From NCBI RefSeq assembly GCF_017676385.1, contig NZ_JAFFZN010000001.1, positions 372,001 to 436,000 on the forward strand: a DNA stretch of 64,000 bases, read 5' to 3'. A model generated the notes under the pieces. It had not been told where the DNA came from, did no database searches, and saw only the letters and a list, made by a program, of their open reading frames with translations. This document shows, piece by piece, positions 1-64,000 of the stretch (position 1 is its first letter; each line of letters begins with the position of its first letter). The translations under genes were made by a program, and so were the position numbers. This DNA comes from Streptomyces spirodelae (GTDB lineage Bacteria > Actinomycetota > Actinomycetes > Streptomycetales > Streptomycetaceae).

Positions 1-2338
1 TCGTGCGGTCGGGCAGCAGGGCCTCCAGCACGGCGGCACAGGTCTCCTCGGGTCCGCGCTCGACACGGGTGAGGGCCGTACGCAGCATGTCCAGGCGGTC
101 GTCCAGGTCGCGGCTGCGCACCTGCACCAGACCGTTGGTGTAGAGCACCAGGCGGCTGCCTTCCGGCAGGGTGAGGGAGAAGGTCTCGAACGGTGAGGTA
201 CCCAGCCCCAGCGGCAGGTTCTCCGGAGGGTTCAGCACAGTGGTGGTGCCGTCGGGGCGCGCCAGCGCGGGCGGCGGGTGTCCGGCCATGGCCAGGTGGC
301 ACTGGCCGGATGTGGGGTCGTAGATGGCATACAGCACGGTGGCGCCGGTGACCGGCTCGGTCTCCGGGCCGAGGGTGGGGTCCTGGTCGATGCGCGCGAC
401 CAGTTCGTCCAGGTGCGCCAGCAGTTCGTCCGGTGGCAGGTCGAGCGAGGAGAAGTTGTGCACCGCGGTGCGCAGCCGCCCCATGGTGGCGGCCGCGTGC
501 AGCCCGTGTCCGACCACGTCACCGACGACGAGCGCCACCCGGGCGCCCGGCAGCGGGATGACGTCGAACCAGTCGCCGCCGACCCCGGCCTGCGCGGGCA
601 GATAGCGGTAGGCGGCGCCGACCGCGTTCTGTTCGGGCAGGCCGCCGGGGAGCAGGCTGCGCTGGAGCGTGACGGCGAGGCCGTGTTCCCGTGCGTAGCG
701 GCGGGCGTTGTCGACACACACCGCGGTGCGCGCGACCAGTTCCTCGGCCGAGGCCAGGTCCTCCGGCTGGAACGGCCGCTGGTCCCTGCGCCAGAAGCTG
801 GCGAGCCCGAACACGGTGCCCCTGGCCCGCATCGGCACGGTGATCAGGGAGTGGAAGCCGGCGGCCAGGAGGCGCTCGGCCTGCTCGGGGTCGACGGCTC
901 GCCACTCGGTCGCGGCGGCCAGGTCGCCTTCCAGCACGGGCTCGACCGCCTCACCGCCCGCCTCCCCTGCCACGGCGTGTCCGGCCGCTGTCCCGGCGTG
1001 CGTGGCCGCGCCGGCCGCTCCGGCTTCCTCACCTCTCACGCCCTCCACGCCCTCCTGACGACCCGTCACGGGCGGGATGGACGGCCTGCTGCCGACGGGC
1101 TGGAGCGGGTGGGCCGCGCCGACGGCCGAGCGCAGCGCGACACGGCGTACCGGGGCCGAAGCGGGGTCGGGCAACGGCTCCTTGCCGCTGATCACGTGGT
1201 CGAACAGGTCGACGGTGACCACGTCGGCAAATCTGGGGACCGCCACCTCGGCGAGCTCCTCCGCGGTCCGAACCACATCGAGTGTCGTACCGATGCGCAG
1301 GCCCGCCGTGTAGAGCAGTTCCAGGCGCTGGGCCGCGACCTGGGCCTGGCCGGCCACTTCCCGCAGCTCGGTGGTGTCCCGCAGGGTGGCCACACTGCCG
1401 GCGGGCCCGTCGCCCCGGCCGGTGGTGCGCTGGTTGACGGCCAGCATCCGGTCGCCGACCACGTGCACTTCGTCGCTGGCGGTGCGGCCCGAGGACAGCA
1501 GCTGGGCCAAGTCCGACTCCAGCCGCAGTTCGTCGACGTGCTGTCCCTGGGCCTGGTCCGGCAGCCCGAGCAGCCGGTGCGCCTCGTCGTTGGCGAGCAC
1601 CAGCCGCCGTTCGCCGTCGAGTACGAGCACCCCTTCGCGTACCGAGTGCAGCACCGCGTCATGGTGCTCGTACATCCGGGTGACCTCGGCCGGACCGAGG
1701 CCGCGGGTCTGCCGGTTCAGCCGCCTGCTCACCAGTGCGGCGCCCGCCGTGGCGAGGAGCAGCGCGCCGGCCGCGCCGACCCCGACCCACGGCAGCTCGC
1801 GGTTGAGCCGGGCGGCGACGGTCGTGAGGTCGACCCCCGCCGTGACCAGCCCGAGGTTCTCTCCGTCCGCGTCGCGTACGGGTGCCACGGCGCGCACCGA
1901 GTCCTTGGGCTCGCCCTCGAACTGCTCGCTGTAGGACTCTCCGGCCAGCGCCCGGCCGAAGTCCCCGGAGGCCCGCTTGCCGATCAGGTCAGGGATGGGG
2001 TCGCTGAGCCTGACGCCTTTCGTGTCGAGAATCGCAACGAAGTCGATCCCGCACACTCGGGTCGCCCGCACACTCAACGGCTGCAGTCCGCGGGTCGGCT
2101 CGGAGGACTGCAGGAACGCTGCCACGGAGGGGGCGAGGGCCAGCGTTCTGGCGCAGGTCAGTGAGCGCTCCCGGGCACTGCGGACGTCCGCGGCGCGAGC
2201 CTGCCAGGCCAGAATCGCGGCTCCCGCGATCACCAGCAGCAGCACGATCGCCAATTGCAGTACGAAAACCTGCCCGGCGACGCTCCGCCTAGCGAACCTC
2301 GGGCCGCGCTCCCCCGCCCCTGGACGCTTTAGAGTCAT
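1..2338 (-). CDS. Membrane sensor PAS/GAF SpoIIE-type phosphatase (3' end beyond window)
   Basis: The frame is open from an ATG at 2338 to the window edge, giving at least 779 residues. An upstream in-frame stop makes this ATG the only reasonable start. Order seen: an N-terminal membrane segment (about residues 24-45), an extracytoplasmic sensor region, a second membrane segment (about 175-200), a PAS domain, a GAF domain interrupted by an Ala/Gly-rich insert, then the SpoIIE/PP2C domain. Metal-site motifs GGDWFDV and GDVVGHG are intact. The architecture resembles CitA/DcuS-type sensors joined to a serine phosphatase, which in Streptomyces usually acts on anti-sigma-factor antagonists. An HATPase_c anti-sigma domain often follows in such proteins, but that part is outside the window. 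The signal sensed cannot be told. Confidence 0.88.
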   Translation of the reverse strand, partial: MTLKRPGAGERGPRFARRSVAGQVFVLQLAIVLLLVIAGAAILAWQARAADVRSARERSLTCARTLALAPSVAAFLQSSEPTRGLQPLSVRATRVCGIDFVAILDTKGVRLSDPIPDLIGKRASGDFGRALAGESYSEQFEGEPKDSVRAVAPVRDADGENLGLVTAGVDLTTVAARLNRELPWVGVGAAGALLLATAGAALVSRRLNRQTRGLGPAEVTRMYEHHDAVLHSVREGVLVLDGERRLVLANDEAHRLLGLPDQAQGQHVDELRLESDLAQLLSSGRTASDEVHVVGDRMLAVNQRTTGRGDGPAGSVATLRDTTELREVAGQAQVAAQRLELLYTAGLRIGTTLDVVRTAEELAEVAVPRFADVVTVDLFDHVISGKEPLPDPASAPVRRVALRSAVGAAHPLQPVGSRPSIPPVTGRQEGVEGVRGEEAGAAGAATHAGTAAGHAVAGEAGGEAVEPVLEGDLAAATEWRAVDPEQAERLLAAGFHSLITVPMRARGTVFGLASFWRRDQRPFQPEDLASAEELVARTAVCVDNARRYAREHGLAVTLQRSLLPGGLPEQNAVGAAYRYLPAQAGVGGDWFDVIPLPGARVALVVGDVVGHGLHAAATMGRLRTAVHNFSSLDLPPDELLAHLDELVARIDQDPTLGPETEPVTGATVLYAIYDPTSGQCHLAMAGHPPPALARPDGTTTVLNPPENLPLGLGTSPFETFSLTLPEGSRLVLYTNGLVQVRSRDLDDRLDMLRTALTRVERGPEETCAAVLEALLPDRT

Positions 2339-2433
2339 GCAGCATGGTTTACCGTTATTTGCCGTGAATTACGCGGATGTGCAGTTCACCCATGTCCAGG
2401 CGCGGACAGCGCGCGGCGCGCCCGGCTGCCGGG

Positions 2434-2955
2434 TCAGGCGGAACGGTCGTCGACGTCCTTGAGGGCACTCAGCCGGTGTGCCGGTGCGGTTGCCTCCGCC
2501 GCGTCGCGGAACGCCTTGAGTCCTTCGTAGAGCACGCTGCGCGCTCGCGGTGGCATCGACGCCAGGGTCGCGGTCAGCGCTTCCTCGCGCTTGAGCCGGA
2601 GGTCGCTGAGGTACTTCCTGCCCTGGTGCGTCAGGTGCAGTTCCAGTTCACGGCGGCTGACCTGGCTGGGGAGCCGTTCGAGGAAACCCAGCGCCTGGAG
2701 GCGGTCGCACAGCCGGCTGACCGAGGAGGGGGCCGAGCCCAGCATCTCCCCCAGCGTGCGCAGGTTCATGCCTTCGTCCCGGTCGAGGCAGTAGAGCACC
2801 CGCAGTTGCGAGGCTGAGACCGGCGAGGAGGAGACCGCGTCACGGCCGTGCTCCCAGAGGACCTCCAGCAGTTCGATGACCTCACCGGCCGTCTCGGCCG
2901 CCTGCTGCGCACCGCAGCGCCCAGGCTGGCCCCTACGGGGGTTCTCGCCCGTCAC
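2434..2955 (-). CDS. MarR family transcriptional regulator
   Basis: The 173-residue product has the MarR winged-helix layout: a helical dimerisation N-terminus, a recognition segment around LGSAPSSVSRLCDRL, a wing with SRRELELHLT, and a C-terminal helical region. MarR proteins repress or activate by ligand-dependent DNA binding, often of adjacent genes. It is divergent from the phosphatase gene at 3265, so the 309-bp gap probably holds both promoters. The start used is a GTG at 2955; a shorter start near the conserved helix is possible. The ligand and targets cannot be inferred from sequence. Confidence 0.85.
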   Translation of the reverse strand: MTGENPRRGQPGRCGAQQAAETAGEVIELLEVLWEHGRDAVSSSPVSASQLRVLYCLDRDEGMNLRTLGEMLGSAPSSVSRLCDRLQALGFLERLPSQVSRRELELHLTHQGRKYLSDLRLKREEALTATLASMPPRARSVLYEGLKAFRDAAEATAPAHRLSALKDVDDRSA

Positions 2956-3264
2956 AGCGCCGCTCCGAGCCGGTGCGACCGGTCGATGGCGGGGGTCGAC
3001 GTCACGTTTCTCTCCACAACTTCGGCACTCTTGCCGCCCGGCTCCGCGAGGCTCCCTCGCCGCTGTCAGGGGCCAGGAAGAGCCTATCTCTCCGCACGGC
3101 CGTCGGACAGGCCCGCACCGGCGGCCGGCACCGACCCGTGGCGCTGACCACGGCCGGAGCGCCGCCGAGACGATCTGTTGTCATACGGCGAATGTTTCCG
3201 TGCGACGATAATGTCTGTCCGGTCCGCGGCGGAAGCAGTGCTTCAGCGCCCGGCCGCTGCACGT
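2956..3264. other. Divergent intergenic region between MarR gene and phosphatase gene
   Basis: About 309 bp without a convincing gene. It should hold the promoters of the two divergent genes. I see no clear operator palindrome or consensus sigma-70 promoter. Confidence 0.4.
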
Positions 3265-4476
3265 ATGGCAGACAGAGAAGCAGGAGACGTGGACAGATTC
3301 GCCGTGGTCGAGCGCGCCCTGCGCACCGCCGCCCCGCCCGCGTTGACGGACGTCGTGAAAAAGGCGCTGCGAGAGCACTACGGCGCCGTCCACGCCGAGT
3401 TGCGGCTGGCCGACTACGGTATGCGAACCCTGCAGGTGGTGGAGGACGTACCGCTGACCACGGAGCCGCTGCTCATTCAGGACAGCCCCCAGGGCCGGGC
3501 ACTGCGGGCACCGGAACCCGTGGTGCTGACCGACCGGGCGACGGACACCGTGGCGGTACATCTGCCGGTGAGCGTCCGGGGTGACCGGCTGGGGGTGCTC
3601 TCGGTGACGCTGCCGCGCCAGGACCACGCCAGGGGCCTGCTGCCCGAACTCGAAGACCTGTGCGAGGCGCTCGGGCACGCCATCACCGTCGCCGAGCGGG
3701 ACACCGACCTGTACGAGCGGTCCCGCCGGGCCACCCGGCTGACCGTCGCCGCCGAAATGCAGTGGCAGCTGCTGCCAGGACACTCCTTCCGGCGCCGGGA
3801 GTTCGCCCTGGGCGCCCATCTGGAGCCGGCGTACTCCATCTCCGGCGACAACTTCGACTGGTCGGTCTCGGCCGAGCACCTGACCGTGGCCGTCACCAAC
3901 GGCATGGGCGAGGGGGTCGAGGCGGCGCTGCTGACCAACCTCGCCGTCAGCGCGATGCGCAACGCGCGCCGCGCCGGCCTCGGCCTAGCCGACCAGGCGG
4001 CCCTCACCGACCAGGCCGTCTACGCCCACTACCGGGGCTCGGCCTACGTCTCGATGGTGCTGTTCCGCTTCGAACTCGGCACCGGCGAGGTGGAGATAGT
4101 CGAGGCGGGCTCACCCCGCGCGTGGCTGTGCAGGGACGCCAAGGCCGAGAACCTGCTCTTCGACGCGCGACTCCCGCTGGGCATGTTCGAGGACACCCAT
4201 TACGTCACCGAGCACTTCCGGGTCCAGCCCGGCGACCGGCTGCTGCTGGCGACCGACGGCGTGTACGAGCCGCTGTCCCGCGCGGGTGAGCCGTTCGGTG
4301 ACCACGCGCTGGCCCGCTCCCTGGCCGCGAACCGGCTGCTGCCGCCGACGCAGGTACCGCGCGCGGTCTTCCACGACCTGGCGAGTCACCGGGGCGCCGG
4401 TCCGCTCGAGGACGACGCGCTTGTCGTGTGCGTCGACTGGTACGGACGCGAGGAGCACGGCGGCGCCGGAGGCTGA
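3265..4476 (+). CDS. GAF/SpoIIE-family protein phosphatase with an altered metal motif
   Basis: This 403-residue soluble protein has an N-terminal GAF-like sensor (about 10-165) and a C-terminal SpoIIE/PP2C phosphatase domain (about 180-400). Metal-site motifs SGDNFDW, ATDGVYE and EDDALVV are present. The usual second Asp motif, GDVxGHG, reads TNGMGEG here, with Asn for Asp and Glu for His, so activity may be reduced or altered. The start is uncertain: ATG 3211, ATG 3265 and GTG 3289 are all in frame and none has an ideally spaced ribosome binding site. The GAF domain begins just after 3289, so all starts keep it whole. Confidence 0.82.
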   Translation: MADREAGDVDRFAVVERALRTAAPPALTDVVKKALREHYGAVHAELRLADYGMRTLQVVEDVPLTTEPLLIQDSPQGRALRAPEPVVLTDRATDTVAVHLPVSVRGDRLGVLSVTLPRQDHARGLLPELEDLCEALGHAITVAERDTDLYERSRRATRLTVAAEMQWQLLPGHSFRRREFALGAHLEPAYSISGDNFDWSVSAEHLTVAVTNGMGEGVEAALLTNLAVSAMRNARRAGLGLADQAALTDQAVYAHYRGSAYVSMVLFRFELGTGEVEIVEAGSPRAWLCRDAKAENLLFDARLPLGMFEDTHYVTEHFRVQPGDRLLLATDGVYEPLSRAGEPFGDHALARSLAANRLLPPTQVPRAVFHDLASHRGAGPLEDDALVVCVDWYGREEHGGAGG

Positions 4477-4650
4477 CGGGTCGGACGGGTCGGACCAGGG
4501 ACCGGGGCCGGCAGCTCGCGGTCACGGCTGGCGGACCGGGGAGTCGCGGGCCAGGGACTCACAGTCGCCGCACAGGTTCGGCACAGGTGGATGACAGCGC
4601 GGTTCGCGATGTTCGGGGCACTACGGACCTGACAGAGAGCGGACCACCGA

Positions 4651-6846
4651 ATGACCACCCTCACCTCTTCCGGCAGTGCGGCGGACGCACCCGGCACCGG
4701 CGACGGTTCCGCCGCCGGACACCGGCAACCACTCGGCGACCGGCTACGGGCCCGGTCACGGCAGCGACGTGCCTCACGACCACGCTGGGAGACGCCCGCC
4801 TTCTGGACGCTGCTGGCGGCCACCGCGGTGCTGTACCTGTACGGCCTCGGCTCCTCGGGCTACGCCAACTCCTTCTACTCCGCCGCGGCGCAGGCGGGCA
4901 GCGTCAGCTGGAAGGCGTTCCTGTTCGGCTCGCTGGACGCGGGCAACGCCATCACCGTCGACAAACCGCCGGCCGCGCTGTGGCCGATGGCCCTGTCCGT
5001 ACGGCTCTTCGGCCTCGGCTCCTGGCAGATCCTGGTGCCGCAGGCGCTGCTGGGCGTGGCTTCGGTCGGCGTGCTGTACTCCGCCGTGCGGCGCCGTACC
5101 GGACCGGCCTCCGCGCTGCTCGCCGGAGCGCTGCTGGCACTGACCCCGGTGGCGGCGCTGATGTTCCGCTTCAACAATCCGGACGCGCTGCTGTGCCTGC
5201 TGATGGTGGCCGCGCTGTGGTGCGTGAGCAGGGCCGTGGAGGACGCCCGCACCAAGTGGCTGGTGCTGGCGGGCGCTTGTTTCGGCGCCGGATTCCTGGC
5301 CAAGGCGCTGCAGGCGTGGCTGATCCTGCCGGTGGCCGCGCTGGTCTACCTGGTATGCGGGCCGACCCGGCTGCGCCGCCGGATCGGGCAGCTGCTGCTC
5401 GGCGGGCTCACCCTCCTCGTCACGGCCGGCTGGTGGGTCGCGCTCGTCGAACTGTGGCCCGCCTCCTCGCGGCCGTACATCGGCGGCTCGCAGGAGAACA
5501 GCTTCCTGGAGCTGACCTTCGGCTACAACGGCTTCGGCCGGCTCACCGGGGGCGAGACCGGCAGCGTCGGCGGCGGAGGCGGCCGCCGGGGCCCCGGCGG
5601 CGGTGGCGGCATGTGGGGACAGACCGGGCCGGGACGGCTGTTCGGCGACACGGTCGGCGGCCAGATCGCCTGGCTGCTGCCCGGCGCGCTGCTGCTGCTC
5701 GTCGTGGGCCTGGTGCTGACGCGCAAGGCGGCGCGCACCGACGCGCTGCGGGCCGCGTTCCTGCTGTGGGGCGGCTCGCTGCTGATCACCGGGCTGACCT
5801 TCAGCTTCATGTCCGGGATCTTCCACGAGTACTACACCGTCGCGCTCGCGCCCTACCTCGCCGCCGTGGTGGCGATGGGAGTCACAGTAGTGTGGCGCGA
5901 GCGGAACCGGCTCCTGTGCGCCGCGGTGCTGGCGGCGGCGGTCGCCGGGACGGCCGGATGGGCGTTCGTGCTGCTGGGCCGGGCGACGGACTGGCTGCCG
6001 TGGCTGCGCTGGGCCGTACTGGTGGCGGGCGTCGTGGCGGCCTGCGGGCTGCTGGCGGCCACCGTACTGCCGCGCACCGTCGGCGTGGCCCTCGCCGGGC
6101 TGGGGCTGCTCGCCGCGGTCGCCGGGCCGGTGGCGTTCACCCTGAGCACGGTCGGTACGCCGCACACCGGCTCGATCGTCACCGCGGGGCCGGCCGTGAG
6201 CCGGGGCGGCCCACCCGGTGTGCCGGGCGGCGGCAAGGGCATGCCGCGCCCGGGGCAGGGCACCGGGCAAGGCCAGGGCCAGGGTGCCGGACAAGGCCAG
6301 AGCGCGGGACAAGGACAAGGCCCCGGACAAGGGCCGGGTGCCGGTCAGGGTCCGCCAGGGCAGGCGGCGGGGAACCGTCCGGGCGGCGGCCAACAGGGCA
6401 TGCAGCGCCCTCCGGGAGGCAACGCGCAGCAGCCGGGCACGCCGGAAGCAGCGGGCGGCCGCCAGGATCCCGGCGGAGGGATGGGCGGGCTGCTCAACGG
6501 CAGCGAGGTCTCCGCGGAGGCCGAAGCGCTGCTGCGCAAGAACTCCGCCGGTCACACCTGGGCAGCGGCGGCCGTCGGCTCGCAGAACGCGGCCGGCTAC
6601 CAACTGGCCACCGGCCTGCCGGTGATGGCCATCGGCGGCTTCAACGGAACCGACCCTTCCCCGACCCTGGCCCAGTTCAAGACGTACGTGGAGCAAGGCA
6701 GCATCCACTACTTCATCACCGGTTCGCGGGGCGGCCCCGGAGGCGGGCAGGGCACGGCTTCGGAGATCACCTCCTGGGTCACGAAGAACTACACCAAGGT
6801 GACGGCGGACAACACCACCTTCTACGACCTGACCCGGCCCAAGTAA
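4651..6846 (+). CDS. GT39-family membrane glycosyltransferase (ArnT/PMT-like)
   Basis: The 731-residue polytopic protein has the GT39 layout: a first membrane helix (TLLAATAVLYLYGL), then an acidic, lumen-type loop with DAGNAITVDKPPAALWP, followed by about ten more membrane helices. GT39 enzymes transfer sugars from polyprenyl-phosphate donors to acceptors outside the membrane. Two low-complexity stretches stand out: a Gly-rich loop near residues 305-330, and a long Gly/Gln/Pro linker near 525-620 before a C-terminal soluble domain that is common in actinobacterial members. The start is an ATG preceded by a purine-rich stretch. It is followed by a strong hairpin terminator, so it is probably a single-gene transcript. 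The acceptor is unknown. Confidence 0.85.
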   Translation: MTTLTSSGSAADAPGTGDGSAAGHRQPLGDRLRARSRQRRASRPRWETPAFWTLLAATAVLYLYGLGSSGYANSFYSAAAQAGSVSWKAFLFGSLDAGNAITVDKPPAALWPMALSVRLFGLGSWQILVPQALLGVASVGVLYSAVRRRTGPASALLAGALLALTPVAALMFRFNNPDALLCLLMVAALWCVSRAVEDARTKWLVLAGACFGAGFLAKALQAWLILPVAALVYLVCGPTRLRRRIGQLLLGGLTLLVTAGWWVALVELWPASSRPYIGGSQENSFLELTFGYNGFGRLTGGETGSVGGGGGRRGPGGGGGMWGQTGPGRLFGDTVGGQIAWLLPGALLLLVVGLVLTRKAARTDALRAAFLLWGGSLLITGLTFSFMSGIFHEYYTVALAPYLAAVVAMGVTVVWRERNRLLCAAVLAAAVAGTAGWAFVLLGRATDWLPWLRWAVLVAGVVAACGLLAATVLPRTVGVALAGLGLLAAVAGPVAFTLSTVGTPHTGSIVTAGPAVSRGGPPGVPGGGKGMPRPGQGTGQGQGQGAGQGQSAGQGQGPGQGPGAGQGPPGQAAGNRPGGGQQGMQRPPGGNAQQPGTPEAAGGRQDPGGGMGGLLNGSEVSAEAEALLRKNSAGHTWAAAAVGSQNAAGYQLATGLPVMAIGGFNGTDPSPTLAQFKTYVEQGSIHYFITGSRGGPGGGQGTASEITSWVTKNYTKVTADNTTFYDLTRPK

Positions 6847-6870
6847 GGGCCCACGGAGTTACGGACACGA

Positions 6871-6907
6871 GCGGGGCGGCGCGACCGGTAAGGGCGCGCC
6901 GCCCCGC
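6871..6907 (+). terminator. Hairpin terminator after the GT39 gene
   Basis: Perfect 13-bp GC arms (6871-6883 and 6895-6907) with an 11-nt loop lie 25 bp past the stop codon. No U-tract is visible, as is usual in actinobacteria. Confidence 0.75.
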
Positions 6908-6980
6908 CGTGCGCTCGGAGCCGTTTTCCGTCCGGGCTGTTGACGGCTCTGTGGGCTGAGTTCTAGGTTCCCGGCATTGA

Positions 6981-6995
6981 TAGGAAAGTTTCCTA
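6981..6995. promoter_or_regulatory. Palindromic operator TAGGAAAGTTTCCTA upstream of ROK gene
   Basis: The 15-bp sequence has two perfect 7-bp arms around a central G. It lies 77-91 bp upstream of the ROK regulator start. AT-rich GGAAA/TTTCC palindromes of this type are known operators of ROK-family sugar regulators, so autoregulation or control of the downstream sugar genes is likely. This assignment is an inference from position and symmetry. Confidence 0.65.
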
Positions 6996-7071
6996 ACGAT
7001 CGCCGCCCACGCGCCGTACACGCCCGGGCGGCCCGACGGACAGGGCACCAGCCCGGACAGAGGGCACCACC

Positions 7072-8256
7072 ATGGCCACACCCCCAGGCCCGAGCGGCAC
7101 ACCGGCGCCCCCCGGCACCCCGCGTGTGCTGCGCGCGATGAACGACCGCGCCGCACTCGATCTCCTCGTGGCCCATGGGCCGCTCACCCGCACCAAGATC
7201 AGTGAGCTGACCGGTCTGTCGAAGCCCACCGCCTCCCAACTCCTCGGCAGGCTGGAGGAGATGGGGCTGGTCCGCACACGCAGCAAGGAGCGCGGCAGGC
7301 CGGGACCGAACGCTCTGCTGTACGAGATCGAGCCGGCGGCCGCCCATGTGGCGGCGCTGTCCGCCGATCCGCACGGCATCTCGGCCGTCGTAGCCGACAT
7401 CACCGGAACCGTCGTCGGCCGCGCCCGTGTGGAGGCCGACTCCGTCGCCGCGGACGCCCGCCACCGCACCGCGCAGCTGGTCAAGGAGGCCGTCGACGGA
7501 GCGCTGCGGGAGGCCGGGCCGGGGCCGGCCGAGCCGCATACCACGGTCATCGGCACCCCCGGCGCGCTCGACCCGCACACGGGTGAACTGCGCTACGCGC
7601 CGCACCTGCCCGGCTGGCACTCCCGCACGCTCCGCGCCGAGCTGGCCGAGGTGCTCGGCACGCCCGTGACCATCGAGAACGACGTCAACCTCGCAGCCGT
7701 CGCGGAGCAGCACGCGGGCGCGGCCCAGGACCACGACGACTTCGTCCTGGTCTGGGTGGACAGCGGCACCGGCGCCGCCATCGTCGTGAACGGAACCCTG
7801 CTGCGCGGGGCCACCGGAGGGGCCGGCGAGATCGGCTACATGCCGCTGCCCGGTGCCCCGCCGGCACGCGGCGGTCCCGGCGCCTACGCCGCCTCGAACG
7901 CGGGCGGCGGCTTCCAGAGCCTGGTCTCGGCACCGGCCGTGTGCCGTCTCGCGGGCGGCAAGCCGCTCGCCGACGCGCTGGCCGACCCGTCCGTGCGGGA
8001 GGAGACCGCGCGCCGGCTGGCGGACGGGATCGCCGCCGTCGTGGCGGTCGTCGATCCGCAACTCGTCGTCCTGTCCGGTGCGGTGCCGCGTTCCGGGGGT
8101 GAGGAGTTGCGCACGCTGGTGGAGCGGGAGCTGACCGGGCTCGCGCTGCCCAGGCCGCTGCTGCGGCTGAGTGAGCTGGAGGACGATCCGATCCTCAGCG
8201 GAGCCCTGCTGTCCGCGCTTGCGCAGGCGCGTGACGACGTGTTCGACACCGCCTGA
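7072..8256 (+). CDS. ROK family transcriptional regulator
   Basis: The 394-residue product has an N-terminal winged-helix domain (about 20-85; LTRTKISELTGLSKPTASQLL) and a C-terminal ROK sugar-binding/kinase-like domain. The domain includes VIGTPGALDPHTGELRYAP and an Asn-Asp pair in IENDVNLAA. The usual Cys-rich zinc motif CxCGxxGC is replaced by a sequence without cysteines (GAPPARGGPGAYA). Such proteins usually repress sugar uptake and catabolic genes until a sugar ligand binds. The neighbours (transporter remnant, GH4 enzyme, sugar kinase) fit that role. Start is ATG 7072. A hairpin terminator follows. Confidence 0.9.
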   Translation: MATPPGPSGTPAPPGTPRVLRAMNDRAALDLLVAHGPLTRTKISELTGLSKPTASQLLGRLEEMGLVRTRSKERGRPGPNALLYEIEPAAAHVAALSADPHGISAVVADITGTVVGRARVEADSVAADARHRTAQLVKEAVDGALREAGPGPAEPHTTVIGTPGALDPHTGELRYAPHLPGWHSRTLRAELAEVLGTPVTIENDVNLAAVAEQHAGAAQDHDDFVLVWVDSGTGAAIVVNGTLLRGATGGAGEIGYMPLPGAPPARGGPGAYAASNAGGGFQSLVSAPAVCRLAGGKPLADALADPSVREETARRLADGIAAVVAVVDPQLVVLSGAVPRSGGEELRTLVERELTGLALPRPLLRLSELEDDPILSGALLSALAQARDDVFDTA

Positions 8257-8258
8257 GA

Positions 8259-8278
8259 AAGCCCGCCCCTGCGGGCTT
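8259..8278 (+). terminator. Hairpin terminator after the ROK gene
   Basis: An AAGCCCGC arm, a 4-nt loop and a GCGGGCTT arm start just after the ROK stop codon. Confidence 0.7.
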
Positions 8279-8355
8279 CGCACGGCACCCCTGAGCCCTG
8301 CCCCCGCGCCGTTCGCCTCCGGCTGTTCCCGTGTCCCCTTCCCCCCTCCCGTTCC

Positions 8356-8404
8356 CGTCTGCCGTCTGCCGTCTGCCGTCTGCCGTCTGCCGTCTGCCGT
8401 CTGC
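8356..8404. repeat. Seven tandem copies of CGTCTGC
   Basis: Exactly seven uninterrupted 7-bp units lie between the ROK terminator and the permease remnant. A 7-bp unit shifts the reading frame when the copy number changes. The position marks the probable edge of a deletion. Confidence 0.95.
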
Positions 8405-8405
8405 C

Positions 8406-8582
8406 AACCCCGGTGCCTGGAGGCTCAGTTACGGGCTGGAGTCCTTCAAGTCGGCGCACAGTGTGGACTGGAACCTCACCATGGCGGCCACCTTGCTGGT
8501 CATGGCGCCGGTCATCATCGTCTTCTTCTTCGCACAGAAAGCCTTCGTCGAAGGCGTCACCCTCACCGGAGTAAAGGGCTAA
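8406..8582 (+). pseudogene. C-terminal remnant of a carbohydrate ABC transporter permease
   Basis: The last 50-60 codons before the stop at 8580-8582 match the end of MalG-type sugar permeases: a periplasmic segment (LESFKSAHSVDWNLTMA), the final membrane helix (LLVMAPVIIVFFFAQKAF) and the tail VEGVTLTGVKG. The rest of this permease, its partner permease and the substrate-binding protein are missing. Upstream the frame runs into the CGTCTGC repeat. An 83-residue frame from 8331 is open but has no family-like N-terminus, so a functional permease is excluded. The stop is 3 bp before the GH4 start, which suggests the ancestral operon was transporter genes, then GH4, then kinase. Confidence 0.85.
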
Positions 8583-8585
8583 GAC

Positions 8586-9851
8586 ATGAAGCTCGCAGTG
8601 GTCGGCGGAGGATCGACCTACACCCCCGAACTCGTCGACGGCTTCGCACGGCTGCGCGAAGTGCTGCCGATCGACGAACTGGCGCTGATCGACCCCGCCA
8701 CCGAACGGCTGGAGCTCGTCGGCGGCCTGGCCCGGCGCATCTTCGCAAGACAGGGCCACCCCGGCACCGTCACCACAACCGCCGACCTGGACGCCGGCGT
8801 GGACGGCGCCGACGCCGTGCTGCTCCAGCTGCGGGTCGGCGGGCAGGCGGCGCGCGAGCAGGACGAGACCTGGCCGCTGGAGTGCGGCTGCGTAGGACAG
8901 GAAACCACCGGCGCCGGCGGGCTGGCCAAGGCGCTGCGCACCGTACCGGTCGTCCTGGACATCGCCGAGCGGGTCCGGCGCGCCAATCCGGGGGCCTGGA
9001 TCATCGACTTCACCAATCCGGTCGGCATCGTCACCCGTGCGCTGCTCGACGCCGGACACAAGGCGGTGGGCCTGTGCAACGTGGCGATCGGCTTCCAGCG
9101 GAAGTTCGCCGCGCTGCTGGACGTCGCCCCTCATGAGGTGCACCTGGAGCACGTCGGCCTCAACCACCTCACCTGGGAGCTGGGCGTCCGGCTCGGCGGC
9201 CCGGAGGGCACCGACGTGCTGCCGAAGCTGCTGGCCGAACACGGCGAGGCCGTCGCCGGGGACCTGCGTCTGCCCCGTGCCCTGGTCGATCGCCTCGGTG
9301 TCGTCCCGTCCTACTATCTGCGCTACTACTACGCGCACGACGAAGTGGTGTCAGCGCAGCGCGGCAAGCCCACGCGCGCACGGGAAGTCGCGGCGCTGGA
9401 GAGGCGGTTGCTCGAGATGTACGCCGACCCGAGCCTGGACACCAAGCCCGAGCTGCTGGCCCGGCGCGGCGGCGCCTACTACTCGGAGGCCGCCGTGGAC
9501 CTGGCCGCCTCGCTGCTGCGCGAGGGCGGCAGCACCCATCAGGCGGTCAACACCCTCAACCGGGGAACCCTGCCCTTCCTGCCCGACGAAGCGGTGATCG
9601 AGACCCAGGCCCGTATCGGCCGGGACGGCGCACATCCGCTGCCGGTGCCAGCCCTCGACCCGCAGTTCACCGGGCTGATCGCCCATGTGACCGCCTATGA
9701 GGAGCTGGCCCTGCGGGCCGCGCTGCACGGCGGCAGGGACCGCGTCTTCCGGGCGCTGCTCGCCCATCCCCTCGTCGGCCAGTTCGGCTACGCCGAAGAG
9801 CTGACCGACCAACTCCTCGCACACAACGAGGAGCACCTGGCGTGGGCCTGA
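8586..9851 (+). CDS. GH4 family 6-phospho-beta-glucosidase-like enzyme
   Basis: The 421-residue protein belongs to glycoside hydrolase family 4, enzymes that use NAD+ and a divalent metal and cleave by an oxidation-elimination route. The N-terminus is a Rossmann motif (VVGGGSTYTPEL). The metal ligands Cys164 (in GLCNVA) and His194 (in VGLNHL) are present, and the GQETTGAGG and DFTNP segments are conserved. Sequence character is closest to 6-phospho-beta-glucosidases, although actinobacterial members may act on other sugars. It overlaps the kinase gene by 10 bp, which implies translational coupling. Its original transporter is reduced to a remnant just upstream. Confidence 0.9.
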   Translation: MKLAVVGGGSTYTPELVDGFARLREVLPIDELALIDPATERLELVGGLARRIFARQGHPGTVTTTADLDAGVDGADAVLLQLRVGGQAAREQDETWPLECGCVGQETTGAGGLAKALRTVPVVLDIAERVRRANPGAWIIDFTNPVGIVTRALLDAGHKAVGLCNVAIGFQRKFAALLDVAPHEVHLEHVGLNHLTWELGVRLGGPEGTDVLPKLLAEHGEAVAGDLRLPRALVDRLGVVPSYYLRYYYAHDEVVSAQRGKPTRAREVAALERRLLEMYADPSLDTKPELLARRGGAYYSEAAVDLAASLLREGGSTHQAVNTLNRGTLPFLPDEAVIETQARIGRDGAHPLPVPALDPQFTGLIAHVTAYEELALRAALHGGRDRVFRALLAHPLVGQFGYAEELTDQLLAHNEEHLAWA

Positions 9852-11086
9852 GCAGACCCCGTTCCGGCCCGGACCCCGTACCGGCCCTCCTCGCCCTCGA
9901 CGCGGGCAACAGCAAGACCGACGTCGCGCTGCTCGGCGCGGACGGCACCGTGCTGGGCACCGCGCGGGGCGGTGGCTTCCGCCCTCCGGCGGTGGGGATC
10001 GACGCCGCCGTCGACGTCCTGGCCGAGGCCGTGGCGCGAGCCCGGGCTGCAGCCGGCGCCGACCGGGCAGGCGGCACAGGGCAGGGCCCGGCGCCCGTCC
10101 ACCAGGTGATGGCCTGCCTGGCCAACGCCGACCTGCCCGTGGAGGAGGAACAGCTGGCCGCCGCACTGGCCGGGCGCGGCTGGGGCCGGCTGGTCACCGT
10201 GCACAACGACACCTTCGCCGTCCTGCGCACCGGGCTGACCCGGCAGGACGGTGACGCGGCGCCCTGTGGGGTGGCGGTCGTGTGCGGGGCCGGCATCAAC
10301 TGCGTCGGCCTGCGGCCGGACGGGCGCACCGCGCGCTTCCCCGCCATCGGCCGGCTCTCCGGTGACTGGGGCGGCGGCGGGGGGCTGGGCGAGGAGGCGC
10401 TGTGGCACGCGGCCCGCGCCGAGGACGGCCGCGGCGAGCCCACCGTGCTGCGTACTGCGCTGCCGGCGCACTTCGGGCTGGACTCGATGTACGCGCTGAT
10501 CGAGGCCGTGCATCTGGGCCGTATTCCGCACGCGCGGCGGCTGGAGCTGGTGCCGGTCCTGTTCGAGGCGGCCGACCGGGGCGATGCCGTGGCGGACTCG
10601 CTGGTGGCGCGGCTGGCCGAGGAGGTCGTCACCATGGCGGTTGTGGCGCTGCGCAGGCTGGAACTGCTGGAGGAAGAGGTTCCGGTGCTGCTGGGCGGCG
10701 GCATCCTCGCGGCGGGCCGTCCGCGCCTCGACGACCGCGTCACCCGGCTCCTCGCGCAGCGCGCCCCCCGCGCCGTGCCGCGCGTCGTCCGTGCCCGTCC
10801 GGTGCTGGGCGCGGCGCTGCTGGGACTCGACGCGCTCGGCACCCCGGTGACCGCACACGAGCGGGCGCGCCGCTACTTCGAGACCCGGACGGAGCCGCGG
10901 AGCCGGGCGGACACCGGAAACCCGGCGGACGCCCGGAACCCGGCGGACGCCGGGAGTCCCCGGGGCGGCTCTCCCGGACCCGTCGATGGGCACTCCGGGG
11001 CTCCGCGAGGGAGGATGGGAGGGTACGGCCCCGGCCAGGAAGGTAGCCGCCGTCGTGAGGAACAGCGAGGAGCCGCCCCAGGGTGA
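9842..11086 (+). CDS. BadF/BcrA-family N-acetylglucosamine kinase-like protein with odd C-terminal tail
   Basis: The first 330-340 residues form an ASKHA sugar kinase: the phosphate-1 motif LALDAGNSKTDVALLG, VTVHNDTFAVLRTG, and the GAGINCVG and GDWGGGGGLGEEAL segments typical of N-acetylglucosamine kinases. It would phosphorylate an amino sugar or related sugar released by the GH4 enzyme. The GTG start lies inside the GH4 gene. The last 70 or so residues are unusual: a low-complexity Pro/Gly/Arg tail encoded partly by a direct repeat (10919-10933 and 10937-10951). It runs through the ribosome binding site and first codons of the next gene. The tail may be a result of a lost stop codon. Confidence 0.85.
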   Translation: MGLSRPRSGPDPVPALLALDAGNSKTDVALLGADGTVLGTARGGGFRPPAVGIDAAVDVLAEAVARARAAAGADRAGGTGQGPAPVHQVMACLANADLPVEEEQLAAALAGRGWGRLVTVHNDTFAVLRTGLTRQDGDAAPCGVAVVCGAGINCVGLRPDGRTARFPAIGRLSGDWGGGGGLGEEALWHAARAEDGRGEPTVLRTALPAHFGLDSMYALIEAVHLGRIPHARRLELVPVLFEAADRGDAVADSLVARLAEEVVTMAVVALRRLELLEEEVPVLLGGGILAAGRPRLDDRVTRLLAQRAPRAVPRVVRARPVLGAALLGLDALGTPVTAHERARRYFETRTEPRSRADTGNPADARNPADAGSPRGGSPGPVDGHSGAPRGRMGGYGPGQEGSRRREEQRGAAPG

Positions 11087-13139
11087 TGCCGACGGGACGC
11101 CGGGCGTCAGCCTCTCCCCGCCCGGCGGGCTTCTGGATGTGCTGACAGTCGGCGCGGTGGTGCTGGACGATCGGGGACGGATCGTCCTGTGGAGCCCGCA
11201 GGCCGAGCAGCTGTTCGGGTACTCGGCGCAGGAGGCGCTGGGCCGGTACGCGGCCCCGCTGCTCGTGCCGGACGAATACATCGAGCTCGTCCTGAGGCTG
11301 TTCGACGAGGTGATGCGGGAGGGAAAGAGCTGGGCGGGGACCTTCCCCGTCAAGTGCAGGGACGGCAAGGTCCGCGCCTTCGAGTTCCGCAACATGCGGC
11401 TGCGCGACGATCAGAGCGCCGTCTACGCGCTGGGGCTGGTGACGGACCAGGCGGCGCTCCGCCAGGTCGAGCGCGACCTGGCCTTCTCCACGCTGCTGAT
11501 CCAGCAGTCCCCCATGGGCATCGCGGTCATGGACACCGACCTGCGCTATGTCTCCGTCAACCCCGCCCTGAGCCGCCTCGACGGGGTCGGCGAGGAGGGG
11601 CACCTGGGCAGAACCGTCCACGACGTCCTGCCCCCGGGCCACGCCAGGGACTCCGAGGCGGCGCTGCGGCAGGTCCTGGAGACGGGCGAGCCGGTCCTCG
11701 ACCGGGAGGTGCTGGGCGGCGAGACCCCGATGGGCAGGGGCCACGCCTGGTCGGTGTCCATCTACCGGCTCGACGACGCGGGCGGACGCCCGCTGGGGCT
11801 GTCCGTCGCGGTCACCGACGTCACGGCGCGGCACCGCGCGGCGATCCAGGCCGAGCAGGCCCGGCAGCACCTCTCCCACCTGGCCGAGGCATCGGTACGC
11901 ATCGGCACCACACTCGACCTGGAACAGACGGCGCACGAGCTCGCCGAGATCGCCGTACCCGAGCTGGCCGACGTCGCCGCGGTGGACGTGCTCGACGCCG
12001 CCGTACGCGACCACCCCGTCCGCATCCCGCAGGAGGAGACCGCCGCCTTCCGCGCACTGGCACTGGCCACCGCGTACCCCACCGTCGCGGCCGAGGCGGC
12101 CGACCCGACGGGCGAGGTCGCGCACTACAGCGCCGAGCGGCTGGTCACCCGCTGTGTTGCCCTGGGGCAACCGGTCGTCGTACCTGCCGTCCAGCCCGAG
12201 GACCTGCGCAAGATCGCCCGCGACGAGCACGCCGCAGCGCTCCTGGCACGCGCGGGCGTCCACTCCTATCTGGCGGTCCCGCTGATCGCCCGCGGCGAGG
12301 TGCTGGGAGCGCTGGACCTCAAGCGCAGCCGGAACCCCAAGCCCTTCGACCACGACGACACCATCCTGGCCTGCGAACTCGCCGGCCGCGCCGCCGTGTG
12401 CATCGACAACGCCCGGCTCTACCGGCAGCAGCACAGCATCGCCCTCACACTGCAGCGCAGCATGCTGCCGACCCCTGCCACCACCTCGGCTCGGCTGCGC
12501 ATCGCCTCCCGCTACCAGCCGGCCGGGGCACACAGCGAGATCGGCGGCGACTGGTTCGACGTCCTCGAACTGGAAGAGGAGTGCACAGCGCTGGTCGTCG
12601 GCGATGTGATGGGCAGCGGCGTCAACGCGGCCGCCACCATGGGCCGGCTGCGCACCGCGACCCAGACGCTCACCCAACTGGCGCTGCCGCCCTCGGACGT
12701 GCTCCGCCACCTGGACCAGATCACCACGGGCCTGGACCCCTACTTCGCCACCTGTCTCTACGCCGTCTACGAGCCCCGGAACAACCGGTGCCTGCTCTCG
12801 TCCGCCGGCCACCTGCCGCCCGTCCTCGTCCCCACCCGGGGCGAGCCCCGGCTGGTCGAGGTGCCCACCGGGACGCCGCTGGGCATCGGCGGCGGCGAGC
12901 ACGGCACGGCCGCCGTCGACCTCAACCCGGGCGACCTGCTCGTGCTCTACACCGACGGACTGATCGAGACCCGGCACGACGACATCGAGGACCGGCTCGC
13001 CGTCCTGCTGGACCTGCTGCGTCCCGTCGCCGGTTCCGCCCGTTCCCTGGAGGAGACCTGCGACCACCTCCTCGATGCGCTGCGTAACCCCGAGAACCAC
13101 GACGACGTGGCGCTGCTGCTGATGAGCCCCACGGAGTAG
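11055..13139 (+). CDS. PAS-PAS-GAF-SpoIIE protein phosphatase
   Basis: The 694-residue soluble product contains two PAS domains (about 25-130 and 145-250), a GAF domain (about 270-440) and a C-terminal SpoIIE/PP2C phosphatase domain (about 455-690). Metal motifs GGDWFDV, GDVMGSG, YTDGLIE and NHDDVALL are intact. This layout is common in Streptomyces, where such proteins dephosphorylate anti-anti-sigma factors. The GTG at 11055 was chosen because AGGAAGG lies at 11037-11043; a longer in-frame ATG at 10986 lacks a ribosome binding site. It resembles the phosphatase at 1-2338 in the GAF-SpoIIE part, so the two are paralogues. Confidence 0.88.
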   Translation: MRNSEEPPQGDADGTPGVSLSPPGGLLDVLTVGAVVLDDRGRIVLWSPQAEQLFGYSAQEALGRYAAPLLVPDEYIELVLRLFDEVMREGKSWAGTFPVKCRDGKVRAFEFRNMRLRDDQSAVYALGLVTDQAALRQVERDLAFSTLLIQQSPMGIAVMDTDLRYVSVNPALSRLDGVGEEGHLGRTVHDVLPPGHARDSEAALRQVLETGEPVLDREVLGGETPMGRGHAWSVSIYRLDDAGGRPLGLSVAVTDVTARHRAAIQAEQARQHLSHLAEASVRIGTTLDLEQTAHELAEIAVPELADVAAVDVLDAAVRDHPVRIPQEETAAFRALALATAYPTVAAEAADPTGEVAHYSAERLVTRCVALGQPVVVPAVQPEDLRKIARDEHAAALLARAGVHSYLAVPLIARGEVLGALDLKRSRNPKPFDHDDTILACELAGRAAVCIDNARLYRQQHSIALTLQRSMLPTPATTSARLRIASRYQPAGAHSEIGGDWFDVLELEEECTALVVGDVMGSGVNAAATMGRLRTATQTLTQLALPPSDVLRHLDQITTGLDPYFATCLYAVYEPRNNRCLLSSAGHLPPVLVPTRGEPRLVEVPTGTPLGIGGGEHGTAAVDLNPGDLLVLYTDGLIETRHDDIEDRLAVLLDLLRPVAGSARSLEETCDHLLDALRNPENHDDVALLLMSPTE

Positions 13140-13227
13140 CCCTGCGACAGCCCGATCGGCGCGCACGTAGGGTCGGGCGGTAACGGGGCCGCGGCAGGAT
13201 GCGGCCCGTCATGGCTGGAAGGCGACC

Positions 13228-14367
13228 GTGACTGCGAACACCGAGCACCCGTCCCTGCTGGATCTGCCTCCGCTGAGCGCGGAGCACTTCGCCGCCATCG
13301 AGGACAAGATCGCCTCGTTGCTGCGGACGCGCTGCGACATCGTGACGATGCAGGGCGAGGCGCTACTGCCCCTTGAGGCGTGCATCCGTTCGGCAGCGCC
13401 GCGCGGCAGTACGGCACTGAACATCGTCACCGGCCCCTACGGTGAGACGTTCGGCGGCTGGCTGCGCTCCTGCGGAGCCGAGGTCGTCACGCTGAACGCG
13501 CCGTTCAGCGGCGCCGTCGGACCGGACGAGGTCGCCCGGGCCCTGCGGGAGCACCCGGAGACCGGGCTGGTGAGCCTCGTCCACGCCGAGGCGGCGACCG
13601 GCAACACCAACCCGGTGGCGCAGATCGGCGCGGTGGTGCGCGAGCACGGGGCGCTGCTGATGCTGGACGCGGTCGCCTCGGTGGGCGCCGAGCCGCTGCT
13701 GACCGACGACTGGGGTGTCGACCTGTGCGTCATCGGTGGCCAGAAGGCGCTGGCGGGCCCGGCCGGGGTGTCGGCCGTGTCGGTCAGCGCACGGGCGTGG
13801 GAGCGGATCGCCGCGAACGACCTGGCCCCGCGCCGCTCCTACCTCTCGCTGCTCGACTGGAAGGAACGGTGGCTGGACAGCGGCCGGACGGCGTTGCCGC
13901 ACGCCCCGGCGCAGTTGGAGATGCTGGCACTGGAACAGGCCGTCGACCGGGTACTCGCCGAGGGGCTTGACGCGTCGATCGACCGGCACCGCGCCGCGTC
14001 GGCCGCGCTGCGAGCGGGCACCCGTCAGCTGCCTGGGCTCGCGCCGTATGTGGTGCGGGACCAGGACGCCGCCCCGGCTGCGACGACACTGCGTGTTCCG
14101 GCGGAGGGCGTGGACGCGCGCGAACTGGTGGCCGCGGCGCTCAAGTCGGAAGCGGGAGTGCCCCTGCAAGCCGCTGGGGGTGCGCTGGCCGCCGAGATGC
14201 TGCGCGTCAACCACTACGGGCAGGCGGCCGGCCGCACGGTGGTGCTGGACTCGCTGCGGGCGCTGGCCGCCGGGCTGGAGACGCTGGGCGTGGCCGGCGC
14301 CGGAGCCGCCCGCGACCAGGCTCTCGAAGCGGCGAGCGCGGCCTGGGACGCCACAGCGGTGGCCTGA
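13228..14367 (+). CDS. Class V PLP-dependent aminotransferase (alanine-glyoxylate type)
   Basis: The 379-residue product has the fold type I aminotransferase pattern: VHAEAATGNTNP (cofactor contact), Asp147 in MLDAVASVG, and the pyridoxal-binding Lys173 in GGQKALAGP. It resembles the alanine-glyoxylate/serine-pyruvate aminotransferase group, which moves amino groups between small amino and keto acids. The GTG start has a GGAAGG ribosome binding site. A small GC hairpin (13186-13192 with 13201-13207) sits just upstream and may terminate the preceding gene. The exact substrate cannot be read from sequence. Confidence 0.85.
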   Translation: MTANTEHPSLLDLPPLSAEHFAAIEDKIASLLRTRCDIVTMQGEALLPLEACIRSAAPRGSTALNIVTGPYGETFGGWLRSCGAEVVTLNAPFSGAVGPDEVARALREHPETGLVSLVHAEAATGNTNPVAQIGAVVREHGALLMLDAVASVGAEPLLTDDWGVDLCVIGGQKALAGPAGVSAVSVSARAWERIAANDLAPRRSYLSLLDWKERWLDSGRTALPHAPAQLEMLALEQAVDRVLAEGLDASIDRHRAASAALRAGTRQLPGLAPYVVRDQDAAPAATTLRVPAEGVDARELVAAALKSEAGVPLQAAGGALAAEMLRVNHYGQAAGRTVVLDSLRALAAGLETLGVAGAGAARDQALEAASAAWDATAVA

Positions 14368-14421
14368 TCCTCCACTGTGTTCCTCGCCCGCGCCTCCGGC
14401 CCGCGGCCCGTCGTCAGCAGG

Positions 14422-15066
14422 TCACTCGGGCCACGGGGAGTCCAGGACCATGCGCACGAAGTCGCCGCGCCGGAAGTGCGGGTCGTAGTGGGCGAGCACG
14501 TCGGCCTGCGCGGTGCCGAACGTGGTCTGCGGCCTGGGCTCCACGCCGTCCGCGAGCGCCCGCAGGATTCCCTGTTTGAACGCGGGGCGCGGGTGCGCGG
14601 CGACCACCGCGTCCCGGTCGGCGGCCGCGATCTCGTCGTACGCGGATCCGAGCACGTCGTAGTCCACCCCGGCCGCCAGCAGCGCCACCTCGGGCTCCAT
14701 GAACTCCGGGACGTCCGGGGTGGTGTGCAGTGCGACGGCCGTCCACACGCGCCGGACGCGGTCCCGGGCGACCTGGCGGGCCTCGAGGAAGCGGCGGGCC
14801 TCCTCGGCACCGTCCACCTCGAAGCGCCGCCCGCTGTCACGGAAGCCCTCCCCCAGCCCCACGTCGTGGAAGAGCGCCGCCACATAGAGCAGTTCCGGGT
14901 CGCAGTCGATCCCGCGGGCCCGGCCCAGCAGGCTGCCGAAGAAGTACACCCGGCGCGCGTGGTCGTAGAGCAGGTCGCTGGTGGTGTCGCGCACCAGTTC
15001 GGTGGCCTCAGCTGCCAGCTGGGAGTCCGGCACCCGCACCCCCGCGGGACCGTGCGCCTGGCTCAT
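14422..15066 (-). CDS. HD domain-containing protein
   Basis: The 214-residue protein carries an HD-type metal phosphohydrolase domain: an upstream His in YDHARRVYFF and the HD pair in AALFHDVGLGEGF, followed by later conserved Asp and His positions (HTTPDVPEFMEP). Related actinobacterial proteins are annotated as HD-domain or cyanamide-hydratase-like, but the substrate is unknown. Its start codon overlaps the stop of the small upstream gene by one base (TGATG), so translation is likely coupled. Confidence 0.82.
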   Translation of the reverse strand: MSQAHGPAGVRVPDSQLAAEATELVRDTTSDLLYDHARRVYFFGSLLGRARGIDCDPELLYVAALFHDVGLGEGFRDSGRRFEVDGAEEARRFLEARQVARDRVRRVWTAVALHTTPDVPEFMEPEVALLAAGVDYDVLGSAYDEIAAADRDAVVAAHPRPAFKQGILRALADGVEPRPQTTFGTAQADVLAHYDPHFRRGDFVRMVLDSPWPE

Positions 15067-15227
15067 CAGTGCCCGCCCGGGATGGGCTCCAGCACGAGGA
15101 CCGGGATCCGGCGCTCCGTCATGTCCTGCCGTACTGGGCCGTCCACACCGCCGGAGCGCTCGTACAGCTCGACCTGGTCCCGCACCCACTGCTCGGGGCT
15201 CGGCTCGTACTCACCGTCGATCGGCAT
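15066..15227 (-). CDS. Short protein matching only the N-terminus of DDN-type nitroreductases
   Basis: A 53-residue frame starts at ATG 15227 behind a GGGGA stretch. Its first 30 residues (MPIDGEYEPSPEQWVRDQV and following) resemble the start of F420-dependent DDN-family nitroreductases, which are usually about 145 residues. The rest of the fold is absent: after the SGG motif the sequence diverges and stops. This is therefore either a truncated remnant kept for coupling to the HD-domain gene or a small protein with a new role. Its stop overlaps the next start by one base. The DDN resemblance is from memory of the family. Confidence 0.55.
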   Translation of the reverse strand: MPIDGEYEPSPEQWVRDQVELYERSGGVDGPVRQDMTERRIPVLVLEPIPGGH

Positions 15228-15427
15228 GCTGGGTACGTCCCCTCGTCGGATCTGCTCGGGCCTTCTCGGCTTACCACGGGGAGCGCGGACGTACACGTAC
15301 GCGGCGCCGGACCGCACAGGCCCCGGGTCAGGGGCGGCTGCGGCGCGTGCGCGGGGCGAGGATAGCGTGACCGGGAGCGTGCCGACGGGCACGTGACCGG
15401 TACATTCACTCGGAGGTAGAGGCTGTC

Positions 15428-15643
15428 GTGGCCCGTATAGAGGACGCACGCAAGACCTTTGACAAGTTCGATCGGGACGGTGACGGCTACGTCACCCCCA
15501 CCGAGTTCCAGCAGGCCATGGTGGAGCTGGGCGACCGGCACTACACCGTGGGCCTCGCGGAGGCCATCGTGAAGACCCGGGATGCGAACGGCGACGGTGT
15601 CCTGTCCTTCGAGGAGTTCTTCGAGAAGGCCAAGGACCTCTGA
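15428..15643 (+). CDS. EF-hand calcium-binding protein (calmodulin-like)
   Basis: The 71-residue acidic protein consists of two EF-hands. Loop one is DRDGDGYVTPTE and loop two is DANGDGVLSFEE, both with canonical Asp/Asn/Glu ligands at positions 1, 3, 5 and 12. It is cytosolic with no signal peptide and resembles the small calcium sensors or buffers of streptomycetes. The GTG start has a GGAGG ribosome binding site. It is divergent from the DDN-like/HD pair and followed by a strong terminator. Confidence 0.92.
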   Translation: MARIEDARKTFDKFDRDGDGYVTPTEFQQAMVELGDRHYTVGLAEAIVKTRDANGDGVLSFEEFFEKAKDL

Positions 15644-15683
15644 CGGCGGGCGTCCTGCCCGACGCCTCCCTCTTACGGAGACC

Positions 15684-15711
15684 AGGCGGCCGCCCGGGCT
15701 GGCGGCCGCCT
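15684..15711 (+). terminator. Hairpin terminator, probably shared by convergent genes
   Basis: Perfect 11-bp arms (15684-15694 and 15701-15711) flank a 6-nt loop between the EF-hand gene and the convergent UvrA-like gene. Confidence 0.75.
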
Positions 15712-15833
15712 TCGCCGTCCGCTGTCGCCTTGCTCTTCCGCCGTCTCGCGGCACCCGTTCCGCCGTCTCGCGGGCACCGGCCTGGGCCGCCATGTGACCG
15801 CCAGGGGCCTGCCGGACGGACACCGCCCCCTTT

Positions 15834-18104
15834 TCAGTCAATCGGCCGGTCCGGGCGCGGAATGCGGTGGCGGCCGTCCCCGTGCAGTGCCTCGGCGGTG
15901 GCCGTGCCGGTGATACCGGCGACGGGGCCCTGGTAGAGGATCCGTCCGCCGTACCGGCCCGGGCCGGGGCCCAGATCGATCATCCAGTCGGCTCGCCGGA
16001 TGACATCGAGGTTGTGCTCGATCAGTACGACGGTGTGCCCGCGGTCCACCAGGCCGTCGAGGAGGCCGAGCAGGATGTCGACGTCCTGCAGATGCAGCCC
16101 GGTGGTGGGCTCGTCGAGGACGTAGAGGGCCGGGCCGACGGAGTCGCGAAGCTCCCTGGCGATCTTCACACGCTGGCACTCACCCCCGGAGAGGGTCGTC
16201 AACGGCTGGCCGAGCCTGAGGTATCCCAGACCAACCTCGTCCAGGTGGCGCAGAGCTCTCACGATCGCCCGGTCCCCGAGCCGGTCGATGGCCTCGCTGA
16301 TGGTGAGGGCGTCGACGTCGGCGATGGACAGCCCGTCGACGGTGTAGCGCAGGACCTCGGGGGTGAACCGGCGTCCCTGGCAGGTTTCGCAGACCGTCTC
16401 CTGGTCCTCCATGAAGGCGAGGTCGGTGCGGACGACGCCGAGCCCCTTGCAGTCCGGGCAGCCGCCCTCGGAGTTGGAGCTGAACAGGCTCGCGGAGACC
16501 CCGTTGTGCCGGGCGAACAGCTTGCGGACGAGGGCGGCGATACCGGTGTAGGTGACGGGGGTGGAGCGGCGGTTGGTGCTGACCGGTTTCTGGTCGATCA
16601 CCACGGCGCCGTGCTGGTCGATGAGTTCGCCCGCGAGACTGGTCTTCCCCGACCCGGCCACCCCGGTGAGCACCGTCATCACGCCCGTAGGGATGTCAGC
16701 GGTGACGTGTGCGAGGTTGTTCCGCGTGGCGTCGGCGAGGGTGATGTGCCCCAGCGGCGTCCGCGGCCGGTCCTTGACGGGCCGGTGCCGGGCGAGTGCG
16801 GCCGCCGTGGCGGTGCCGGCCCGGCCCAGTCCCTCGAAGGTGCCCTGGTAGACCAGCCTGCCCCCCTGTTCACCGGCGCCGGGCCCGATCTCGATGACCT
16901 GGTCGGCGATGGCCATGACGGCGGGGTCGTGCTCGACGACCAGGACGCAGTTGCCCTTGTCCCGCAGCTGTTCGAGCAGCTCGGTCATGGCGGAGACGTC
17001 GTGCGGGTGCAGTCCGACGGTCGGCTCGTCGAAGAGGTAGATCATCTCGGTCAGGCTGCTGCCCAGGTGCCGGAGGGTCTTGATCCGCTGGGACTCGCCG
17101 CCGGAGAGCGTCGCGGTGCTGCGGCCGAGGTGGAGGTAGCCGAGTCCGATGCCGACCATCGCCCGGAGCCGGTCGGTCAGCGCCGAGACGACCGGTACCA
17201 CGCTGGGGTCGGTCACCCCTGACACCAGCTCCACGAGTTCGCCGGCCTCCATCCGCGCCATCTCACCGATGGTGCGGCCGAGCACCGTCGCGGTGCGGCT
17301 CGCTTCGTTCAGCCGGTCCCCTCGGCAGTCCGGGCACACCTGGGAGCGGGTGAACCTGGTGACCGTCTCCTTCTTGCGCTCGGACATGGCCTCGGAGCCA
17401 CGCAGGTAGATGCGCTCGAAGCGCTCGACCACGCCCTCGTAGCCCGTGGGGAGCCTGTCGGCCGGCGTCCCCGCGGCCGCGGTGCCGTACAGCAGCGCGT
17501 CCAGCTCGCTCCGGCTCCAGTGGCGCAGCGGCGTATCGAGGCGGAAGATCCCGATGTCGGCGAAGTTGGCGTACCAGTAGCCGCCGGCGGCGAACCCGGG
17601 CAGCAGGACGGCGCCCTCGCTCAGCGACTTGTCCATGTCCAGGAACCGGTCGGCGGCGCCGGCCACCACCTCGCCCAGGCCCGAGCAGGTGGGACACATG
17701 CCGGCCGGGTCGTTGAAGGAGAAGCAGGTGGACTCGCCGACGTGCGGGGTGCTCAGCCGGGAGAACAGGAGCCTCAGCAAGGTCCAGCTGTCGGTGCTGG
17801 TGCCCACGGTCGAGCGGGCGTTCCCGCCCAGCCGTCGCTGGTCGACGACCACGACCGGCGAGAGGCCGTCGATGTGGCCGACGTCCGGACGGCCCCACTT
17901 CGGCAGACGGTTGCGGACATAGGGCGGGTACGTCTCGTTGAGCTGGTAGCCGGCCTCGGCGGCGATCGTGTCGAAGACCAACGACGACTTTCCCGAGCCG
18001 GACACTCCGACGAACACCACGATGTGCGCCCTGGGCACATCGACATCGAGGTGCTGCAAGTTGTTGGTACGGGCTCCCCGGATTCGGATGCTGTGCTGCG
18101 GCAT
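15834..18104 (-). CDS. UvrA-like excinuclease ATPase (short UvrA paralogue)
   Basis: The 756-residue product has two ABC ATPase halves in UvrA order. Walker A motifs are GVSGSGKSS and GVAGSGKTS; signature motifs are LSGGESQRIK and LSGGECQRVK. Zinc-binding cysteine pairs occur in CPTCSGLG, CPDCRGD, CPDCKGLG and CETCQGRR. At 756 residues it is about 200 shorter than housekeeping UvrA and lacks room for the UvrB-binding insert. It therefore belongs with UvrA paralogues linked to drug or DNA-adduct tolerance rather than normal nucleotide excision repair. It is divergent from a WYL regulator with a 62-bp gap that probably holds both promoters. Confidence 0.9.
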   Translation of the reverse strand: MPQHSIRIRGARTNNLQHLDVDVPRAHIVVFVGVSGSGKSSLVFDTIAAEAGYQLNETYPPYVRNRLPKWGRPDVGHIDGLSPVVVVDQRRLGGNARSTVGTSTDSWTLLRLLFSRLSTPHVGESTCFSFNDPAGMCPTCSGLGEVVAGAADRFLDMDKSLSEGAVLLPGFAAGGYWYANFADIGIFRLDTPLRHWSRSELDALLYGTAAAGTPADRLPTGYEGVVERFERIYLRGSEAMSERKKETVTRFTRSQVCPDCRGDRLNEASRTATVLGRTIGEMARMEAGELVELVSGVTDPSVVPVVSALTDRLRAMVGIGLGYLHLGRSTATLSGGESQRIKTLRHLGSSLTEMIYLFDEPTVGLHPHDVSAMTELLEQLRDKGNCVLVVEHDPAVMAIADQVIEIGPGAGEQGGRLVYQGTFEGLGRAGTATAAALARHRPVKDRPRTPLGHITLADATRNNLAHVTADIPTGVMTVLTGVAGSGKTSLAGELIDQHGAVVIDQKPVSTNRRSTPVTYTGIAALVRKLFARHNGVSASLFSSNSEGGCPDCKGLGVVRTDLAFMEDQETVCETCQGRRFTPEVLRYTVDGLSIADVDALTISEAIDRLGDRAIVRALRHLDEVGLGYLRLGQPLTTLSGGECQRVKIARELRDSVGPALYVLDEPTTGLHLQDVDILLGLLDGLVDRGHTVVLIEHNLDVIRRADWMIDLGPGPGRYGGRILYQGPVAGITGTATAEALHGDGRHRIPRPDRPID

Positions 18105-18166
18105 GGTCGGGACCGTAGGGCAGGATGTGGCCGGAAAATGGCCTCGATCCCTGCGAGACTGTGGGC

Positions 18167-19117
18167 ATGGCCGACGTCATGCACCGGATTCTCGCGCTGC
18201 TGGCGGTGCTGCAGACGGGCAAGAGGTTCACGGGTGAGGAACTGGCGGCCCGGATGGACGTTCCGCCGCGCACGCTGCGGCGCGACATCAGCCGGCTGCG
18301 CGGCCACGGATATCCGGTCGAGACCCAGCCGGGGCCGGGCGGCTACTACCGGCTCGCGGCCGGGCGTGCCATGCCACCGCTGCTGCTCGACGACGACGAG
18401 GCGGTCGCGACCCTGCTGGGTCTGGCCGCGCTCGGCGCGACCGGCAGCGCGCGCGAGGGCAGCATCGACGAGGCGGCGCTGCGCGCCTACGGCAAGGTCG
18501 ACCAGTTCCTGCCCAAGCGGCTGCGTCCCCGGGTGGCCGCGCTGCGCGCCAGCCTGGAGACGATGCCGACGCCGGCGCCGAGCACCAGCGCCGAGACGAT
18601 GACCGAGCTCGCCGAGGCGATCGCGCACGAGCGTGTCGTCACCTTCGACTACCTCGGTGCGAGCGGGAAGGCCACCACTCGCCAGGTCGAACCGCATCGC
18701 CATCTCCACCTGCACCAGCGCTGGTACCTGCTGGGCTGGGACGTCGACAAGGGGGACTGGCGCGTCTTCCGCCTCGACCGCGTCGCCGGACTCCGGGCGC
18801 GGAGTCGCAGGTTCTCGCCGCGCCCGCTGCCTGCGGGCACCGGCCTCGACTACCTCAGGGAGGGCCTCAACAAGCACCGGAGGCGCGTGGTGCTCACCAT
18901 CGAGGCGCCGATGGCGAAGGTGGCCGACGCGTTCACCCGGCAGGACGTCGAACTCACCGCGGCCGCAGACGGCGGGACCCGGGCCGTGCTCGCGCTGGAC
19001 ACCTGGCAGTGGCTGCTGCCGGGGCTCGCCTTTCTCGACGCCGACTTCACCGTCGAGGAGCCCGAGGAGTTCCGCACGGCGCTCGGGCAGTTCGCCGCCC
19101 GCCTCGGCCGCGGCTGA
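18167..19117 (+). CDS. HTH-WYL domain transcriptional regulator
   Basis: The 316-residue protein has an N-terminal DeoR/YafY-type helix-turn-helix (about 8-60; FTGEELAARMDVPPRTLRRDI), a central WYL domain (about 140-215; RWYLLGWDVDKGDWRVFRLDR) and a C-terminal WCX region. WYL regulators often respond to nucleic-acid or nucleotide signals and control DNA-damage or defence genes. The divergent UvrA-like gene is the obvious candidate target. ATG 18167 was chosen because an earlier start at 18125 only adds non-conserved residues. Confidence 0.88.
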   Translation: MADVMHRILALLAVLQTGKRFTGEELAARMDVPPRTLRRDISRLRGHGYPVETQPGPGGYYRLAAGRAMPPLLLDDDEAVATLLGLAALGATGSAREGSIDEAALRAYGKVDQFLPKRLRPRVAALRASLETMPTPAPSTSAETMTELAEAIAHERVVTFDYLGASGKATTRQVEPHRHLHLHQRWYLLGWDVDKGDWRVFRLDRVAGLRARSRRFSPRPLPAGTGLDYLREGLNKHRRRVVLTIEAPMAKVADAFTRQDVELTAAADGGTRAVLALDTWQWLLPGLAFLDADFTVEEPEEFRTALGQFAARLGRG

Positions 19118-19148
19118 CCCGGCCACCGGCAGCGCGCGCCCGCCGCCC

Positions 19149-19976
19149 TCATCCGGCGCGCGGTTCTCCTCGCCGTCCCAGCGTGGCGGTGGCGATCTCG
19201 AGGAAGTCGCGCAGCAGCTTCTCGCGCCGGTCCGCGAGGACGGCCAGACACCGCTCGAACGCCGGAGCGTCCACGACGGGGAGGTGGACGAGGTCGGCGC
19301 GTGAGTAGGAGCGCGCGACGCTCAGCGGGACGAGCGCGATGCCGTGCCCCGAGGCGACAAGTTCGAACTTCTCTTCGAGGGACGACGTACGCCGGGTCGG
19401 TGTGTCGAGCTTCCGCACCCCCTCGAGGTCCGCGAGGGTCAGCTGACCGCGGGCCGCCAGCGGGTGCGTCGTCGGCATACAGGCGACCCTGGGCTCGTGG
19501 CCGACGGGTATGGTGCGCAGCCCCGTGTCGTCGAACGGCCGCCGCAGATATCCGACCTGGGCCCGGCCGTCCCGCAGCGGCGCGTCCTGCTCCCACCAGC
19601 GCGCCGGGACGACCCCGGTCTCGACCTTTGGATGACGTGAGGTGAACGCCCGCAGGGCGTCCGACACATGCAGCCCGGGCGAGAAGGCGACGGCCAGCCG
19701 TTGGACGCCACGGTCGACGTCGTGCACGCGCCGCACCGCCGTGGCGACGGTCGCGAGGATCACCTGCGCCTCCTCGTAGAGCTGCTTCCCGGCGGCGGTC
19801 AGCTCCACGCTGCGGGTGGTCCGGTCGAGCAGCGTGCACTCCAGTTCCTGCTCGAAGGCCCTGATCTGGCGGCTGAGAACCGGCCGGGCGATGTAGAGCT
19901 GTTCAGCGGCTCGGCCGAAGTGCCGGTGGTCGGCCACCGCGACGAAGTAGCGGAGCTTGCGCAGATCGAGATCCAT
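19149..19976 (-). CDS. LysR family transcriptional regulator
   Basis: The 275-residue protein begins with a LysR helix-turn-helix (LRKLRYFVAVADHRHFGRAA, then RPVLSRQIRAFEQEL) followed by a periplasmic-binding-like effector domain. It is divergent from the NmrA-like gene with only 69 bp between the starts, the usual arrangement for a LysR regulator and its target. ATG 19976 was chosen because the helix-turn-helix begins immediately. The co-inducer is unknown. Confidence 0.9.
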   Translation of the reverse strand: MDLDLRKLRYFVAVADHRHFGRAAEQLYIARPVLSRQIRAFEQELECTLLDRTTRSVELTAAGKQLYEEAQVILATVATAVRRVHDVDRGVQRLAVAFSPGLHVSDALRAFTSRHPKVETGVVPARWWEQDAPLRDGRAQVGYLRRPFDDTGLRTIPVGHEPRVACMPTTHPLAARGQLTLADLEGVRKLDTPTRRTSSLEEKFELVASGHGIALVPLSVARSYSRADLVHLPVVDAPAFERCLAVLADRREKLLRDFLEIATATLGRRGEPRAG

Positions 19977-20045
19977 GTCCTCAAGGTATCGATTGCCCAG
20001 GAAGGGTATTGGACGCCGCAGTTGGGCCGCCGCGAGACTCGACAC

Positions 20046-20942
20046 ATGATCGTCATCACCGCACCGACCGGCCAGATCGGCGGCCGGCTCCTGGACATCC
20101 TGCTCGATGAGGCTGCCGCTCGCGGCGAAGAGCTGCGAGTCATCGCCCGTGACCCCGGGAAGCTCCCCGACCCGGTCCGCGCCCGTGTCGAGGTCGTCAC
20201 CGGCTCGCACGCCGACGCCGAGGTCGTCGGCCGGGCCTTCGAGGGCGCCGACGCCGTCTTCTGGCTGGTCCCGCCCGCCTCCCGGGCACCGAGCCTGGAC
20301 GCCGCCTACGCCGGGTTCACCCACGCCGCCGCGAAGGCGTTCACGGCCCACGAGGTGGGGCATGTCGTCGGCGTCTCGGCGCTCGGCCGGGGCACACCCG
20401 TCGCCGGCCGCGCCGGACTGGTCACCGCGTCGCTGGCCATGGACGACCTCATAGCGAGCACAGGCGTGGCCTACCGGGCGCTCGCGAACCCGAGCTTCAT
20501 GGACAACCTCCTGCGGCAGGCCGCTTCGATCCGTGACAACGGCGTGTTCACCGACACCGTCACCGCCGACCGCAGAGCACCTGTGGCCGCCACCCGGGAC
20601 ATCGCCGCAGCCGCCGCCGGACTGCTGCTCGACCGGTCGTGGACGGGGACCGGCGAGGTGCCCGTGCTGGGCCCCGAGGACCTGTCGGCGAACGACATGG
20701 CGCACATCATGTCCGAGGTCCTCGGCCGCCCCGTCCGCTACGAGCGGCAGTCGCTCGACGACTTCCGCGCCGCGCTCACCGGACACGGAATGTCAGCGGC
20801 GTTCGTCGAAGGCTACGTCGACATGATGCGCGCCAAGGACGACGGACTCGACGACGGTGTGCAGCGCACGCCGCAGACCGCGAGCCCGACGACGTTCCGC
20901 TCATGGTGCGAACAGGCCCTGAAGCCGGCGGCCCAGGCGTGA
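20046..20942 (+). CDS. NAD(P)-binding NmrA-like oxidoreductase
   Basis: The 298-residue product starts with a Rossmann motif (ITAPTGQIGGRLLD) and matches the NmrA/QOR2-like atypical short-chain dehydrogenase group. The C-terminal region has the usual layout, with NPSFMDNLL and a late substrate-side domain. Some members reduce quinones, others only sense NAD(P). The divergent LysR gene is likely its regulator. The substrate is unknown. Confidence 0.87.
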   Translation: MIVITAPTGQIGGRLLDILLDEAAARGEELRVIARDPGKLPDPVRARVEVVTGSHADAEVVGRAFEGADAVFWLVPPASRAPSLDAAYAGFTHAAAKAFTAHEVGHVVGVSALGRGTPVAGRAGLVTASLAMDDLIASTGVAYRALANPSFMDNLLRQAASIRDNGVFTDTVTADRRAPVAATRDIAAAAAGLLLDRSWTGTGEVPVLGPEDLSANDMAHIMSEVLGRPVRYERQSLDDFRAALTGHGMSAAFVEGYVDMMRAKDDGLDDGVQRTPQTASPTTFRSWCEQALKPAAQA

Positions 20943-21104
20943 GTGGCGAGACAGCTCTCGTCGTCGGCGCTTCCCGTCGGCCGCGGGACTGTCGCGCACC
21001 GCCGTCTCCCGCGTACCGGCGTGGACAGTGGTGTGTCCGTGCGGACGTGACCGAGGGAGGCCAAGGGGCCGCCCCCGGTCGCCGTCCGCGAGTCACCGGT
21101 CGGT

Positions 21105-21788
21105 TCAGGCGGCTGCCCGGACCCGGCGGTCCCGTGCGGAGGCGAAGCCCAGCCAGGTGTGCCGGTTGCCCGCCCAGCACCAGCCGACCTTGGCGGCGTC
21201 GCGGCGTTCGCGGCCGTCCCGCCCGGTGCCGTTGCTGATCCAGATCGCCGGAGTGCGGGAGTCCAGGGTGCCGTTGGCCTTGCGCAGCCGGGAGCCGATG
21301 GTCATGAAGCAGTGGTTGCGCTCCAGGACGGCCGGCTGCTGCAACACCCAGTGGATGCCCTCGGTGAGCAGCAGTGGGGTGCGGGCTTGTTCGGCAAGAG
21401 CGGGCAGCGCTTCGTTCGGGCTCCAATCGGCCATCTCGTCGCCGCGGTCGGGGCCGGCCACGAGGTAGAGCGGCGCGTCGGGCAACGTGACCGTATCCAG
21501 CGGGGTGAACAGGTCGACGTCGGGCATGTCGGTGACGACGAAGCCGGGCTTGGCGTCGCGGCGGATCAGCGGCGCGAGGGCGGAGGCAGGCGCCCGGTCC
21601 GGGTGAACGGCGAGCAGGGCGGGTTCTCCCTCCCCCGGTGTTCCGGCTTCCGCGGCGAACGTACGCAGCTCCGCGGCCGACAGCCCGGCGATCTCGGGCA
21701 CACCCAGCTCGACCAGACGCTCGGCCTGCGCGCTCAGGGACGGGAGGGCGGGGAGAGCGGTGGAGGTCACGGACGTCGTTTCGTGCAC
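21105..21788 (-). CDS. DUF5701 family protein
   Basis: The 227-residue protein fits the DUF5701 family, common in actinobacteria and of unknown function. Conserved-looking blocks are LVELGVPEIAGLSAAELR, KPGFVVTDMPDVDLFTPL, TEGIHWVLQQPAVLERNHC and the C-terminal VGWCWAGNRHTWLGFASA. GTG 21788 was chosen because a GGGAG ribosome binding site precedes it; a longer ATG start at 21830 is possible. There are no signal peptide or membrane segments. Confidence 0.78.
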   Translation of the reverse strand: MHETTSVTSTALPALPSLSAQAERLVELGVPEIAGLSAAELRTFAAEAGTPGEGEPALLAVHPDRAPASALAPLIRRDAKPGFVVTDMPDVDLFTPLDTVTLPDAPLYLVAGPDRGDEMADWSPNEALPALAEQARTPLLLTEGIHWVLQQPAVLERNHCFMTIGSRLRKANGTLDSRTPAIWISNGTGRDGRERRDAAKVGWCWAGNRHTWLGFASARDRRVRAAA

Positions 21789-21935
21789 AATGCTCCCAGG
21801 GGCGGTGAGGTGTACAGGGCCCCATGGCAACGCGCCGGCCCCCCGGAAGATTCCCCGGCAGCCGTATCATCCGCAGCCGCGAACCGTGCTCGTTTGTGAG
21901 GCGGGAGGGCTTCACCCACGGCCGCATCAGCTTCG

Positions 21936-22520
21936 TCAGGCGCGCACCGCCTGCGACAGCGCGTCAACGGTCACGCCCACGACAGCCAGGAGCTCCGCCG
22001 GGCTCGCTCCGGCCCTGCTCATGACGGCGAGCGACTGGTTCACAGCCGCCGCGTGTACAGCGAAGGCTTCGCCGTCCTGGTCGGTCAGTCGGCCGGCCTT
22101 CAGCGCGGCGCGCAGGCGCTCGCGCTGGAAGCCGAGCTTCTGCTCAGCGTGCGCTGCGACGCTCGGACTCAGCGCCGGAATCGCCATGACTGACTGGGCA
22201 ATCAGGCATCCATCTGGCAGTTCGGGATCGGCGATGCGCTCGAGGGTGACGTCGAAGAACGCACGGACAGCGGCGACGGGTTCCGAGGCCGCACACGACA
22301 GTGCGGCCTCGTACTTCTCGCCATAGCGCGCGGCGTAGCGATCCAGGCAGCGCAGGAAGAGCGTGTCCTTGTCGCCGAGGGAGGAGTAGATGGAACTGCG
22401 GTTCAGGCCGGTCGCCCGCGACAAATCGTCCAACGAGGTGTCGGCGTAACCGTCGCGCCAGAACTGGATCATCGCGGCGTCGAGCGCCGTGTCCATGTCG
22501 AACTGCTTCTTGCCTGCCAC
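21936..22520 (-). CDS. TetR/AcrR family transcriptional regulator
   Basis: The 194-residue protein has a TetR N-terminus (MAGKKQFDMDTALDAAM, then DTSLDDLSRATGLNRSSIYS) and a helical ligand-binding domain. The GTG start at 22520 has an AGGAAG ribosome binding site about 6 nt upstream and gives the length typical of the family. The divergent alpha/beta hydrolase gene and the palindrome between them point to repression of the hydrolase and probably autoregulation. Confidence 0.9.
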   Translation of the reverse strand: MAGKKQFDMDTALDAAMIQFWRDGYADTSLDDLSRATGLNRSSIYSSLGDKDTLFLRCLDRYAARYGEKYEAALSCAASEPVAAVRAFFDVTLERIADPELPDGCLIAQSVMAIPALSPSVAAHAEQKLGFQRERLRAALKAGRLTDQDGEAFAVHAAAVNQSLAVMSRAGASPAELLAVVGVTVDALSQAVRA

Positions 22521-22574
22521 GCGGTACTTCCTTGCCGATGCGTCGATGGTTCGGACTGTGCTGCGCACCATTCT

Positions 22575-22598
22575 ATCTTGAACCAGTCAGTTCAAGAT
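22575..22598. promoter_or_regulatory. Operator palindrome for the TetR regulator
   Basis: Perfect 9-bp arms ATCTTGAAC and GTTCAAGAT are separated by 6 bp. This is a typical TetR operator size, placed between the divergent regulator and hydrolase genes and overlapping the predicted -35 box. Confidence 0.8.
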
Positions 22599-22606
22599 TG
22601 TGTTAG
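22578..22606 (+). promoter_or_regulatory. Predicted sigma-70-type promoter of the hydrolase gene
   Basis: A TTGAAC -35 box (22578-22583) and a TGTTAG -10 box (22601-22606) are 17 bp apart. The -35 box lies within the TetR palindrome, so repressor binding would block it. This is inferred from consensus matching. Confidence 0.55.
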
Positions 22607-22734
22607 CCTTCGAGCGTGGCCATGGCCGGGCATACCGCGCACTTCGCACGCGCGAGCGACACGCCACGTGGTTCCAGCCGCCGCCGTCAGCCACACCGTC
22701 CCAACCGCACCCCTGACACCGACGGAGGACTCCC

Positions 22735-23673
22735 GTGGCCGGCCCAGCAACCAGCACTCCGCACATCTCCGAAAGCAACCCCATCCGCGACCTGCCCCTG
22801 CAGCACCTGACCGGATTCACTCACCGCTGGGTCGACGCGAACGGCGTCCGCCTTCATGCCGTCGAAGGCGGACAGCCGAGCGGCCCGGCCGTCGTCCTGC
22901 TCGCCGGATTCCCGCAAACCTGGTGGGCCTGGCGAAAGGTGATGCCCAGCCTCACCCACCGGTTCCGCGTCATCGCGATCGACCTGCCGGGTCAGGGCCA
23001 CTCCGAGCATCCGGAGCGCAGCTACGACACGCACGTGGTCGCCGCGCACGTCCACACCGCCGTGCAGGCTCTGGGAGTGTCGACTTACTCCCTGGTCGCC
23101 CACGACATCGGCGCCTGGGTCGGTTTCTCCCTCGCCCTCAACTTCGAGAGCCACCTGCGCGGTGTCGCTCTGCTCGACGCCGGGATCCCCGGTATCACCC
23201 TCCCGGAGACGATTCCCACCGACCCGGACCGAGCGTGGAAGACCTGGCATTTCGCGTTCCACATCGTGCCCGACCTGCCCGAGACGCTGCTTGCCGGCCG
23301 CGAACGCGAGTACGTCGGCTGGTTCCTGAAGGCGAAGACCCTGTCTCCCGACACGTTCGACGACGCCGAGATCGACCACTACGCGGCAGCCATCGCCGTC
23401 GACGGCGGCTTGCGCGCCTCTCTCGCGTACTACCGGGACGCCGCGGAATCGGCGCGCAAGAACCGCGAGGCCCTCAAGCGGCGGCACCTGACCGTGCCCA
23501 TCCTCGGAATCTCCAGCAGCAGCGGCTCCATTCCGGACATGGCCGCCTCCATCAGCCCATGGGCCGAAAACACCACCCGCGTCGTCGTGCCCGACGCTGG
23601 ACACTTCATCCCCGACGAGCAGCCCGAAGCTGTCGCTGCCGCGATAGCAGACTTCGTCGCCGACGACGACTGA
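22735..23673 (+). CDS. Alpha/beta hydrolase (epoxide hydrolase/haloacetate dehalogenase-like)
   Basis: The 312-residue protein shows the alpha/beta-hydrolase pattern of epoxide hydrolases: an oxyanion-type LLAGFPQTWWAWR segment, nucleophile Asp in VAHDIGAWVG, and the catalytic His in PDAGHFIPDE. An Asp nucleophile instead of Ser points to epoxide or haloalkanoate hydrolysis rather than ester hydrolysis. The GTG start has a GGAGG ribosome binding site. Expression is probably repressed by the divergent TetR protein until an inducer is present. Confidence 0.87.
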   Translation: MAGPATSTPHISESNPIRDLPLQHLTGFTHRWVDANGVRLHAVEGGQPSGPAVVLLAGFPQTWWAWRKVMPSLTHRFRVIAIDLPGQGHSEHPERSYDTHVVAAHVHTAVQALGVSTYSLVAHDIGAWVGFSLALNFESHLRGVALLDAGIPGITLPETIPTDPDRAWKTWHFAFHIVPDLPETLLAGREREYVGWFLKAKTLSPDTFDDAEIDHYAAAIAVDGGLRASLAYYRDAAESARKNREALKRRHLTVPILGISSSSGSIPDMAASISPWAENTTRVVVPDAGHFIPDEQPEAVAAAIADFVADDD

Positions 23674-23822
23674 CACGGTTCGGACCTGCTCTCCTGCGCC
23701 GCCCAAGGCCGCGCGAAACCCGGTCCACGAAGGGCTGACTCGGTGTGCCCCACGGAGGTCCCGGCATCGCTGGACGCCAGACGCGGCGGTGGCTCCCCGG
23801 GGGCAACACGACCCCGAGGGCT

Positions 23823-24097
23823 CACGTGCGTATCAGGTGCGTGACGGCCCACGCCCTACGCGAGAGACTGTCCGAGACGGACGATGGCGATCAGAAGTTC
23901 GACTGGCGCGCCGTCAGGCAACTCGGCAACAACTCGGCATCAGCCCCGACAGTCCCTGCCCCGAGGCGCCACGAAGCGCCGAGATCAACACCCCCTCGAT
24001 CCACCGCCAACCTGTTGCGAGCTGCAAAGATACTGGTCACAGCGGCAGCCGCTACCCTCGCGTGGAGGTACACATGAAGATGCTGATCAACGTTCCC
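23823..24097 (+). repeat. Left 275-bp direct repeat containing dhaK upstream region and first codons (attL side)
   Basis: This segment matches 39535-39809 without gaps; by hand count about 27 of 275 positions differ (about 90% identity). It holds a dhaK-type leader, a GGAGGT ribosome binding site (24064-24069), an ATG at 24074 and the first eight codons. Matching stops abruptly at 24097. If crossover occurred at its 3' end, this copy is the native chromosomal dhaK promoter region, now driving a truncated dhaK and probably the integrase. Between the hydrolase stop (23673) and this repeat there is no convincing gene. Confidence 0.9.
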
Positions 24098-24163
24098 CAA
24101 TTTGGTGCGGCCGCAGGTCAGGACCAAGATGTGGGCTCGTTACTCAGCATTCTCCCAGCATGA
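24074..24163 (+). pseudogene. Truncated 5' end of dhaK (first eight codons fused to element sequence)
   Basis: The frame begins with MKMLINVP, matching MRMLINVP of intact dhaK at 39786. It then switches to unrelated element sequence and stops after 29 codons. It keeps the ribosome binding site of the native gene. It cannot encode a functional kinase, but its translation ends 17 bp before the integrase start, so it may help integrase translation or transcription. Confidence 0.88.
24080..24097 (+). other. attL core candidate
   Basis: The 18-bp sequence ATGCTGATCAACGTTCCC is identical to 39792-39809 and forms the last exact match before the two copies diverge. It lies inside codons 3-8 of dhaK, next to the integrase gene. 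Confidence 0.75.
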
Positions 24164-24180
24164 GTCCGGAGACGTGAACT

Positions 24181-25317
24181 TTGGCGACCAAACTCATACG
24201 TGGGATGGGCACCTTCTTCAAGACGTGCGACTGCACCCGCCAGAACCGATGCCCTCATCCATACACCATCCGCTTCCGTGACGCTGCGGGAAGGCAGCGC
24301 GAAGAGACGGGGCTGTCAACGCAAGAGGCAGCGCTGGATCGGCTTACCAAGCTGTACGAGGAGAAGCGAAGCACTCCCAGGCACCAGGCCGATCTGAAGC
24401 GGGAACTCGGCAAGCAGCGATTCGGGGACTACGCCTCATCCTGGCTGACCAGGCAGCGCCACTACGCAGAGAGCAGCACCAGGACGGTCAACGGCCTTCT
24501 CGACCGCCAAGTCCTCCCCGTTGTGGGGTCCCGCCGGATGGAGACCTTCATCTCGGCTGTGGTTGAAGACTTCATCATGGCCATGGAGGAAGAAAAGGTC
24601 GGACTGGCAACGCAGCAGAACGCCTTCGACACCCTGAAGAAGATCCTCCTCGACGCAAAGCGTAAGGGAGCGATCCCATGCAACCCTGTCGAAGGCGTCA
24701 TACCGCCCGAGTACATTCCCCGCCGCGTTACCATCCCGACACTCGAAGAAGTCCTCGCCCTCAAGGACGCAGCCTCTGAAGCCCTGGTCGTGCTGATCGA
24801 CCTGATGTCCGGCTGCGGGCACCGCAACGGGGAAGCGTACGCTGCGAACGTCCATCGCCTGGTAGCAGACGACGTGTACCGCATCACTGAACAAATCGAC
24901 GGTGTCAAGCGACGCCCTGCCCGTCTGAAACACCGCAAGCCGAGCGAGTTCCGCGAGACACCGATGCCCGCCATGGTCCGTGACTCGATCTTCCGGTATG
25001 AAGCACGCCACGGAACCGACGCGAATGGCTATCTTCTACGCACCGAGCGTCGCCCATACTGGGCGCACACCACACTGGAGTACCAGTGGGAGGCGGCGAA
25101 GCGGAGGGCCGGGATCGAACGGAAGCTCACCCCTTACTCCCTTCGTCACTACTTTGCTTCGAACTGTCTTTCCAACGGGATCCCCATCACTGATGTCGCC
25201 GAGTGGATGGGGCACAAGAACATTGCTATGACGTTCCGCATCTACCGGCACCTGATGCCGGCATCTATCGGAAGGGCGGCAAAGATTCTGGACGCCGGAC
25301 TGCACCTCGCTGCCTGA
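24181..25317 (+). CDS. int: Tyrosine-type site-specific integrase
   Basis: The 378-residue protein has a Cys-containing N-terminal region, a core-binding SAM-like domain (about 75-165) and a tyrosine recombinase catalytic domain (about 185-365). Catalytic elements seen: Arg in GHRNGEAYA, the box YSLRHYFAS (with Tyr where His is usual in HxxR), MGHKN, and nucleophile Tyr355 in FRIYRHLMP. It would integrate the element at attB in dhaK and, with Xis, excise it. The start is a TTG with GGAG 9 nt upstream (ATG 24205 is the alternative). It lies in the same orientation as the left dhaK promoter copy, with only 17 bp after the truncated dhaK stop, so it is probably read from that promoter. Confidence 0.93.
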   Translation: MATKLIRGMGTFFKTCDCTRQNRCPHPYTIRFRDAAGRQREETGLSTQEAALDRLTKLYEEKRSTPRHQADLKRELGKQRFGDYASSWLTRQRHYAESSTRTVNGLLDRQVLPVVGSRRMETFISAVVEDFIMAMEEEKVGLATQQNAFDTLKKILLDAKRKGAIPCNPVEGVIPPEYIPRRVTIPTLEEVLALKDAASEALVVLIDLMSGCGHRNGEAYAANVHRLVADDVYRITEQIDGVKRRPARLKHRKPSEFRETPMPAMVRDSIFRYEARHGTDANGYLLRTERRPYWAHTTLEYQWEAAKRRAGIERKLTPYSLRHYFASNCLSNGIPITDVAEWMGHKNIAMTFRIYRHLMPASIGRAAKILDAGLHLAA

Positions 25318-25328
25318 TACACGGGCGC

Positions 25329-25502
25329 TCACGAGGCCTTCTGCTGCCGTGCCCAGCGGTCAAGGTCCTCCAGCCTGAACTTCAGCTTCCCGCCGAAGTA
25401 ATACCTGGGCACTCCATGACGCCGAGACTCTCGGTACAGCCAGCGCTTGGACACATCGAGGTAGAAGGCAGCTTCGCTGACTCCAACGTAACGACGTTCC
25501 AC
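25329..25502 (-). CDS. xis: Excisionase-like small helix-turn-helix protein
   Basis: A 57-residue basic protein starts at GTG 25502 behind a GAGGAGGT ribosome binding site. It has the MerR/excisionase-type helix-turn-helix: VGVSEAAFYLDVSKRWLYRE followed by a short wing with YYFGGKLKFRLEDLDRWAR. Proteins of this type direct integrase toward excision. Its 3' end faces the integrase 3' end with an 11-bp gap. This convergent arrangement differs from the usual xis-int tandem order in actinomycete elements and separates the two promoters. Confidence 0.85.
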   Translation of the reverse strand: MERRYVGVSEAAFYLDVSKRWLYRESRRHGVPRYYFGGKLKFRLEDLDRWARQQKAS

Positions 25503-25578
25503 GGGGACCTCCTCTTCTTCGCCGGAAGGAGAGGAGGTTACTTACGGATCCCGGCCGCACCCAGCTGGGCGCTTGGTT

Positions 25579-25716
25579 GTGGGTAGCTCTTCTCTGGCAC
25601 CTACACGCGAGCTCAACGACTCGCACTGGTCCGGCGCGTTGGTCCTGATCGGCACTCGCCTCAACCAGATCAAGGCGGCAGAGTTCCCCGAGCCTCCCGC
25701 CGACCCGGAAGTGTGA
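25579..25716 (+). CDS. Short open frame of unknown function
   Basis: A possible 45-residue product starts at GTG 25579 and ends with EFPEPPADPEV. It is hydrophilic except for a short segment (WSGALVLIGTRLNQI). It could be the C-terminal remnant of a larger lost gene or a small protein. No ribosome binding site is obvious and I do not recognise the family. Confidence 0.25.
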   Translation: MGSSSLAPTRELNDSHWSGALVLIGTRLNQIKAAEFPEPPADPEV

Positions 25717-25726
25717 TCCCGCGGGT

Positions 25727-26182
25727 CTAGAGCGCGATTTCGCGGTACGTGGGGCGGCTGGTGGAACAGGCGGTGCGCAGGGCTTCCCACAACCCCTGGA
25801 GCCGAGGCGGAATGATCGCAGGATCCTCCGTCTCCAGCGGGAAGAACCGCCAGTCAGAGAGTTCAGTGTCCTGCAGCCGAATGGCCGCTTGCTGCTGGGC
25901 GGTCAGCTTTCCGCCTTCGAAGCTGAAATACAGGTGGGGCGGCCCATCGGCGGGCGTCACCCATGCAGTCACCATCGGCTCAGGGGAAACTTCGACGGTG
26001 AGGCCGAGTTCTTCGTGCACTTCGCGCACGCATGCCGCATGCGGGGTCTCGCCCTCATCCACGCGTCCGCCAGGCAGGTTCCAGCCTGCCTTGTAGACGG
26101 GGTGGACAAGCAGGATGCGGCCGAGCTCGTCGGTGAACACGGCGCCGGAGGAAATCCCGGGGCGGGCGGGGGCGGGATCCAT
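25727..26182 (-). CDS. NUDIX hydrolase (element-borne)
   Basis: The 151-residue protein has a complete Nudix box (GGRVDEGETPHAACVREVHEELG) in the order Gx5Ex7REUxEExGU, so it should hydrolyse a nucleoside-diphosphate-linked compound. ATG 26182 was chosen because AAGGAG lies just upstream; a longer start at 26224 overlaps the preceding gene. It is the third gene of a probable operon (protease, seven-TM protein, NUDIX) with a 10-bp gap. The context suggests handling of a nucleotide signal or damaged nucleotide rather than general housekeeping. Confidence 0.9.
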   Translation of the reverse strand: MDPAPARPGISSGAVFTDELGRILLVHPVYKAGWNLPGGRVDEGETPHAACVREVHEELGLTVEVSPEPMVTAWVTPADGPPHLYFSFEGGKLTAQQQAAIRLQDTELSDWRFFPLETEDPAIIPPRLQGLWEALRTACSTSRPTYREIAL

Positions 26183-26192
26183 GCGAGCTCCT

Positions 26193-27500
26193 TCACGATT
26201 GTCTGGAAACGGCGACGCCGACATCGTCGAGCAGCCCGAAAACCTCGGAAGGACTGACGCCCTCGTAGGCGGCAGCCACTCGGCGAAGCCAGGTCGTCTC
26301 CTGGGACAGCGTCTCCCAGTACTTCTGGGGGAACGGGGCAGGGGTGCCCGCGGGCCGCGCGGAGGTCATCACGATGAGCCGGGCGGCAGCGAACCAGTAG
26401 CCCTTGGCGACTGCTTCGGCCTGCGCTCCGGTGTATCCCTGATGTAGGGCCAGGTGCTCTGCACGCTCGTAGAGCTCCTCGGGAGCGTAGCGGCGCAGTT
26501 CGTGAAGCAGGTCGTGGCTTTCGGCAACGAATCGCGCCAGCCGCACATGCACCGACGGATCGTGCGTGAAGACGTCGCGCACGGTATTCAGTCCCCGGGC
26601 TAGCCGTTGGCCGGCAGACAGGGTACTGGGGCGGTAGAGCGTGAGCCCGGGCGCCGCCAAAGCGAGGTCCCGCCACAGGCCATGTAGAGCAAGAAGGTCC
26701 CGGGTGGCTCGGCAACGGGCGATCACGGTGTGCGTGACGGGGGCGATCAAGCCGACGACCCAGACCAGAGAACCGGCGTAGAGCAGGAGATCGGTTGCCT
26801 TCTCCTGCCGGTTCGTAGTCGCGAACGAGGGCGGATGGAAGGCAACGAGGACGCTCCAGGCGAGACGCACGAGTGCATACACCATGAGAAGCCCGATACC
26901 AACCGCCATCAGCGTGAGGCCGACACGTAGAGCAGTGGTCCTGGCCTGTCGTGCGGCAGCTGCCCACTGGTATCCGCACAGGGAGCAGACGTCGGCCCAG
27001 CACCCGTACACGAAGAACATGTAAAGGGCCGTCGCGGGCTCCCCAGCATGCCAGACCAGAAACTGCCGCTGCTCCCGCTCTGCCGGGATCGGCGTCCGAT
27101 CCAGACCGAAGAAGAAGACCACGGTCAATCCGGCAATAAACAGCGCAGCGGCTGGAACGACCCAACGGTTGGCATAGGCGGTGACTCGCACGCGCCGGTG
27201 CGGCACCGCGGGCGAGGCGAGCGATCCGGGGGTGCACCGATCAACCGCGGTCACGTACTTGAGCAAGCCGCACCAGGCCACAAGCGTAGCGATGTGCTTG
27301 AGCAGCGTGCCGAAGTCGGCGATTCCTGTCCCGTTCACGAGGTCGCGTCCGACGTCGGTACGCATCAGCCATGCCGCGGTCAGCGCCGCGATAGCAACCC
27401 ACAAGGACCGCTCGCGGGTACGCCCGCGCACTGCGGAAGGAAGCCGCCAGAGTGCTACCAGGGCCAGTAGTGCCAGAATGACGAAAGAGGCGCTAGGCAA
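26193..27500 (-). CDS. Seven-TM membrane protein (DUF6545, MAB_1171c-like)
   Basis: The 435-residue protein has seven predicted membrane helices in its N-terminal 270 residues, including ALYMFFVYGCWADVCSL and LLLYAGSLVWVVGLIAPV, and a cytoplasmic helical C-terminus of about 165 residues. It matches the actinobacterial MAB_1171c/DUF6545 type, often called a putative transporter but without proven function. The start is a TTG with AGGAG 5 nt upstream. It overlaps the protease gene by 8 bp, which implies coupling. Residence next to an ImmA/IrrE-like protease suggests a membrane sensor that controls the protease; that role is an inference. Confidence 0.83.
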   Translation of the reverse strand: MPSASFVILALLALVALWRLPSAVRGRTRERSLWVAIAALTAAWLMRTDVGRDLVNGTGIADFGTLLKHIATLVAWCGLLKYVTAVDRCTPGSLASPAVPHRRVRVTAYANRWVVPAAALFIAGLTVVFFFGLDRTPIPAEREQRQFLVWHAGEPATALYMFFVYGCWADVCSLCGYQWAAAARQARTTALRVGLTLMAVGIGLLMVYALVRLAWSVLVAFHPPSFATTNRQEKATDLLLYAGSLVWVVGLIAPVTHTVIARCRATRDLLALHGLWRDLALAAPGLTLYRPSTLSAGQRLARGLNTVRDVFTHDPSVHVRLARFVAESHDLLHELRRYAPEELYERAEHLALHQGYTGAQAEAVAKGYWFAAARLIVMTSARPAGTPAPFPQKYWETLSQETTWLRRVAAAYEGVSPSEVFGLLDDVGVAVSRQS

Positions 27501-28092
27501 GACCGCTCCTGTGCGAATGGAGAGAAGAAAGCGATTCGTTGAGCTGCCGCAGTGTCGTGTCCTCGATGGGTTCCACGCCGTATGCCTCGTAGTGCAGAAG
27601 ACCAGCGATCGTCTCGGCGCGGGCTTCCGTCGGGGTGCTGTACCGGTGACGGGTCATCACCCGGCCCGTGCCGCCGGTGAGCCGACGCAAGAGCTCAGGC
27701 GGGAAGTCCGGAAGCAGCGTCTCCAACTGCTGGGCCTCACTGCCCTTGTCATCGTTGCACCACATGTGTGCCAGCTCGTGCAAAATGATCCGCTGGCGGT
27801 GCCCCACCGGGCGTTCGGCGCTATGCAGAATCAGATCGAGCGGTAGTTCCTCGTGCCACAACCACAGCCCTGACAGCCCAGTGCGGCCCAACAGGCGGTC
27901 CGGCAAAGGCACCAGTTTGACACGCCGGCACCGTTCCGCCTCGATGCGCTCGATGAAAGCGTCCATCTGGAAAGGCCGGGGGATGGGCATCGACCGGACG
28001 ATCTTTTTCGACTCCCGGATCACGGCCCGATGGGCGACTCCACCGGAATTCTCTCCGGGGCCGACGGGCCCCCGACGCAGCAGCCTCTTCAC
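27493..28092 (-). CDS. ImmA/IrrE-family metallopeptidase-like protein
   Basis: The 199-residue protein contains the zinc motif HELAH at residues 105-109 and downstream acidic residues Glu156 and Glu160 that could be the third ligand. This is the signature of the ImmA/IrrE (COG2856) peptidases, which cleave XRE-type repressors in elements such as ICEBs1. There is no membrane segment. The GTG start at 28092 has a GGAGGAA ribosome binding site. It heads an operon with a seven-TM protein and a NUDIX hydrolase and is divergent from the MmyB-type XRE gene at 28652, a likely partner or substrate. Confidence 0.88.
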   Translation of the reverse strand: MKRLLRRGPVGPGENSGGVAHRAVIRESKKIVRSMPIPRPFQMDAFIERIEAERCRRVKLVPLPDRLLGRTGLSGLWLWHEELPLDLILHSAERPVGHRQRIILHELAHMWCNDDKGSEAQQLETLLPDFPPELLRRLTGGTGRVMTRHRYSTPTEARAETIAGLLHYEAYGVEPIEDTTLRQLNESLSSLHSHRSGLA

Positions 28093-28651
28093 GATGCAAT
28101 TCCTCCACCGGCATCACCAAAGCCAGCGCAGTGATACCACGGCTAATTCAAAGACTTTGCCCAGCCCGCAGCCACTGAGAGGCGGCCCGCGTCAGCGTGC
28201 GAGCGCCGCACCCGAGGGCCGGAATGTTGCCAACCAGTCCCGGGAAATCAAGTCCCGCCGACATTCGGGTCCAGCCTCGATGATCCGGAAAACGATCCTG
28301 GCATCGTCACGCTATTTGCAACAGGGTGGGTATACACAAGGACGCTCCGGTGGCTGCCCCCGGTGACGATAGTGCGCAACATGCGACCTACTTTCTTCCG
28401 GCGTTCACACGGAGCAACGGATCATCACTCCATGGGGTGACTGTAGGTCAAGGCCGGGGGCTCTCCGCCACCCCGTGGTACGCCGGTGGGAAGTACCAGT
28501 TCCCACCCATCCCACCTGCTCCCATTCGATTTCAGGTTCGATGTGACGGTGGAGGCGAACGGGCTCTCCTCATCGGGGATTCCGCGAGTTCGCGCCTCCG
28601 ATGTCACAGGAAAAGCTGCCTCCCGCACCCCAGGAAAGTGGCATAGGACAC
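28093..28651. other. Intergenic region between ImmA-like operon and XRE gene
   Basis: About 560 bp without a convincing gene. It should contain the divergent promoters of the protease operon and the XRE regulator. It is somewhat less GC-rich than flanking chromosome. A TATACA box near 28340 could be a -10 element. I saw no clear palindromic operator. Confidence 0.4.
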
Positions 28652-29515
28652 ATGGCAAAGCGGCGCAGAGGGAAGAGTGGATCATCCCCCTCTGACCGGA
28701 ATGCCATCACTCGGCTTCTCCGGCAGGCCCGGGCTCGGCGGGATCCACATGACATTCCAGAAGCGGAAGTTCTCCTCAGTTGCCCCCGGAGAGGTAAACC
28801 GGGGCTCACACAAGAGGAAACGGCCCGCCTCGCCAGCGTTTCCCGCCGATGGTACGGCAACCTAGAGGCCGGGAAGCCCGGCAATTATTCCACCAGGTTT
28901 CTCGATTCCGTGCGGCGCGCATTGGATCTAAGCGATCTGGAATGGCAGACACTGTTGCGCCTGGCGCAGCGCTTGCGCGAAGAAGCTTTGGATGGGCAGC
29001 AAGAAGCAGAGCCGAATACCTCGACCGAAGAAATCCCAGAAGCGCTCCGTGCATTCGTGCGGCGCCAGACCTGTGTGGCCTATATCTCCGACTTCCGGTG
29101 GGACCTGCTGACCTACAACGAGCAGGCGATCCGTGCCTGCCCCTGGATGCTTCATTGCCCGAACGTGATGGAGTGGGTCCTCACCGACCCAGAGGCACGC
29201 ACTCAGCTCATCGAATGGGAACATGAATGGGCGCGTCCCATGGTGGCCCAACTTCGCCTGCAGGCCGATCAATGGGGCACTGATACCAGACTGAAGAACG
29301 TCATCAGGAGGGTTTGCGCGGACCCCACAGCAGCTGCTCTCTGGCGAGATCCAAACCTTCCTGCGATCTCACATCCGGACGTCACCAGACCACGTCGCCT
29401 CTATCTCCCTCGTCACGGAACTCGAATCTTCGACGCGGAGCTGCTGGCAATGGAGCCGCTCGGCAACCCCCGGCTCCGCCTGGTGGCTCTCATGGCCCGA
29501 GAAGCTTTCAAGTAA
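28652..29515 (+). CDS. XRE family regulator with MmyB-like ligand domain
   Basis: The 287-residue protein has an XRE helix-turn-helix (LTQEETARLASVSRRWYGNLEAG) and a C-terminal MmyB-type domain (about 100-285) with SDFRWDLLTYNEQA. MmyB domains are PAS-like and may bind fatty-acid-like ligands. ATG 28652 was chosen because homology begins soon after; an earlier ATG at 28601 lacks a ribosome binding site. It is divergent from the ImmA-like operon and could be its repressor and proteolytic target, by analogy with ImmR/ImmA. A strong hairpin terminator follows. Confidence 0.87.
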   Translation: MAKRRRGKSGSSPSDRNAITRLLRQARARRDPHDIPEAEVLLSCPRRGKPGLTQEETARLASVSRRWYGNLEAGKPGNYSTRFLDSVRRALDLSDLEWQTLLRLAQRLREEALDGQQEAEPNTSTEEIPEALRAFVRRQTCVAYISDFRWDLLTYNEQAIRACPWMLHCPNVMEWVLTDPEARTQLIEWEHEWARPMVAQLRLQADQWGTDTRLKNVIRRVCADPTAAALWRDPNLPAISHPDVTRPRRLYLPRHGTRIFDAELLAMEPLGNPRLRLVALMAREAFK

Positions 29516-29539
29516 GCCCAACTTCCGCTCGTGAGGCAT

Positions 29540-29575
29540 GGTAAGGGCCTCCGTCGCAGAGCAGAGGCCCTTACC
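29540..29575 (+). terminator. Hairpin terminator after the XRE/MmyB gene
   Basis: Perfect 12-bp arms (29540-29551 and 29564-29575) with a 12-nt loop lie 24 bp after the stop codon. Confidence 0.8.
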
Positions 29576-29881
29576 AGGGCGAAGCCCCAGGTGGGGCGGA
29601 AGAATCAACCTGTACGCTCCGTACAGCTACCCGCCGATGCCCGGGGACTTCGGTCCCATGACGCTGGTTGTGAGCCACTCGACGTCAACGAGCTGGGCGG
29701 TGGAGTCGGAAGCGCGGGGCGGCCGGTCCATGGCTCCTCATTCCCTGTTTCCGCATCACTCTCAGCAGCCGCTCGAACTGTCATATCCTAGGCCGGTGAC
29801 GCTTCTTGCCGCTGTTACTCAGGAGGCAAATCCCCTTCTCTAGAAGGGGACTCTCACCATGCGGTCCCCCTGCTACACGGT
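29576..29881. other. Intergenic stretch between convergent operons
   Basis: About 300 bp with no convincing gene on either strand. It lies between the XRE terminator and the end of the toxin-immunity operon and contains the small hairpin at 29832-29849. Confidence 0.4.
29832..29849 (-). terminator. Hairpin terminator downstream of the immunity gene
   Basis: CCCCTTCT and AGAAGGGG form a tight hairpin 33 bp beyond the immunity stop codon. On the minus strand it is followed by ATTT. Confidence 0.65.
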
Positions 29882-30367
29882 TCAGCGGAGGTAGTGAGGA
29901 AGTCTGTTTTCGGCGGCGTCGTGGAACCTTCGCAGTCGATCGTGTTCCTCTTCCATGAGATCCAGGATTTCGTAGGCGTAGGCAGCTGCATCGATGGACC
30001 GCCCGGAGGTGATCTCCTCGTAGAGGAGCCACGTGCCGCCGCGGATGACATCCAGACACTTCTCGGCAATGTCCTCCTGTTCGCCGCAGGCGAGGGACTG
30101 CAGCACCGCTAGGAGGTTCCGTCGGTGTTCCGTCGGTACATCGGCAGCGAGGGCACTCATCACCATAGAAGCAGTGGGGATGGCAGGCGCCATCAGATTG
30201 GACTGGATGTATGCATGATTGTCCGCCCAGTCTTCGCCTGCCCGGTCAGCCGGAGCCTTGGAGAGCGCAGAGAGGAAGTCCCGGGGGATGTGGTCTGCAT
30301 CCCTGCCGCAACCGCACGTCATGCCGGCCCAGTCGAACCGGGAAATTTCGATCCGGATGATATCCAC
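29882..30367 (-). CDS. Probable immunity protein for the Rhs toxin
   Basis: The 161-residue acidic protein appears mainly alpha-helical, with repeated helical segments (NLLAVLQSLACGEQEDIAE; AAYAYEILDLMEEEHDRL), and has no signal peptide. I do not recognise a named family. The assignment rests on position: its GTG start is 8 bp after the stop of the Rhs toxin gene on the same strand, exactly where cognate immunity genes sit, and a terminator follows. The start could be further upstream, inside the toxin gene. Confidence 0.7.
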   Translation of the reverse strand: MDIIRIEISRFDWAGMTCGCGRDADHIPRDFLSALSKAPADRAGEDWADNHAYIQSNLMAPAIPTASMVMSALAADVPTEHRRNLLAVLQSLACGEQEDIAEKCLDVIRGGTWLLYEEITSGRSIDAAAYAYEILDLMEEEHDRLRRFHDAAENRLPHYLR

Positions 30368-30375
30368 GTCACCTA

Positions 30376-33300
30376 CTAGTAGCTCTGAGAGTCCCACGGA
30401 CCCGGGGAATCGTGCTGAACACCGCGCGGGAATTGGAAAGGACTCGGGAAGTCGCTTTGACATTTTGCACATACCGGCTTTGGCTTGACCACGAGTGTTC
30501 CGTGGACTTTTTCTACTGTGTACGCGTTGGTGATGCGAACGCTCGCTGCGTCACCCCCGAGCGCGAGGCACACGTTACCTTCCGCGCAGTAGGCCATGCC
30601 TGGGAAGCGTCCTCCAGAAGACGCGACCGCAATCTCGCCGGTCCTTACGTTGTATCCGCCTACGTAAGCGCGGGTGCTAGTCCGCCTGGTGTAGTTCTTC
30701 AAGGCGAATCCCTCGATCATGTCCTCAGCTCGCTGCATCTGGCTCGCGTGGCTCCAGTTGGGTGGGGCACTGTGAGTTTCGACAACGGCGGGGATCTTCC
30801 CGGCGGGACCCCGTGCAGAGGGCAGCTGGGGCATGTCCAGCAGGAGTCCACCAGTGCGTGCCGTGGGCGTCTTGCTCAAGGACGCCTTGAGGCTGTTCCA
30901 TGCGGGTCCGGTGAGATTGGCGGCACCTCCGCCGGCGGCGCCGATGAGGAGGTCGGTGGGGGTGGTGGGCTGGCATTGGACGGTGTTAACGGCCCAGGTG
31001 TATCCGGCGCCGACGCCTGCGTTGACGAGGGTGGAGGTGAGGTAGGCGCGGCCGCCTTGGAGGCCCATGGCGGCGGAGAAGCTGCTGCCTGCGGGGGCGA
31101 GGTAGCCGGCGCCCGCGCCGATCAGGGCGCCTTTGCCGCTGGCTTTGGCGAGGTCGCGCCAGTTGAAGTCGTCCCAGTGGTTGAGGGTGTAGCTGGTGCC
31201 GCCGATGAGTCCGCCGATGGTGCCGCCGCCGAGGATGCGTACGCACGGTGGGCACAGGCCGGAGGGGTCGGACTGGTTGGCGGGGTCGTTGTCTGCGTAG
31301 GCGTAGGGGGACTGGTTGGCGCTGTCCGGGCCGGCGCGGATGGGGTCGGTGGTGGTGAAGCGGTGCTGGGTCGGGTCGTAGCTGCGGGCCCGGAGCAGGA
31401 GCCGGTCGGGCAGGACGGGGTCTTTGTACTGGCCGGTGTAGCCGAATGCGCTGGGCTGGCCGCTGCCGCCGCCCTTCTTGCTGTCGGTCTTGCCCCAGGG
31501 CCCGTAGGTGTACCGGTGGGTTTCGGTGCCTGTGGTGTCGTAGACGCCGGTGACGGAGTTCTGGCGGTCGTGGGTGAGGTAGGTGTCCTTGCCCGAGCGG
31601 TGCGCTGACTGGGGCATGCCGGTGGGGGCGTCCTGGTATTCGGCCAGGAGACTGCCTGCGCCGTCGTACTCGGTGGCGATCTGGGGAAGCGGGCTGTTGA
31701 TGTCCCAGTGGGTGGTGCGTGCCGGGTTGCCGTTCTTGCGGGTCTGGGTGCGGTTGCCGTCGGCGTCGTAGGTGAAGCTGTAGGTGTCGGCGCCCAGGTC
31801 GGCGGTCTTGACGCGCCCGGCCGGGTCGTAGGTGTAGGTGTCGGAGCCGTCCTTGGTCTGGTTGCCGTCGGGGTCGTAGGCGTAGCTGGTGGTGGCCGAG
31901 CCGGTCGTGGTTTTGGTGAGCTGGTCGGCGGCGTCGTAGGTGTGGCTGGTGGTCTTCCCGTCGCGGGCCTCGGTCAGCAGGTTGCCGCTCTTGTCGTAGG
32001 CGTAGGTGGTACCTGCGCTGGTGGCGTCCAGGCATGAGGTGCCGGAGGTGTCGGTGCAGGTGCGGGTCATGCGGCCCGCGTCGTCGTAGGCGTAGCGGGT
32101 TGCGGGACCTTCGGCGGGAGTGTCGGCGGTGATCCGGCCCTCGGCGTCGCGGGTGAAGGTGCGCTTCCCGGCAGGGGTGGTCAGGGAGGCCAGGCGACCT
32201 GCCGCGTCGTAGGCGCGCGTCTCGCCCCGCCCGGTGTCGGTGGGCAGGGTGGTGGAGGTGAGGTTGCCCGCGGCGTCGTAGCCATAGGTGACGGTCTTGT
32301 AGTTGAACCGTTGGCTGGTCACCCGGCCGTTGTCGTCGAAGCTGCGCCGGTAGTCCTCTCCCTCGGTGTCGTACCGGTATCTGACGCGGCCTGCCTCGTA
32401 TCGGTATTTGAACGCCTTGGGTGCTCCTGGGGCGGTGATGGAGGCCAGTTGCCCGTCGTCGTAGGTGAGGGTGCGGGTCCCTGTCGCGTCGGTGACCTTT
32501 GTGGGGCGGCCGAGTTCGTCGTAGGTCAGGAGAGTGTCGGGGGTGTCGTCGGAGTAGTCCACCTTCGTGGTGCGGCCGAGGGGGTCGAAGGCGGCGCTGA
32601 TCGTTTGCCCGCGGGCGTTGGTCGCCCGGGTCAGGTTGCCTTCCGCGTCATAGGCGGCCCGCACTGTCCGTTTGAGAGGGTCGGTGGTCGAGGTCCGGCG
32701 CCCCTCGGCATCGTGGCCGAAGCTGGTGGTGTGCCCCTCGGCGTCGGTGGTCGTGGCGAGGTAGCCGGCGGAGTCGTATCCGAGTGTGGTGGTGCCGCCG
32801 TCGGGGGCGGTGACTTTGTCGACCCGGTGCAGTGCGTCGAAGGCGTAGCGCGTCGTGTGTCCGGTGGCGTCGGTGGCAGCGGTGCGGTTGCCGTAGGCGT
32901 CGAAGACCGCTGTGCGCCGGTTGCCCAGGGGGTCGGTGATGCTGACGGGGTTCGCGTCGGCGTCGTAGCCGAACTTCCACGTGAAATCCGCGGGGTCGGC
33001 ACCCTGCTCACCTCCCCGGGGATCGACCGTGGCCATCAGCAGGCCGTCCTGGTCGTAGGCGTGGGTGGTGCGCTCTGACAGAGGGGATACCTCGGCGGTC
33101 AGGTTGCCGTCGGCGTCGTACTCGAACTTGGTGGCCTCACCGTTCTTGGACTCGGCCGAGATGAGTCGCTGGTTCGCGTCGTACTTGAGGTTGCGGACCT
33201 TGTAGAAGGCGTTCTGGATACGTGTGACGTTGCCGTTGTCGTCGTAGGTGACCTGGCGGGTCTGTCCGAGGGGGTTGGTGGTGGAGACCGGCCGGTTCTC

Positions 33301-35895
33301 GGCGTCGTAGGCGATGGCGGTGGTGTGCTTGAGCGGGTCGGTCACCGTGATGAGGTTGCTGACCTTGTCGTAGCCGTACCGCCAGGTGTGCTTTCCCGCA
33401 TCGGCTCCGTCGATGTGTCCGCGTGCGGTGACGGTGGTGACGCGGCGTCCGCCCTTATCGTAGGTGTGGGTGGTCTTCGCTCCCGTGCGGTCGGTGAACG
33501 AGGACAGGTGCCCCAGGGCGTCGTAGGCGTACGTGGCTGTCTTGCCTGACGGATCCTTCCAGGCCACTTTCCGGTTCGCCGCATCGTAGCGGTAGCTGGA
33601 CACACGCTCCGCCGCGTCTGTGACGGTGGTGAGGTTGCCCGCCTCGTCATACCCGTAGGACGTCGCATCACCGTAGAGCCCGGTGATCTTGGTCAGACGG
33701 TCGGCCGCGTCGTATGCGTAGCGCGTGGTGAAGTCTGCGGCATCCGCGCCCTGTTCGTTGCCCCGCGGGCTGGTGACCGTCACCGCTCTGCCCGCCTGGT
33801 CGAAGGCGCGGGTGGTCTTACGCCCCTCCGGGCTGGTTACCGAGACCTGGTTACCGGCAGCGTCATAGCCATAGGTGGTAGTGCCGCCTCCGGGCGAGGT
33901 CACCGTCTTGGGGAGGCCGGAAGCGGTGTAGGTGAAGCGGGCGGTGTGCCCGCTCGGGTCCTCGACCGAGGTCAGTAGGTGGTTCGCGTTGTAGGCGTAG
34001 CTCCACTCGTTGTACTCACCGTCCTCGTAGGAGGAGACATTCCCGTCCGCGTCATAGCTCCAGGACTCATCCCCATCCGCCGTACGGCGCTCGGTCTGCC
34101 GCCCCTGCTTGTCGTACTCCCAGGAGGTGTAGCGCAGCAGGGCGTCCATGGCGCTGGTCCGGTTGAAGTGCCGGTCGTAGCCGTACTGAACCTGGTTGCC
34201 GAACGGATCGAGCTGCGCGAACAACACGTTGTCGTGGTAGATGTCCGTCCACACCCCGCCGTCGGGCGCCGTGACGTCGACCTGGTCGAAGACTCCTGTC
34301 TTCGTGTACGCGAAAGATGTCTTCCCGCCAGAAGCATCGGTCTGCGAGGTGACCCGGTTCTTGTCGTCGTACACGTTGACCGCGCGGACGTTGCCGCGCT
34401 CATCGGTGATCTTGCTCAGATGGCGGTCGGCGTCGTATGCGTAGTGCTCGGTTTCGCCGTCCGTGCCCGTCACGCTGCTCAGCAGGTCATCGGTGTAGGC
34501 GTACTTGACGCTTCGTCCGTCGGCGAGCGTCAGCTTCGTCAGCCGGTCACCGGAGTAGGAGAGGGCGACCGTGCGTCCCGCGGCATCGCGGATGGTGGAG
34601 ACTCGCCCGCTGGAGTAGGTGAACTCCAGTCCCTGCCCTGCCTGGCTCTTCAAGGCTGTCAGCCGGCCGGAGGCATCGAACGAGTAGGTGCGATGGTCTC
34701 CAGTGGTCAGCCGGTAGCCCGCGTCCGTTGCGGCGAGTCGGGAGCGCGCCCAGTCAGGTGTGGAGTAGTCGCCGTCCTCCTGCTTGGCGTACAGGTGACG
34801 TGCGCCGCCCTCGCCGTGCAGGACGATATCCCCGTCCTCCTGCTTGTGCAGGGACACCTCCCAGGGCAGGAGCCATCCGCGACCGAGAGCGCCGCTGGTG
34901 GTGACGTCGGACGAGTAGGTGCGCTTCGCCTCGAACGCCACCCCAGGCGCTGGCACGCTCGCATCCGTGAGGCACTCGGTGAACGTTCCGGTCGAGGTGT
35001 TGATCGGGTCGGCTCGCAGCACGTCTGCGCGCGGGGCCCCACTCGCATCGCCGCACAGCCCGCCTCGCGCCGGGCCGTTCGCCAAGCTCGGTACCACCTG
35101 GAAGCCGACGTAGGCCGCCGCCGCGCTGCCGACCGGACTGTCGGGGTCCTCCAGCACCTCCGCGTGTGCCCAGATGAGCACCTGGTTCTGCGAGCTTGAG
35201 CACGGCTCGTCCGGGATGGGGATCTGCGCGGAGACCACCGGCGGCTTCGGCCCGTCCCTGCTGCTGTCGTCTCCCCAGCTCGGAGCGCTGACCACCTGGT
35301 CGAAGTCATAGGTGATGTCCTCACCCGTCGTACAGCGCTCCACCTCCCAGGTGACCTTCACATCCCGCCACTCCACCTCGTCGTTCTCCGGCCCGAGGTT
35401 CCACACCGAAGCCGACAAAGTGATCGGCTCCCCCGGCACAGCGACACCGTTGCGATGGGACACGTTCAGCGAACCCGCGCCATCCCACGCCGCCTTGGCC
35501 CCGAAGGGATCCTGCGCCATCAGCGGCACGATCATGCCCGTGTTCTTGATCTCCCCCGACGCACTCGTGACAGCAGCGCGCCTTCTCTTCCCCGGTCCTG
35601 CGGCACGTGAAGACTCCACCCGCTTCACGTCATCCGCAGTGGCCCTCTTCCCCGTGCTGTTCGCCAGAGCATGCGCCTTGGCGTCTCCAGCGCGCAGCCT
35701 GGTCTGCTCCCGGCGTTCTTTCAGAGACATCGGCTCCTGATGAGCCGCTGGCTGGGGCGCCGCCCCCACCCGGTCTCCGGCGCCACCGTCCTGCTGATCC
35801 GTCGACAGGCGCAACAGCCAGCCCCCGCCTGCCACAACGGACAACACCAGCAGCACAACAAGCAGACGCACCCGCACGGAAGCAGCGGTCAGCAC
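30376..35895 (-). CDS. Rhs-repeat polymorphic toxin with C-terminal deaminase-like domain
   Basis: The product is about 1839 residues. Order: an N-terminal signal-anchor helix (VRLLVVLLVLSVVAGGGWLL), a linker and beta-rich region, a DUF6531-type start of the Rhs cage (DPINTSTGTFTEC), about 25 YD/Rhs repeats (GxxYxYDxxGN type), and the Rhs core end with NDPANQSDPSG encoded near 31258-31269. A hydrophobic Gly/Ala region and a variable C-terminus of about 150 residues follow. The C-terminus has CAE (Cys codon at 30586-30588) and a CxxC pair 30 residues on, the zinc-site pattern of deaminase toxins, closest to the YwqJ-like type from memory. Rhs cages store and deliver such toxins to neighbouring cells. 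GTG 35895 was chosen over TTG 35922 because a GGGGGG stretch precedes it. Confidence 0.9.
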   Translation of the reverse strand: MLTAASVRVRLLVVLLVLSVVAGGGWLLRLSTDQQDGGAGDRVGAAPQPAAHQEPMSLKERREQTRLRAGDAKAHALANSTGKRATADDVKRVESSRAAGPGKRRRAAVTSASGEIKNTGMIVPLMAQDPFGAKAAWDGAGSLNVSHRNGVAVPGEPITLSASVWNLGPENDEVEWRDVKVTWEVERCTTGEDITYDFDQVVSAPSWGDDSSRDGPKPPVVSAQIPIPDEPCSSSQNQVLIWAHAEVLEDPDSPVGSAAAAYVGFQVVPSLANGPARGGLCGDASGAPRADVLRADPINTSTGTFTECLTDASVPAPGVAFEAKRTYSSDVTTSGALGRGWLLPWEVSLHKQEDGDIVLHGEGGARHLYAKQEDGDYSTPDWARSRLAATDAGYRLTTGDHRTYSFDASGRLTALKSQAGQGLEFTYSSGRVSTIRDAAGRTVALSYSGDRLTKLTLADGRSVKYAYTDDLLSSVTGTDGETEHYAYDADRHLSKITDERGNVRAVNVYDDKNRVTSQTDASGGKTSFAYTKTGVFDQVDVTAPDGGVWTDIYHDNVLFAQLDPFGNQVQYGYDRHFNRTSAMDALLRYTSWEYDKQGRQTERRTADGDESWSYDADGNVSSYEDGEYNEWSYAYNANHLLTSVEDPSGHTARFTYTASGLPKTVTSPGGGTTTYGYDAAGNQVSVTSPEGRKTTRAFDQAGRAVTVTSPRGNEQGADAADFTTRYAYDAADRLTKITGLYGDATSYGYDEAGNLTTVTDAAERVSSYRYDAANRKVAWKDPSGKTATYAYDALGHLSSFTDRTGAKTTHTYDKGGRRVTTVTARGHIDGADAGKHTWRYGYDKVSNLITVTDPLKHTTAIAYDAENRPVSTTNPLGQTRQVTYDDNGNVTRIQNAFYKVRNLKYDANQRLISAESKNGEATKFEYDADGNLTAEVSPLSERTTHAYDQDGLLMATVDPRGGEQGADPADFTWKFGYDADANPVSITDPLGNRRTAVFDAYGNRTAATDATGHTTRYAFDALHRVDKVTAPDGGTTTLGYDSAGYLATTTDAEGHTTSFGHDAEGRRTSTTDPLKRTVRAAYDAEGNLTRATNARGQTISAAFDPLGRTTKVDYSDDTPDTLLTYDELGRPTKVTDATGTRTLTYDDGQLASITAPGAPKAFKYRYEAGRVRYRYDTEGEDYRRSFDDNGRVTSQRFNYKTVTYGYDAAGNLTSTTLPTDTGRGETRAYDAAGRLASLTTPAGKRTFTRDAEGRITADTPAEGPATRYAYDDAGRMTRTCTDTSGTSCLDATSAGTTYAYDKSGNLLTEARDGKTTSHTYDAADQLTKTTTGSATTSYAYDPDGNQTKDGSDTYTYDPAGRVKTADLGADTYSFTYDADGNRTQTRKNGNPARTTHWDINSPLPQIATEYDGAGSLLAEYQDAPTGMPQSAHRSGKDTYLTHDRQNSVTGVYDTTGTETHRYTYGPWGKTDSKKGGGSGQPSAFGYTGQYKDPVLPDRLLLRARSYDPTQHRFTTTDPIRAGPDSANQSPYAYADNDPANQSDPSGLCPPCVRILGGGTIGGLIGGTSYTLNHWDDFNWRDLAKASGKGALIGAGAGYLAPAGSSFSAAMGLQGGRAYLTSTLVNAGVGAGYTWAVNTVQCQPTTPTDLLIGAAGGGAANLTGPAWNSLKASLSKTPTARTGGLLLDMPQLPSARGPAGKIPAVVETHSAPPNWSHASQMQRAEDMIEGFALKNYTRRTSTRAYVGGYNVRTGEIAVASSGGRFPGMAYCAEGNVCLALGGDAASVRITNAYTVEKVHGTLVVKPKPVCAKCQSDFPSPFQFPRGVQHDSPGPWDSQSY

Positions 35896-36281
35896 AATCC
35901 CCCCATAGGATCGACACAGCAAGCGCGCACCTATGTGCGAACTGTGAACATCAGACTCGGCTCACTGTGCTGCGATCGACAATGCCGCCTATCTGTAAAA
36001 GTCGGACACGTCTCAGAGTCGAAGCAGTGATCGTTACCCTGCCGTGATGTCGCTCTCATGTCCGACCCTCACTGAGTCAGGAATTCTTATTGGCTGGCCC
36101 CACCTCACTCTTGGCGACCACCCCCGTGGACAGGCCGTCGTCGGGACGGTCGTCGGTTCCGTCATCGCTGAGGCAGCCTCGCCATCCTGCGATGCCCCGA
36201 TGAAACCGCCATGAAATAGAGAACGCAGCACCCACGCGTCGATAGGGTGCGGTGGTGATGGGTGACGCAGGCAAGCTCGAA
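35896..36281. other. Upstream region of the Rhs toxin gene
   Basis: About 386 bp without a convincing gene. It should contain the Rhs promoter. Base composition is lower in GC than in flanking chromosomal DNA. I see no clear operator. Confidence 0.4.
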
Positions 36282-36545
36282 TCAGCGAGTCTCTCCCCGA
36301 ACGAGCTGGCGGAGATTGCCGCCGCGTTCGGACTTGGTGAGGTCGATGAGCCCCAGGTCTTCCGCCGAATTGTCCAGGTCCCACAGCCGCAGATGAGCGG
36401 AGACGACCTGCTTCGCGCAGCGAACCGCCCTGGGGGTCACGATGAGGTCCATCTCCAGCTGCCCCGGGCGGCTCTGGCTTCGTTCGTGCACGCCAGTTAC
36501 GTCGAACCCTGCGGTGTCGAGATGGTTCGGCATTGCGAGTTCCAT
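36282..36545 (-). pseudogene. Fragment of an HATPase_c (anti-sigma-type) ATP-binding protein
   Basis: An 87-residue frame resembles only the N-terminal part of Streptomyces ATP-binding regulatory proteins: VTPRAVRCAKQVVSAHLRLW followed by a DNSAEDLGL segment. These normally lead into the ELVTNA ATP-binding motif. Here that motif and the rest of the fold are missing and the frame ends in unrelated sequence. Such ATPases often sit beside XRE regulators in streptomycetes, which fits the divergent XRE gene. It is probably a decayed partner gene. Confidence 0.55.
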
Positions 36546-36697
36546 TTCGTTGGTCCGAAACCTCGGCAGAGGTCTCTGGTTGCGGTGTGTACTTGCGTTG
36601 CGGCAGTCAGCAACCATTGAGACAGCGCACGGGATCGATGTGCAGAGGTCGATGCGGACGCCTTCAGGCATCCGCATCAGGACGACGAGGACAGCCA

Positions 36698-38101
36698 ATG
36701 CCTCAGCCGGAGAAGGCCCTTGATCCGAGCAACTCACCCCAGGAGTGGTTCGGCCATGAGCTGCGACTGCGCCGCAAGGAACGCGGTTTCAGGACAGCTG
36801 CGTCCCTTGCGGGAGAAGTGCAGGTCAGCGTTGATGTGATCTTGAAAATCGAGAAGGGGACGTACCGATGTCCGCGCGACCTGGCCCCCAGGCTCGACGA
36901 AGCCCTGGGGACCGGAGGGCTCTTCATGCGGGCCTGGGCGATGGTGTACGGCGATGCGGATAAAAGGGCTGCCGAAGCGGATAAGAGGGGCCGACGGCCG
37001 GGGAACCGTAACCCGGTGGCCGGGGCAGGCCGCATCCTGGATGCAGATACCTCATCCGTGTCGACCGGGAGTCCTGAGCCTGTGGACCGTCGTTCCTTCT
37101 TCGCCGTCGGCAGCCTGGCCGCCCTCGCCCCCCTGGACCTCGCTCATCTGATGGGTGGGACGGGCCAGCTTCCTCTGCCGAAAAAGATCACTTCCCGGGA
37201 GATCCAGCAGCTCCTGTCCATCGCTGACGGTCTGCACAGCTGGGACCATGCTCACGGCGGGGGCGGCCTCGTCGGCGAGCTCGCAACAGGGGCCATGCAG
37301 TGGGCCGTGCGCCTGCTGTCACTCGACTGCCCCGAATCCCTGCGACAGCAATTTCTCACCGCCATAGCGCGCCTGGGCATCGTTGCGGGCGCCAGCCACT
37401 TCGACACGTACGAGCACGATCAAGCACGTGTCTCCTTCAAGGTGGCTGTGGAGTGCGCGGAGGAAGCCAGGGACTGGCACCTGCGCGCCAAGGGCTGCTC
37501 CTTCCTTGCTCGCCAGGCCATCTGGGTAGGTGACCCCGACGGTGGACTCACGCACGCGGAAAAGGGCCTGGTGCGCTCCGACCGACTGACCGCAACGGAG
37601 CGGGCCATGCTTCACACCGCCCGGGCTCGCGCGTTCGGGAAACTCCGCAACCCACGCGAGACACTGGCCGCTGTCGGAGCCGCCGACGACGCCTTCGCAC
37701 AGCGCCGCCCCGACCAGGACCCGCCGTGGATGGCCTACTACGACGAAGCCCAGCACAACGGCGACACCGCACACGCTCTCTTCGACCTGGCCGTCGGCGT
37801 GGACGGGTACAACCCTCAGCATGCCGGCCAGAGATTCCAGGCAGCCGTCCGAGGACACGATCCGGCCTTCACGCGCTCAAGAGCGATCTCCTGCACGAAG
37901 CTGGCCTCACTCGTCATGGCCAAGGGCGACCCGCGGGAGGCAGCCGACATCGGCCACAAGGCCATTGCACTCGCGGGCCCACTGACCTCCCGGCGAGCGG
38001 CCGACGACCTTCGCGAGCTGGGCCGCTACGCCTCCCGCCACAAGGAGATCCAAGAAGCCGCTGTTCTGCGGGAACGGATCACCGCTACCTTGCAAACATG
38101 A
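36698..38101 (+). CDS. XRE family regulator with TPR-like C-terminal region
   Basis: The 467-residue protein has an XRE helix-turn-helix (LRLRRKERGFRTAASLAGEVQVSVDVILKIEKG region) in the first 80 residues, a linker with DRRSFFAVGSLAAL, and a long helical region with TPR-like pairs. This layout is common in Streptomyces regulators with unknown signals. ATG 36698 was chosen because GAGGA lies about 9 nt upstream and the helix-turn-helix follows. It overlaps the phosphotransferase gene by 4 bp (ATGA), so the two products are probably made in a fixed ratio and act together. Confidence 0.85.
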   Translation: MPQPEKALDPSNSPQEWFGHELRLRRKERGFRTAASLAGEVQVSVDVILKIEKGTYRCPRDLAPRLDEALGTGGLFMRAWAMVYGDADKRAAEADKRGRRPGNRNPVAGAGRILDADTSSVSTGSPEPVDRRSFFAVGSLAALAPLDLAHLMGGTGQLPLPKKITSREIQQLLSIADGLHSWDHAHGGGGLVGELATGAMQWAVRLLSLDCPESLRQQFLTAIARLGIVAGASHFDTYEHDQARVSFKVAVECAEEARDWHLRAKGCSFLARQAIWVGDPDGGLTHAEKGLVRSDRLTATERAMLHTARARAFGKLRNPRETLAAVGAADDAFAQRRPDQDPPWMAYYDEAQHNGDTAHALFDLAVGVDGYNPQHAGQRFQAAVRGHDPAFTRSRAISCTKLASLVMAKGDPREAADIGHKAIALAGPLTSRRAADDLRELGRYASRHKEIQEAAVLRERITATLQT

Positions 38102-38979
38102 CCACCGAGGCAGCCCCCGCCCTTGACGCTCTCGCCCAGGCGTGCGCCCTCGTCGGCCTCAACTCACAGGGCGCCGAACCGGTGCGCATCGCCGAGAACC
38201 AGATCTGGCGGCTGCAGGAAGGCGTGGTCGCCCGCATAGCGCGGGCGGGCCAGCTGCACACCGCACAACGCGAGGTGCGCGTCGCCCGATGGCTTACGGA
38301 CCATGGCGTCCCCGCCGTCCGCGCCGCCAGCGTCCAGCAGCCAGTAGAAACCGACGGACGCCCCGTGACCTTCTGGGAAGAGCTCCCACCCAGCGAGCAC
38401 GGCACCGTCTCAGACGTAGCGCTTCTCCTGAAGCAGCTGCACTCGCTGCCGGAGCCCGACTTCAACATCGGCACTCTGGACCCCTTCGTGCGCGTCTCCG
38501 CCCGGCTGGACGCCGCGACGACGCTCCCGGACCAGGACGTGCGCTGGCTGCGCGGTCTCCACCGGGAGCTCGAAACCGCATGGGCCGAACTGCCTGCCGG
38601 CCTGCCGACCTGTGCCGTCCACGGCGACGCCTGGCCCGGAAACATCGTGCGCACCTCTGCGGGACCGCTGATGATGGACCTGGAACGCTTCTCTCTCGGC
38701 CCACCCGAATGGGACCTGGTCTCCAGCGCAGTTCGGGCCAGGACAACCGGAGCGGTATCACCGCAGGAATACGAGGAGTTCTGCCACACGTACGGCCACG
38801 ACGTCACCGACTGGGCGGGATACCCGACCCTGGCAGGAGCACGCGAACTGCGCATGGTCACGTACGCAGCACAGCATGCGGCATCCCACCCGGAATGGCG
38901 CACCCAAGCCCAGCACCGCGTCGACTGCCTGCGGGGACGCTGCGGACCACGTCCTTGGCAGTGGGAGGGCATTCCATAA
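38098..38979 (+). CDS. Phosphotransferase of the APH/choline kinase-like family
   Basis: The 293-residue protein has the APH fold signs: an N-terminal ATP-site lobe, the catalytic loop CAVHGDAWPGNIV (HGD..xxN) and the metal segment MMDLERFSLGPPEWDL, where Asp replaces the usual IDWE pattern. It should phosphorylate a small molecule such as an aminoglycoside, choline or nucleoside. Its start overlaps the XRE-TPR stop (ATGA). As element cargo it may modify an antibiotic or a signal; the substrate is unknown. Confidence 0.85.
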   Translation: MTTEAAPALDALAQACALVGLNSQGAEPVRIAENQIWRLQEGVVARIARAGQLHTAQREVRVARWLTDHGVPAVRAASVQQPVETDGRPVTFWEELPPSEHGTVSDVALLLKQLHSLPEPDFNIGTLDPFVRVSARLDAATTLPDQDVRWLRGLHRELETAWAELPAGLPTCAVHGDAWPGNIVRTSAGPLMMDLERFSLGPPEWDLVSSAVRARTTGAVSPQEYEEFCHTYGHDVTDWAGYPTLAGARELRMVTYAAQHAASHPEWRTQAQHRVDCLRGRCGPRPWQWEGIP

Positions 38980-39031
38980 ACGACCGCAACGGTTCCGCCG
39001 CTGAGCCTCGTCCATCAGAGCATCAACCAAC

Positions 39032-39226
39032 ATGCCAGCTGCCATGGAACTGTGGCTGGATACTCAGCTGACGTCCCAGGCCCTATCCTCAACAGACACC
39101 TCATACGCCAAACTCGCGGCCGGGGTCGGTATCCGCACCACCGTCGACTACCGCTACATCACCGAAGCCATCGGCCTCCTGGCCGCACTCAGGTTGTTGA
39201 CGAGCGTCGAATCAAGTGACAAGTAA
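39032..39226 (+). pseudogene. Remnant of an IS5-family transposase (helix-turn-helix part)
   Basis: A 64-codon frame resembles the helix-turn-helix region of Streptomyces IS5-type transposases in the stretch TSYAKLAAGVGI...YRYITEAIGLLAAL. The catalytic DDE region is absent and sequence after 39200 is unrelated. No inverted repeats were recognised. It shows that an insertion sequence once sat near the right end of the element and decayed. Confidence 0.6.
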
Positions 39227-39534
39227 CCCTCGAGTAGTTTTCTCGGCCGAAGGACCGGCCCCTTGTCCGGACGTGGCGAGCGAACCCTCATGCAAGATCG
39301 ATACCAAGGCCTGAAGCGCGCCCACGAGTGCCGCGCGCTGGATCGTGACCAGGCGTTCTCTCTCGCGTCCCCGCCGACCTCAGCGCGCGGCCATGACGCC
39401 CCACACGCTGCAGTGGTGCCGCCTCCAGTAGCGTGAGAGCGAAGTAGACGCCACCCGGTCAGCGCGCACTCCTCCCAGAGGCGCCGGCCGGGCTCAGCAA
39501 TCCACTGGTCGCCCGAGAGGCAGCACAGCCCCGG
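39227..39534. other. Right-end non-coding stretch of the element
   Basis: About 308 bp with no convincing gene on either strand, between the transposase remnant and the right direct repeat. Integrase arm-type sites could lie here, but none was recognised by eye. Confidence 0.35.
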
Positions 39535-39809
39535 CACGTGCGTAACAGATGCGTGACGGCCAACGCTCTACGCGAGAGACTGTCCGAGACGGACGATACC
39601 GCTCAGTAGTTCGACTGATTCGCCGTCAGCAAACTCAGCAACAACTCAGCATCAGCCCCGACAGTCCCCGCTCCAAGGCGCCACGAAGCGCCGAGATCAA
39701 CACCCCCTCGATCCACCGCCAACCTGTTGCGACCTGCAAAAACGCCGTTCACAGCGGCAGCTGCTACCCTCGCGTGGAGGTACACATGAGAATGCTGATC
39801 AACGTTCCC
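39535..39809 (+). repeat. Right 275-bp direct repeat with dhaK upstream region and first codons (attR side)
   Basis: This is the gapless counterpart of 23823-24097 (about 90% identical). It contains the GGAGGT ribosome binding site (39776-39781) and start codon of intact dhaK. A 50-bp block (39680s-39730s) is identical in both copies. If crossover took place at the 18-bp core, this copy arrived with the element and now supplies the promoter and first codons of dhaK. Confidence 0.9.
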
Positions 39810-40778
39810 GAATCGGTCGTGCCCGATGCGTTGCGCGGGATGGCGGCGGCTCATCCGGAGCTGACGGTGGACGTCGACCGGCGGGTGGTGGTCCGCAGAG
39901 ACGCGCCCGTGGCCGGGAAGGTGGCGCTGATCTCGGGCGGGGGTTCGGGGCACGAACCGCTGCACGGCGGATTCGTGGGGCCGGGAATGCTGGATGCCGC
40001 GTGCCCGGGCGAGATCTTCACCTCCCCCGTCCCCGACCAGATGGTCGCCGCGGCGGCGGCCGTGGACAGCGGCGAGGGCGTGCTGTTCATCGTCAAGAAC
40101 TACACCGGGGACGTCCTCAACTTCGACATGGCCGCCGAACTGGCCGAGGACGAGGGGATGCGCGTCGCCAAGGTGCTGGTCGAGGACGATGTGGCGGTCA
40201 CCGACAGTACGCACACGGCCGGGCGCCGCGGTACCGGCGCCACCCTGTTCGTGGAGAAGATCGCGGGCGCGCTCGCCGCCGAGGGAGCCCCGCTGGAGCG
40301 GGTGGAGGCCGTCGCGCGCCAGGTGGCCGAGTCCGCACGCAGCTTCGGAGTGGCGCTGAGCGCCTGTACGACGCCCGCGAAGGGCAGCCCGATGTTCGAG
40401 CTGCCGCCGGGCGAGCTGGAGTTGGGCGTGGGCATCCATGGCGAGCCGGGCCGTGAGCGGCGGGCGATGATGACCTCCGGCGAGATCGCGGATTTCGCCG
40501 TCGACGCCGTGCTTGAGGACCTGCGGCCGGAGGAGCCGGTGCTGGCCCTGGTCAACGGTATGGGTGCGACACCGCTGCTGGAGCTGTACGGCTTCTGCGG
40601 CGAGGTCCACCGGGTGCTGGCCGAGCGGCGGATTCCGGTCGCCCGTACGCTCGTCGGCAACTACGTGACCTCGCTGGACATGGCGGGCGCCTCCGTGACG
40701 CTGTGCCGGGCCGACGAGGAGCTGCTGCGGCTCTGGGACGCGCCGGTGCGCACCCCGGGGCTGCGGTGGGGCGCCTGA
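39786..40778 (+). CDS. dhaK: Dihydroxyacetone kinase subunit DhaK
   Basis: The 330-residue protein is the dihydroxyacetone-binding subunit of the PEP-dependent dihydroxyacetone phosphotransferase. The glycine-rich GGGSGHEPLHGGF motif and His218 in GVGIHGEPG, which binds dihydroxyacetone as a hemiaminal, are intact. ATG 39786 has a GGAGGT ribosome binding site. Its first eight codons and upstream 250 bp duplicate the left end of the inserted element, so the gene seems to have been rebuilt by integration. It is followed by dhaL and dhaM, forming one operon that feeds dihydroxyacetone phosphate to glycolysis. Confidence 0.95.
   Translation: MRMLINVPESVVPDALRGMAAAHPELTVDVDRRVVVRRDAPVAGKVALISGGGSGHEPLHGGFVGPGMLDAACPGEIFTSPVPDQMVAAAAAVDSGEGVLFIVKNYTGDVLNFDMAAELAEDEGMRVAKVLVEDDVAVTDSTHTAGRRGTGATLFVEKIAGALAAEGAPLERVEAVARQVAESARSFGVALSACTTPAKGSPMFELPPGELELGVGIHGEPGRERRAMMTSGEIADFAVDAVLEDLRPEEPVLALVNGMGATPLLELYGFCGEVHRVLAERRIPVARTLVGNYVTSLDMAGASVTLCRADEELLRLWDAPVRTPGLRWGA
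39792..39809 (+). other. attR core candidate
   Basis: Identical to the 18-bp core at 24080-24097; codons 3-8 of intact dhaK. Confidence 0.75.
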
Positions 40779-40909
40779 GCCCACACGGGACAGCGGCGCG
40801 ACATCGCGGCGCGCGGCGCGGCGATGGAGCAGTACCGCGTTACAACAACACAGCATTCGCACCACTACGGCAGCAGGACCGGGACCGGGACAGCGGCGAA
40901 GGAGCAGGA

Positions 40910-41617
40910 GTGAGCGGCAAGGTGACGAACGACGCCGGTGGGTCCGGCGAAGGTGGCGAAGGCACGAGCGAGCTGGACGCCGCCTTCTTCGCGCGCTGGA
41001 TGACGGCCACCGCCGACGCGGTGGCCCGGGAGGCCGACCGGCTGACCGAGCTGGACTCGGCGATCGGCGATGCGGACCACGGCGAGAACATGCGCCGCGG
41101 TTTCGAGGCGGCACGCGCGGAGTTGGGTGAGGAGATTCCCGCGACGCCGGGTGCCGTGCTGATGACGGTGGGCAGGAAGCTCGTCTCCACTGTCGGCGGA
41201 GCATCCGGGCCGCTGTACGGAACGCTGCTGCGCCGCACCGGCAAGGCGCTCGGCAGCGGGGAGCGGGTGAGCCGCGAGGAGCTGGCCGGCGCGCTGAGCG
41301 CCGGTGTCGAGGCGGTGGCGCAGCTGGGTGGTGCCGCCGCGGGTGACAAGACGATGCTCGACGCGCTGTTCCCCGCCGTCGAGGCGATGACGGACAGCGG
41401 CGGCAAGGACTTCGAGGCCGCACGTGCGGCGGCGGAGCGGGGCGCGGAGGAGACCGTGCCGCTCCAGGCGCGCAAGGGCCGGGCCAGCTACCTGGGCGAG
41501 CGCAGCGTCGGGCACCAGGACCCCGGGGCGACTTCAGCGGCGCTGCTGATGGCCGCTTTGGCGGCCGCGGACACCGCGCAGGGCGCGGGACCCGGCGACA
41601 GCGGCGGGAGTGAGTGA
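40910..41617 (+). CDS. dhaL: Dihydroxyacetone kinase subunit DhaL
   Basis: The 235-residue protein is the ADP-binding phosphoryl-transfer subunit. The metal/nucleotide motif LDSAIGDADHGENMRRGF carries the conserved Asp residues, and GGASGPLYGT and GDKTMLDAL follow as in the family. It takes phosphate from DhaM and passes it to dihydroxyacetone on DhaK. The GTG start has GGAGCAGGA upstream. Its stop overlaps the dhaM start (GTGA), so the two are translationally coupled. Confidence 0.95.
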   Translation: MSGKVTNDAGGSGEGGEGTSELDAAFFARWMTATADAVAREADRLTELDSAIGDADHGENMRRGFEAARAELGEEIPATPGAVLMTVGRKLVSTVGGASGPLYGTLLRRTGKALGSGERVSREELAGALSAGVEAVAQLGGAAAGDKTMLDALFPAVEAMTDSGGKDFEAARAAAERGAEETVPLQARKGRASYLGERSVGHQDPGATSAALLMAALAAADTAQGAGPGDSGGSE

Positions 41618-42036
41618 GCGTGGCGGAGGCGAAGGAGACGAAGCAGGTCGGGATCGTCCTGGTCTCGCACAGCAAGGAGGTCGCCGACTCGGTCGCACAG
41701 TTGGCCGCCGGTCTCGCCGGGGTGCCGGACGCTCCGGTGGCGGGCGCGGGCGGGCGGCCCGACGGGGGACTGGGCACCAGCGAGGAACTGATCGTCGAGG
41801 CTGCTCGACAGGTGGACCAGGGAGCAGGTGTCGCGCTCCTGGTCGATCTGGGCAGCGCGGTACTGACCGTCAAGGCGCTGCTGGCCGACGGCGACGAGCT
41901 GCCCGAGCCCGCGCAACTGGTGGACGCCCCGCTGATCGAGGGTTCCGTGGCCGCCGTTGTCACGGCCGCGGGCGGCGGCGATCTGGCTGCGGTGGCCGCG
42001 GGGGCGGAGGAGGCGTACACCTACCGCAAGGTGTGA
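41614..42036 (+). CDS. dhaM: PTS-dependent dihydroxyacetone kinase subunit DhaM
   Basis: The 140-residue protein is a EIIA-mannose-like domain that accepts phosphate from HPr. The active-site His19 lies in LVSHSKEVAD, and DLGSAVLTVKALL matches the family. It has only the EIIA-like domain, unlike the multi-domain enterobacterial DhaM, so it needs the general PTS proteins EI and HPr. GTG 41614 overlaps dhaL; GTG 41620 is an alternative. A bidirectional terminator follows. Confidence 0.92.
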   Translation: MSVAEAKETKQVGIVLVSHSKEVADSVAQLAAGLAGVPDAPVAGAGGRPDGGLGTSEELIVEAARQVDQGAGVALLVDLGSAVLTVKALLADGDELPEPAQLVDAPLIEGSVAAVVTAAGGGDLAAVAAGAEEAYTYRKV

Positions 42037-42079
42037 ACGGCGGGGCGGCGCCGCAGGGTGTGCACAGCGCGGCGGCTCC

Positions 42080-42107
42080 GGTGGGGCCGGGTGTACCGGG
42101 CCCCACC
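42080..42107. terminator. Hairpin terminator between dhaM and convergent NUDIX gene
   Basis: GGTGGGGCCGG (42080-42090) pairs with CCGGGCCCCACC (42096-42107) with one bulged base and a 5-nt loop. It can serve both strands. Confidence 0.75.
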
Positions 42108-42126
42108 ACCGCTCCCGGTCCCCGTC

Positions 42127-42624
42127 TCAGTCCCCGGCGGGCGGGGACGCGGCGAACCAGGCGGGGCCTTCCTGGGTGGCCTGCTTGATGCGGAAGTGCG
42201 CGTACTCCTTCATCGTCGGCAGTTCGTCCAGGCCGAACCAGCCGACTTCCAGCGACTCGTCGTCGTTGACCCGCACCGCGCCGGCCGCCTCCGCGTCGGC
42301 GCGGCAACGGAAGGTGATGTCCATGAACTGGCAGACATCGCCGTTGGGATAGGTGATGGGTTTGTCCAGGCCGTAGACAGAGACGACGCGCTCCGGCACA
42401 CAGCGCACATTGGTCTCCTCGAAGACCTCACGCACCGCGCAGTCCGCCGGCTGCTCGCCGGGCTCCGGGATACCGCCGATCACCGACCACCGGCCGGTAT
42501 CGGCGCGCCGCCCGAGGAGCACCCGCCGCTGGTCGTCGAAGACGATGACGCTGACGCCGGGCAGGTAGAGCAACTGGTGCCCTGCGGAACGCCGCAGGTC
42601 GCGGATGAATTCGGGTGTGGCCAT
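42127..42624 (-). CDS. NUDIX hydrolase (chromosomal)
   Basis: The 165-residue protein has the Nudix box GGIPEPGEQPADCAVREVFEETN. It is followed by DVCQFMDITFRCRADAE, typical of a common actinobacterial NUDIX group. It should hydrolyse a nucleoside diphosphate linked to another group. It is not closely similar to the element-borne NUDIX at 25727. No operon partner is evident; it faces dhaM across a terminator. Confidence 0.88.
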   Translation of the reverse strand: MATPEFIRDLRRSAGHQLLYLPGVSVIVFDDQRRVLLGRRADTGRWSVIGGIPEPGEQPADCAVREVFEETNVRCVPERVVSVYGLDKPITYPNGDVCQFMDITFRCRADAEAAGAVRVNDDESLEVGWFGLDELPTMKEYAHFRIKQATQEGPAWFAASPPAGD

Positions 42625-42809
42625 GCCCAGACCCTACGCCGCGGTCGCATGACCGCTACGGCAGGTCGGTCCGCGTGCCGGTCGCGCAGGAGCCACAGGC
42701 CGGTGCGCCGCAGACAATCACCCCACCCCCGTCAGCACACTGAACACTCCGATCTCCCAGGCCGAGCAGATCGACCGAGCCGGCCGGTCCGGTCCCGGTC
42801 CCGGTCCGG

Positions 42810-43439
42810 TCAGGCCGGCTCGGTGGTGCCCAGTGCCTGGAGGCGGGCGCGGATGTGGCGGACGGCTGCCTCGGCATCGTCCACCGTGACGGTGAACAGC
42901 CGGCCGTCCCCCAACCGGAGGACGATCCCCTCGCCCCGGCGGATCACGACCGCCGTGCCCTTCTCGGGCCGCCAGCGGTAGCCCCAGCCGCCCCAATGCC
43001 GTGGGGTGACGCTGGGGGCGTGGTCGGCCTCGACCACGTCCCGCAGCGGGATCCGGCGACGCGGCACTCCGGCGTGCCCGCACCGCACCTCGACCGTGTC
43101 GCCCTCGACCTTGACCTCGACGTGAACGAAGGCGAGGGTGCCGAAGAGGATGAGCAGCCCGGCCGCGACGCAGCCGACGACCGACATGACCAGCGGCACC
43201 AGCCCGCCGGACCAGGTCACATCCACCGCCAGGTCGATACCGAGGGCCACACAGCCGGCACCGACGGCGGCCAGCGCCCACTGCAGGCGGCTGGTCGCCC
43301 TGCCGGTCCACACCTCGGAGCTCGGCGGCAGGACGGCGTTCTCCACGGGCGCGGGGCGGGCGGTGGTGTGTTCGCTTCCACTGAAAGACGCGGCGCCACC
43401 CTCGGCGAGTGGTGCGCCGTCGCGGGGATGGTCACTCAT
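42810..43439 (-). CDS. Membrane protein with PH-like C-terminal domain, unknown function
   Basis: The 209-residue protein has a polar N-terminus, two membrane helices (about 55-80 and 85-110; ALAAVGAGCVALGIDLAV, GCVAAGLLILFGTLAF) and a cytoplasmic beta-rich domain containing GGWGYRWRPEKGTAVVIRRG and GRLFTVTVDDAEAAV. This layout recurs in actinobacteria and resembles bacterial PH-like domains, but no function is known. ATG 43439 was chosen; an upstream extension lacks family character. Confidence 0.75.
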   Translation of the reverse strand: MSDHPRDGAPLAEGGAASFSGSEHTTARPAPVENAVLPPSSEVWTGRATSRLQWALAAVGAGCVALGIDLAVDVTWSGGLVPLVMSVVGCVAAGLLILFGTLAFVHVEVKVEGDTVEVRCGHAGVPRRRIPLRDVVEADHAPSVTPRHWGGWGYRWRPEKGTAVVIRRGEGIVLRLGDGRLFTVTVDDAEAAVRHIRARLQALGTTEPA

Positions 43440-43539
43440 GTTCGGCAGCGTACCCCCGGGGACCGGCACCGGCAGCTCATGCAGGCAGTGACCGCCGAAC
43501 GCGGCGACGGCACGCTCCGTGAGGAGGAGAAACGCTACG

Positions 43540-44340
43540 TCAGGCGAGGGAGGCGGGCGCGGCGGCCAGCAGCCTGCCCTCGGCGTAGGTGAGGGCCGCT
43601 TCCGGCAGCGCGGCCACCCGGCCGCTGTGCAGGACGGTGAGATCCCCGGTGGGCGCGGCGCCGGGGTCCGGCCGGGTGCCCGCACGGCGCAGCGCCTGGG
43701 CGCAGACAGCGGCGGCCGAGCCCTGGAGCGCCGGTCCCTCGGTACGGGTGCCGCGCAGTGCTTCCCTGATGCGGTTGCCGACCAGCTCGTAGTGGGTGCA
43801 GCCGAGCACGACGGTCTCCACGTCGGCCGGGGTGCGCTCGGCGGCGGCCTGCACGGCGGCCGTGATGAGGTCCTCGTCGCCGCTCTCGACTGCGTCGGCG
43901 AGTCCGTGACAGGGCACTGGGGTGATGTCGGCGCCGTTACCGAACTCGTCGATCAGTCGGCGCTGGTAGGGGCTTCCGGTGGTGGCCGGGGTGGCCCAGA
44001 TGGCGACGCGGCCGCCGGTGCGGACGGCGGCGGCCGCCGCCGGTTTGACGGCGGGGACGGTCCCGATGACCGGCAGCGCGGGCTCCAGATCGGCGCGGAG
44101 GGCGGGCAGCGCGTGCACGGAGGCGGTGTTGCAGGCGACGATCAGCGCGTCGGGCCGACGTGCAGCGGCGGCGCGTGCGCACTGCAGGGCGCGCTCGATG
44201 ATGCCCTCCGCGTCGCGGGGGCCCCAGGGCAGACCGTCCGGGTCGGAGGAGAGCACGAGGTCGGCGTCGGGGCGTGCGCGGCGTACCGCCGCGGCTGCGG
44301 CGAGCAGGCCGATACCGGAGTCCATCAGCGCGATCTTCAC
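43540..44340 (-). CDS. Aspartate/glutamate racemase family protein (MurI-like)
   Basis: The 266-residue protein has both catalytic cysteine motifs: VACNTASVHAL and LGCTHYEL. The N-terminal MKIALMDSGIGLLAAA region matches glutamate racemase. It would interconvert L- and D-glutamate for peptidoglycan or act on a related amino acid. GTG 44340 is preferred over a TTG 9 bp upstream because it begins directly with the beta strand. Whether it is the housekeeping MurI or a second paralogue cannot be told from this window. Confidence 0.85.
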   Translation of the reverse strand: MKIALMDSGIGLLAAAAAVRRARPDADLVLSSDPDGLPWGPRDAEGIIERALQCARAAAARRPDALIVACNTASVHALPALRADLEPALPVIGTVPAVKPAAAAAVRTGGRVAIWATPATTGSPYQRRLIDEFGNGADITPVPCHGLADAVESGDEDLITAAVQAAAERTPADVETVVLGCTHYELVGNRIREALRGTRTEGPALQGSAAAVCAQALRRAGTRPDPGAAPTGDLTVLHSGRVAALPEAALTYAEGRLLAAAPASLA

Positions 44341-44554
44341 GTCAAGCAACTGTACTTCACGTGCAGCGAGGGGCTCCGCTCAGCGCCTCCGGTCGTACGC
44401 GCCCAGGACGCACTCGCGGCCCGTCGCAACTGCGGCCGGTCGCACTTCGCAGCCAGTCGCACCCACGGCAGGGCGGCCCCGCAGGAGACTGCGGCAGGCG
44501 CGGTCGACGCGCCGAGGGGTGCTGCCGGGCGGTGCGTACGGCAGACTGCGGCAC

Positions 44555-45700
44555 GTGCTCACCTGGACCGCCGTCGTTCCGCTCGCCTCGCTGGCCGCGT
44601 GGGTGTGGCTGCTGCTGGGGCAGGGGTTCTTCTGGCGGACCGATGTGCGCCTGCCGCCCGTGCCCGCCGGCGGGGAGCCGGTCGACTGGCCCTCCGTCGC
44701 CGTCGTGGTGCCCGCTCGCGACGAGGCCGAGGTGCTTCCGCTGACCCTGCCCACGCTGCTGGCCCAGGACTACCCGGGGCACGCGCACATCCTGCTGGTG
44801 GACGACGGCTCCGGCGACGGTACCGGCGCGCTCGCCCGGGAGCTGGCCGACCGCGCGCCCGACGGACCGCCCTTGACCGTCCTGCGCCCCGGCGAGCCCG
44901 AGCCCGGCTGGACGGGCAAGCTGTGGGCCGTACGGCACGGCATCGCGCACGCCAGGTCCGGCACGGCCGAGCCGGAGCTCCTGCTGCTGACGGACGCGGA
45001 TATCGCGCACGAGCCCGACTCGCTGCGCCGACTGGTGCGCGGGGCGCTCGCCCAGCGGCTCGATCTGGTCTCGCAGATGGCGCGGCTGCGGGTGCGGACG
45101 GGCTGGGAGCGGCTGATCGTTCCCGCTTTCGTGTACTTCTTCTCGCAGCTCTATCCGTTCCGCTGGGTCAACAGTCCCCGGGCGCGCACCGCTGCCGCGG
45201 CGGGCGGCTGTGTGCTGCTGCGGACACAGGCCGCGGTGCGGGCGGGGGTGCCGGACAGCATCCGGGACGCGGTGATCGACGATGTGACGCTGGGCCGGGC
45301 CGTCAAGCGGTCCGGCGGCCGGATCTGGCTGGGGCTCGCGGACGGAGTGAGCAGCGTGCGTCCGTACGTGGGGCTGGGCCCGCTGTGGCGGATGGTCTCG
45401 CGCAGTGCGTACGCGCAGCTGCTCAACAACCCGGTTCTGCTGGTTGCCACCGTTCTGGGGCTGCTTGTGGTGTATGTGGTGCCGCCGGTGTGGGCGTGTG
45501 CCGGCTCGCCGGTGGGCGGGGCGGCCTGGCTGCTGATGGCGCTGTCGTACGTGCCGACGCTGCGCTACTACGGGCAGCCGCTGTGGCGGGCGCCGCTGTT
45601 GCCGGTGACGGCGGTGCTGTATCTGGCGATGACGGTCGACTCGGCGGTGCAGCACTACCAGGGCCGGGGTGCGGCCTGGAAAGGCCGCACCTATTCGTGA
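44555..45700 (+). CDS. Family 2 glycosyltransferase, HpnB-like
   Basis: The 381-residue protein has an N-terminal membrane helix, a GT-A domain with VVVPARDEAEVLP, DDGSGDGT and the DxD-like TDADIAH, and three C-terminal membrane helices. The PGWTGKLWAV and FSQLYPFRWVN segments are like the hopene-associated HpnB group. HpnB-type enzymes may glycosylate hopanoids or other lipids, but their acceptor is not firmly known. No hopanoid genes lie in this window. GTG 44555 was chosen; GTG 44519 is also in frame. Confidence 0.82.
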   Translation: MLTWTAVVPLASLAAWVWLLLGQGFFWRTDVRLPPVPAGGEPVDWPSVAVVVPARDEAEVLPLTLPTLLAQDYPGHAHILLVDDGSGDGTGALARELADRAPDGPPLTVLRPGEPEPGWTGKLWAVRHGIAHARSGTAEPELLLLTDADIAHEPDSLRRLVRGALAQRLDLVSQMARLRVRTGWERLIVPAFVYFFSQLYPFRWVNSPRARTAAAAGGCVLLRTQAAVRAGVPDSIRDAVIDDVTLGRAVKRSGGRIWLGLADGVSSVRPYVGLGPLWRMVSRSAYAQLLNNPVLLVATVLGLLVVYVVPPVWACAGSPVGGAAWLLMALSYVPTLRYYGQPLWRAPLLPVTAVLYLAMTVDSAVQHYQGRGAAWKGRTYS

Positions 45701-45710
45701 GCCACGACGG

Positions 45711-47135
45711 TCACTTGCGGCCGGGGGTCCACTTCATGCCCCAGCCGTACTCCTCGTCGACGGTGCGCTGCGGGCTGATGCCACGCCGGGGCACGAGATA
45801 GCGCGATTCGCGGCGCACCATCAGCTCGCCGTTCTGGTTGGTGATCAGCGCCAGGGCGCACACGTTGGAGGGGACCGTGCACTCGTCGAGGGAGAAGTCG
45901 ACGGGTGCGCCGTGCTGCGGCTGGAGTGTGACAGTGGCGTGCAGTCCGGCGAAGCTGCGCGCCCCTTCGTAGATGGTGACGAAGATGAGGATGCGGCGCA
46001 GCTCGGAGGTGTGGTCCAGGTTGACGGTGAGGTTCTCACCGGTGGCGACGGCGCCGGTGCGGTCGTCGCCGTCGAGGTGGATGTAGGGCGGACGGTTCAG
46101 CGCCCCGAAGGAGTTGCCGAGCGCCTGGACGACGCCCTTGCGGCCGTCGGCGAGTTCGTAGAGGGCGCACAGGTCCAGGTCGGGTCCGGTGAGTGCGCCC
46201 ATGGCGCGGGTGAGCCGCCCGGCCAGGCCCTTGGGCGGCTGCGCCTGGGTGGTCCAGTTGAGGTTGACGCGCATGGCGCCGGAGGTGCCGCCCTGCTTGG
46301 TGAGCGAGACGGAGGGCGCCTCCTTGGTGAGCGTCACCTTGCTCAACCGTACGGGCGCGGCGGGCGCGCCGGGAGGGGTGGGTGCGGTGGGTGCCGTGGG
46401 TGCGGCGGAGGGGGCTGGTGCGGCGGGGGCGGTCGGCGCCGGGGCCGGCGTGGGCGCGGGCGGCGGGGTGGGCGCCTGCGGTACGGGTGGCGCCTGCACA
46501 CCGGGCGGCGCGGGCACGTTGGGGGGCCCGGCGATGTGCGGCTGCGGCGGTACGGCGGTGCCGGGGGCCGAGGGCGCGGCGGGGGACGGTGCGGGGTCGT
46601 CGACACTGATACCGAAGTCGGTCGCCAGGCCCGCCAGTCCGCTGTCGTAGCCCTGTCCGACGGCACGGAACTTCCAGGCGCCCTGGCGGCGGTAGAGCTC
46701 ACCGAGGAGGTACGCGGTCTCGCCCGCTGCGTCCGCCGGGTCGAAACGGGCGATCTCCTGGCCCGCACCGGGGCCGCCGGCGCTCGCGTCGAGCAGCCGT
46801 ACGTACAGGCCGGGCACCTGGCCGAAGCTGCCGCCGTCGGCCGAGGCCGCGATGACCACGCGGTCGATGTCCGGTTCGACGCTGCCGAGGTCGACGACCA
46901 GCTCGTCGGTGCAGGAGGTGCCCATCGGCTTCTTGCCCTCGTGCCGTACGGCGGCGGAGGAGTGCCGCGGCTGGTTGTAGAAGACGAAGTCGCCGTCGGA
47001 GCGGACCTTGCCCCCCTCGGTGAGGAGCAGGGCCGAGGCGTCGACGTCCGGCACTTGTGGGCCGGACGGCCAGCCCAGTTCGACCCGCACAGCCGTGGCG
47101 GGTACGGGGACATTTGTCCCCTTGCGCATCGTCAT
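45711..47135 (-). CDS. TerD-family protein with two TerD domains
   Basis: The 474-residue protein has an N-terminal TerD domain (about 1-180; [30 protein letters not shown]) and a second, more divergent one (about 285-474; [25 protein letters not shown]). A Pro/Ala-rich linker of about 80 residues joins them. TerD domains bind calcium through acidic loops, and ter systems are tied to tellurite, stress and phage responses. The ATG at 47135 is preceded by GGGGGAG. No other ter gene is adjacent. Confidence 0.88.
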
Positions 47136-47541
47136 GGCCACTCCCCCTGGGCTCGGTTGCCTGTGTGCCGTCCCCAACCTATTGCACGGTGCCGCCGCTG
47201 CCGAAGCCCCCTCACCAGGAGTCACCACGAGTCGTCGGACTCGAACATCCGAGAACGGCACGGGCGTTCTCAGTCCTGGCCGGTGGGCTTATGCTTCTGT
47301 CAGCTTCCTCTCCCGCGCGCCCGAAACAGGGACAGGCGGGAACAAGCCAGTTCCCTGTGCCTGACCAGCCGTCACCGTGGTCGGCATGGGGGGTATTCGC
47401 CCTGTTCGGGCTCCCGCGCGTGCGCCGTTGGCGCGGCTGCCCCCGGTGGGGCGAAAACCGGCTCCCGCCTGCACTGATGCAGGTGGGGCAGGCGTTCCTT
47501 CTGTACCTCTCTAGTGCCGATGCTGATTTTGGGCTTAACTT
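47136..47541. other. Divergent intergenic region between TerD and DUF6643 genes
   Basis: About 400 bp without a convincing gene on either strand. It should contain both promoters. No clear repeat or operator was seen. Confidence 0.4.
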
Positions 47542-48225
47542 ATGAGCATGACCTCCCCCCGCAGCTCTTATAGCGGCGGCTACTACGCTGCACCGTCCTA
47601 CCCCGAGACGCCGATCTACGACAGTCTCGTCGCCGAGCGGGGCACGCCGCAGATCGCTCCCATCCGGGTGCCGTCGGCCTATGACACGGGGGGCACGGGC
47701 AGCGCGCTCGCGGCGCTGCCTCCCGCGCTGCCTTCGGGCCCTTCCGCGCCGCAGCAGCAGATGCACCCCGCGCCTTTGCAGCACACCCCCGCGCCCTCCT
47801 ACGGCGGCTACCCGGGACCTGCCGCGCCCCAGCCGCAGATGCCGCAGCCCGCACCGCAGCAGTCGGCACCGATGCGGCAGCAGCCGGTGCGACAGGCGCC
47901 TGCGGCGCTGCCGCCCGGCGGTGGCGGAGCCGGTCAGGGTGGTCCGGTACCACTGCAGCACACACCCGCACCGCACATCCCGCAGCAGGCGCCGCCGCGG
48001 GGCTACGGCTACCCGGGGCCGGGGGGCCCGGCGCAGCAGCAGCCCGTGCAGCAGCCGCAGCAGCCGCAGGTCCAGGTGCAGCAGTACCAACAGCAGCCGG
48101 TGCACAACCAGGCGACGCAGTACATGCGCCCCGTGGCGCCCCGGCCGGCGGCACCCCGGCCGATGCCCAACCAGTACGAGGACCCCTACGACGGCGGCCA
48201 CCAGTACCCGGGCCGCGGCTACTGA
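47542..48225 (+). CDS. DUF6643 family Pro/Gln-rich protein
   Basis: The 227-residue protein starts with a conserved block (YYAAPSYPETPIYDSLVAER, then GTPQIAPIRVPSAYD) followed by about 150 residues of Pro/Gln/Ala low complexity. This is the pattern of the streptomycete DUF6643 family, function unknown. It has no signal peptide or membrane segment and is probably disordered apart from the N-terminus. A second in-frame ATG two codons later is possible. Confidence 0.85.
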   Translation: MSMTSPRSSYSGGYYAAPSYPETPIYDSLVAERGTPQIAPIRVPSAYDTGGTGSALAALPPALPSGPSAPQQQMHPAPLQHTPAPSYGGYPGPAAPQPQMPQPAPQQSAPMRQQPVRQAPAALPPGGGGAGQGGPVPLQHTPAPHIPQQAPPRGYGYPGPGGPAQQQPVQQPQQPQVQVQQYQQQPVHNQATQYMRPVAPRPAAPRPMPNQYEDPYDGGHQYPGRGY

Positions 48226-48290
48226 GCGCTGCGCACAGCGGATCTGTCGGCCTCGGCCCCTCCCCCGCCCTCCCCGGCCGCCGGCCCCGA

Positions 48291-48315
48291 GGCCCCGGGA
48301 CGGCGCCCCGGGGCC
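48291..48315. terminator. Hairpin terminator between convergent DUF6643 and DUF779 genes
   Basis: 9-bp arms GGCCCCGGG and CCCGGGGCC flank a 7-nt loop in the gap between two converging genes. Confidence 0.7.
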
Positions 48316-48332
48316 GGGCACGGTGCAGCACT

Positions 48333-48692
48333 TCAGTTCAGCAGCCGGGATCTGATCAGGAAGCGGACTCCCTCCGGTGCTTCCAGCGAGAAGCCGCTGC
48401 CCCGGCCGGGGACGACGTCGACGGTCAGATGGGTGTGGCTCCAGTACGCGAACTGGCTTGCGGACATCCAGAACGGCACCGGCTCCGGCACGCCCTCGAT
48501 CTCCAGCTCGCCGAGGAGGACATCGCTGTCCCCGGTGCGGAACTCGCCGCGCTGATAGCACATGGGACTGCTGCCGTCGCAGCAGCCGCCGGACTGATGG
48601 AACATCAGCGGTCCGTGTTTTCCGGTCAGCTCCCGCAGGAGCCGGGCCGCCGCCTCGGTGACGGCGACCCGCTCCGGCTGCGTTCCGTCCAT
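48333..48692 (-). CDS. DUF779 domain protein
   Basis: The 119-residue protein has the DUF779 features: FHQSGGCCDGSSPMC with three clustered cysteines, and FWMSASQFAYWSHTHLTVDVVPG. It is known as a regular companion of ExaC-type aldehyde dehydrogenases. Here its start overlaps the dehydrogenase stop by one base (TGATG), so translation is coupled. The cysteines suggest metal binding or a helper role for the dehydrogenase; the function is unproven. Confidence 0.88.
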   Translation of the reverse strand: MDGTQPERVAVTEAAARLLRELTGKHGPLMFHQSGGCCDGSSPMCYQRGEFRTGDSDVLLGELEIEGVPEPVPFWMSASQFAYWSHTHLTVDVVPGRGSGFSLEAPEGVRFLIRSRLLN

Positions 48693-50215
48693 CAGAACAG
48701 GCCGAGTTTCTGTGCGGAGTAGCTCACCAGCAGGTTCTTCGTCTGCTGGTAGTGGTCGAGCATCATGTGGTGGTTCTCGCGGCCGATGCCGGACTGCTTG
48801 TAGCCGCCGAATGCAGCGTGAGCTGGATACTGGTGGTAGCAGTTCGTCCACACTCGTCCGGCCTGGATGGCGCGCCCGGCGCGGTAGGCGCGGGAGCCGT
48901 CCCTGGTCCACACACCGGCGCCGAGCCCGTAGAGGGTGTCGTTGGCGATCGCGATGGCGTCGTCGAAGTCCTCGAACCCGGTGACGGAGACGACGGGCCC
49001 GAAGATCTCCTCCTGGAAGACCCGCATCCGGTTGCCGCCCTCCAGGATGGTCGGCTGTACGTAGTAGCCGCCCTCCAGTTCGCCGCCCAGTTCGGCGCGG
49101 GCGCCGCCGGTGAGGACCTTGGCGCCCTCCTGCCTGCCGATGTCGAGGTAAGAGAGGATCTTCTCCAGCTGGTCGTTGGATGCCTGGGCGCCCACCATGG
49201 TGTCGGTGTCCAGCGGGTGGCCCTGCACGATGGCCTCGGTGCGCTCGATTCCCGCGTCCAGGAAGGCCCGGTAGTGGCTGCGCTGGATGAGGGCGCGTGA
49301 GGGGCAGGTGCACACCTCGCCCTGGTTGAGGGCGAACATGGTGAAGCCTTCGAGGGCCTTGTCGTAGAAGTCGTCCTGGTCGGCCGAGACGTCGTCGAAG
49401 AAGATGTTGGGGCTCTTGCCGCCCAGCTCCAGGGTGACGGGCTTGAGGTTCTCCGAGGCGTACTGCATGATCAGCCGCCCTGTTGTGGTCTCGCCGGTGA
49501 AGGCGACCTTGGCGACGCGGGCGCTGCTCGCCAGCGGTTTGCCCGCCTCGGCGCCGAAACCGTTGACGATGTTGACGACGCCGGGCGGCAGCAGGTCGGC
49601 CACCAGGCTCATCCAGTAGTGGATGGAGGCCGGGGTCTGCTCGGCCGGCTTGAGGACGACGGCGTTGCCCGCGGCGAGCGCGGGAGCCAGCTTCCAGGCA
49701 GCCATCAGGATGGGGAAGTTCCAGGGAATGATCTGGGCGACCACGCCCAGCGGCTCATGGAAGTGGTAGGCGACGGTGTCCTCGTCCAGTTGGGAGAGCG
49801 AGCCCTCCTGGGCGCGGATCGCGGCGGCGAAGTACCGGAAGTGGTCGATGGCCAGCGGAATGTCGGCGGCGAGCGTCTCGCGGACCGGTTTGCCGTTCTC
49901 CCAGCTCTCGGCGACCGCCAGCTCCTCCAGGTGCGCCTCCATGCGCTGCGCGATCTGGTTGAGGACCTGGGCGCGCTCGGCGGGCGGCGTACGGCCCCAG
50001 GCGGGTGCCGCCTCGTGGGCCGCGTCGATGGCGCGCTCGACGTCCTCGGCGGTACCGCGGGCGATCTCGGTGAAGGGCCGGCCCGTCACCGGGGTGGGGT
50101 TCTCGAAGTAGCCGCCCTGTTTCGGGGCGACATAGCTGCCGCCGATCCAGTGGTCGTAGCGCGGCTGGTAGCTCATCAGCGCGCCATCGGTTCCCGGTGC
50201 GGCGTAGCGGCTCAT
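48692..50215 (-). CDS. NAD-dependent aldehyde dehydrogenase (ExaC/AldA type)
   Basis: The 507-residue enzyme has the ALDH motifs: [20 protein letters not shown], the catalytic Glu in LELGGKSPN, and the catalytic Cys in [11 protein letters not shown]. The C-terminus matches the acetaldehyde/chloroacetaldehyde dehydrogenase group. It oxidises short aldehydes, for example acetaldehyde from ethanol, to acids. It lies downstream of a GAF-type regulator on the same strand (92-bp gap) and is coupled to DUF779. Confidence 0.93.
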
Positions 50216-50307
50216 TGCTGTGCCTCCCTGTGCTCGGCGTACCAGGCGTCCTCGCCGGTACTCGGCTGTCCCGGCCGCCCTCGGTCGGCGGCGCGGTTGC
50301 CGGGAGG

Positions 50308-51654
50308 CTAGTTCCGGGAACGTTGCGGATACGTTGCGCGCCGCTCCCCGGTCCGAAGGGACGGCGGCTCGGGCGGCAACAGGCCGTAGGACTTCCGCAG
50401 TTCGGCCACGCGTATCGCGGTGTGCGGGGTGGGCCGTACGGCGTGCAGCGCCTCCCACACCTCCAGGTCCTGCTCCCCCTCCGCGGTGCACAGCCAGCTC
50501 TCCAGCAGCCGCGCCTCCGGCCTGGCCAGCAGGCGGCGGCGCAGACGCTGCTCCATCAGCCTGCGCAGCCGTACGACGCCCGGCGCCTGGGAGCCGGGCA
50601 GCGGAAGGCCGCTGTACGCGTCGAGGGCGGCCGCGGGGTCGTCGGCCGCGAGCGCGTCGGCGACGGTGTCGTAGTCGGTATGCGGGCGGTCTCGCAGCCG
50701 GTAGGGGCGGGAGGCCAGCAGCGGTCCGAGAAGGTGCCGCAGCCGGGAGAGTTCGGCACGCAGGGTGACGGGGTTGACGTCGCGCTCGCCGTACAGTTCG
50801 CGGGCGAGCTCCTCGCCGCTCAGCCCGTCGGGGTGGGCCGCGAGCAGCAGCAGGATCTCGCTGTGCCGCCGGCCCAGCCGCAGCGGCCCGCCGCCGCCCC
50901 GGGCCGCCCGGGTGTGCAGCAGCGCCTCGTCCCTGCCGAGGACGGCGAGCGTGCAGCCGTTCCGCGGCGGCGGTGTGCCGCGCGTGGTGGGCTCCGGTTC
51001 GAGTGCGGCCAGCCGTGCCTCGGCCGCGCGCGCCGTGGCCTGGACGAGCGCCAGGCTGTGCGGTGAGGCGAGGTGGTCGCCGCCGGTGAGGTCCACGGCG
51101 CCGATGACCCGGCCGGTGTGCGGGTCGTGCACGGGCGCCGCCGCACAGGTCCAGGACTGTACGGGCCGGCAGTAGTGCTCGGCGGCGAAGATCTGGACGG
51201 CGTGGTCGACGGCGAGCGCGGTGCCGGGCGCATTGGTGCCGCTGGCGCGCTCGGCCCACTGGGAGCCCGGCACGAAGTTCATCCGCTCGGCGCGGCGCAG
51301 CACCTGGCGGTGGCCCTCGACCCACAGCATCGTGCCCCGCTCGTCGCAGACGGACAGCAGGTGGGCTCCGTCGTCGGCGATGGTTCCCAGCAGCTCGCGG
51401 AAGACGGGCATCGCGTGGGCCAGCGGGTGGGTGGCGCGGCGCACGGCGAGTCCGGCGTCGTCCACCTCGACTCTGGCCATGCTCTCGGGGCCCAGCCGCG
51501 CCCCGGCGCAGCGGCGCCAGGAGTCGGCCACCACCTCGCGGACGGGGGCGGCGATGGGGCCGCCGGTCAGGAACCGTTCGTGGGCGCGGCGCAGCTGCCC
51601 GGCCCGCTGGGTCGCGTCCGCGCCCGCCTCGAGCGCCAGCCATGGATTGCGCAC
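50308..51654 (-). CDS. GAF-domain regulator with winged-helix C-terminus (AcoR-like N-terminal part)
   Basis: The 448-residue protein has the N-terminal sensor of AcoR-type activators: SWRRC, then a GAF segment with [23 protein letters not shown] and [12 protein letters not shown]. It lacks the sigma-54-interacting AAA+ domain. Instead the C-terminus has a winged-helix stretch ([29 protein letters not shown]). This form is common in actinobacteria, which mostly lack sigma-54. It probably controls the downstream dehydrogenase in response to an aldehyde or alcohol signal. GTG 51654 was chosen; the ribosome binding site is weak. Confidence 0.82.
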
Positions 51655-51801
51655 CCCGTCATCGTGCAGCGCACGCGGGCGGCAGACAACGGCTCCGGCG
51701 CAGTATCGCCCCCACTGACCACGGTTCGGCCACCTGACCCCGTTCCGGCCCGCTGACCGTCGCGGGGTGTCGGAACCGGCGCTCCTTGGTACCCATCGGG
51801 C

Positions 51802-54186
51802 ATGCCGGAACCCATGTCCCTCACCGACCGCGAGGCCGAGGCGCTGGACGCACAGTGGCGTGCCCTGAACTACCTCTCGGCCTGCCAGCTGTATCTGCGT
51901 GCCAACCCGCTGCTGCGCGAGCCGCTGCGGCCCGAGCACATCAAGCCGAGGCTGCTGGGCCACTGGGGCACCTGCCCCGGTCTCACTCTCGTCCACACCC
52001 ATCTCAACCGGCTGATCAGCGAGCGAGGGCAGCGCGCCATGGGGGTGTGGGGGCCGGGGCACGGGGCCGCTGCCGTGCTGGCGGGCGCCTGGCTGGACGG
52101 CAGCTATCAGGAGCTGCGGCCGGACGTGCAGCGGGACGGCGCCGGCATGGAGCGGCTGTTCGCGGACTTCTCCCAGCCGGGCGGCGTCCCCAGCCATACA
52201 TCGCCGAGCGTCCCCGGGTCGATCCAGGAGGGCGGCGAGCTGGGCTATGCACTGGCCCACGCCTACGGTGCTGCGTTCGACAACCCGGATCTGCTGGTGT
52301 GCGCGGTGGTCGGCGACGGCGAGGCGGAGACGGGACCGCTGGCCACCTCCTGGCACGCGAACAAGTTCCTGGACCCGGTGCACGACGGCGCCGTACTGCC
52401 GGTGCTGCATCTGAACGGGTACAAGATCGCGAACCCGACGGTGCTGGCCCGGCTGCCCGAGGACGAGCTGGGCGCGCTGATGCGCGGCTACGGCTACGAG
52501 CCGCTGTTCGTCACGGCTGAGCAGGACACCTCGCCGCTGGAGGCGCACCGGGCGCTGGCCGCGGCCTTCGACAGGGCGCTGGAGAGGATCGGCGCCATCC
52601 AGCGCGCCGCCCGCTCCGGTGCCGTCGAGGCGGCAGGGCGGCCGCACTGGCCGATGGTGGTGCTGCGTACGCCCAAGGGCTGGTCGGGCCCCCGGGAGCT
52701 GGACGGGGAGCCGGTCGAGGGCACCTGGCGCTCCCACCAGGTGCCGCTCCCGGGGGTGCGGGACGATCCGGAGCGGCTGCGGCAGCTGGAGGAGTGGCTG
52801 CGTTCGTACCGGCCCGAGGAGCTGTTCGACCAGGACGGCAGGCCGCGGCCCGAGGTGCTGGAGTGCGTACCGGAGGGGGATCTGAGGCTGGGCGCCGTTC
52901 CCGAGGCGAACGGCGGTCGGCTGCTGCGGGAGCTGCCGCTTCCCCCGCTGGAGTCGTGCGCGGTGCCGGTGGAGCGGCCCGGGGCCGGGGCGCACGAGCC
53001 GACACGGGCGCTCGGTGAGCTGCTGAGGGGACTGCTCGCGGCCACCGAGGACCGCCGTGACTTCCGGCTGTTCGGTCCCGACGAGACGGACTCCAACCAT
53101 CTCTCCGCGGTCTACGCCGCCTCCGACCGCGGCTGGCAGGCCGGGCTGCTGGGCACCGACGAGCATCTGGGCCGGCACGGGCGGGTACTGGAAGTGCTCT
53201 CCGAACACCTGTGCCAGGGCTGGCTGGAGGGGTATGTACTGACCGGCAGGAACGGGCTGTTCGCCTCCTACGAGGCGTTCGCCAACCTGGTGGCGAGCAT
53301 GGCGGCGCAGCATGTGAAGTGGGTGCACAGCGCCCGGGAGGTGTCCTGGCGGCGGCCGGTCGCCGCGCTCAACTACGTGCTCACCTCGCACGCCTGGCGC
53401 CAGGACCACAACGGCTTCTCGCACCAGGACCCCGGCTTCATCGACCATGTGCTCAGCAAGAGCCCCGACGTGGTGCGGGTCTATCTGCCGCCGGACACCA
53501 ACACCCTGCTGTGCGTGGCCGACCACGCGCTGCGGACCCGGGACACGGTGAACGTGGTGGTGGCGGGCAAGCACCCGTGCTTCGACTGGCTGGATCTCGA
53601 CCAGGCGCGTGCCCACTGTGCGCGCGGCGTGGGCGTATGGGGGTGGGCCGGCACCGAGCGCGGTGACGGGCCCGATGTGGTGCTTGCCTGCGCAGGGGAC
53701 GTGCCCACCCAGGAGACGCTGGCGGCCGCCTCACTGCTGCGCGAGTGGCTGCCCCAGTTGGCGGTGCGGGTGGTCAATGTGGTGGACATCGCGCGGCTGA
53801 TGAGCCCCACCGAGCATCCGCACGGCCTGAGTGACGCGGAGTTCGACACCGTCTTCACCCGGGACCGGCCTGTGATCTTCGCGTACCACGGCTATCCGTG
53901 GCTGGTGCACCGGCTGACGTACTCCCGAGCCGTGCACGGCCAGCTGGCGGTACGCGGCTACCGCGAGTCCGGCTCGACGACGACGCCGTTCGACATGGTG
54001 GTGCGCAACGGCATGGACCGCTACCACCTGGTGATGGACGTCATCGACCGGACGCCGGGGCTGGGCGCGCGGGCCGCGAGCGTGCGGCAGCGGGCGGCCG
54101 ATCTGCGCGAGCGGCACCGGGAGTACGTACTCGCACACGGCGCGGACATGCCGGAGGTCACCGACTGGCGCTGGCCGGGCCGGTGA
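51802..54186 (+). CDS. xfp: Phosphoketolase (xylulose-5-phosphate/fructose-6-phosphate)
   Basis: The 794-residue thiamine-diphosphate enzyme matches phosphoketolases in length and motifs: GHWGTCPGL, GPGHGAAAVLAGAWLDGSY, the cofactor motif GDGEAETGP...HLNGYKIANPT, and the late SHQDPGFIDHV. It splits xylulose 5-phosphate or fructose 6-phosphate to acetyl phosphate and an aldose phosphate. It is divergent from the GAF regulator and convergent with the encapsulin genes. Acetyl phosphate metabolism and the nearby aldehyde dehydrogenase both feed C2 metabolism, but a functional link is only inferred. Confidence 0.95.
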   Translation: MPEPMSLTDREAEALDAQWRALNYLSACQLYLRANPLLREPLRPEHIKPRLLGHWGTCPGLTLVHTHLNRLISERGQRAMGVWGPGHGAAAVLAGAWLDGSYQELRPDVQRDGAGMERLFADFSQPGGVPSHTSPSVPGSIQEGGELGYALAHAYGAAFDNPDLLVCAVVGDGEAETGPLATSWHANKFLDPVHDGAVLPVLHLNGYKIANPTVLARLPEDELGALMRGYGYEPLFVTAEQDTSPLEAHRALAAAFDRALERIGAIQRAARSGAVEAAGRPHWPMVVLRTPKGWSGPRELDGEPVEGTWRSHQVPLPGVRDDPERLRQLEEWLRSYRPEELFDQDGRPRPEVLECVPEGDLRLGAVPEANGGRLLRELPLPPLESCAVPVERPGAGAHEPTRALGELLRGLLAATEDRRDFRLFGPDETDSNHLSAVYAASDRGWQAGLLGTDEHLGRHGRVLEVLSEHLCQGWLEGYVLTGRNGLFASYEAFANLVASMAAQHVKWVHSAREVSWRRPVAALNYVLTSHAWRQDHNGFSHQDPGFIDHVLSKSPDVVRVYLPPDTNTLLCVADHALRTRDTVNVVVAGKHPCFDWLDLDQARAHCARGVGVWGWAGTERGDGPDVVLACAGDVPTQETLAAASLLREWLPQLAVRVVNVVDIARLMSPTEHPHGLSDAEFDTVFTRDRPVIFAYHGYPWLVHRLTYSRAVHGQLAVRGYRESGSTTTPFDMVVRNGMDRYHLVMDVIDRTPGLGARAASVRQRAADLRERHREYVLAHGADMPEVTDWRWPGR

Positions 54187-54200
54187 CCTCCGGTCCGGGA

Positions 54201-54226
54201 TCCGGCCCCTGCCACCTGGGGCCGGA
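54201..54226. terminator. Hairpin terminator between phosphoketolase and encapsulin genes
   Basis: 9-bp arms TCCGGCCCC and GGGGCCGGA with an 8-nt loop lie between two converging genes. Confidence 0.72.
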
Positions 54227-54255
54227 CCCCTGCTGAGGGGTTCGGTCGGGCCGGG

Positions 54256-55644
54256 TCAGACCTCGACGTCCTCCAGAATGCCCAGCGCGTCCGGCACCAG
54301 GACGGCCGCCGAGAAGTAGACGCTCACCAGGTAGGAGATCAGCGCCTTCTCGTCGATGCCCATGAAGCGGACGTTGAGGGAGGGCTGGACCTCGTCGGGG
54401 ATGCCGGTCTGGTGCAGCCCGATGACGCCCTGGTCCTCCATGCCTGTGCGCATGGCCAGCACCGAACTGGTCCCGTCCCCGCGTACCGGGATCTTGTCGC
54501 AGGGCAGCAGCGGGATGCCGCGCCAGGCGTGCGCCCTGGCGCCCTCGACCTGGGTCTGTTCGGGGTAGATGCCGCGCTTGCTGCACTCCCGCCCGATGGC
54601 GGCGATGGTACGTGGATGCGCCAGCAGGTAGCGGGTCTTGCGGCGGCGTGAGATCAGCTCGTCCAGGTCCTCGGGCGCCGGCGGGCCCGACCGGGCGCGG
54701 ATGCGCTGGCTGAGGTCCGCGTTGTACAGCAGCCCGAACTCGCGGTTGTTGACCAGCTCGTTCTCCTGGCGCTCGCGCAGCGCCTCGATGGTGAGCCGCA
54801 GCTGCTCCTGCACCTGGTTCATCGGGTCGTTGTAGAGGTCGGCGACCCGGCTGTGGACCCTGAGCACGGTCTGTGCGACGGCCAGCTCGTACTCCCGGGG
54901 GCGCAGTTCGTAGTCGACGAAGGTGCCGGGTAGCGGCTGCTCGCCGACGTGTCCCGAGGCCAGCGCGATATCGGCCTCGCCACGCCGGTTCTGCGCTGGT
55001 ACGGAGCGGGCCAGCAGGGTGTCGAGGTGCCGGCGCAGCGGCGGCGCTGCCTCCACCGTCTGCTGGAACGTGCTGCGGGGCAGGGCGAGTACGGTGCAGC
55101 GCGTGGTGGCGCGCAGCGTGTACTCCCAGCTTCCTGGGTCGTTGGTGAGGATCTGATCGCCGGCGTGGTCGCCGTCGGCGATGACACCGAGCTCGATCTC
55201 GTCGTCGTACTGGCCCGCGGCCTGCTTGACGACGCGGCCGTGCGCGATCAGCAGCAGCTCGTCGGTGGGCTCGCCGCGCACGGCCAGCGCCTCACCGGGC
55301 GCGTATTCGCGCTGGGTGAAGCCGTCGGCCAGCGCGCGCAGGGACGCCTCGTCCTCCAGGCCGCGCAGCAGTGGGATCTCCCGCAGCTCGGCCGGGATGA
55401 CGCTGACGTCGGTGCCGGTGGAGACGAACTCGATCCTGCCGTCGCCCAGGGTGTGGGTGAGCCGCCGGTTGACGCGGTAGCTGCCGCCGGTGGTCTCCGT
55501 CCAGGGCAGTACCCGCAGCAGCCAGCGGGGGGAGATCCCCTGCATCTGCGGCGGCGTCTTGGTGGTGGTGGTGAGCTTGCGCGCGGCCGCTGTGGAGAGG
55601 CTCGAGCGGTCGTGCTGCTGGACTTCTTCGGGATGCGTCGTCAT
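54256..55644 (-). CDS. Family 2B encapsulin shell protein with CNBD insertion, copy 2
   Basis: The 462-residue protein has the family 2B encapsulin layout: an N-terminal arm ([23 protein letters not shown]), a cyclic-nucleotide-binding-like domain (about 92-215) and the HK97-fold shell domain (about 220-462), ending in [17 protein letters not shown]. EshA of Streptomyces griseus is a known relative. The CNBD lacks the usual GExALLxxxxRxA phosphate-binding cassette ([12 protein letters not shown] here), so nucleotide binding is doubtful. It follows a paralogue at 55734-57146 with an 89-bp gap, probably one operon making a mixed shell. No cargo enzyme gene is adjacent. Confidence 0.9.
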
Positions 55645-55733
55645 CTGTACCCGGTTCCTGGTGTTTCCGACTGCCTGTTGTCCTGGTGTGCCGACGGCGG
55701 CTGTCCGCCGGTGTCCCGAGTCCGGGCGCGGTG

Positions 55734-57146
55734 TCAGTGCCCGAGTTCGACGTCCTCGAGGATTCCGAGCGCGTCGGGCACGAGGACGGCAGCGGAGTAG
55801 TAGGCGCTCACCAGGTAGGACATGACGGCCTTTTCGTTGATGCCCATGAAGCGCACCGAGAGGCCGGGGCTGTATTCGTCGGGGATTCCCGTCTGGTGCA
55901 GCCCGACGACTCCCTGTGCCTTCTCGCCGGTGCGCATCGCCATGATGGAGGTGCTGCCCTGCCGGCTGACCGGGATCTTGTTGCAGGGCAGGATGGGCAC
56001 GCCGCGCCAGGCGGGCAGGGAGTGCCCCTCGTAGTCGACCGACTGCGGGTAGACCCCGCGCCTGCTGCACTCGCGGCCGAACGCGGCGATCGCCTTGGGG
56101 TGGGCCAGGATGACGCTGGGGTCCTTCCACACGGTGGCCAGCAGCTCGTCGAGGTCGTCCGGCGTGGGCGGGCCGGAGCGGGTGTGGACGCGCTGCCTCA
56201 TCTCGGCGTTGTGCAGCAGGCCGATCTGACGGTTGTTGACCAGCTCGTGCTCCTGGCGCTCGCGCAGCGCCTCGATGGTGAGCCGCAGCTGCTCCTCGAG
56301 CTGGTTCATCGGATGGTTGTACAGGTCGGCGACCCTGGTGTGGACGCGCAGCACGGTCTGGGCGACTTCCAGTTCGTACTCGCGCGGGCTGAGGTCGTAG
56401 TCGACGAAGGTGCCCGGCAGGGGCGGCTCGCCCACGTGGCCGGAGGCCAGCTCGATCGCGGACTCGCCGTTCTCCGTGCGCTGGGACGGGATCAGCGAGC
56501 GGGTGGCGGCCAGGTGGGAGCGGAGCGAGTCGGAGTCGGCGAGGACGGCGTCGAAGGCGCGCCGCTCCAGGGTGAGGACGGTGCCGCTGGTGAGCGAGGT
56601 GAGGGTGTGGTCCCAGGTGCCGGTCTGGCCGGTCAGCCGGTCGTCGCCGACGAAGTCGCCGTCGGCGAGCACGCCCTGGGTGATGTCCTCGCCGTACCTG
56701 CCGCGGACGGAGCGGCGCAGCTTGCCGTGGGCGATCAGGACCAGCCGGTCCGCCGGCGCGCCCTCCTCGACGATCACCTCTCCGGGGCCGAAGTCGCGCT
56801 GCTCGCAGCGGTCGGCGAGGGCGCTCAGGACCTCCTGGTCCTCGTATCCGCGCAGCGGCGGCAGCTCGGTCAGCTCCAGCGGGATGACCCGCACCTCGGA
56901 GCCGGTGGAGACGAACTCGACCCGGCCGTCGCCGAGGGTGTGGCTCAGCCGCCGGTTCACCCGGAAGGTGCCACCGGTGACCTGGACCCATGGCAGGACC
57001 CGCAGCAGCCACCGCGAGGTGATCCCCTGCATCTGCGGGGGTGTCTTCGTGGTGGTCGCGAGATTCCGTGCCGCTGCTGTGGCCAGGCTCTGCTGGGCCT
57101 GCTCCGCGCTCTCGCTACCGGAATCCCGCTCCGCCGCAGTCGTCAT
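55734..57146 (-). CDS. Family 2B encapsulin shell protein with CNBD insertion, copy 1
   Basis: The 470-residue protein has the same order as its neighbour: an N-terminal arm with [20 protein letters not shown], a CNBD-like domain (about 100-225) and an HK97-fold shell domain ending in [17 protein letters not shown]. By eye it is clearly homologous to the 54256 product along its whole length, with strongest agreement in the shell part and least in the CNBD. The phosphate-binding cassette is again non-canonical ([12 protein letters not shown]). ATG 57146 gives a length close to EshA. As first gene of the pair it takes the promoter in the 57147-57675 gap. Confidence 0.9.
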
Positions 57147-57675
57147 CCGACACCGCCTGTCCTCGTGATGATCAGTCAATTCAGCTGCTGCGGGTCGAAG
57201 TTAAGTGAGCGGCGAGAACAGCGGCAATCGCTCAAAAGATGCAAGCGGCCCCCGAATGCCCGCGCGATTAGCTGGGTACGGGCCGCCCTTCGACCACACT
57301 TTCCTCACGCACGGTAATGAAATTTCATAAATGATCACCGCCCGCAACAACTCCGGAAGCGGGAATATCATCCGCCGCTCCGTAAACCTCTCCGGAGGTG
57401 CGGGCGCACAAGGGGGCGCAGGCGACTCTGATCCACGCCCGCTGTCGGAGACCGGAAACCCACTCAGTAAACTCGCTCCGACCACGAGGGGAACGAAGCG
57501 AGCCGGCGAAGAGCCCGACGGACGGACGAAGAGCCCGACTGACGGACAGGGAGACAGCGGACCCGAAGACCGCAGGACGGTCGCACCCCGCAATTCGGGG
57601 CCCTTCGGCCCTTCTCGTGCATGCACCGCTCCCGGTGAGGTACGTAGAGGGACGGCGAGAAGGGGGTGAGCGGCC
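57147..57675. other. Divergent intergenic region upstream of encapsulin and Rv1733c-like genes
   Basis: About 530 bp with no convincing gene. It contains the encapsulin promoter, an AT-richer patch near 57300-57360 and the 20-bp tandem repeat at 57507-57546. Confidence 0.45.
57507..57546. repeat. Two tandem 20-bp repeats
   Basis: CGAAGAGCCCGACGGACGGA is followed at once by the same 20 bp with one change (G to T at position 14). It lies about 130 bp upstream of the Rv1733c-like gene. A binding-site role is possible but untested. Confidence 0.85.
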
Positions 57676-58278
57676 GTGCGCATGATCGTCGGCTTGTGGC
57701 GCTGGCGCGGAAATCCGCTGTGCCGCGGCACCGACCGCCGTGAGGCGTGGCTGTCCCTGTGGGCCGCGCTGCTGATCGTCCTGGGTGCCCCGCTGGCAGG
57801 CTGGGCCGCGGCGGAGGCCGCCCACGACGTGCTGCTGCGCACGGCACACGAGCAGCAGCGGGACCGGCAGCGGATCTGGGCGACGGCCGAGCACGTCACC
57901 GTTCTGCCGCCGCTGGACTCCGAGACAGAGACAGCGGCCGGGGCGCCGAACCGCCACCGGGTCGCGGCACGCTGGACCGGCTCCGACGGCACCCCGCACA
58001 CCGGAACGGTCGTGCTGCGCCGCCTTGTGCAGCCCGGCGACCGGTTCCACGTGTGGGCCGACTCGCACGGCCGTCTGACCTCCCGCCCGATGAGCACGCG
58101 CAGCGCCGGCTCGTACGCGCTGCTGGCCGGACTGGCCGCCGCGGCCTGCACCACCGCAGCACTGGAGGCCGGGCGCCGGGTGACCGTACGGCTGCTGATG
58201 CGGCGCCGGTACGCGCGCTGGGACGCGGAGTGGGTACGCATCGGTCCCGACTGGGGCCGCACCGGCACCAGCAACTGA
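57676..58278 (+). CDS. Rv1733c-family membrane protein
   Basis: The 200-residue protein has the Rv1733c layout: a short N-terminus with [13 protein letters not shown], a first membrane helix ([20 protein letters not shown]), an extracytoplasmic domain of about 95 residues, a second membrane helix ([20 protein letters not shown]) and a basic tail. The function is unknown. Streptomycetes usually carry several paralogues. GTG 57676 has AAGGGGGTGA upstream; ATG 57682 is also possible. Confidence 0.85.
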
Positions 58279-58475
58279 CGCGGCGCCTGGCAGCTTTCGA
58301 AACGGTTCCGAAAAGGGTTCCAAAAAGGTGTCCGTGCCGGTCACTCGGTTGGACCCGTCACCGAGGACCACCAGCGCACGCTACGGTGGTGCGGCCGGCA
58401 CGGGCGGCGCACTCGGCATTCCGTGCGACAGGCTTAACGCATCTTGGCACGCACGAGGTTGGGGCACAGCACTCC

Positions 58476-60980
58476 ATGGCACAGGGCTCGGTCCAGGTGA
58501 CGCACAGCGGCACGTCGCGGTGGCGGCGGCGTACGGGCGAATACGCGTCGTTGTCCGCCGCGCTGGAGGCGGCCGGCGACGGTGACGTACTCACCGTGGC
58601 GCCCGGCACCTACCGGGAGAACCTCGTCATCGAGCGCATGGTGACCCTGCGCGGCCCGGAGCGCGGCGGCTCCGGGCCCGTGCGTATCGCGCCCTCCGAC
58701 GGCGTGGCGCTGACCGTGCGCTCCGCCGCGCTCGTCCAGGACCTCCAGATCGAGGGCCAGGACTCTGCCGTACCCGCCGTGCTGGTGGAGGACGCGGCGC
58801 CGGAGCTGGCCGGGCTGCGGGTGATGACCCGCTCGGCCTCGGGCATCGAGGTGCGCGGCGGCGCCCGGCCCACGGTGCGGCGCTGCACCGTGGACAACCC
58901 GGCCGGGATCGGCATCAGCATCACCGGCGGGGCGAGCGGCGTCTACGAGGAATGCGAGGTGGTCGCCGCCGGCCAGTCCGGGGTCCAGGTGCGGGACGGC
59001 GCCCGTCCGCGCCTGGCGCACTGCAAGGTGCACCTCGCCTCCGGAGCCGGTATCGCGCTCCAGGGTGAGGGCAGCACTCTGGAGGCGCTGGACTGCGAGG
59101 TGTACGAGATCAAAGGCAGCGGGCTCCGCGTCGCGGCGCGCGCCAGCGGGCACTTCACCGACTGCCGGGTGCACCGCACCTCGGCCGACGGGGTCACCCT
59201 GGAGGGCGACGCCGTGCTCACCCTCGCCGACTGCGACATCCACGACATCCCGGAGAACGCGGTCGATCTGCGTTCCCGCTCCGTGCTCACCCTGACCCGC
59301 TCGACAGTGCGCCGCTTCGGCCGCAACGGTCTGTCGGTGTGGGACCCGGGCACCCGTGCGGACGCCAACGGCTGTGAGATACATGAGAGTACGGGCGACT
59401 ATCCGGCGGTGTGGGTGAGCGACGGCGCCACAGCGGTGCTGGACACCTGCCGGGTGCACTCGGTGCCCGACGCGCTGTTCGTCCTGGACCGGGGCTCGCG
59501 CGCCGATGTGCTCGACAGCGACCTCTCCCAGGTGCGCGGCACCGCCGTCTCGGTGAGCGACGGCGCGATCGTCCAGCTGGACGACTGCCGGATCAGCAAG
59601 GCGGCCACCGGTGCCTGGTTCCGCGACCACGGCAGCGGCGGGGTGCTCAACGGCTGCACCATCGACCAGGCGGCGACCGGCGTCATCGTCACCAAGGGCG
59701 CGGACCCCACCGTCGAGCGCTGCACGGTCAGCGGCTCGGGCGAGGCCGGGTTCTATGTGTCGGCCGAGGGGCGCGGGACCTTCCACAACTGCCGGGTGAC
59801 CGGCTCGCGCGGCTACGGCTTCCACGTCATCGACGGCTGCCGCACCACGCTGCGCCGCTGTCGCACCGACCGGTGCACGCGCGGGGGCTACGAGTTCGCC
59901 GAGGAAGGCCCGATCGTGGAGGACTGCACCAGCGACGAGAGCGCGGCAGCCGTCACCGCGCTGCCCGCCACCGCGACGAGCGGCACGGCCTCCGCCACCG
60001 CCCCGCATGCCTCCGCCGCCGAGGGCTCGGCCGGGCTGCTGACCGCGCAGGCCGCACTCCCCAGGCAGCGCTCGGAAAGCTCGCTCACCACCGGGCTCGC
60101 GGGGGCTCCGGCAGCCGCCGGTGCGCCCGGGGACGACCCCACGGGTGAGGACCCGGCCGGGGACGCGCCGCGTCCGGCCAAGGAAGTGCTGGGCGAACTC
60201 GACGCGCTGGTCGGGCTGGAGAGCGTCAAGCGCGAGGTGCGGGCGCTCACCGACATGATCGAGGTCGGCCGCTGGCGGGAGGCCGCAGGGCTCAAGGCGG
60301 CCTCCGCGCGACGGCACCTGGTCTTCACCGGCTCACCGGGCACCGGCAAGACGACGGTGGCCCGCCTCTACGGCGAGATCCTGCGCTCCCTCGGTGTGCT
60401 GCGGCGTGGACACCTGGTCGAGGTCTCCCGCGTCGACCTGGTGGGCGAGCACATCGGCTCCACGGCGATCCGCACCCAGGAGGCGTTCGAGAAGGCCAAG
60501 GGCGGGGTGCTGTTCATCGACGAGGCGTACGCGCTCGCCCCGCAGGACTCGGGCCGGGACTTCGGCCGCGAGGCCATCGACACACTGGTGAAGCTGATGG
60601 AGGACCACCGCGACGACGTGGTGGTGATCGTGGCGGGCTACACCACCGAGATGGAGCACTTCCTGGCTGCCAATCCGGGCGTGGCCTCCCGCTTCTCGCG
60701 CACGATCACCTTCGGTGACTACGCGCCGGAGGAGCTGCTGCGCATCGTCGAACAGCAGGCCGAGGAGCACGAGTACCACCTGAGTGAGGGCTCGCGGCAG
60801 GCGCTGCTCGGCTACTTCGCGCGGATGCCCAAGGGACCCTCGTTCGGCAACGGGCGTACGGCGCGGCAGACGTTCGAGGCGATGGTCGAGCGGCACGCGG
60901 GCCGGGTCGCCCAGTTGCCCGACCCGAGCACCGAGGACCTCACCCTGCTCTACCCGTCGGACCTGCCCGACTCCCACTGA
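58476..60980 (+). CDS. Right-handed beta-helix repeat protein fused to a CbxX/SpoVK-type AAA+ ATPase
   Basis: The 834-residue protein has a pectate-lyase-like N-terminus: a DUF1565-type start ([25 protein letters not shown]) followed by about 20 beta-helix rungs to about residue 480. A linker of about 70 residues rich in Ala and Gly comes next, then a C-terminal AAA+ domain with Walker [10 protein letters not shown] (about residue 617) and Walker [11 protein letters not shown] (about 677). Related AAA+ proteins are CbxX and EccA of type VII secretion. There is no signal peptide. The combination suggests a cytoplasmic machine that remodels a partner held by the beta-helix. The ATG at 58476 was chosen because the beta-helix begins soon after. 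Confidence 0.88.
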
Positions 60981-63393
60981 GCCGGTCCGGAGCCGGGTCC
61001 GGGTCCGGCTCGGGCTGCCGCGGTACGCCCTCCGTGGGCTGCCGGAACCGTACGGAGCGCTTCTTGAGGCGGGCCAGCAGTCCGGCGCGCTCCTGGGTGA
61101 AGGCGGGGTCCGCCCGATAGTCGCCGTGCGCCAGGATCGGCTCGGGCAATGGCAGTTCACGGGTGCGGCCGTAGACGAGCGGGTCGCGCAGCGGGCCGCG
61201 GTCCACGCCGCGGCACTCCGCGAGCGGTCCTGGCTCGGGGGTGTCGGCGCTCTCCGGCCGCACGGGGCCCCCGATCGGGTCGGTCAGCCGCCACAGGTTG
61301 CGCCAGCACTCCAGGCCGTCGTGGAACGCGGCGAGCCGGTGCGGCCCGAAGTAGGCGGGGAACCAGCGCCCGTAGAGGCGTTCCAGCGGGGAACCGTAGG
61401 TGAGCAGCGCGATCTGGCGACGGGTGTCCGGGTCCAGTTGCCATACGGCGGCCACCGCCAGCACGCTGCCCTGCGAGTGGCCGGAGATCACCAGGCGGCG
61501 CTCCGGCCGCTGGTCGGTCCACATCGCCATCCGCCAGGCCAGGTCGGGCACGGCGCGCTCGGCGTAGCAGGGCGGCGCGAACGGGTGGGCGCAGCGCGGC
61601 CAGAAGGTGCCCACGTCCCAGAGGATGCCGACGGTGCGGCGGGCCGAGGCGTCCTTGTAGGCGCGGCGGCTCCAGGCCAGCAGCAGGACGAAGGCGAACC
61701 CGACCAGCCAGGAGCCGAGGGCCTGGACGGTGTCGGCGAACCCCGCGACGAAGTCGGGGGCCCCGTCGGTCGCCTCGCCGGGCACCTGTCCGGTCCACAG
61801 CGTGCCGACCACGGCGGCGCCGCCAAGCACGAGGGTGGTGGCGGCGACGGTGGCCACCAGCCAGGGCGCCTGGTCGGTGAGGCCGGCCCTGGCGATCGCC
61901 GAGGCGATCCGGCGGGATCGCGACTCGTCGGGCAGAGAGTCCGGGTAGCCGGCCGCCACATCGTCGGTGAGCCGCCGCGCGTCGCGCCATACCCGGAAGA
62001 CGAACCAGCAGGCCAGCAGCAGTACCAGCGCGAGCAGCACCGGGATGACGGACGCCTGCCAAGTGAGCACGATGGGCGGTCCGGCGATGTGTCCGCCGCC
62101 CTGGCCCGGGGTGCCCGGCCCGTCCAGCCAGTCCCCGACCCGCTGGGAGACGCCGCCGGAGAGCAGTCCGCCCAGCGCGCAGGCGAGCATCCCGACACAG
62201 CCGGAGGCCAGCCCGGCCAGCGCCGTACGGGGCGCCCTGGTGATGCGGTGCAGCCGCAGTCCGAGGACGCCGAGCGCGACCACGAGGGCGCCCTGGAGCA
62301 CCGCGAGGACGCCGAACGCCTCGTCCCCGGGGAGGGGGCCGCTGGAGGTCCAGCCGGGGCGGCTCCAGCCGCTGTGCACGGCGGCGAGCAGCAGTACGGC
62401 GAGGGAGGCGCCGGGCAGCCCGTGCACGGCCGGCGAGTCCGCCTCGTCGTCCGGTTCGCCCTCCTTGCGTCCCCTGCGGCAGACGACATGGAGCACCCAG
62501 ACCGCGCCGGTCAGCACCAGCCCGGTCAGCAGCCAACCGCAGACATCGAGCACGGCGTTGCCGCCGGGCGTCCGGTCGTACTTGGTCGTGGCGGCGGTGA
62601 GGGCCCCGGCCACGGTCAGGAAACCGGCGGCGGTGTGCGCGGCGCGCAGCCGGGCGACGAGGCGCTTGCCGTACCAGAACCCGGGCAACGACAACGGCGG
62701 GCGCCCGTCGGCGGCGGGGGCGTCCTCGGGCACGGTGCGCTCCAGCGGCGGCTGGGACTCGTACGCGCTCCAGGTGCGGTGCGAGAGCCACCACAGCAGC
62801 ATCGTCACGGCGGTGGGCAGCACGGCGGCCAGCGCGAGCCTGCGGCCGGGCTGGCTCCACCAGCCGCCGGGGTCGCCGGACTCCTGCGGCGCGGCCATGA
62901 AGCCCAGCCAGGTGCGCTCCTGGGCGCAGCGCTCGCTTCCGGCGCACTGCCAGGCGATCAAATCGAGCGCCACCTCGCAGGCGGCGGCGATCAGCAGCAC
63001 GGTCAGCGAGAGCGCGATCAGCCGGACCAGGAGGCCGTGCAGCCGCACGGTGCGGCGGCGGCCGTGTGCGGCCGGCCGGGTCCAGTGTGCGAGGTTGGCG
63101 ACCATGAACGGCAGCAGGATCAGCCACAGTGCGCGGGCCCCGTTGCCCGAGGTGAGGTTCGACCAGCAGTACGCCTCCGGGACCGGCCTGCCCGCATAGT
63201 CCTCGGGGTGCCGCTCGGCGTCCACGTCCTCGGTGCGGCGGTGTATCGCCGCCGTGCTGTCCCCCGTGACGCGCTCGGTGCGCGGGTCGCCGAGCATCTC
63301 GGCGGGAGTGGTTCCCCCCACTCCGTGTACGAGCAGTTCCAGCGCCAGGCCCGGCCTTCCGGGTGCGCTGTCGGGTGCGTGGTCTGACGGCAC
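60940..63393 (-). CDS. Polytopic membrane protein with serine-hydrolase (GHSQGS) motif
   Basis: The 817-residue protein begins with [18 protein letters not shown], like the HG oxyanion region of alpha/beta hydrolases. It then has about ten membrane helices and a later nucleophile motif [14 protein letters not shown] (about residue 640). So a hydrolase fold appears to be split by or joined to a large membrane region. Related actinobacterial proteins are annotated only as membrane or lipase-like proteins. GTG 63393 is preceded by GGGGGAAG. Its last 41 bp overlap the converging beta-helix/AAA gene. Confidence 0.8.
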
Positions 63394-63641
63394 TGTGCTT
63401 CCCCCGAGTCCCCCGAACGGTGTGTCAGCTATGCATCGGCTGTGTGTGACAGCGTGTCGGATACCTGTGACAGCATCACCGTCCGGACGGCCGCTGTGCC
63501 ACCCCCTCACGGGTGAAGGTGGCGTGCCCGGTGCCGGATCGTGACAGGAGCGCCCCGGATGCGCGCATGGGAGGATGGCCCCACCGGCGGCCTCCCCCAC
63601 AGCCCCGACGAGTCGGTCAGGAAGGAACGGAGACAGCGGCA

Positions 63642-64000
63642 GTGAGCGACAACCAGAACCTCCTCGCCGAGCAGCGGCGTGCGCTGATCCTGGAGGAGGT
63701 GCGGCGGCGGGGCGGGGCGCGGGTCAACGAGCTGACCCGGAAGCTGTCGGTCTCGGACATGACGGTGCGGCGCGACCTGGACGCGCTGGCCCGGCAGGGC
63801 GCCCTGGAGAAGGTGCACGGTGGTGCGGTCCCGGTCGCCGAGGCGAGCACGCACGAGCCCGGGTTCGAGGCGAAGTCCTCGCTGGAGCTGAGCGCGAAGG
63901 AGGACATCGCACGCGCGGCCGCCACCATGGTCCAGCCGGGCACCGCGATCGCGCTCTCTGGCGGTACGACGACGTTCGCGCTGGCGCGGCACCTGCTGGA
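63642..64000 (+). CDS. DeoR/GlpR family transcriptional regulator (3' end beyond window)
   Basis: The visible 119 residues contain a DeoR helix-turn-helix (EVRRRGGARVNELTRKLSVS, then DMTVRRDLDALARQG) and the start of the sugar-phosphate-sensing domain with SGGTTTFALA. Such regulators repress carbohydrate genes until a phosphorylated sugar binds. The GTG start at 63642 has a GGAAGGAACGGAG stretch upstream. It is divergent from the polytopic hydrolase-like gene. The protein is cut by the window end, about half complete. Confidence 0.88.
   Translation, partial: MSDNQNLLAEQRRALILEEVRRRGGARVNELTRKLSVSDMTVRRDLDALARQGALEKVHGGAVPVAEASTHEPGFEAKSSLELSAKEDIARAAATMVQPGTAIALSGGTTTFALARHLL

Follow-up and report, generated by a model that had tools for sequence, protein, structure and literature searches.

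A tandem pair of family 2B encapsulin genes in Streptomyces spirodelae and a geosmin synthase as candidate cargo encoded in trans

Two-component encapsulins of family 2B have been described in large number, with 503 systems published, part of them without an obvious cargo, and for the pair of Streptomyces lydicus, Sl-Enc1 (9BJE) and Sl-Enc2 (9BIX), co-assembly was shown by the authors (PMC12407261). The same paper gives the native cargo of the xylulokinase (XK)-type two-component shells as not determined. Elsewhere, a shell gene and a gene for a geosmin-synthase-like cyclase are often neighbours (PMC8346489; PMC12224551), encapsulins being reported in all geosmin clusters of Myxococcota (PMC12224551), and GPTGLGTSAAR, which occurs in such cyclases between the two domains and at the C-terminus, was proposed as a possible targeting sequence (PMC8346489). 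Here we describe a tandem shell pair in a 64,000-nucleotide stretch of the Streptomyces spirodelae genome (the window), whose assembly comprises 7.31 Mb in 72 contigs with a listed completeness of 99.99%.

The shell pair and its surroundings

The two shell genes lie on the reverse strand at 54256-57146. The upstream member, Enc1 (55734..57146, - strand), encodes 470 amino acids and the downstream member, Enc2 (54256..55644, - strand), 462, with 63% identity between them. Both proteins match PF19307 and PF00027, i.e., a type 2 HK97 shell domain with a cyclic-nucleotide-binding domain (CNBD), and both belong to family 2B, with scores on NF041163 (encap_f2b) of 761.2 bits for Enc1 and 737.7 bits for Enc2, far over the curated cut-off of 400. 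Two shell genes within 10 kb with Enc1 upstream is the arrangement of a two-component system, and diagnostic motif 1 agrees exactly with that published in PMC12407261, reading TVWK in Enc1 and RRRK in Enc2, while the luminal diagnostic motif 2 is unlike in the two proteins. The nearest solved structures are 9BJE for Enc1 and 9BIX for Enc2. The original prediction of tandem family 2B genes for a two-component shell is borne out by these scores and signatures, and describes a kind of system already in print (PMC12407261). A third encapsulin gene beside a known cargo gene, which it had named as the refuting case, did not appear: with Enc1 as query (E<=1e-3), no third shell gene was found in the genome. 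By analogy with the S. lydicus pair, Enc1 and Enc2 would co-assemble into a mixed shell.

The 89 bp spacer between the two genes (55645..55733, - strand) has no unusually stable fold (z -0.64), and from its length and the shared strand the pair is a probable operon. Downstream of Enc2, a gap of 69 bp (54187..54255) contains an 8-bp G+C hairpin on both strands, without a U run (z -1.5 on the - strand and -2.4 on the + strand), and may possibly act as a two-way terminator. Across this gap lies the convergent phosphoketolase gene, as predicted (51802..54186, + strand), whose product is without the loading motif discussed below. On the other side, the divergent neighbour of Enc1 encodes a beta-helix and AAA ATPase protein (58476..60980, + strand, start taken from the gene model). 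Beyond it, 60940-63600 encodes a large protein without a Pfam match (785 amino acids in the gene model, 886 in the open frame), which is kept beside the beta-helix/AAA gene in the clade of this locus. The label 'Rv1733c-like', which had been given to 57676-58278, found no backing, as there were zero Pfam matches. Elsewhere in the window, 24205-38979 is an island of lower G+C content (approximately 64-67%, against 70-74% in the remaining window) with a phage-type integrase, a 1719-residue RHS-repeat protein, an APH-family phosphotransferase, a DUF6545 protein and an MmyB-like regulator; it was probably acquired.

The pair had been said to lack a cargo enzyme nearby, and our searches of the genome agree: those for terpene cyclase, prenyltransferase-type (PT) cargo and xylulokinase gave nothing on the window contig C1 and matched other contigs only. 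No xylB lies beside the pair, as it does in the XK-type systems; the xylulokinase gene of S. spirodelae is located on contig C32 between those for xylose isomerase and a ROK regulator.

We then compared the CNBDs with solved structures. The Enc2 domain (55015..55389, - strand, approximately residues 86-210) was aligned directly with the PKA regulatory subunit 3OF1, and has AGD at the FGE site of both PKA and the Streptomyces griseus shell 9BHU and no counterpart of the PKA arginine. The Enc1 domain (56502..56864, - strand, approximately residues 95-215) was aligned only through 9BHU, whose CNBD is the closest to it, and has VGD for FGE. Judged against the classical phosphate-binding cassette, FGE...R, neither CNBD qualifies, as had been predicted. 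The accompanying remark that these domains may bind another ligand or none was correct, and the explanation was already in print: with reference to earlier work, PMC12407261 reports no binding of cyclic nucleotides by the insertion domain of family 2B. A free-standing protein of 149 amino acids with a cNMP-binding domain was observed near the shell pair of another locus (L111:15380-15829) and of several relatives, its protein cluster having 7 members.

Conservation of the locus and relatives with a cyclase in cis

In order to compare gene neighbourhoods, genes in 80 loci and in genus relatives were called by a codon-bias script and clustered. The window clade was defined as the window plus those 43 of the best 80 of 459 loci whose Enc1 is 70% or more identical, a set that was fixed after the gene maps had been viewed. 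Both shell genes are kept in 43 of these 44 loci, the exception stopping at a contig edge, and in none of the 44 does a cyclase of the geosmin-synthase cluster occur near the pair within the stretches examined. That the pair persists in this clade with no cargo gene nearby is new here, as is the dispensability of the phosphoketolase gene, which is present beside Enc2 in 16 loci and absent in 20 of the 36 that could be scored, the remaining 8 lying at contig ends. This absence marks the phosphoketolase as a bystander, and we rejected it as cargo or partner, tempting as it had been for its link to xylulose 5-phosphate and because no paper naming both encapsulin and phosphoketolase turned up in the literature searched, which includes few subscription papers and hardly any preprints. 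The beta-helix/AAA gene adjoins Enc1 in 43 of the 44 loci (the miss begins at a contig edge), yet the next gene beyond is also widely conserved, so its linkage may be plain synteny and it was likewise not retained as a partner. In another Streptomyces lineage (L074, L076 and L078, from G047, G105 and G184), a single Enc2-like shell gene is convergent with phosphoketolase and the remaining neighbours differ.

A shell tree of 85 rows was calculated with IQ-TREE, its bootstrap being not fully settled and 9BHU not being among its rows. Window Enc1 and Enc2 each fall in a clade of 14 rows (100/99), and both clades lie within a Streptomyces two-component set that includes the XK-type pairs (46 rows, 92/97). 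The PT-type and 2-methylisoborneol (2-MIB)-type single shells are placed outside this set. The most telling comparison is with a relative from the same genus outside the 44 loci, G089, which has shells nested in both window clades and the gene order of the window, i.e., beta-helix/AAA, small gene, Enc1, Enc2, phosphoketolase, GAF regulator and aldehyde dehydrogenase. Between its Enc1 and Enc2 sits a geosmin-synthase-like cyclase of two domains, which carries the GLGT motif twice, scores 952.8 bits on the cargo3 model, below the cut-off, and is 48% identical to the geosmin synthase of S. spirodelae; a closer geosmin synthase is encoded elsewhere in G089. The order shell, cyclase, shell was also found in loci of Saccharopolyspora, Sorangium, Amycolatopsis and Micromonosporaceae. 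In S. himastatinicus a related single shell, which groups weakly near Enc2 (87/76), has behind it a cyclase that passes the cargo3 cut-off with a score of 1212.5. A different arrangement was seen at G310:C12:466473-469654 (mostly in L293), where a CNBD-less, 2A-like shell directly adjoins a geosmin-synthase-like cyclase in which a GLGT motif is present.

Geosmin synthase as a candidate cargo in trans

The geosmin synthase of S. spirodelae is a protein of 784 amino acids with two cyclase domains, encoded on contig C71. It has GPTGLGTSAAR-like motifs at both expected places, VPAGLGTSAADV between the domains and GPAGLGTSAARL at the C-terminus. Its score on NF041168 (cargo3) is 1171.8 against a cut-off of 1200, which formally leaves it outside that family. 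Among other candidates, the best PT match of the genome reached 315.7 against a cut-off of 450, and two cyclases reached 99.9 and 99.5 on the 2-MIB synthase model NF041167 against a cut-off of 400, the second of them belonging to the selinadiene-synthase family; PT and 2-MIB cargo were both rejected. The genome-wide search for 2-MIB synthase and other known cargo that had been proposed thus left matches of the 2-MIB type far under the cut-off and the geosmin synthase on C71 as the best candidate. Of the earlier expectation that the cargo is distant or of a new type, the first half stands with this candidate in trans, and the second is not needed. In the relative G088, shells and cyclase are approximately 1.3 Mb apart on one contig, so their unlinked encoding there is not an artefact of assembly. 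No statement of an unlinked Streptomyces geosmin synthase as encapsulin cargo was found in the parts of the literature examined, which included few subscription papers and hardly any preprints.

We further asked how specific the motif is. Among 2262 gene models for proteins other than cyclases and shells, taken from the stretches compared, some overlapping, the strict form of the motif occurred once, in an unrelated gene of the window (2-2245), and the relaxed form occurred in 59 unrelated gene models. The motif was then read in 93 cyclases, with the frameshifted copy of G010 left out, G113 and G271 counted once each, and the partial cyclase of G102 read but placed in none of the compared groups. 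All 13 window-clade genomes and all 8 genomes with XK-type tandem shells have the relaxed motif (21/21), and 12 and 7 of them, respectively, the strict one (19); G137 is grouped here as XK type on a locus with the regulator and no called xylB. The relaxed motif is also present in the 3 of 3 genomes with a phosphoketolase-linked single shell. In PT-only genomes it was found in 8 of 19 (5 of 19 strict), and, since the losses in the cyclase tree amount to one clade of 14 rows and one further row (G034), or about two events, 21/21 against 8/19 does not represent 40 independent data. As read from the cyclase sequences, the comparison does show that the GLGT motif has been retained while the tandem-shell lineages diverged, though the cyclase gene is unlinked, and it shows that a geosmin synthase can lose the motif while the shell stays. 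The Streptomyces clade without the motif comprises L305-L307, L321 and L328-L337; 10 of its 14 genomes were scored with a PT-type shell only, the typing of the remaining 4 being incomplete.

To see whether shell and cyclase occur together, we scored 393 actinomycete genomes of at least 90% completeness across the class, with thresholds of E<=1e-150 for the cyclase and E<=1e-120 for the 2B shell. The cyclase was present in 94 and the shell in 101, with 91 genomes containing both, 3 the cyclase only, 10 the shell only and 289 neither; this co-occurrence is phylogenetically clustered and the counts ignore relatedness. By genus, 20 of 122 are positive for the cyclase and 18 for the shell, and the 10 shell-only genomes represent a single genus. 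On re-inspection all three cyclase-only genomes contain shell sequence, which is CNBD-less and directly beside the cyclase in G310, split in two pieces on two contigs in G546, and partial at a contig edge in G373. Among the class positives listed, 44 genomes belong to the genus of the window and all have both genes; members of the genus with neither may exist among the other genomes. In a separate sample of the genus, the shell was found in 289 of 295 genomes, and 49 of 50 shell genomes queried have the cyclase (20/20 and 29/30), including G010, whose cyclase was scored as present though read in pieces in two frames; G266 has the shell and no such cyclase. In the six shell-less genomes the shell model gave nothing beyond CRP-like matches, and five of these are also without a full cyclase, one of them (G050) being only 82% complete, while G102, a draft of 1420 contigs, has a partial one.

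Proposed explanation, alternatives and comparison with known systems

Altogether, we propose that Enc1 and Enc2 form a mixed shell and that geosmin synthase is its trans-encoded cargo, an explanation to which we give about an even chance of being right. The two shell genes would be co-transcribed and their products co-assembled into one shell, as expected from the S. lydicus pair, which is closely related and of solved structure; the cargo would be the geosmin synthase encoded in trans on C71, with its GxxGLGTSAA-like peptide binding the inner face of the shell, and farnesyl diphosphate would be converted to geosmin inside. The CNBDs may cover the two-fold pores, the position they have in S. 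lydicus, and would not sense cAMP or cGMP. Mixed assembly, loading and the chemistry of the compartment are steps that we infer; the family and identity of the shells, their conservation without local cargo, the motif and the co-occurrence are observations. It is tempting to speculate that Streptomyces two-component 2B shells, both the cargo-less ones of this clade and the XK-type ones, are geosmin-synthase compartments whose cargo gene is unlinked and whose cargo is loaded in trans through GLGT, with XK and phosphoketolase as bystanders, a generalization that we offer tentatively and consider somewhat doubtful.

Xylulose 5-phosphate is the product of XK and the substrate of phosphoketolase, which speaks for a pentose-phosphate cargo, with xylulose kinase or the neighbouring phosphoketolase inside the two-component shell, as proposed for related Streptomyces XK systems. 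The grouping of the window shells with XK-type Enc1 and Enc2 points the same way, as does the convergent orientation of phosphoketolase, both towards the pair in the window and towards the single Enc2-like shell of the other lineage. We nevertheless regard such a cargo as improbable, as the 4.4 kb surrounding the xylulokinase gene on C32 contain no shell gene, the phosphoketolase is transcribed convergently and is so often missing beside the pair, and neither the strict nor the relaxed loading motif occurs in the xylulokinase of S. spirodelae, in any of the 18 XKs encoded at XK-type loci or in any of the 21 phosphoketolases. Shells without enzyme cargo, acting as EshA-like structural or regulatory particles of development, would account for the retention of both shell genes in nearly every window-clade locus with a cyclase near none of them, and EshA multimers without known cargo have been described in Streptomyces. 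The cyclase in cis of related pairs, once at the same syntenic locus (G089), and the GLGT motif, which the cyclases of all 21 scored tandem-shell genomes retain at least in relaxed form, both argue against empty particles, which we likewise judge to have little chance of being the answer.

Less unlikely, though still well short of probable, is another trans-encoded cargo, or several cargos selected by the luminal loops of Enc1 and Enc2. Motif 2 differs between the two proteins, and a role for it in cargo loading was suggested by the authors of PMC12407261. The exact GPTGLGT pattern gave no match at the DNA level, but this pattern also misses the variant GPAGLGT of S. spirodelae itself. Against other cargos stands the lack of any candidate besides geosmin synthase, the best PT-type and 2-MIB-type matches of this genome being below their cut-offs. 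Should geosmin synthase be the cargo, geosmin, the smell of soil, would be made within a protein shell in these Streptomyces. Searches for cargo in the neighbourhood alone leave cargo-less encapsulin operons classed as 'other', and, if a trans cargo is recognised by a short peptide, such orphan shells would become assignable.

Compared with Sl-Enc1/Sl-Enc2 of S. lydicus, the window pair shares the same-strand Enc1-Enc2 tandem, the TVWK/RRRK signature and the type 2 shell with CNBD. One S. lydicus pair (L146) adjoins xylB and a ROK regulator, whereas the window pair has other neighbours and no xyl gene nearby. With the 2B systems that have an NF041168 cargo3 cyclase (PMC8346489), the locus has in common the shell family, and its candidate cyclase has two GLGT motifs; in contrast to those systems, the gene of this cyclase is on a different contig, and its product falls just short of the curated cut-off. 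The S. griseus shell 9BHU and the PT-type and 2-MIB-type single shells are, like Enc1 and Enc2, family 2B proteins with a CNBD, and the PT and 2-MIB loci examined, unlike the tandem of the window, consist of a single shell gene with the cargo gene downstream.
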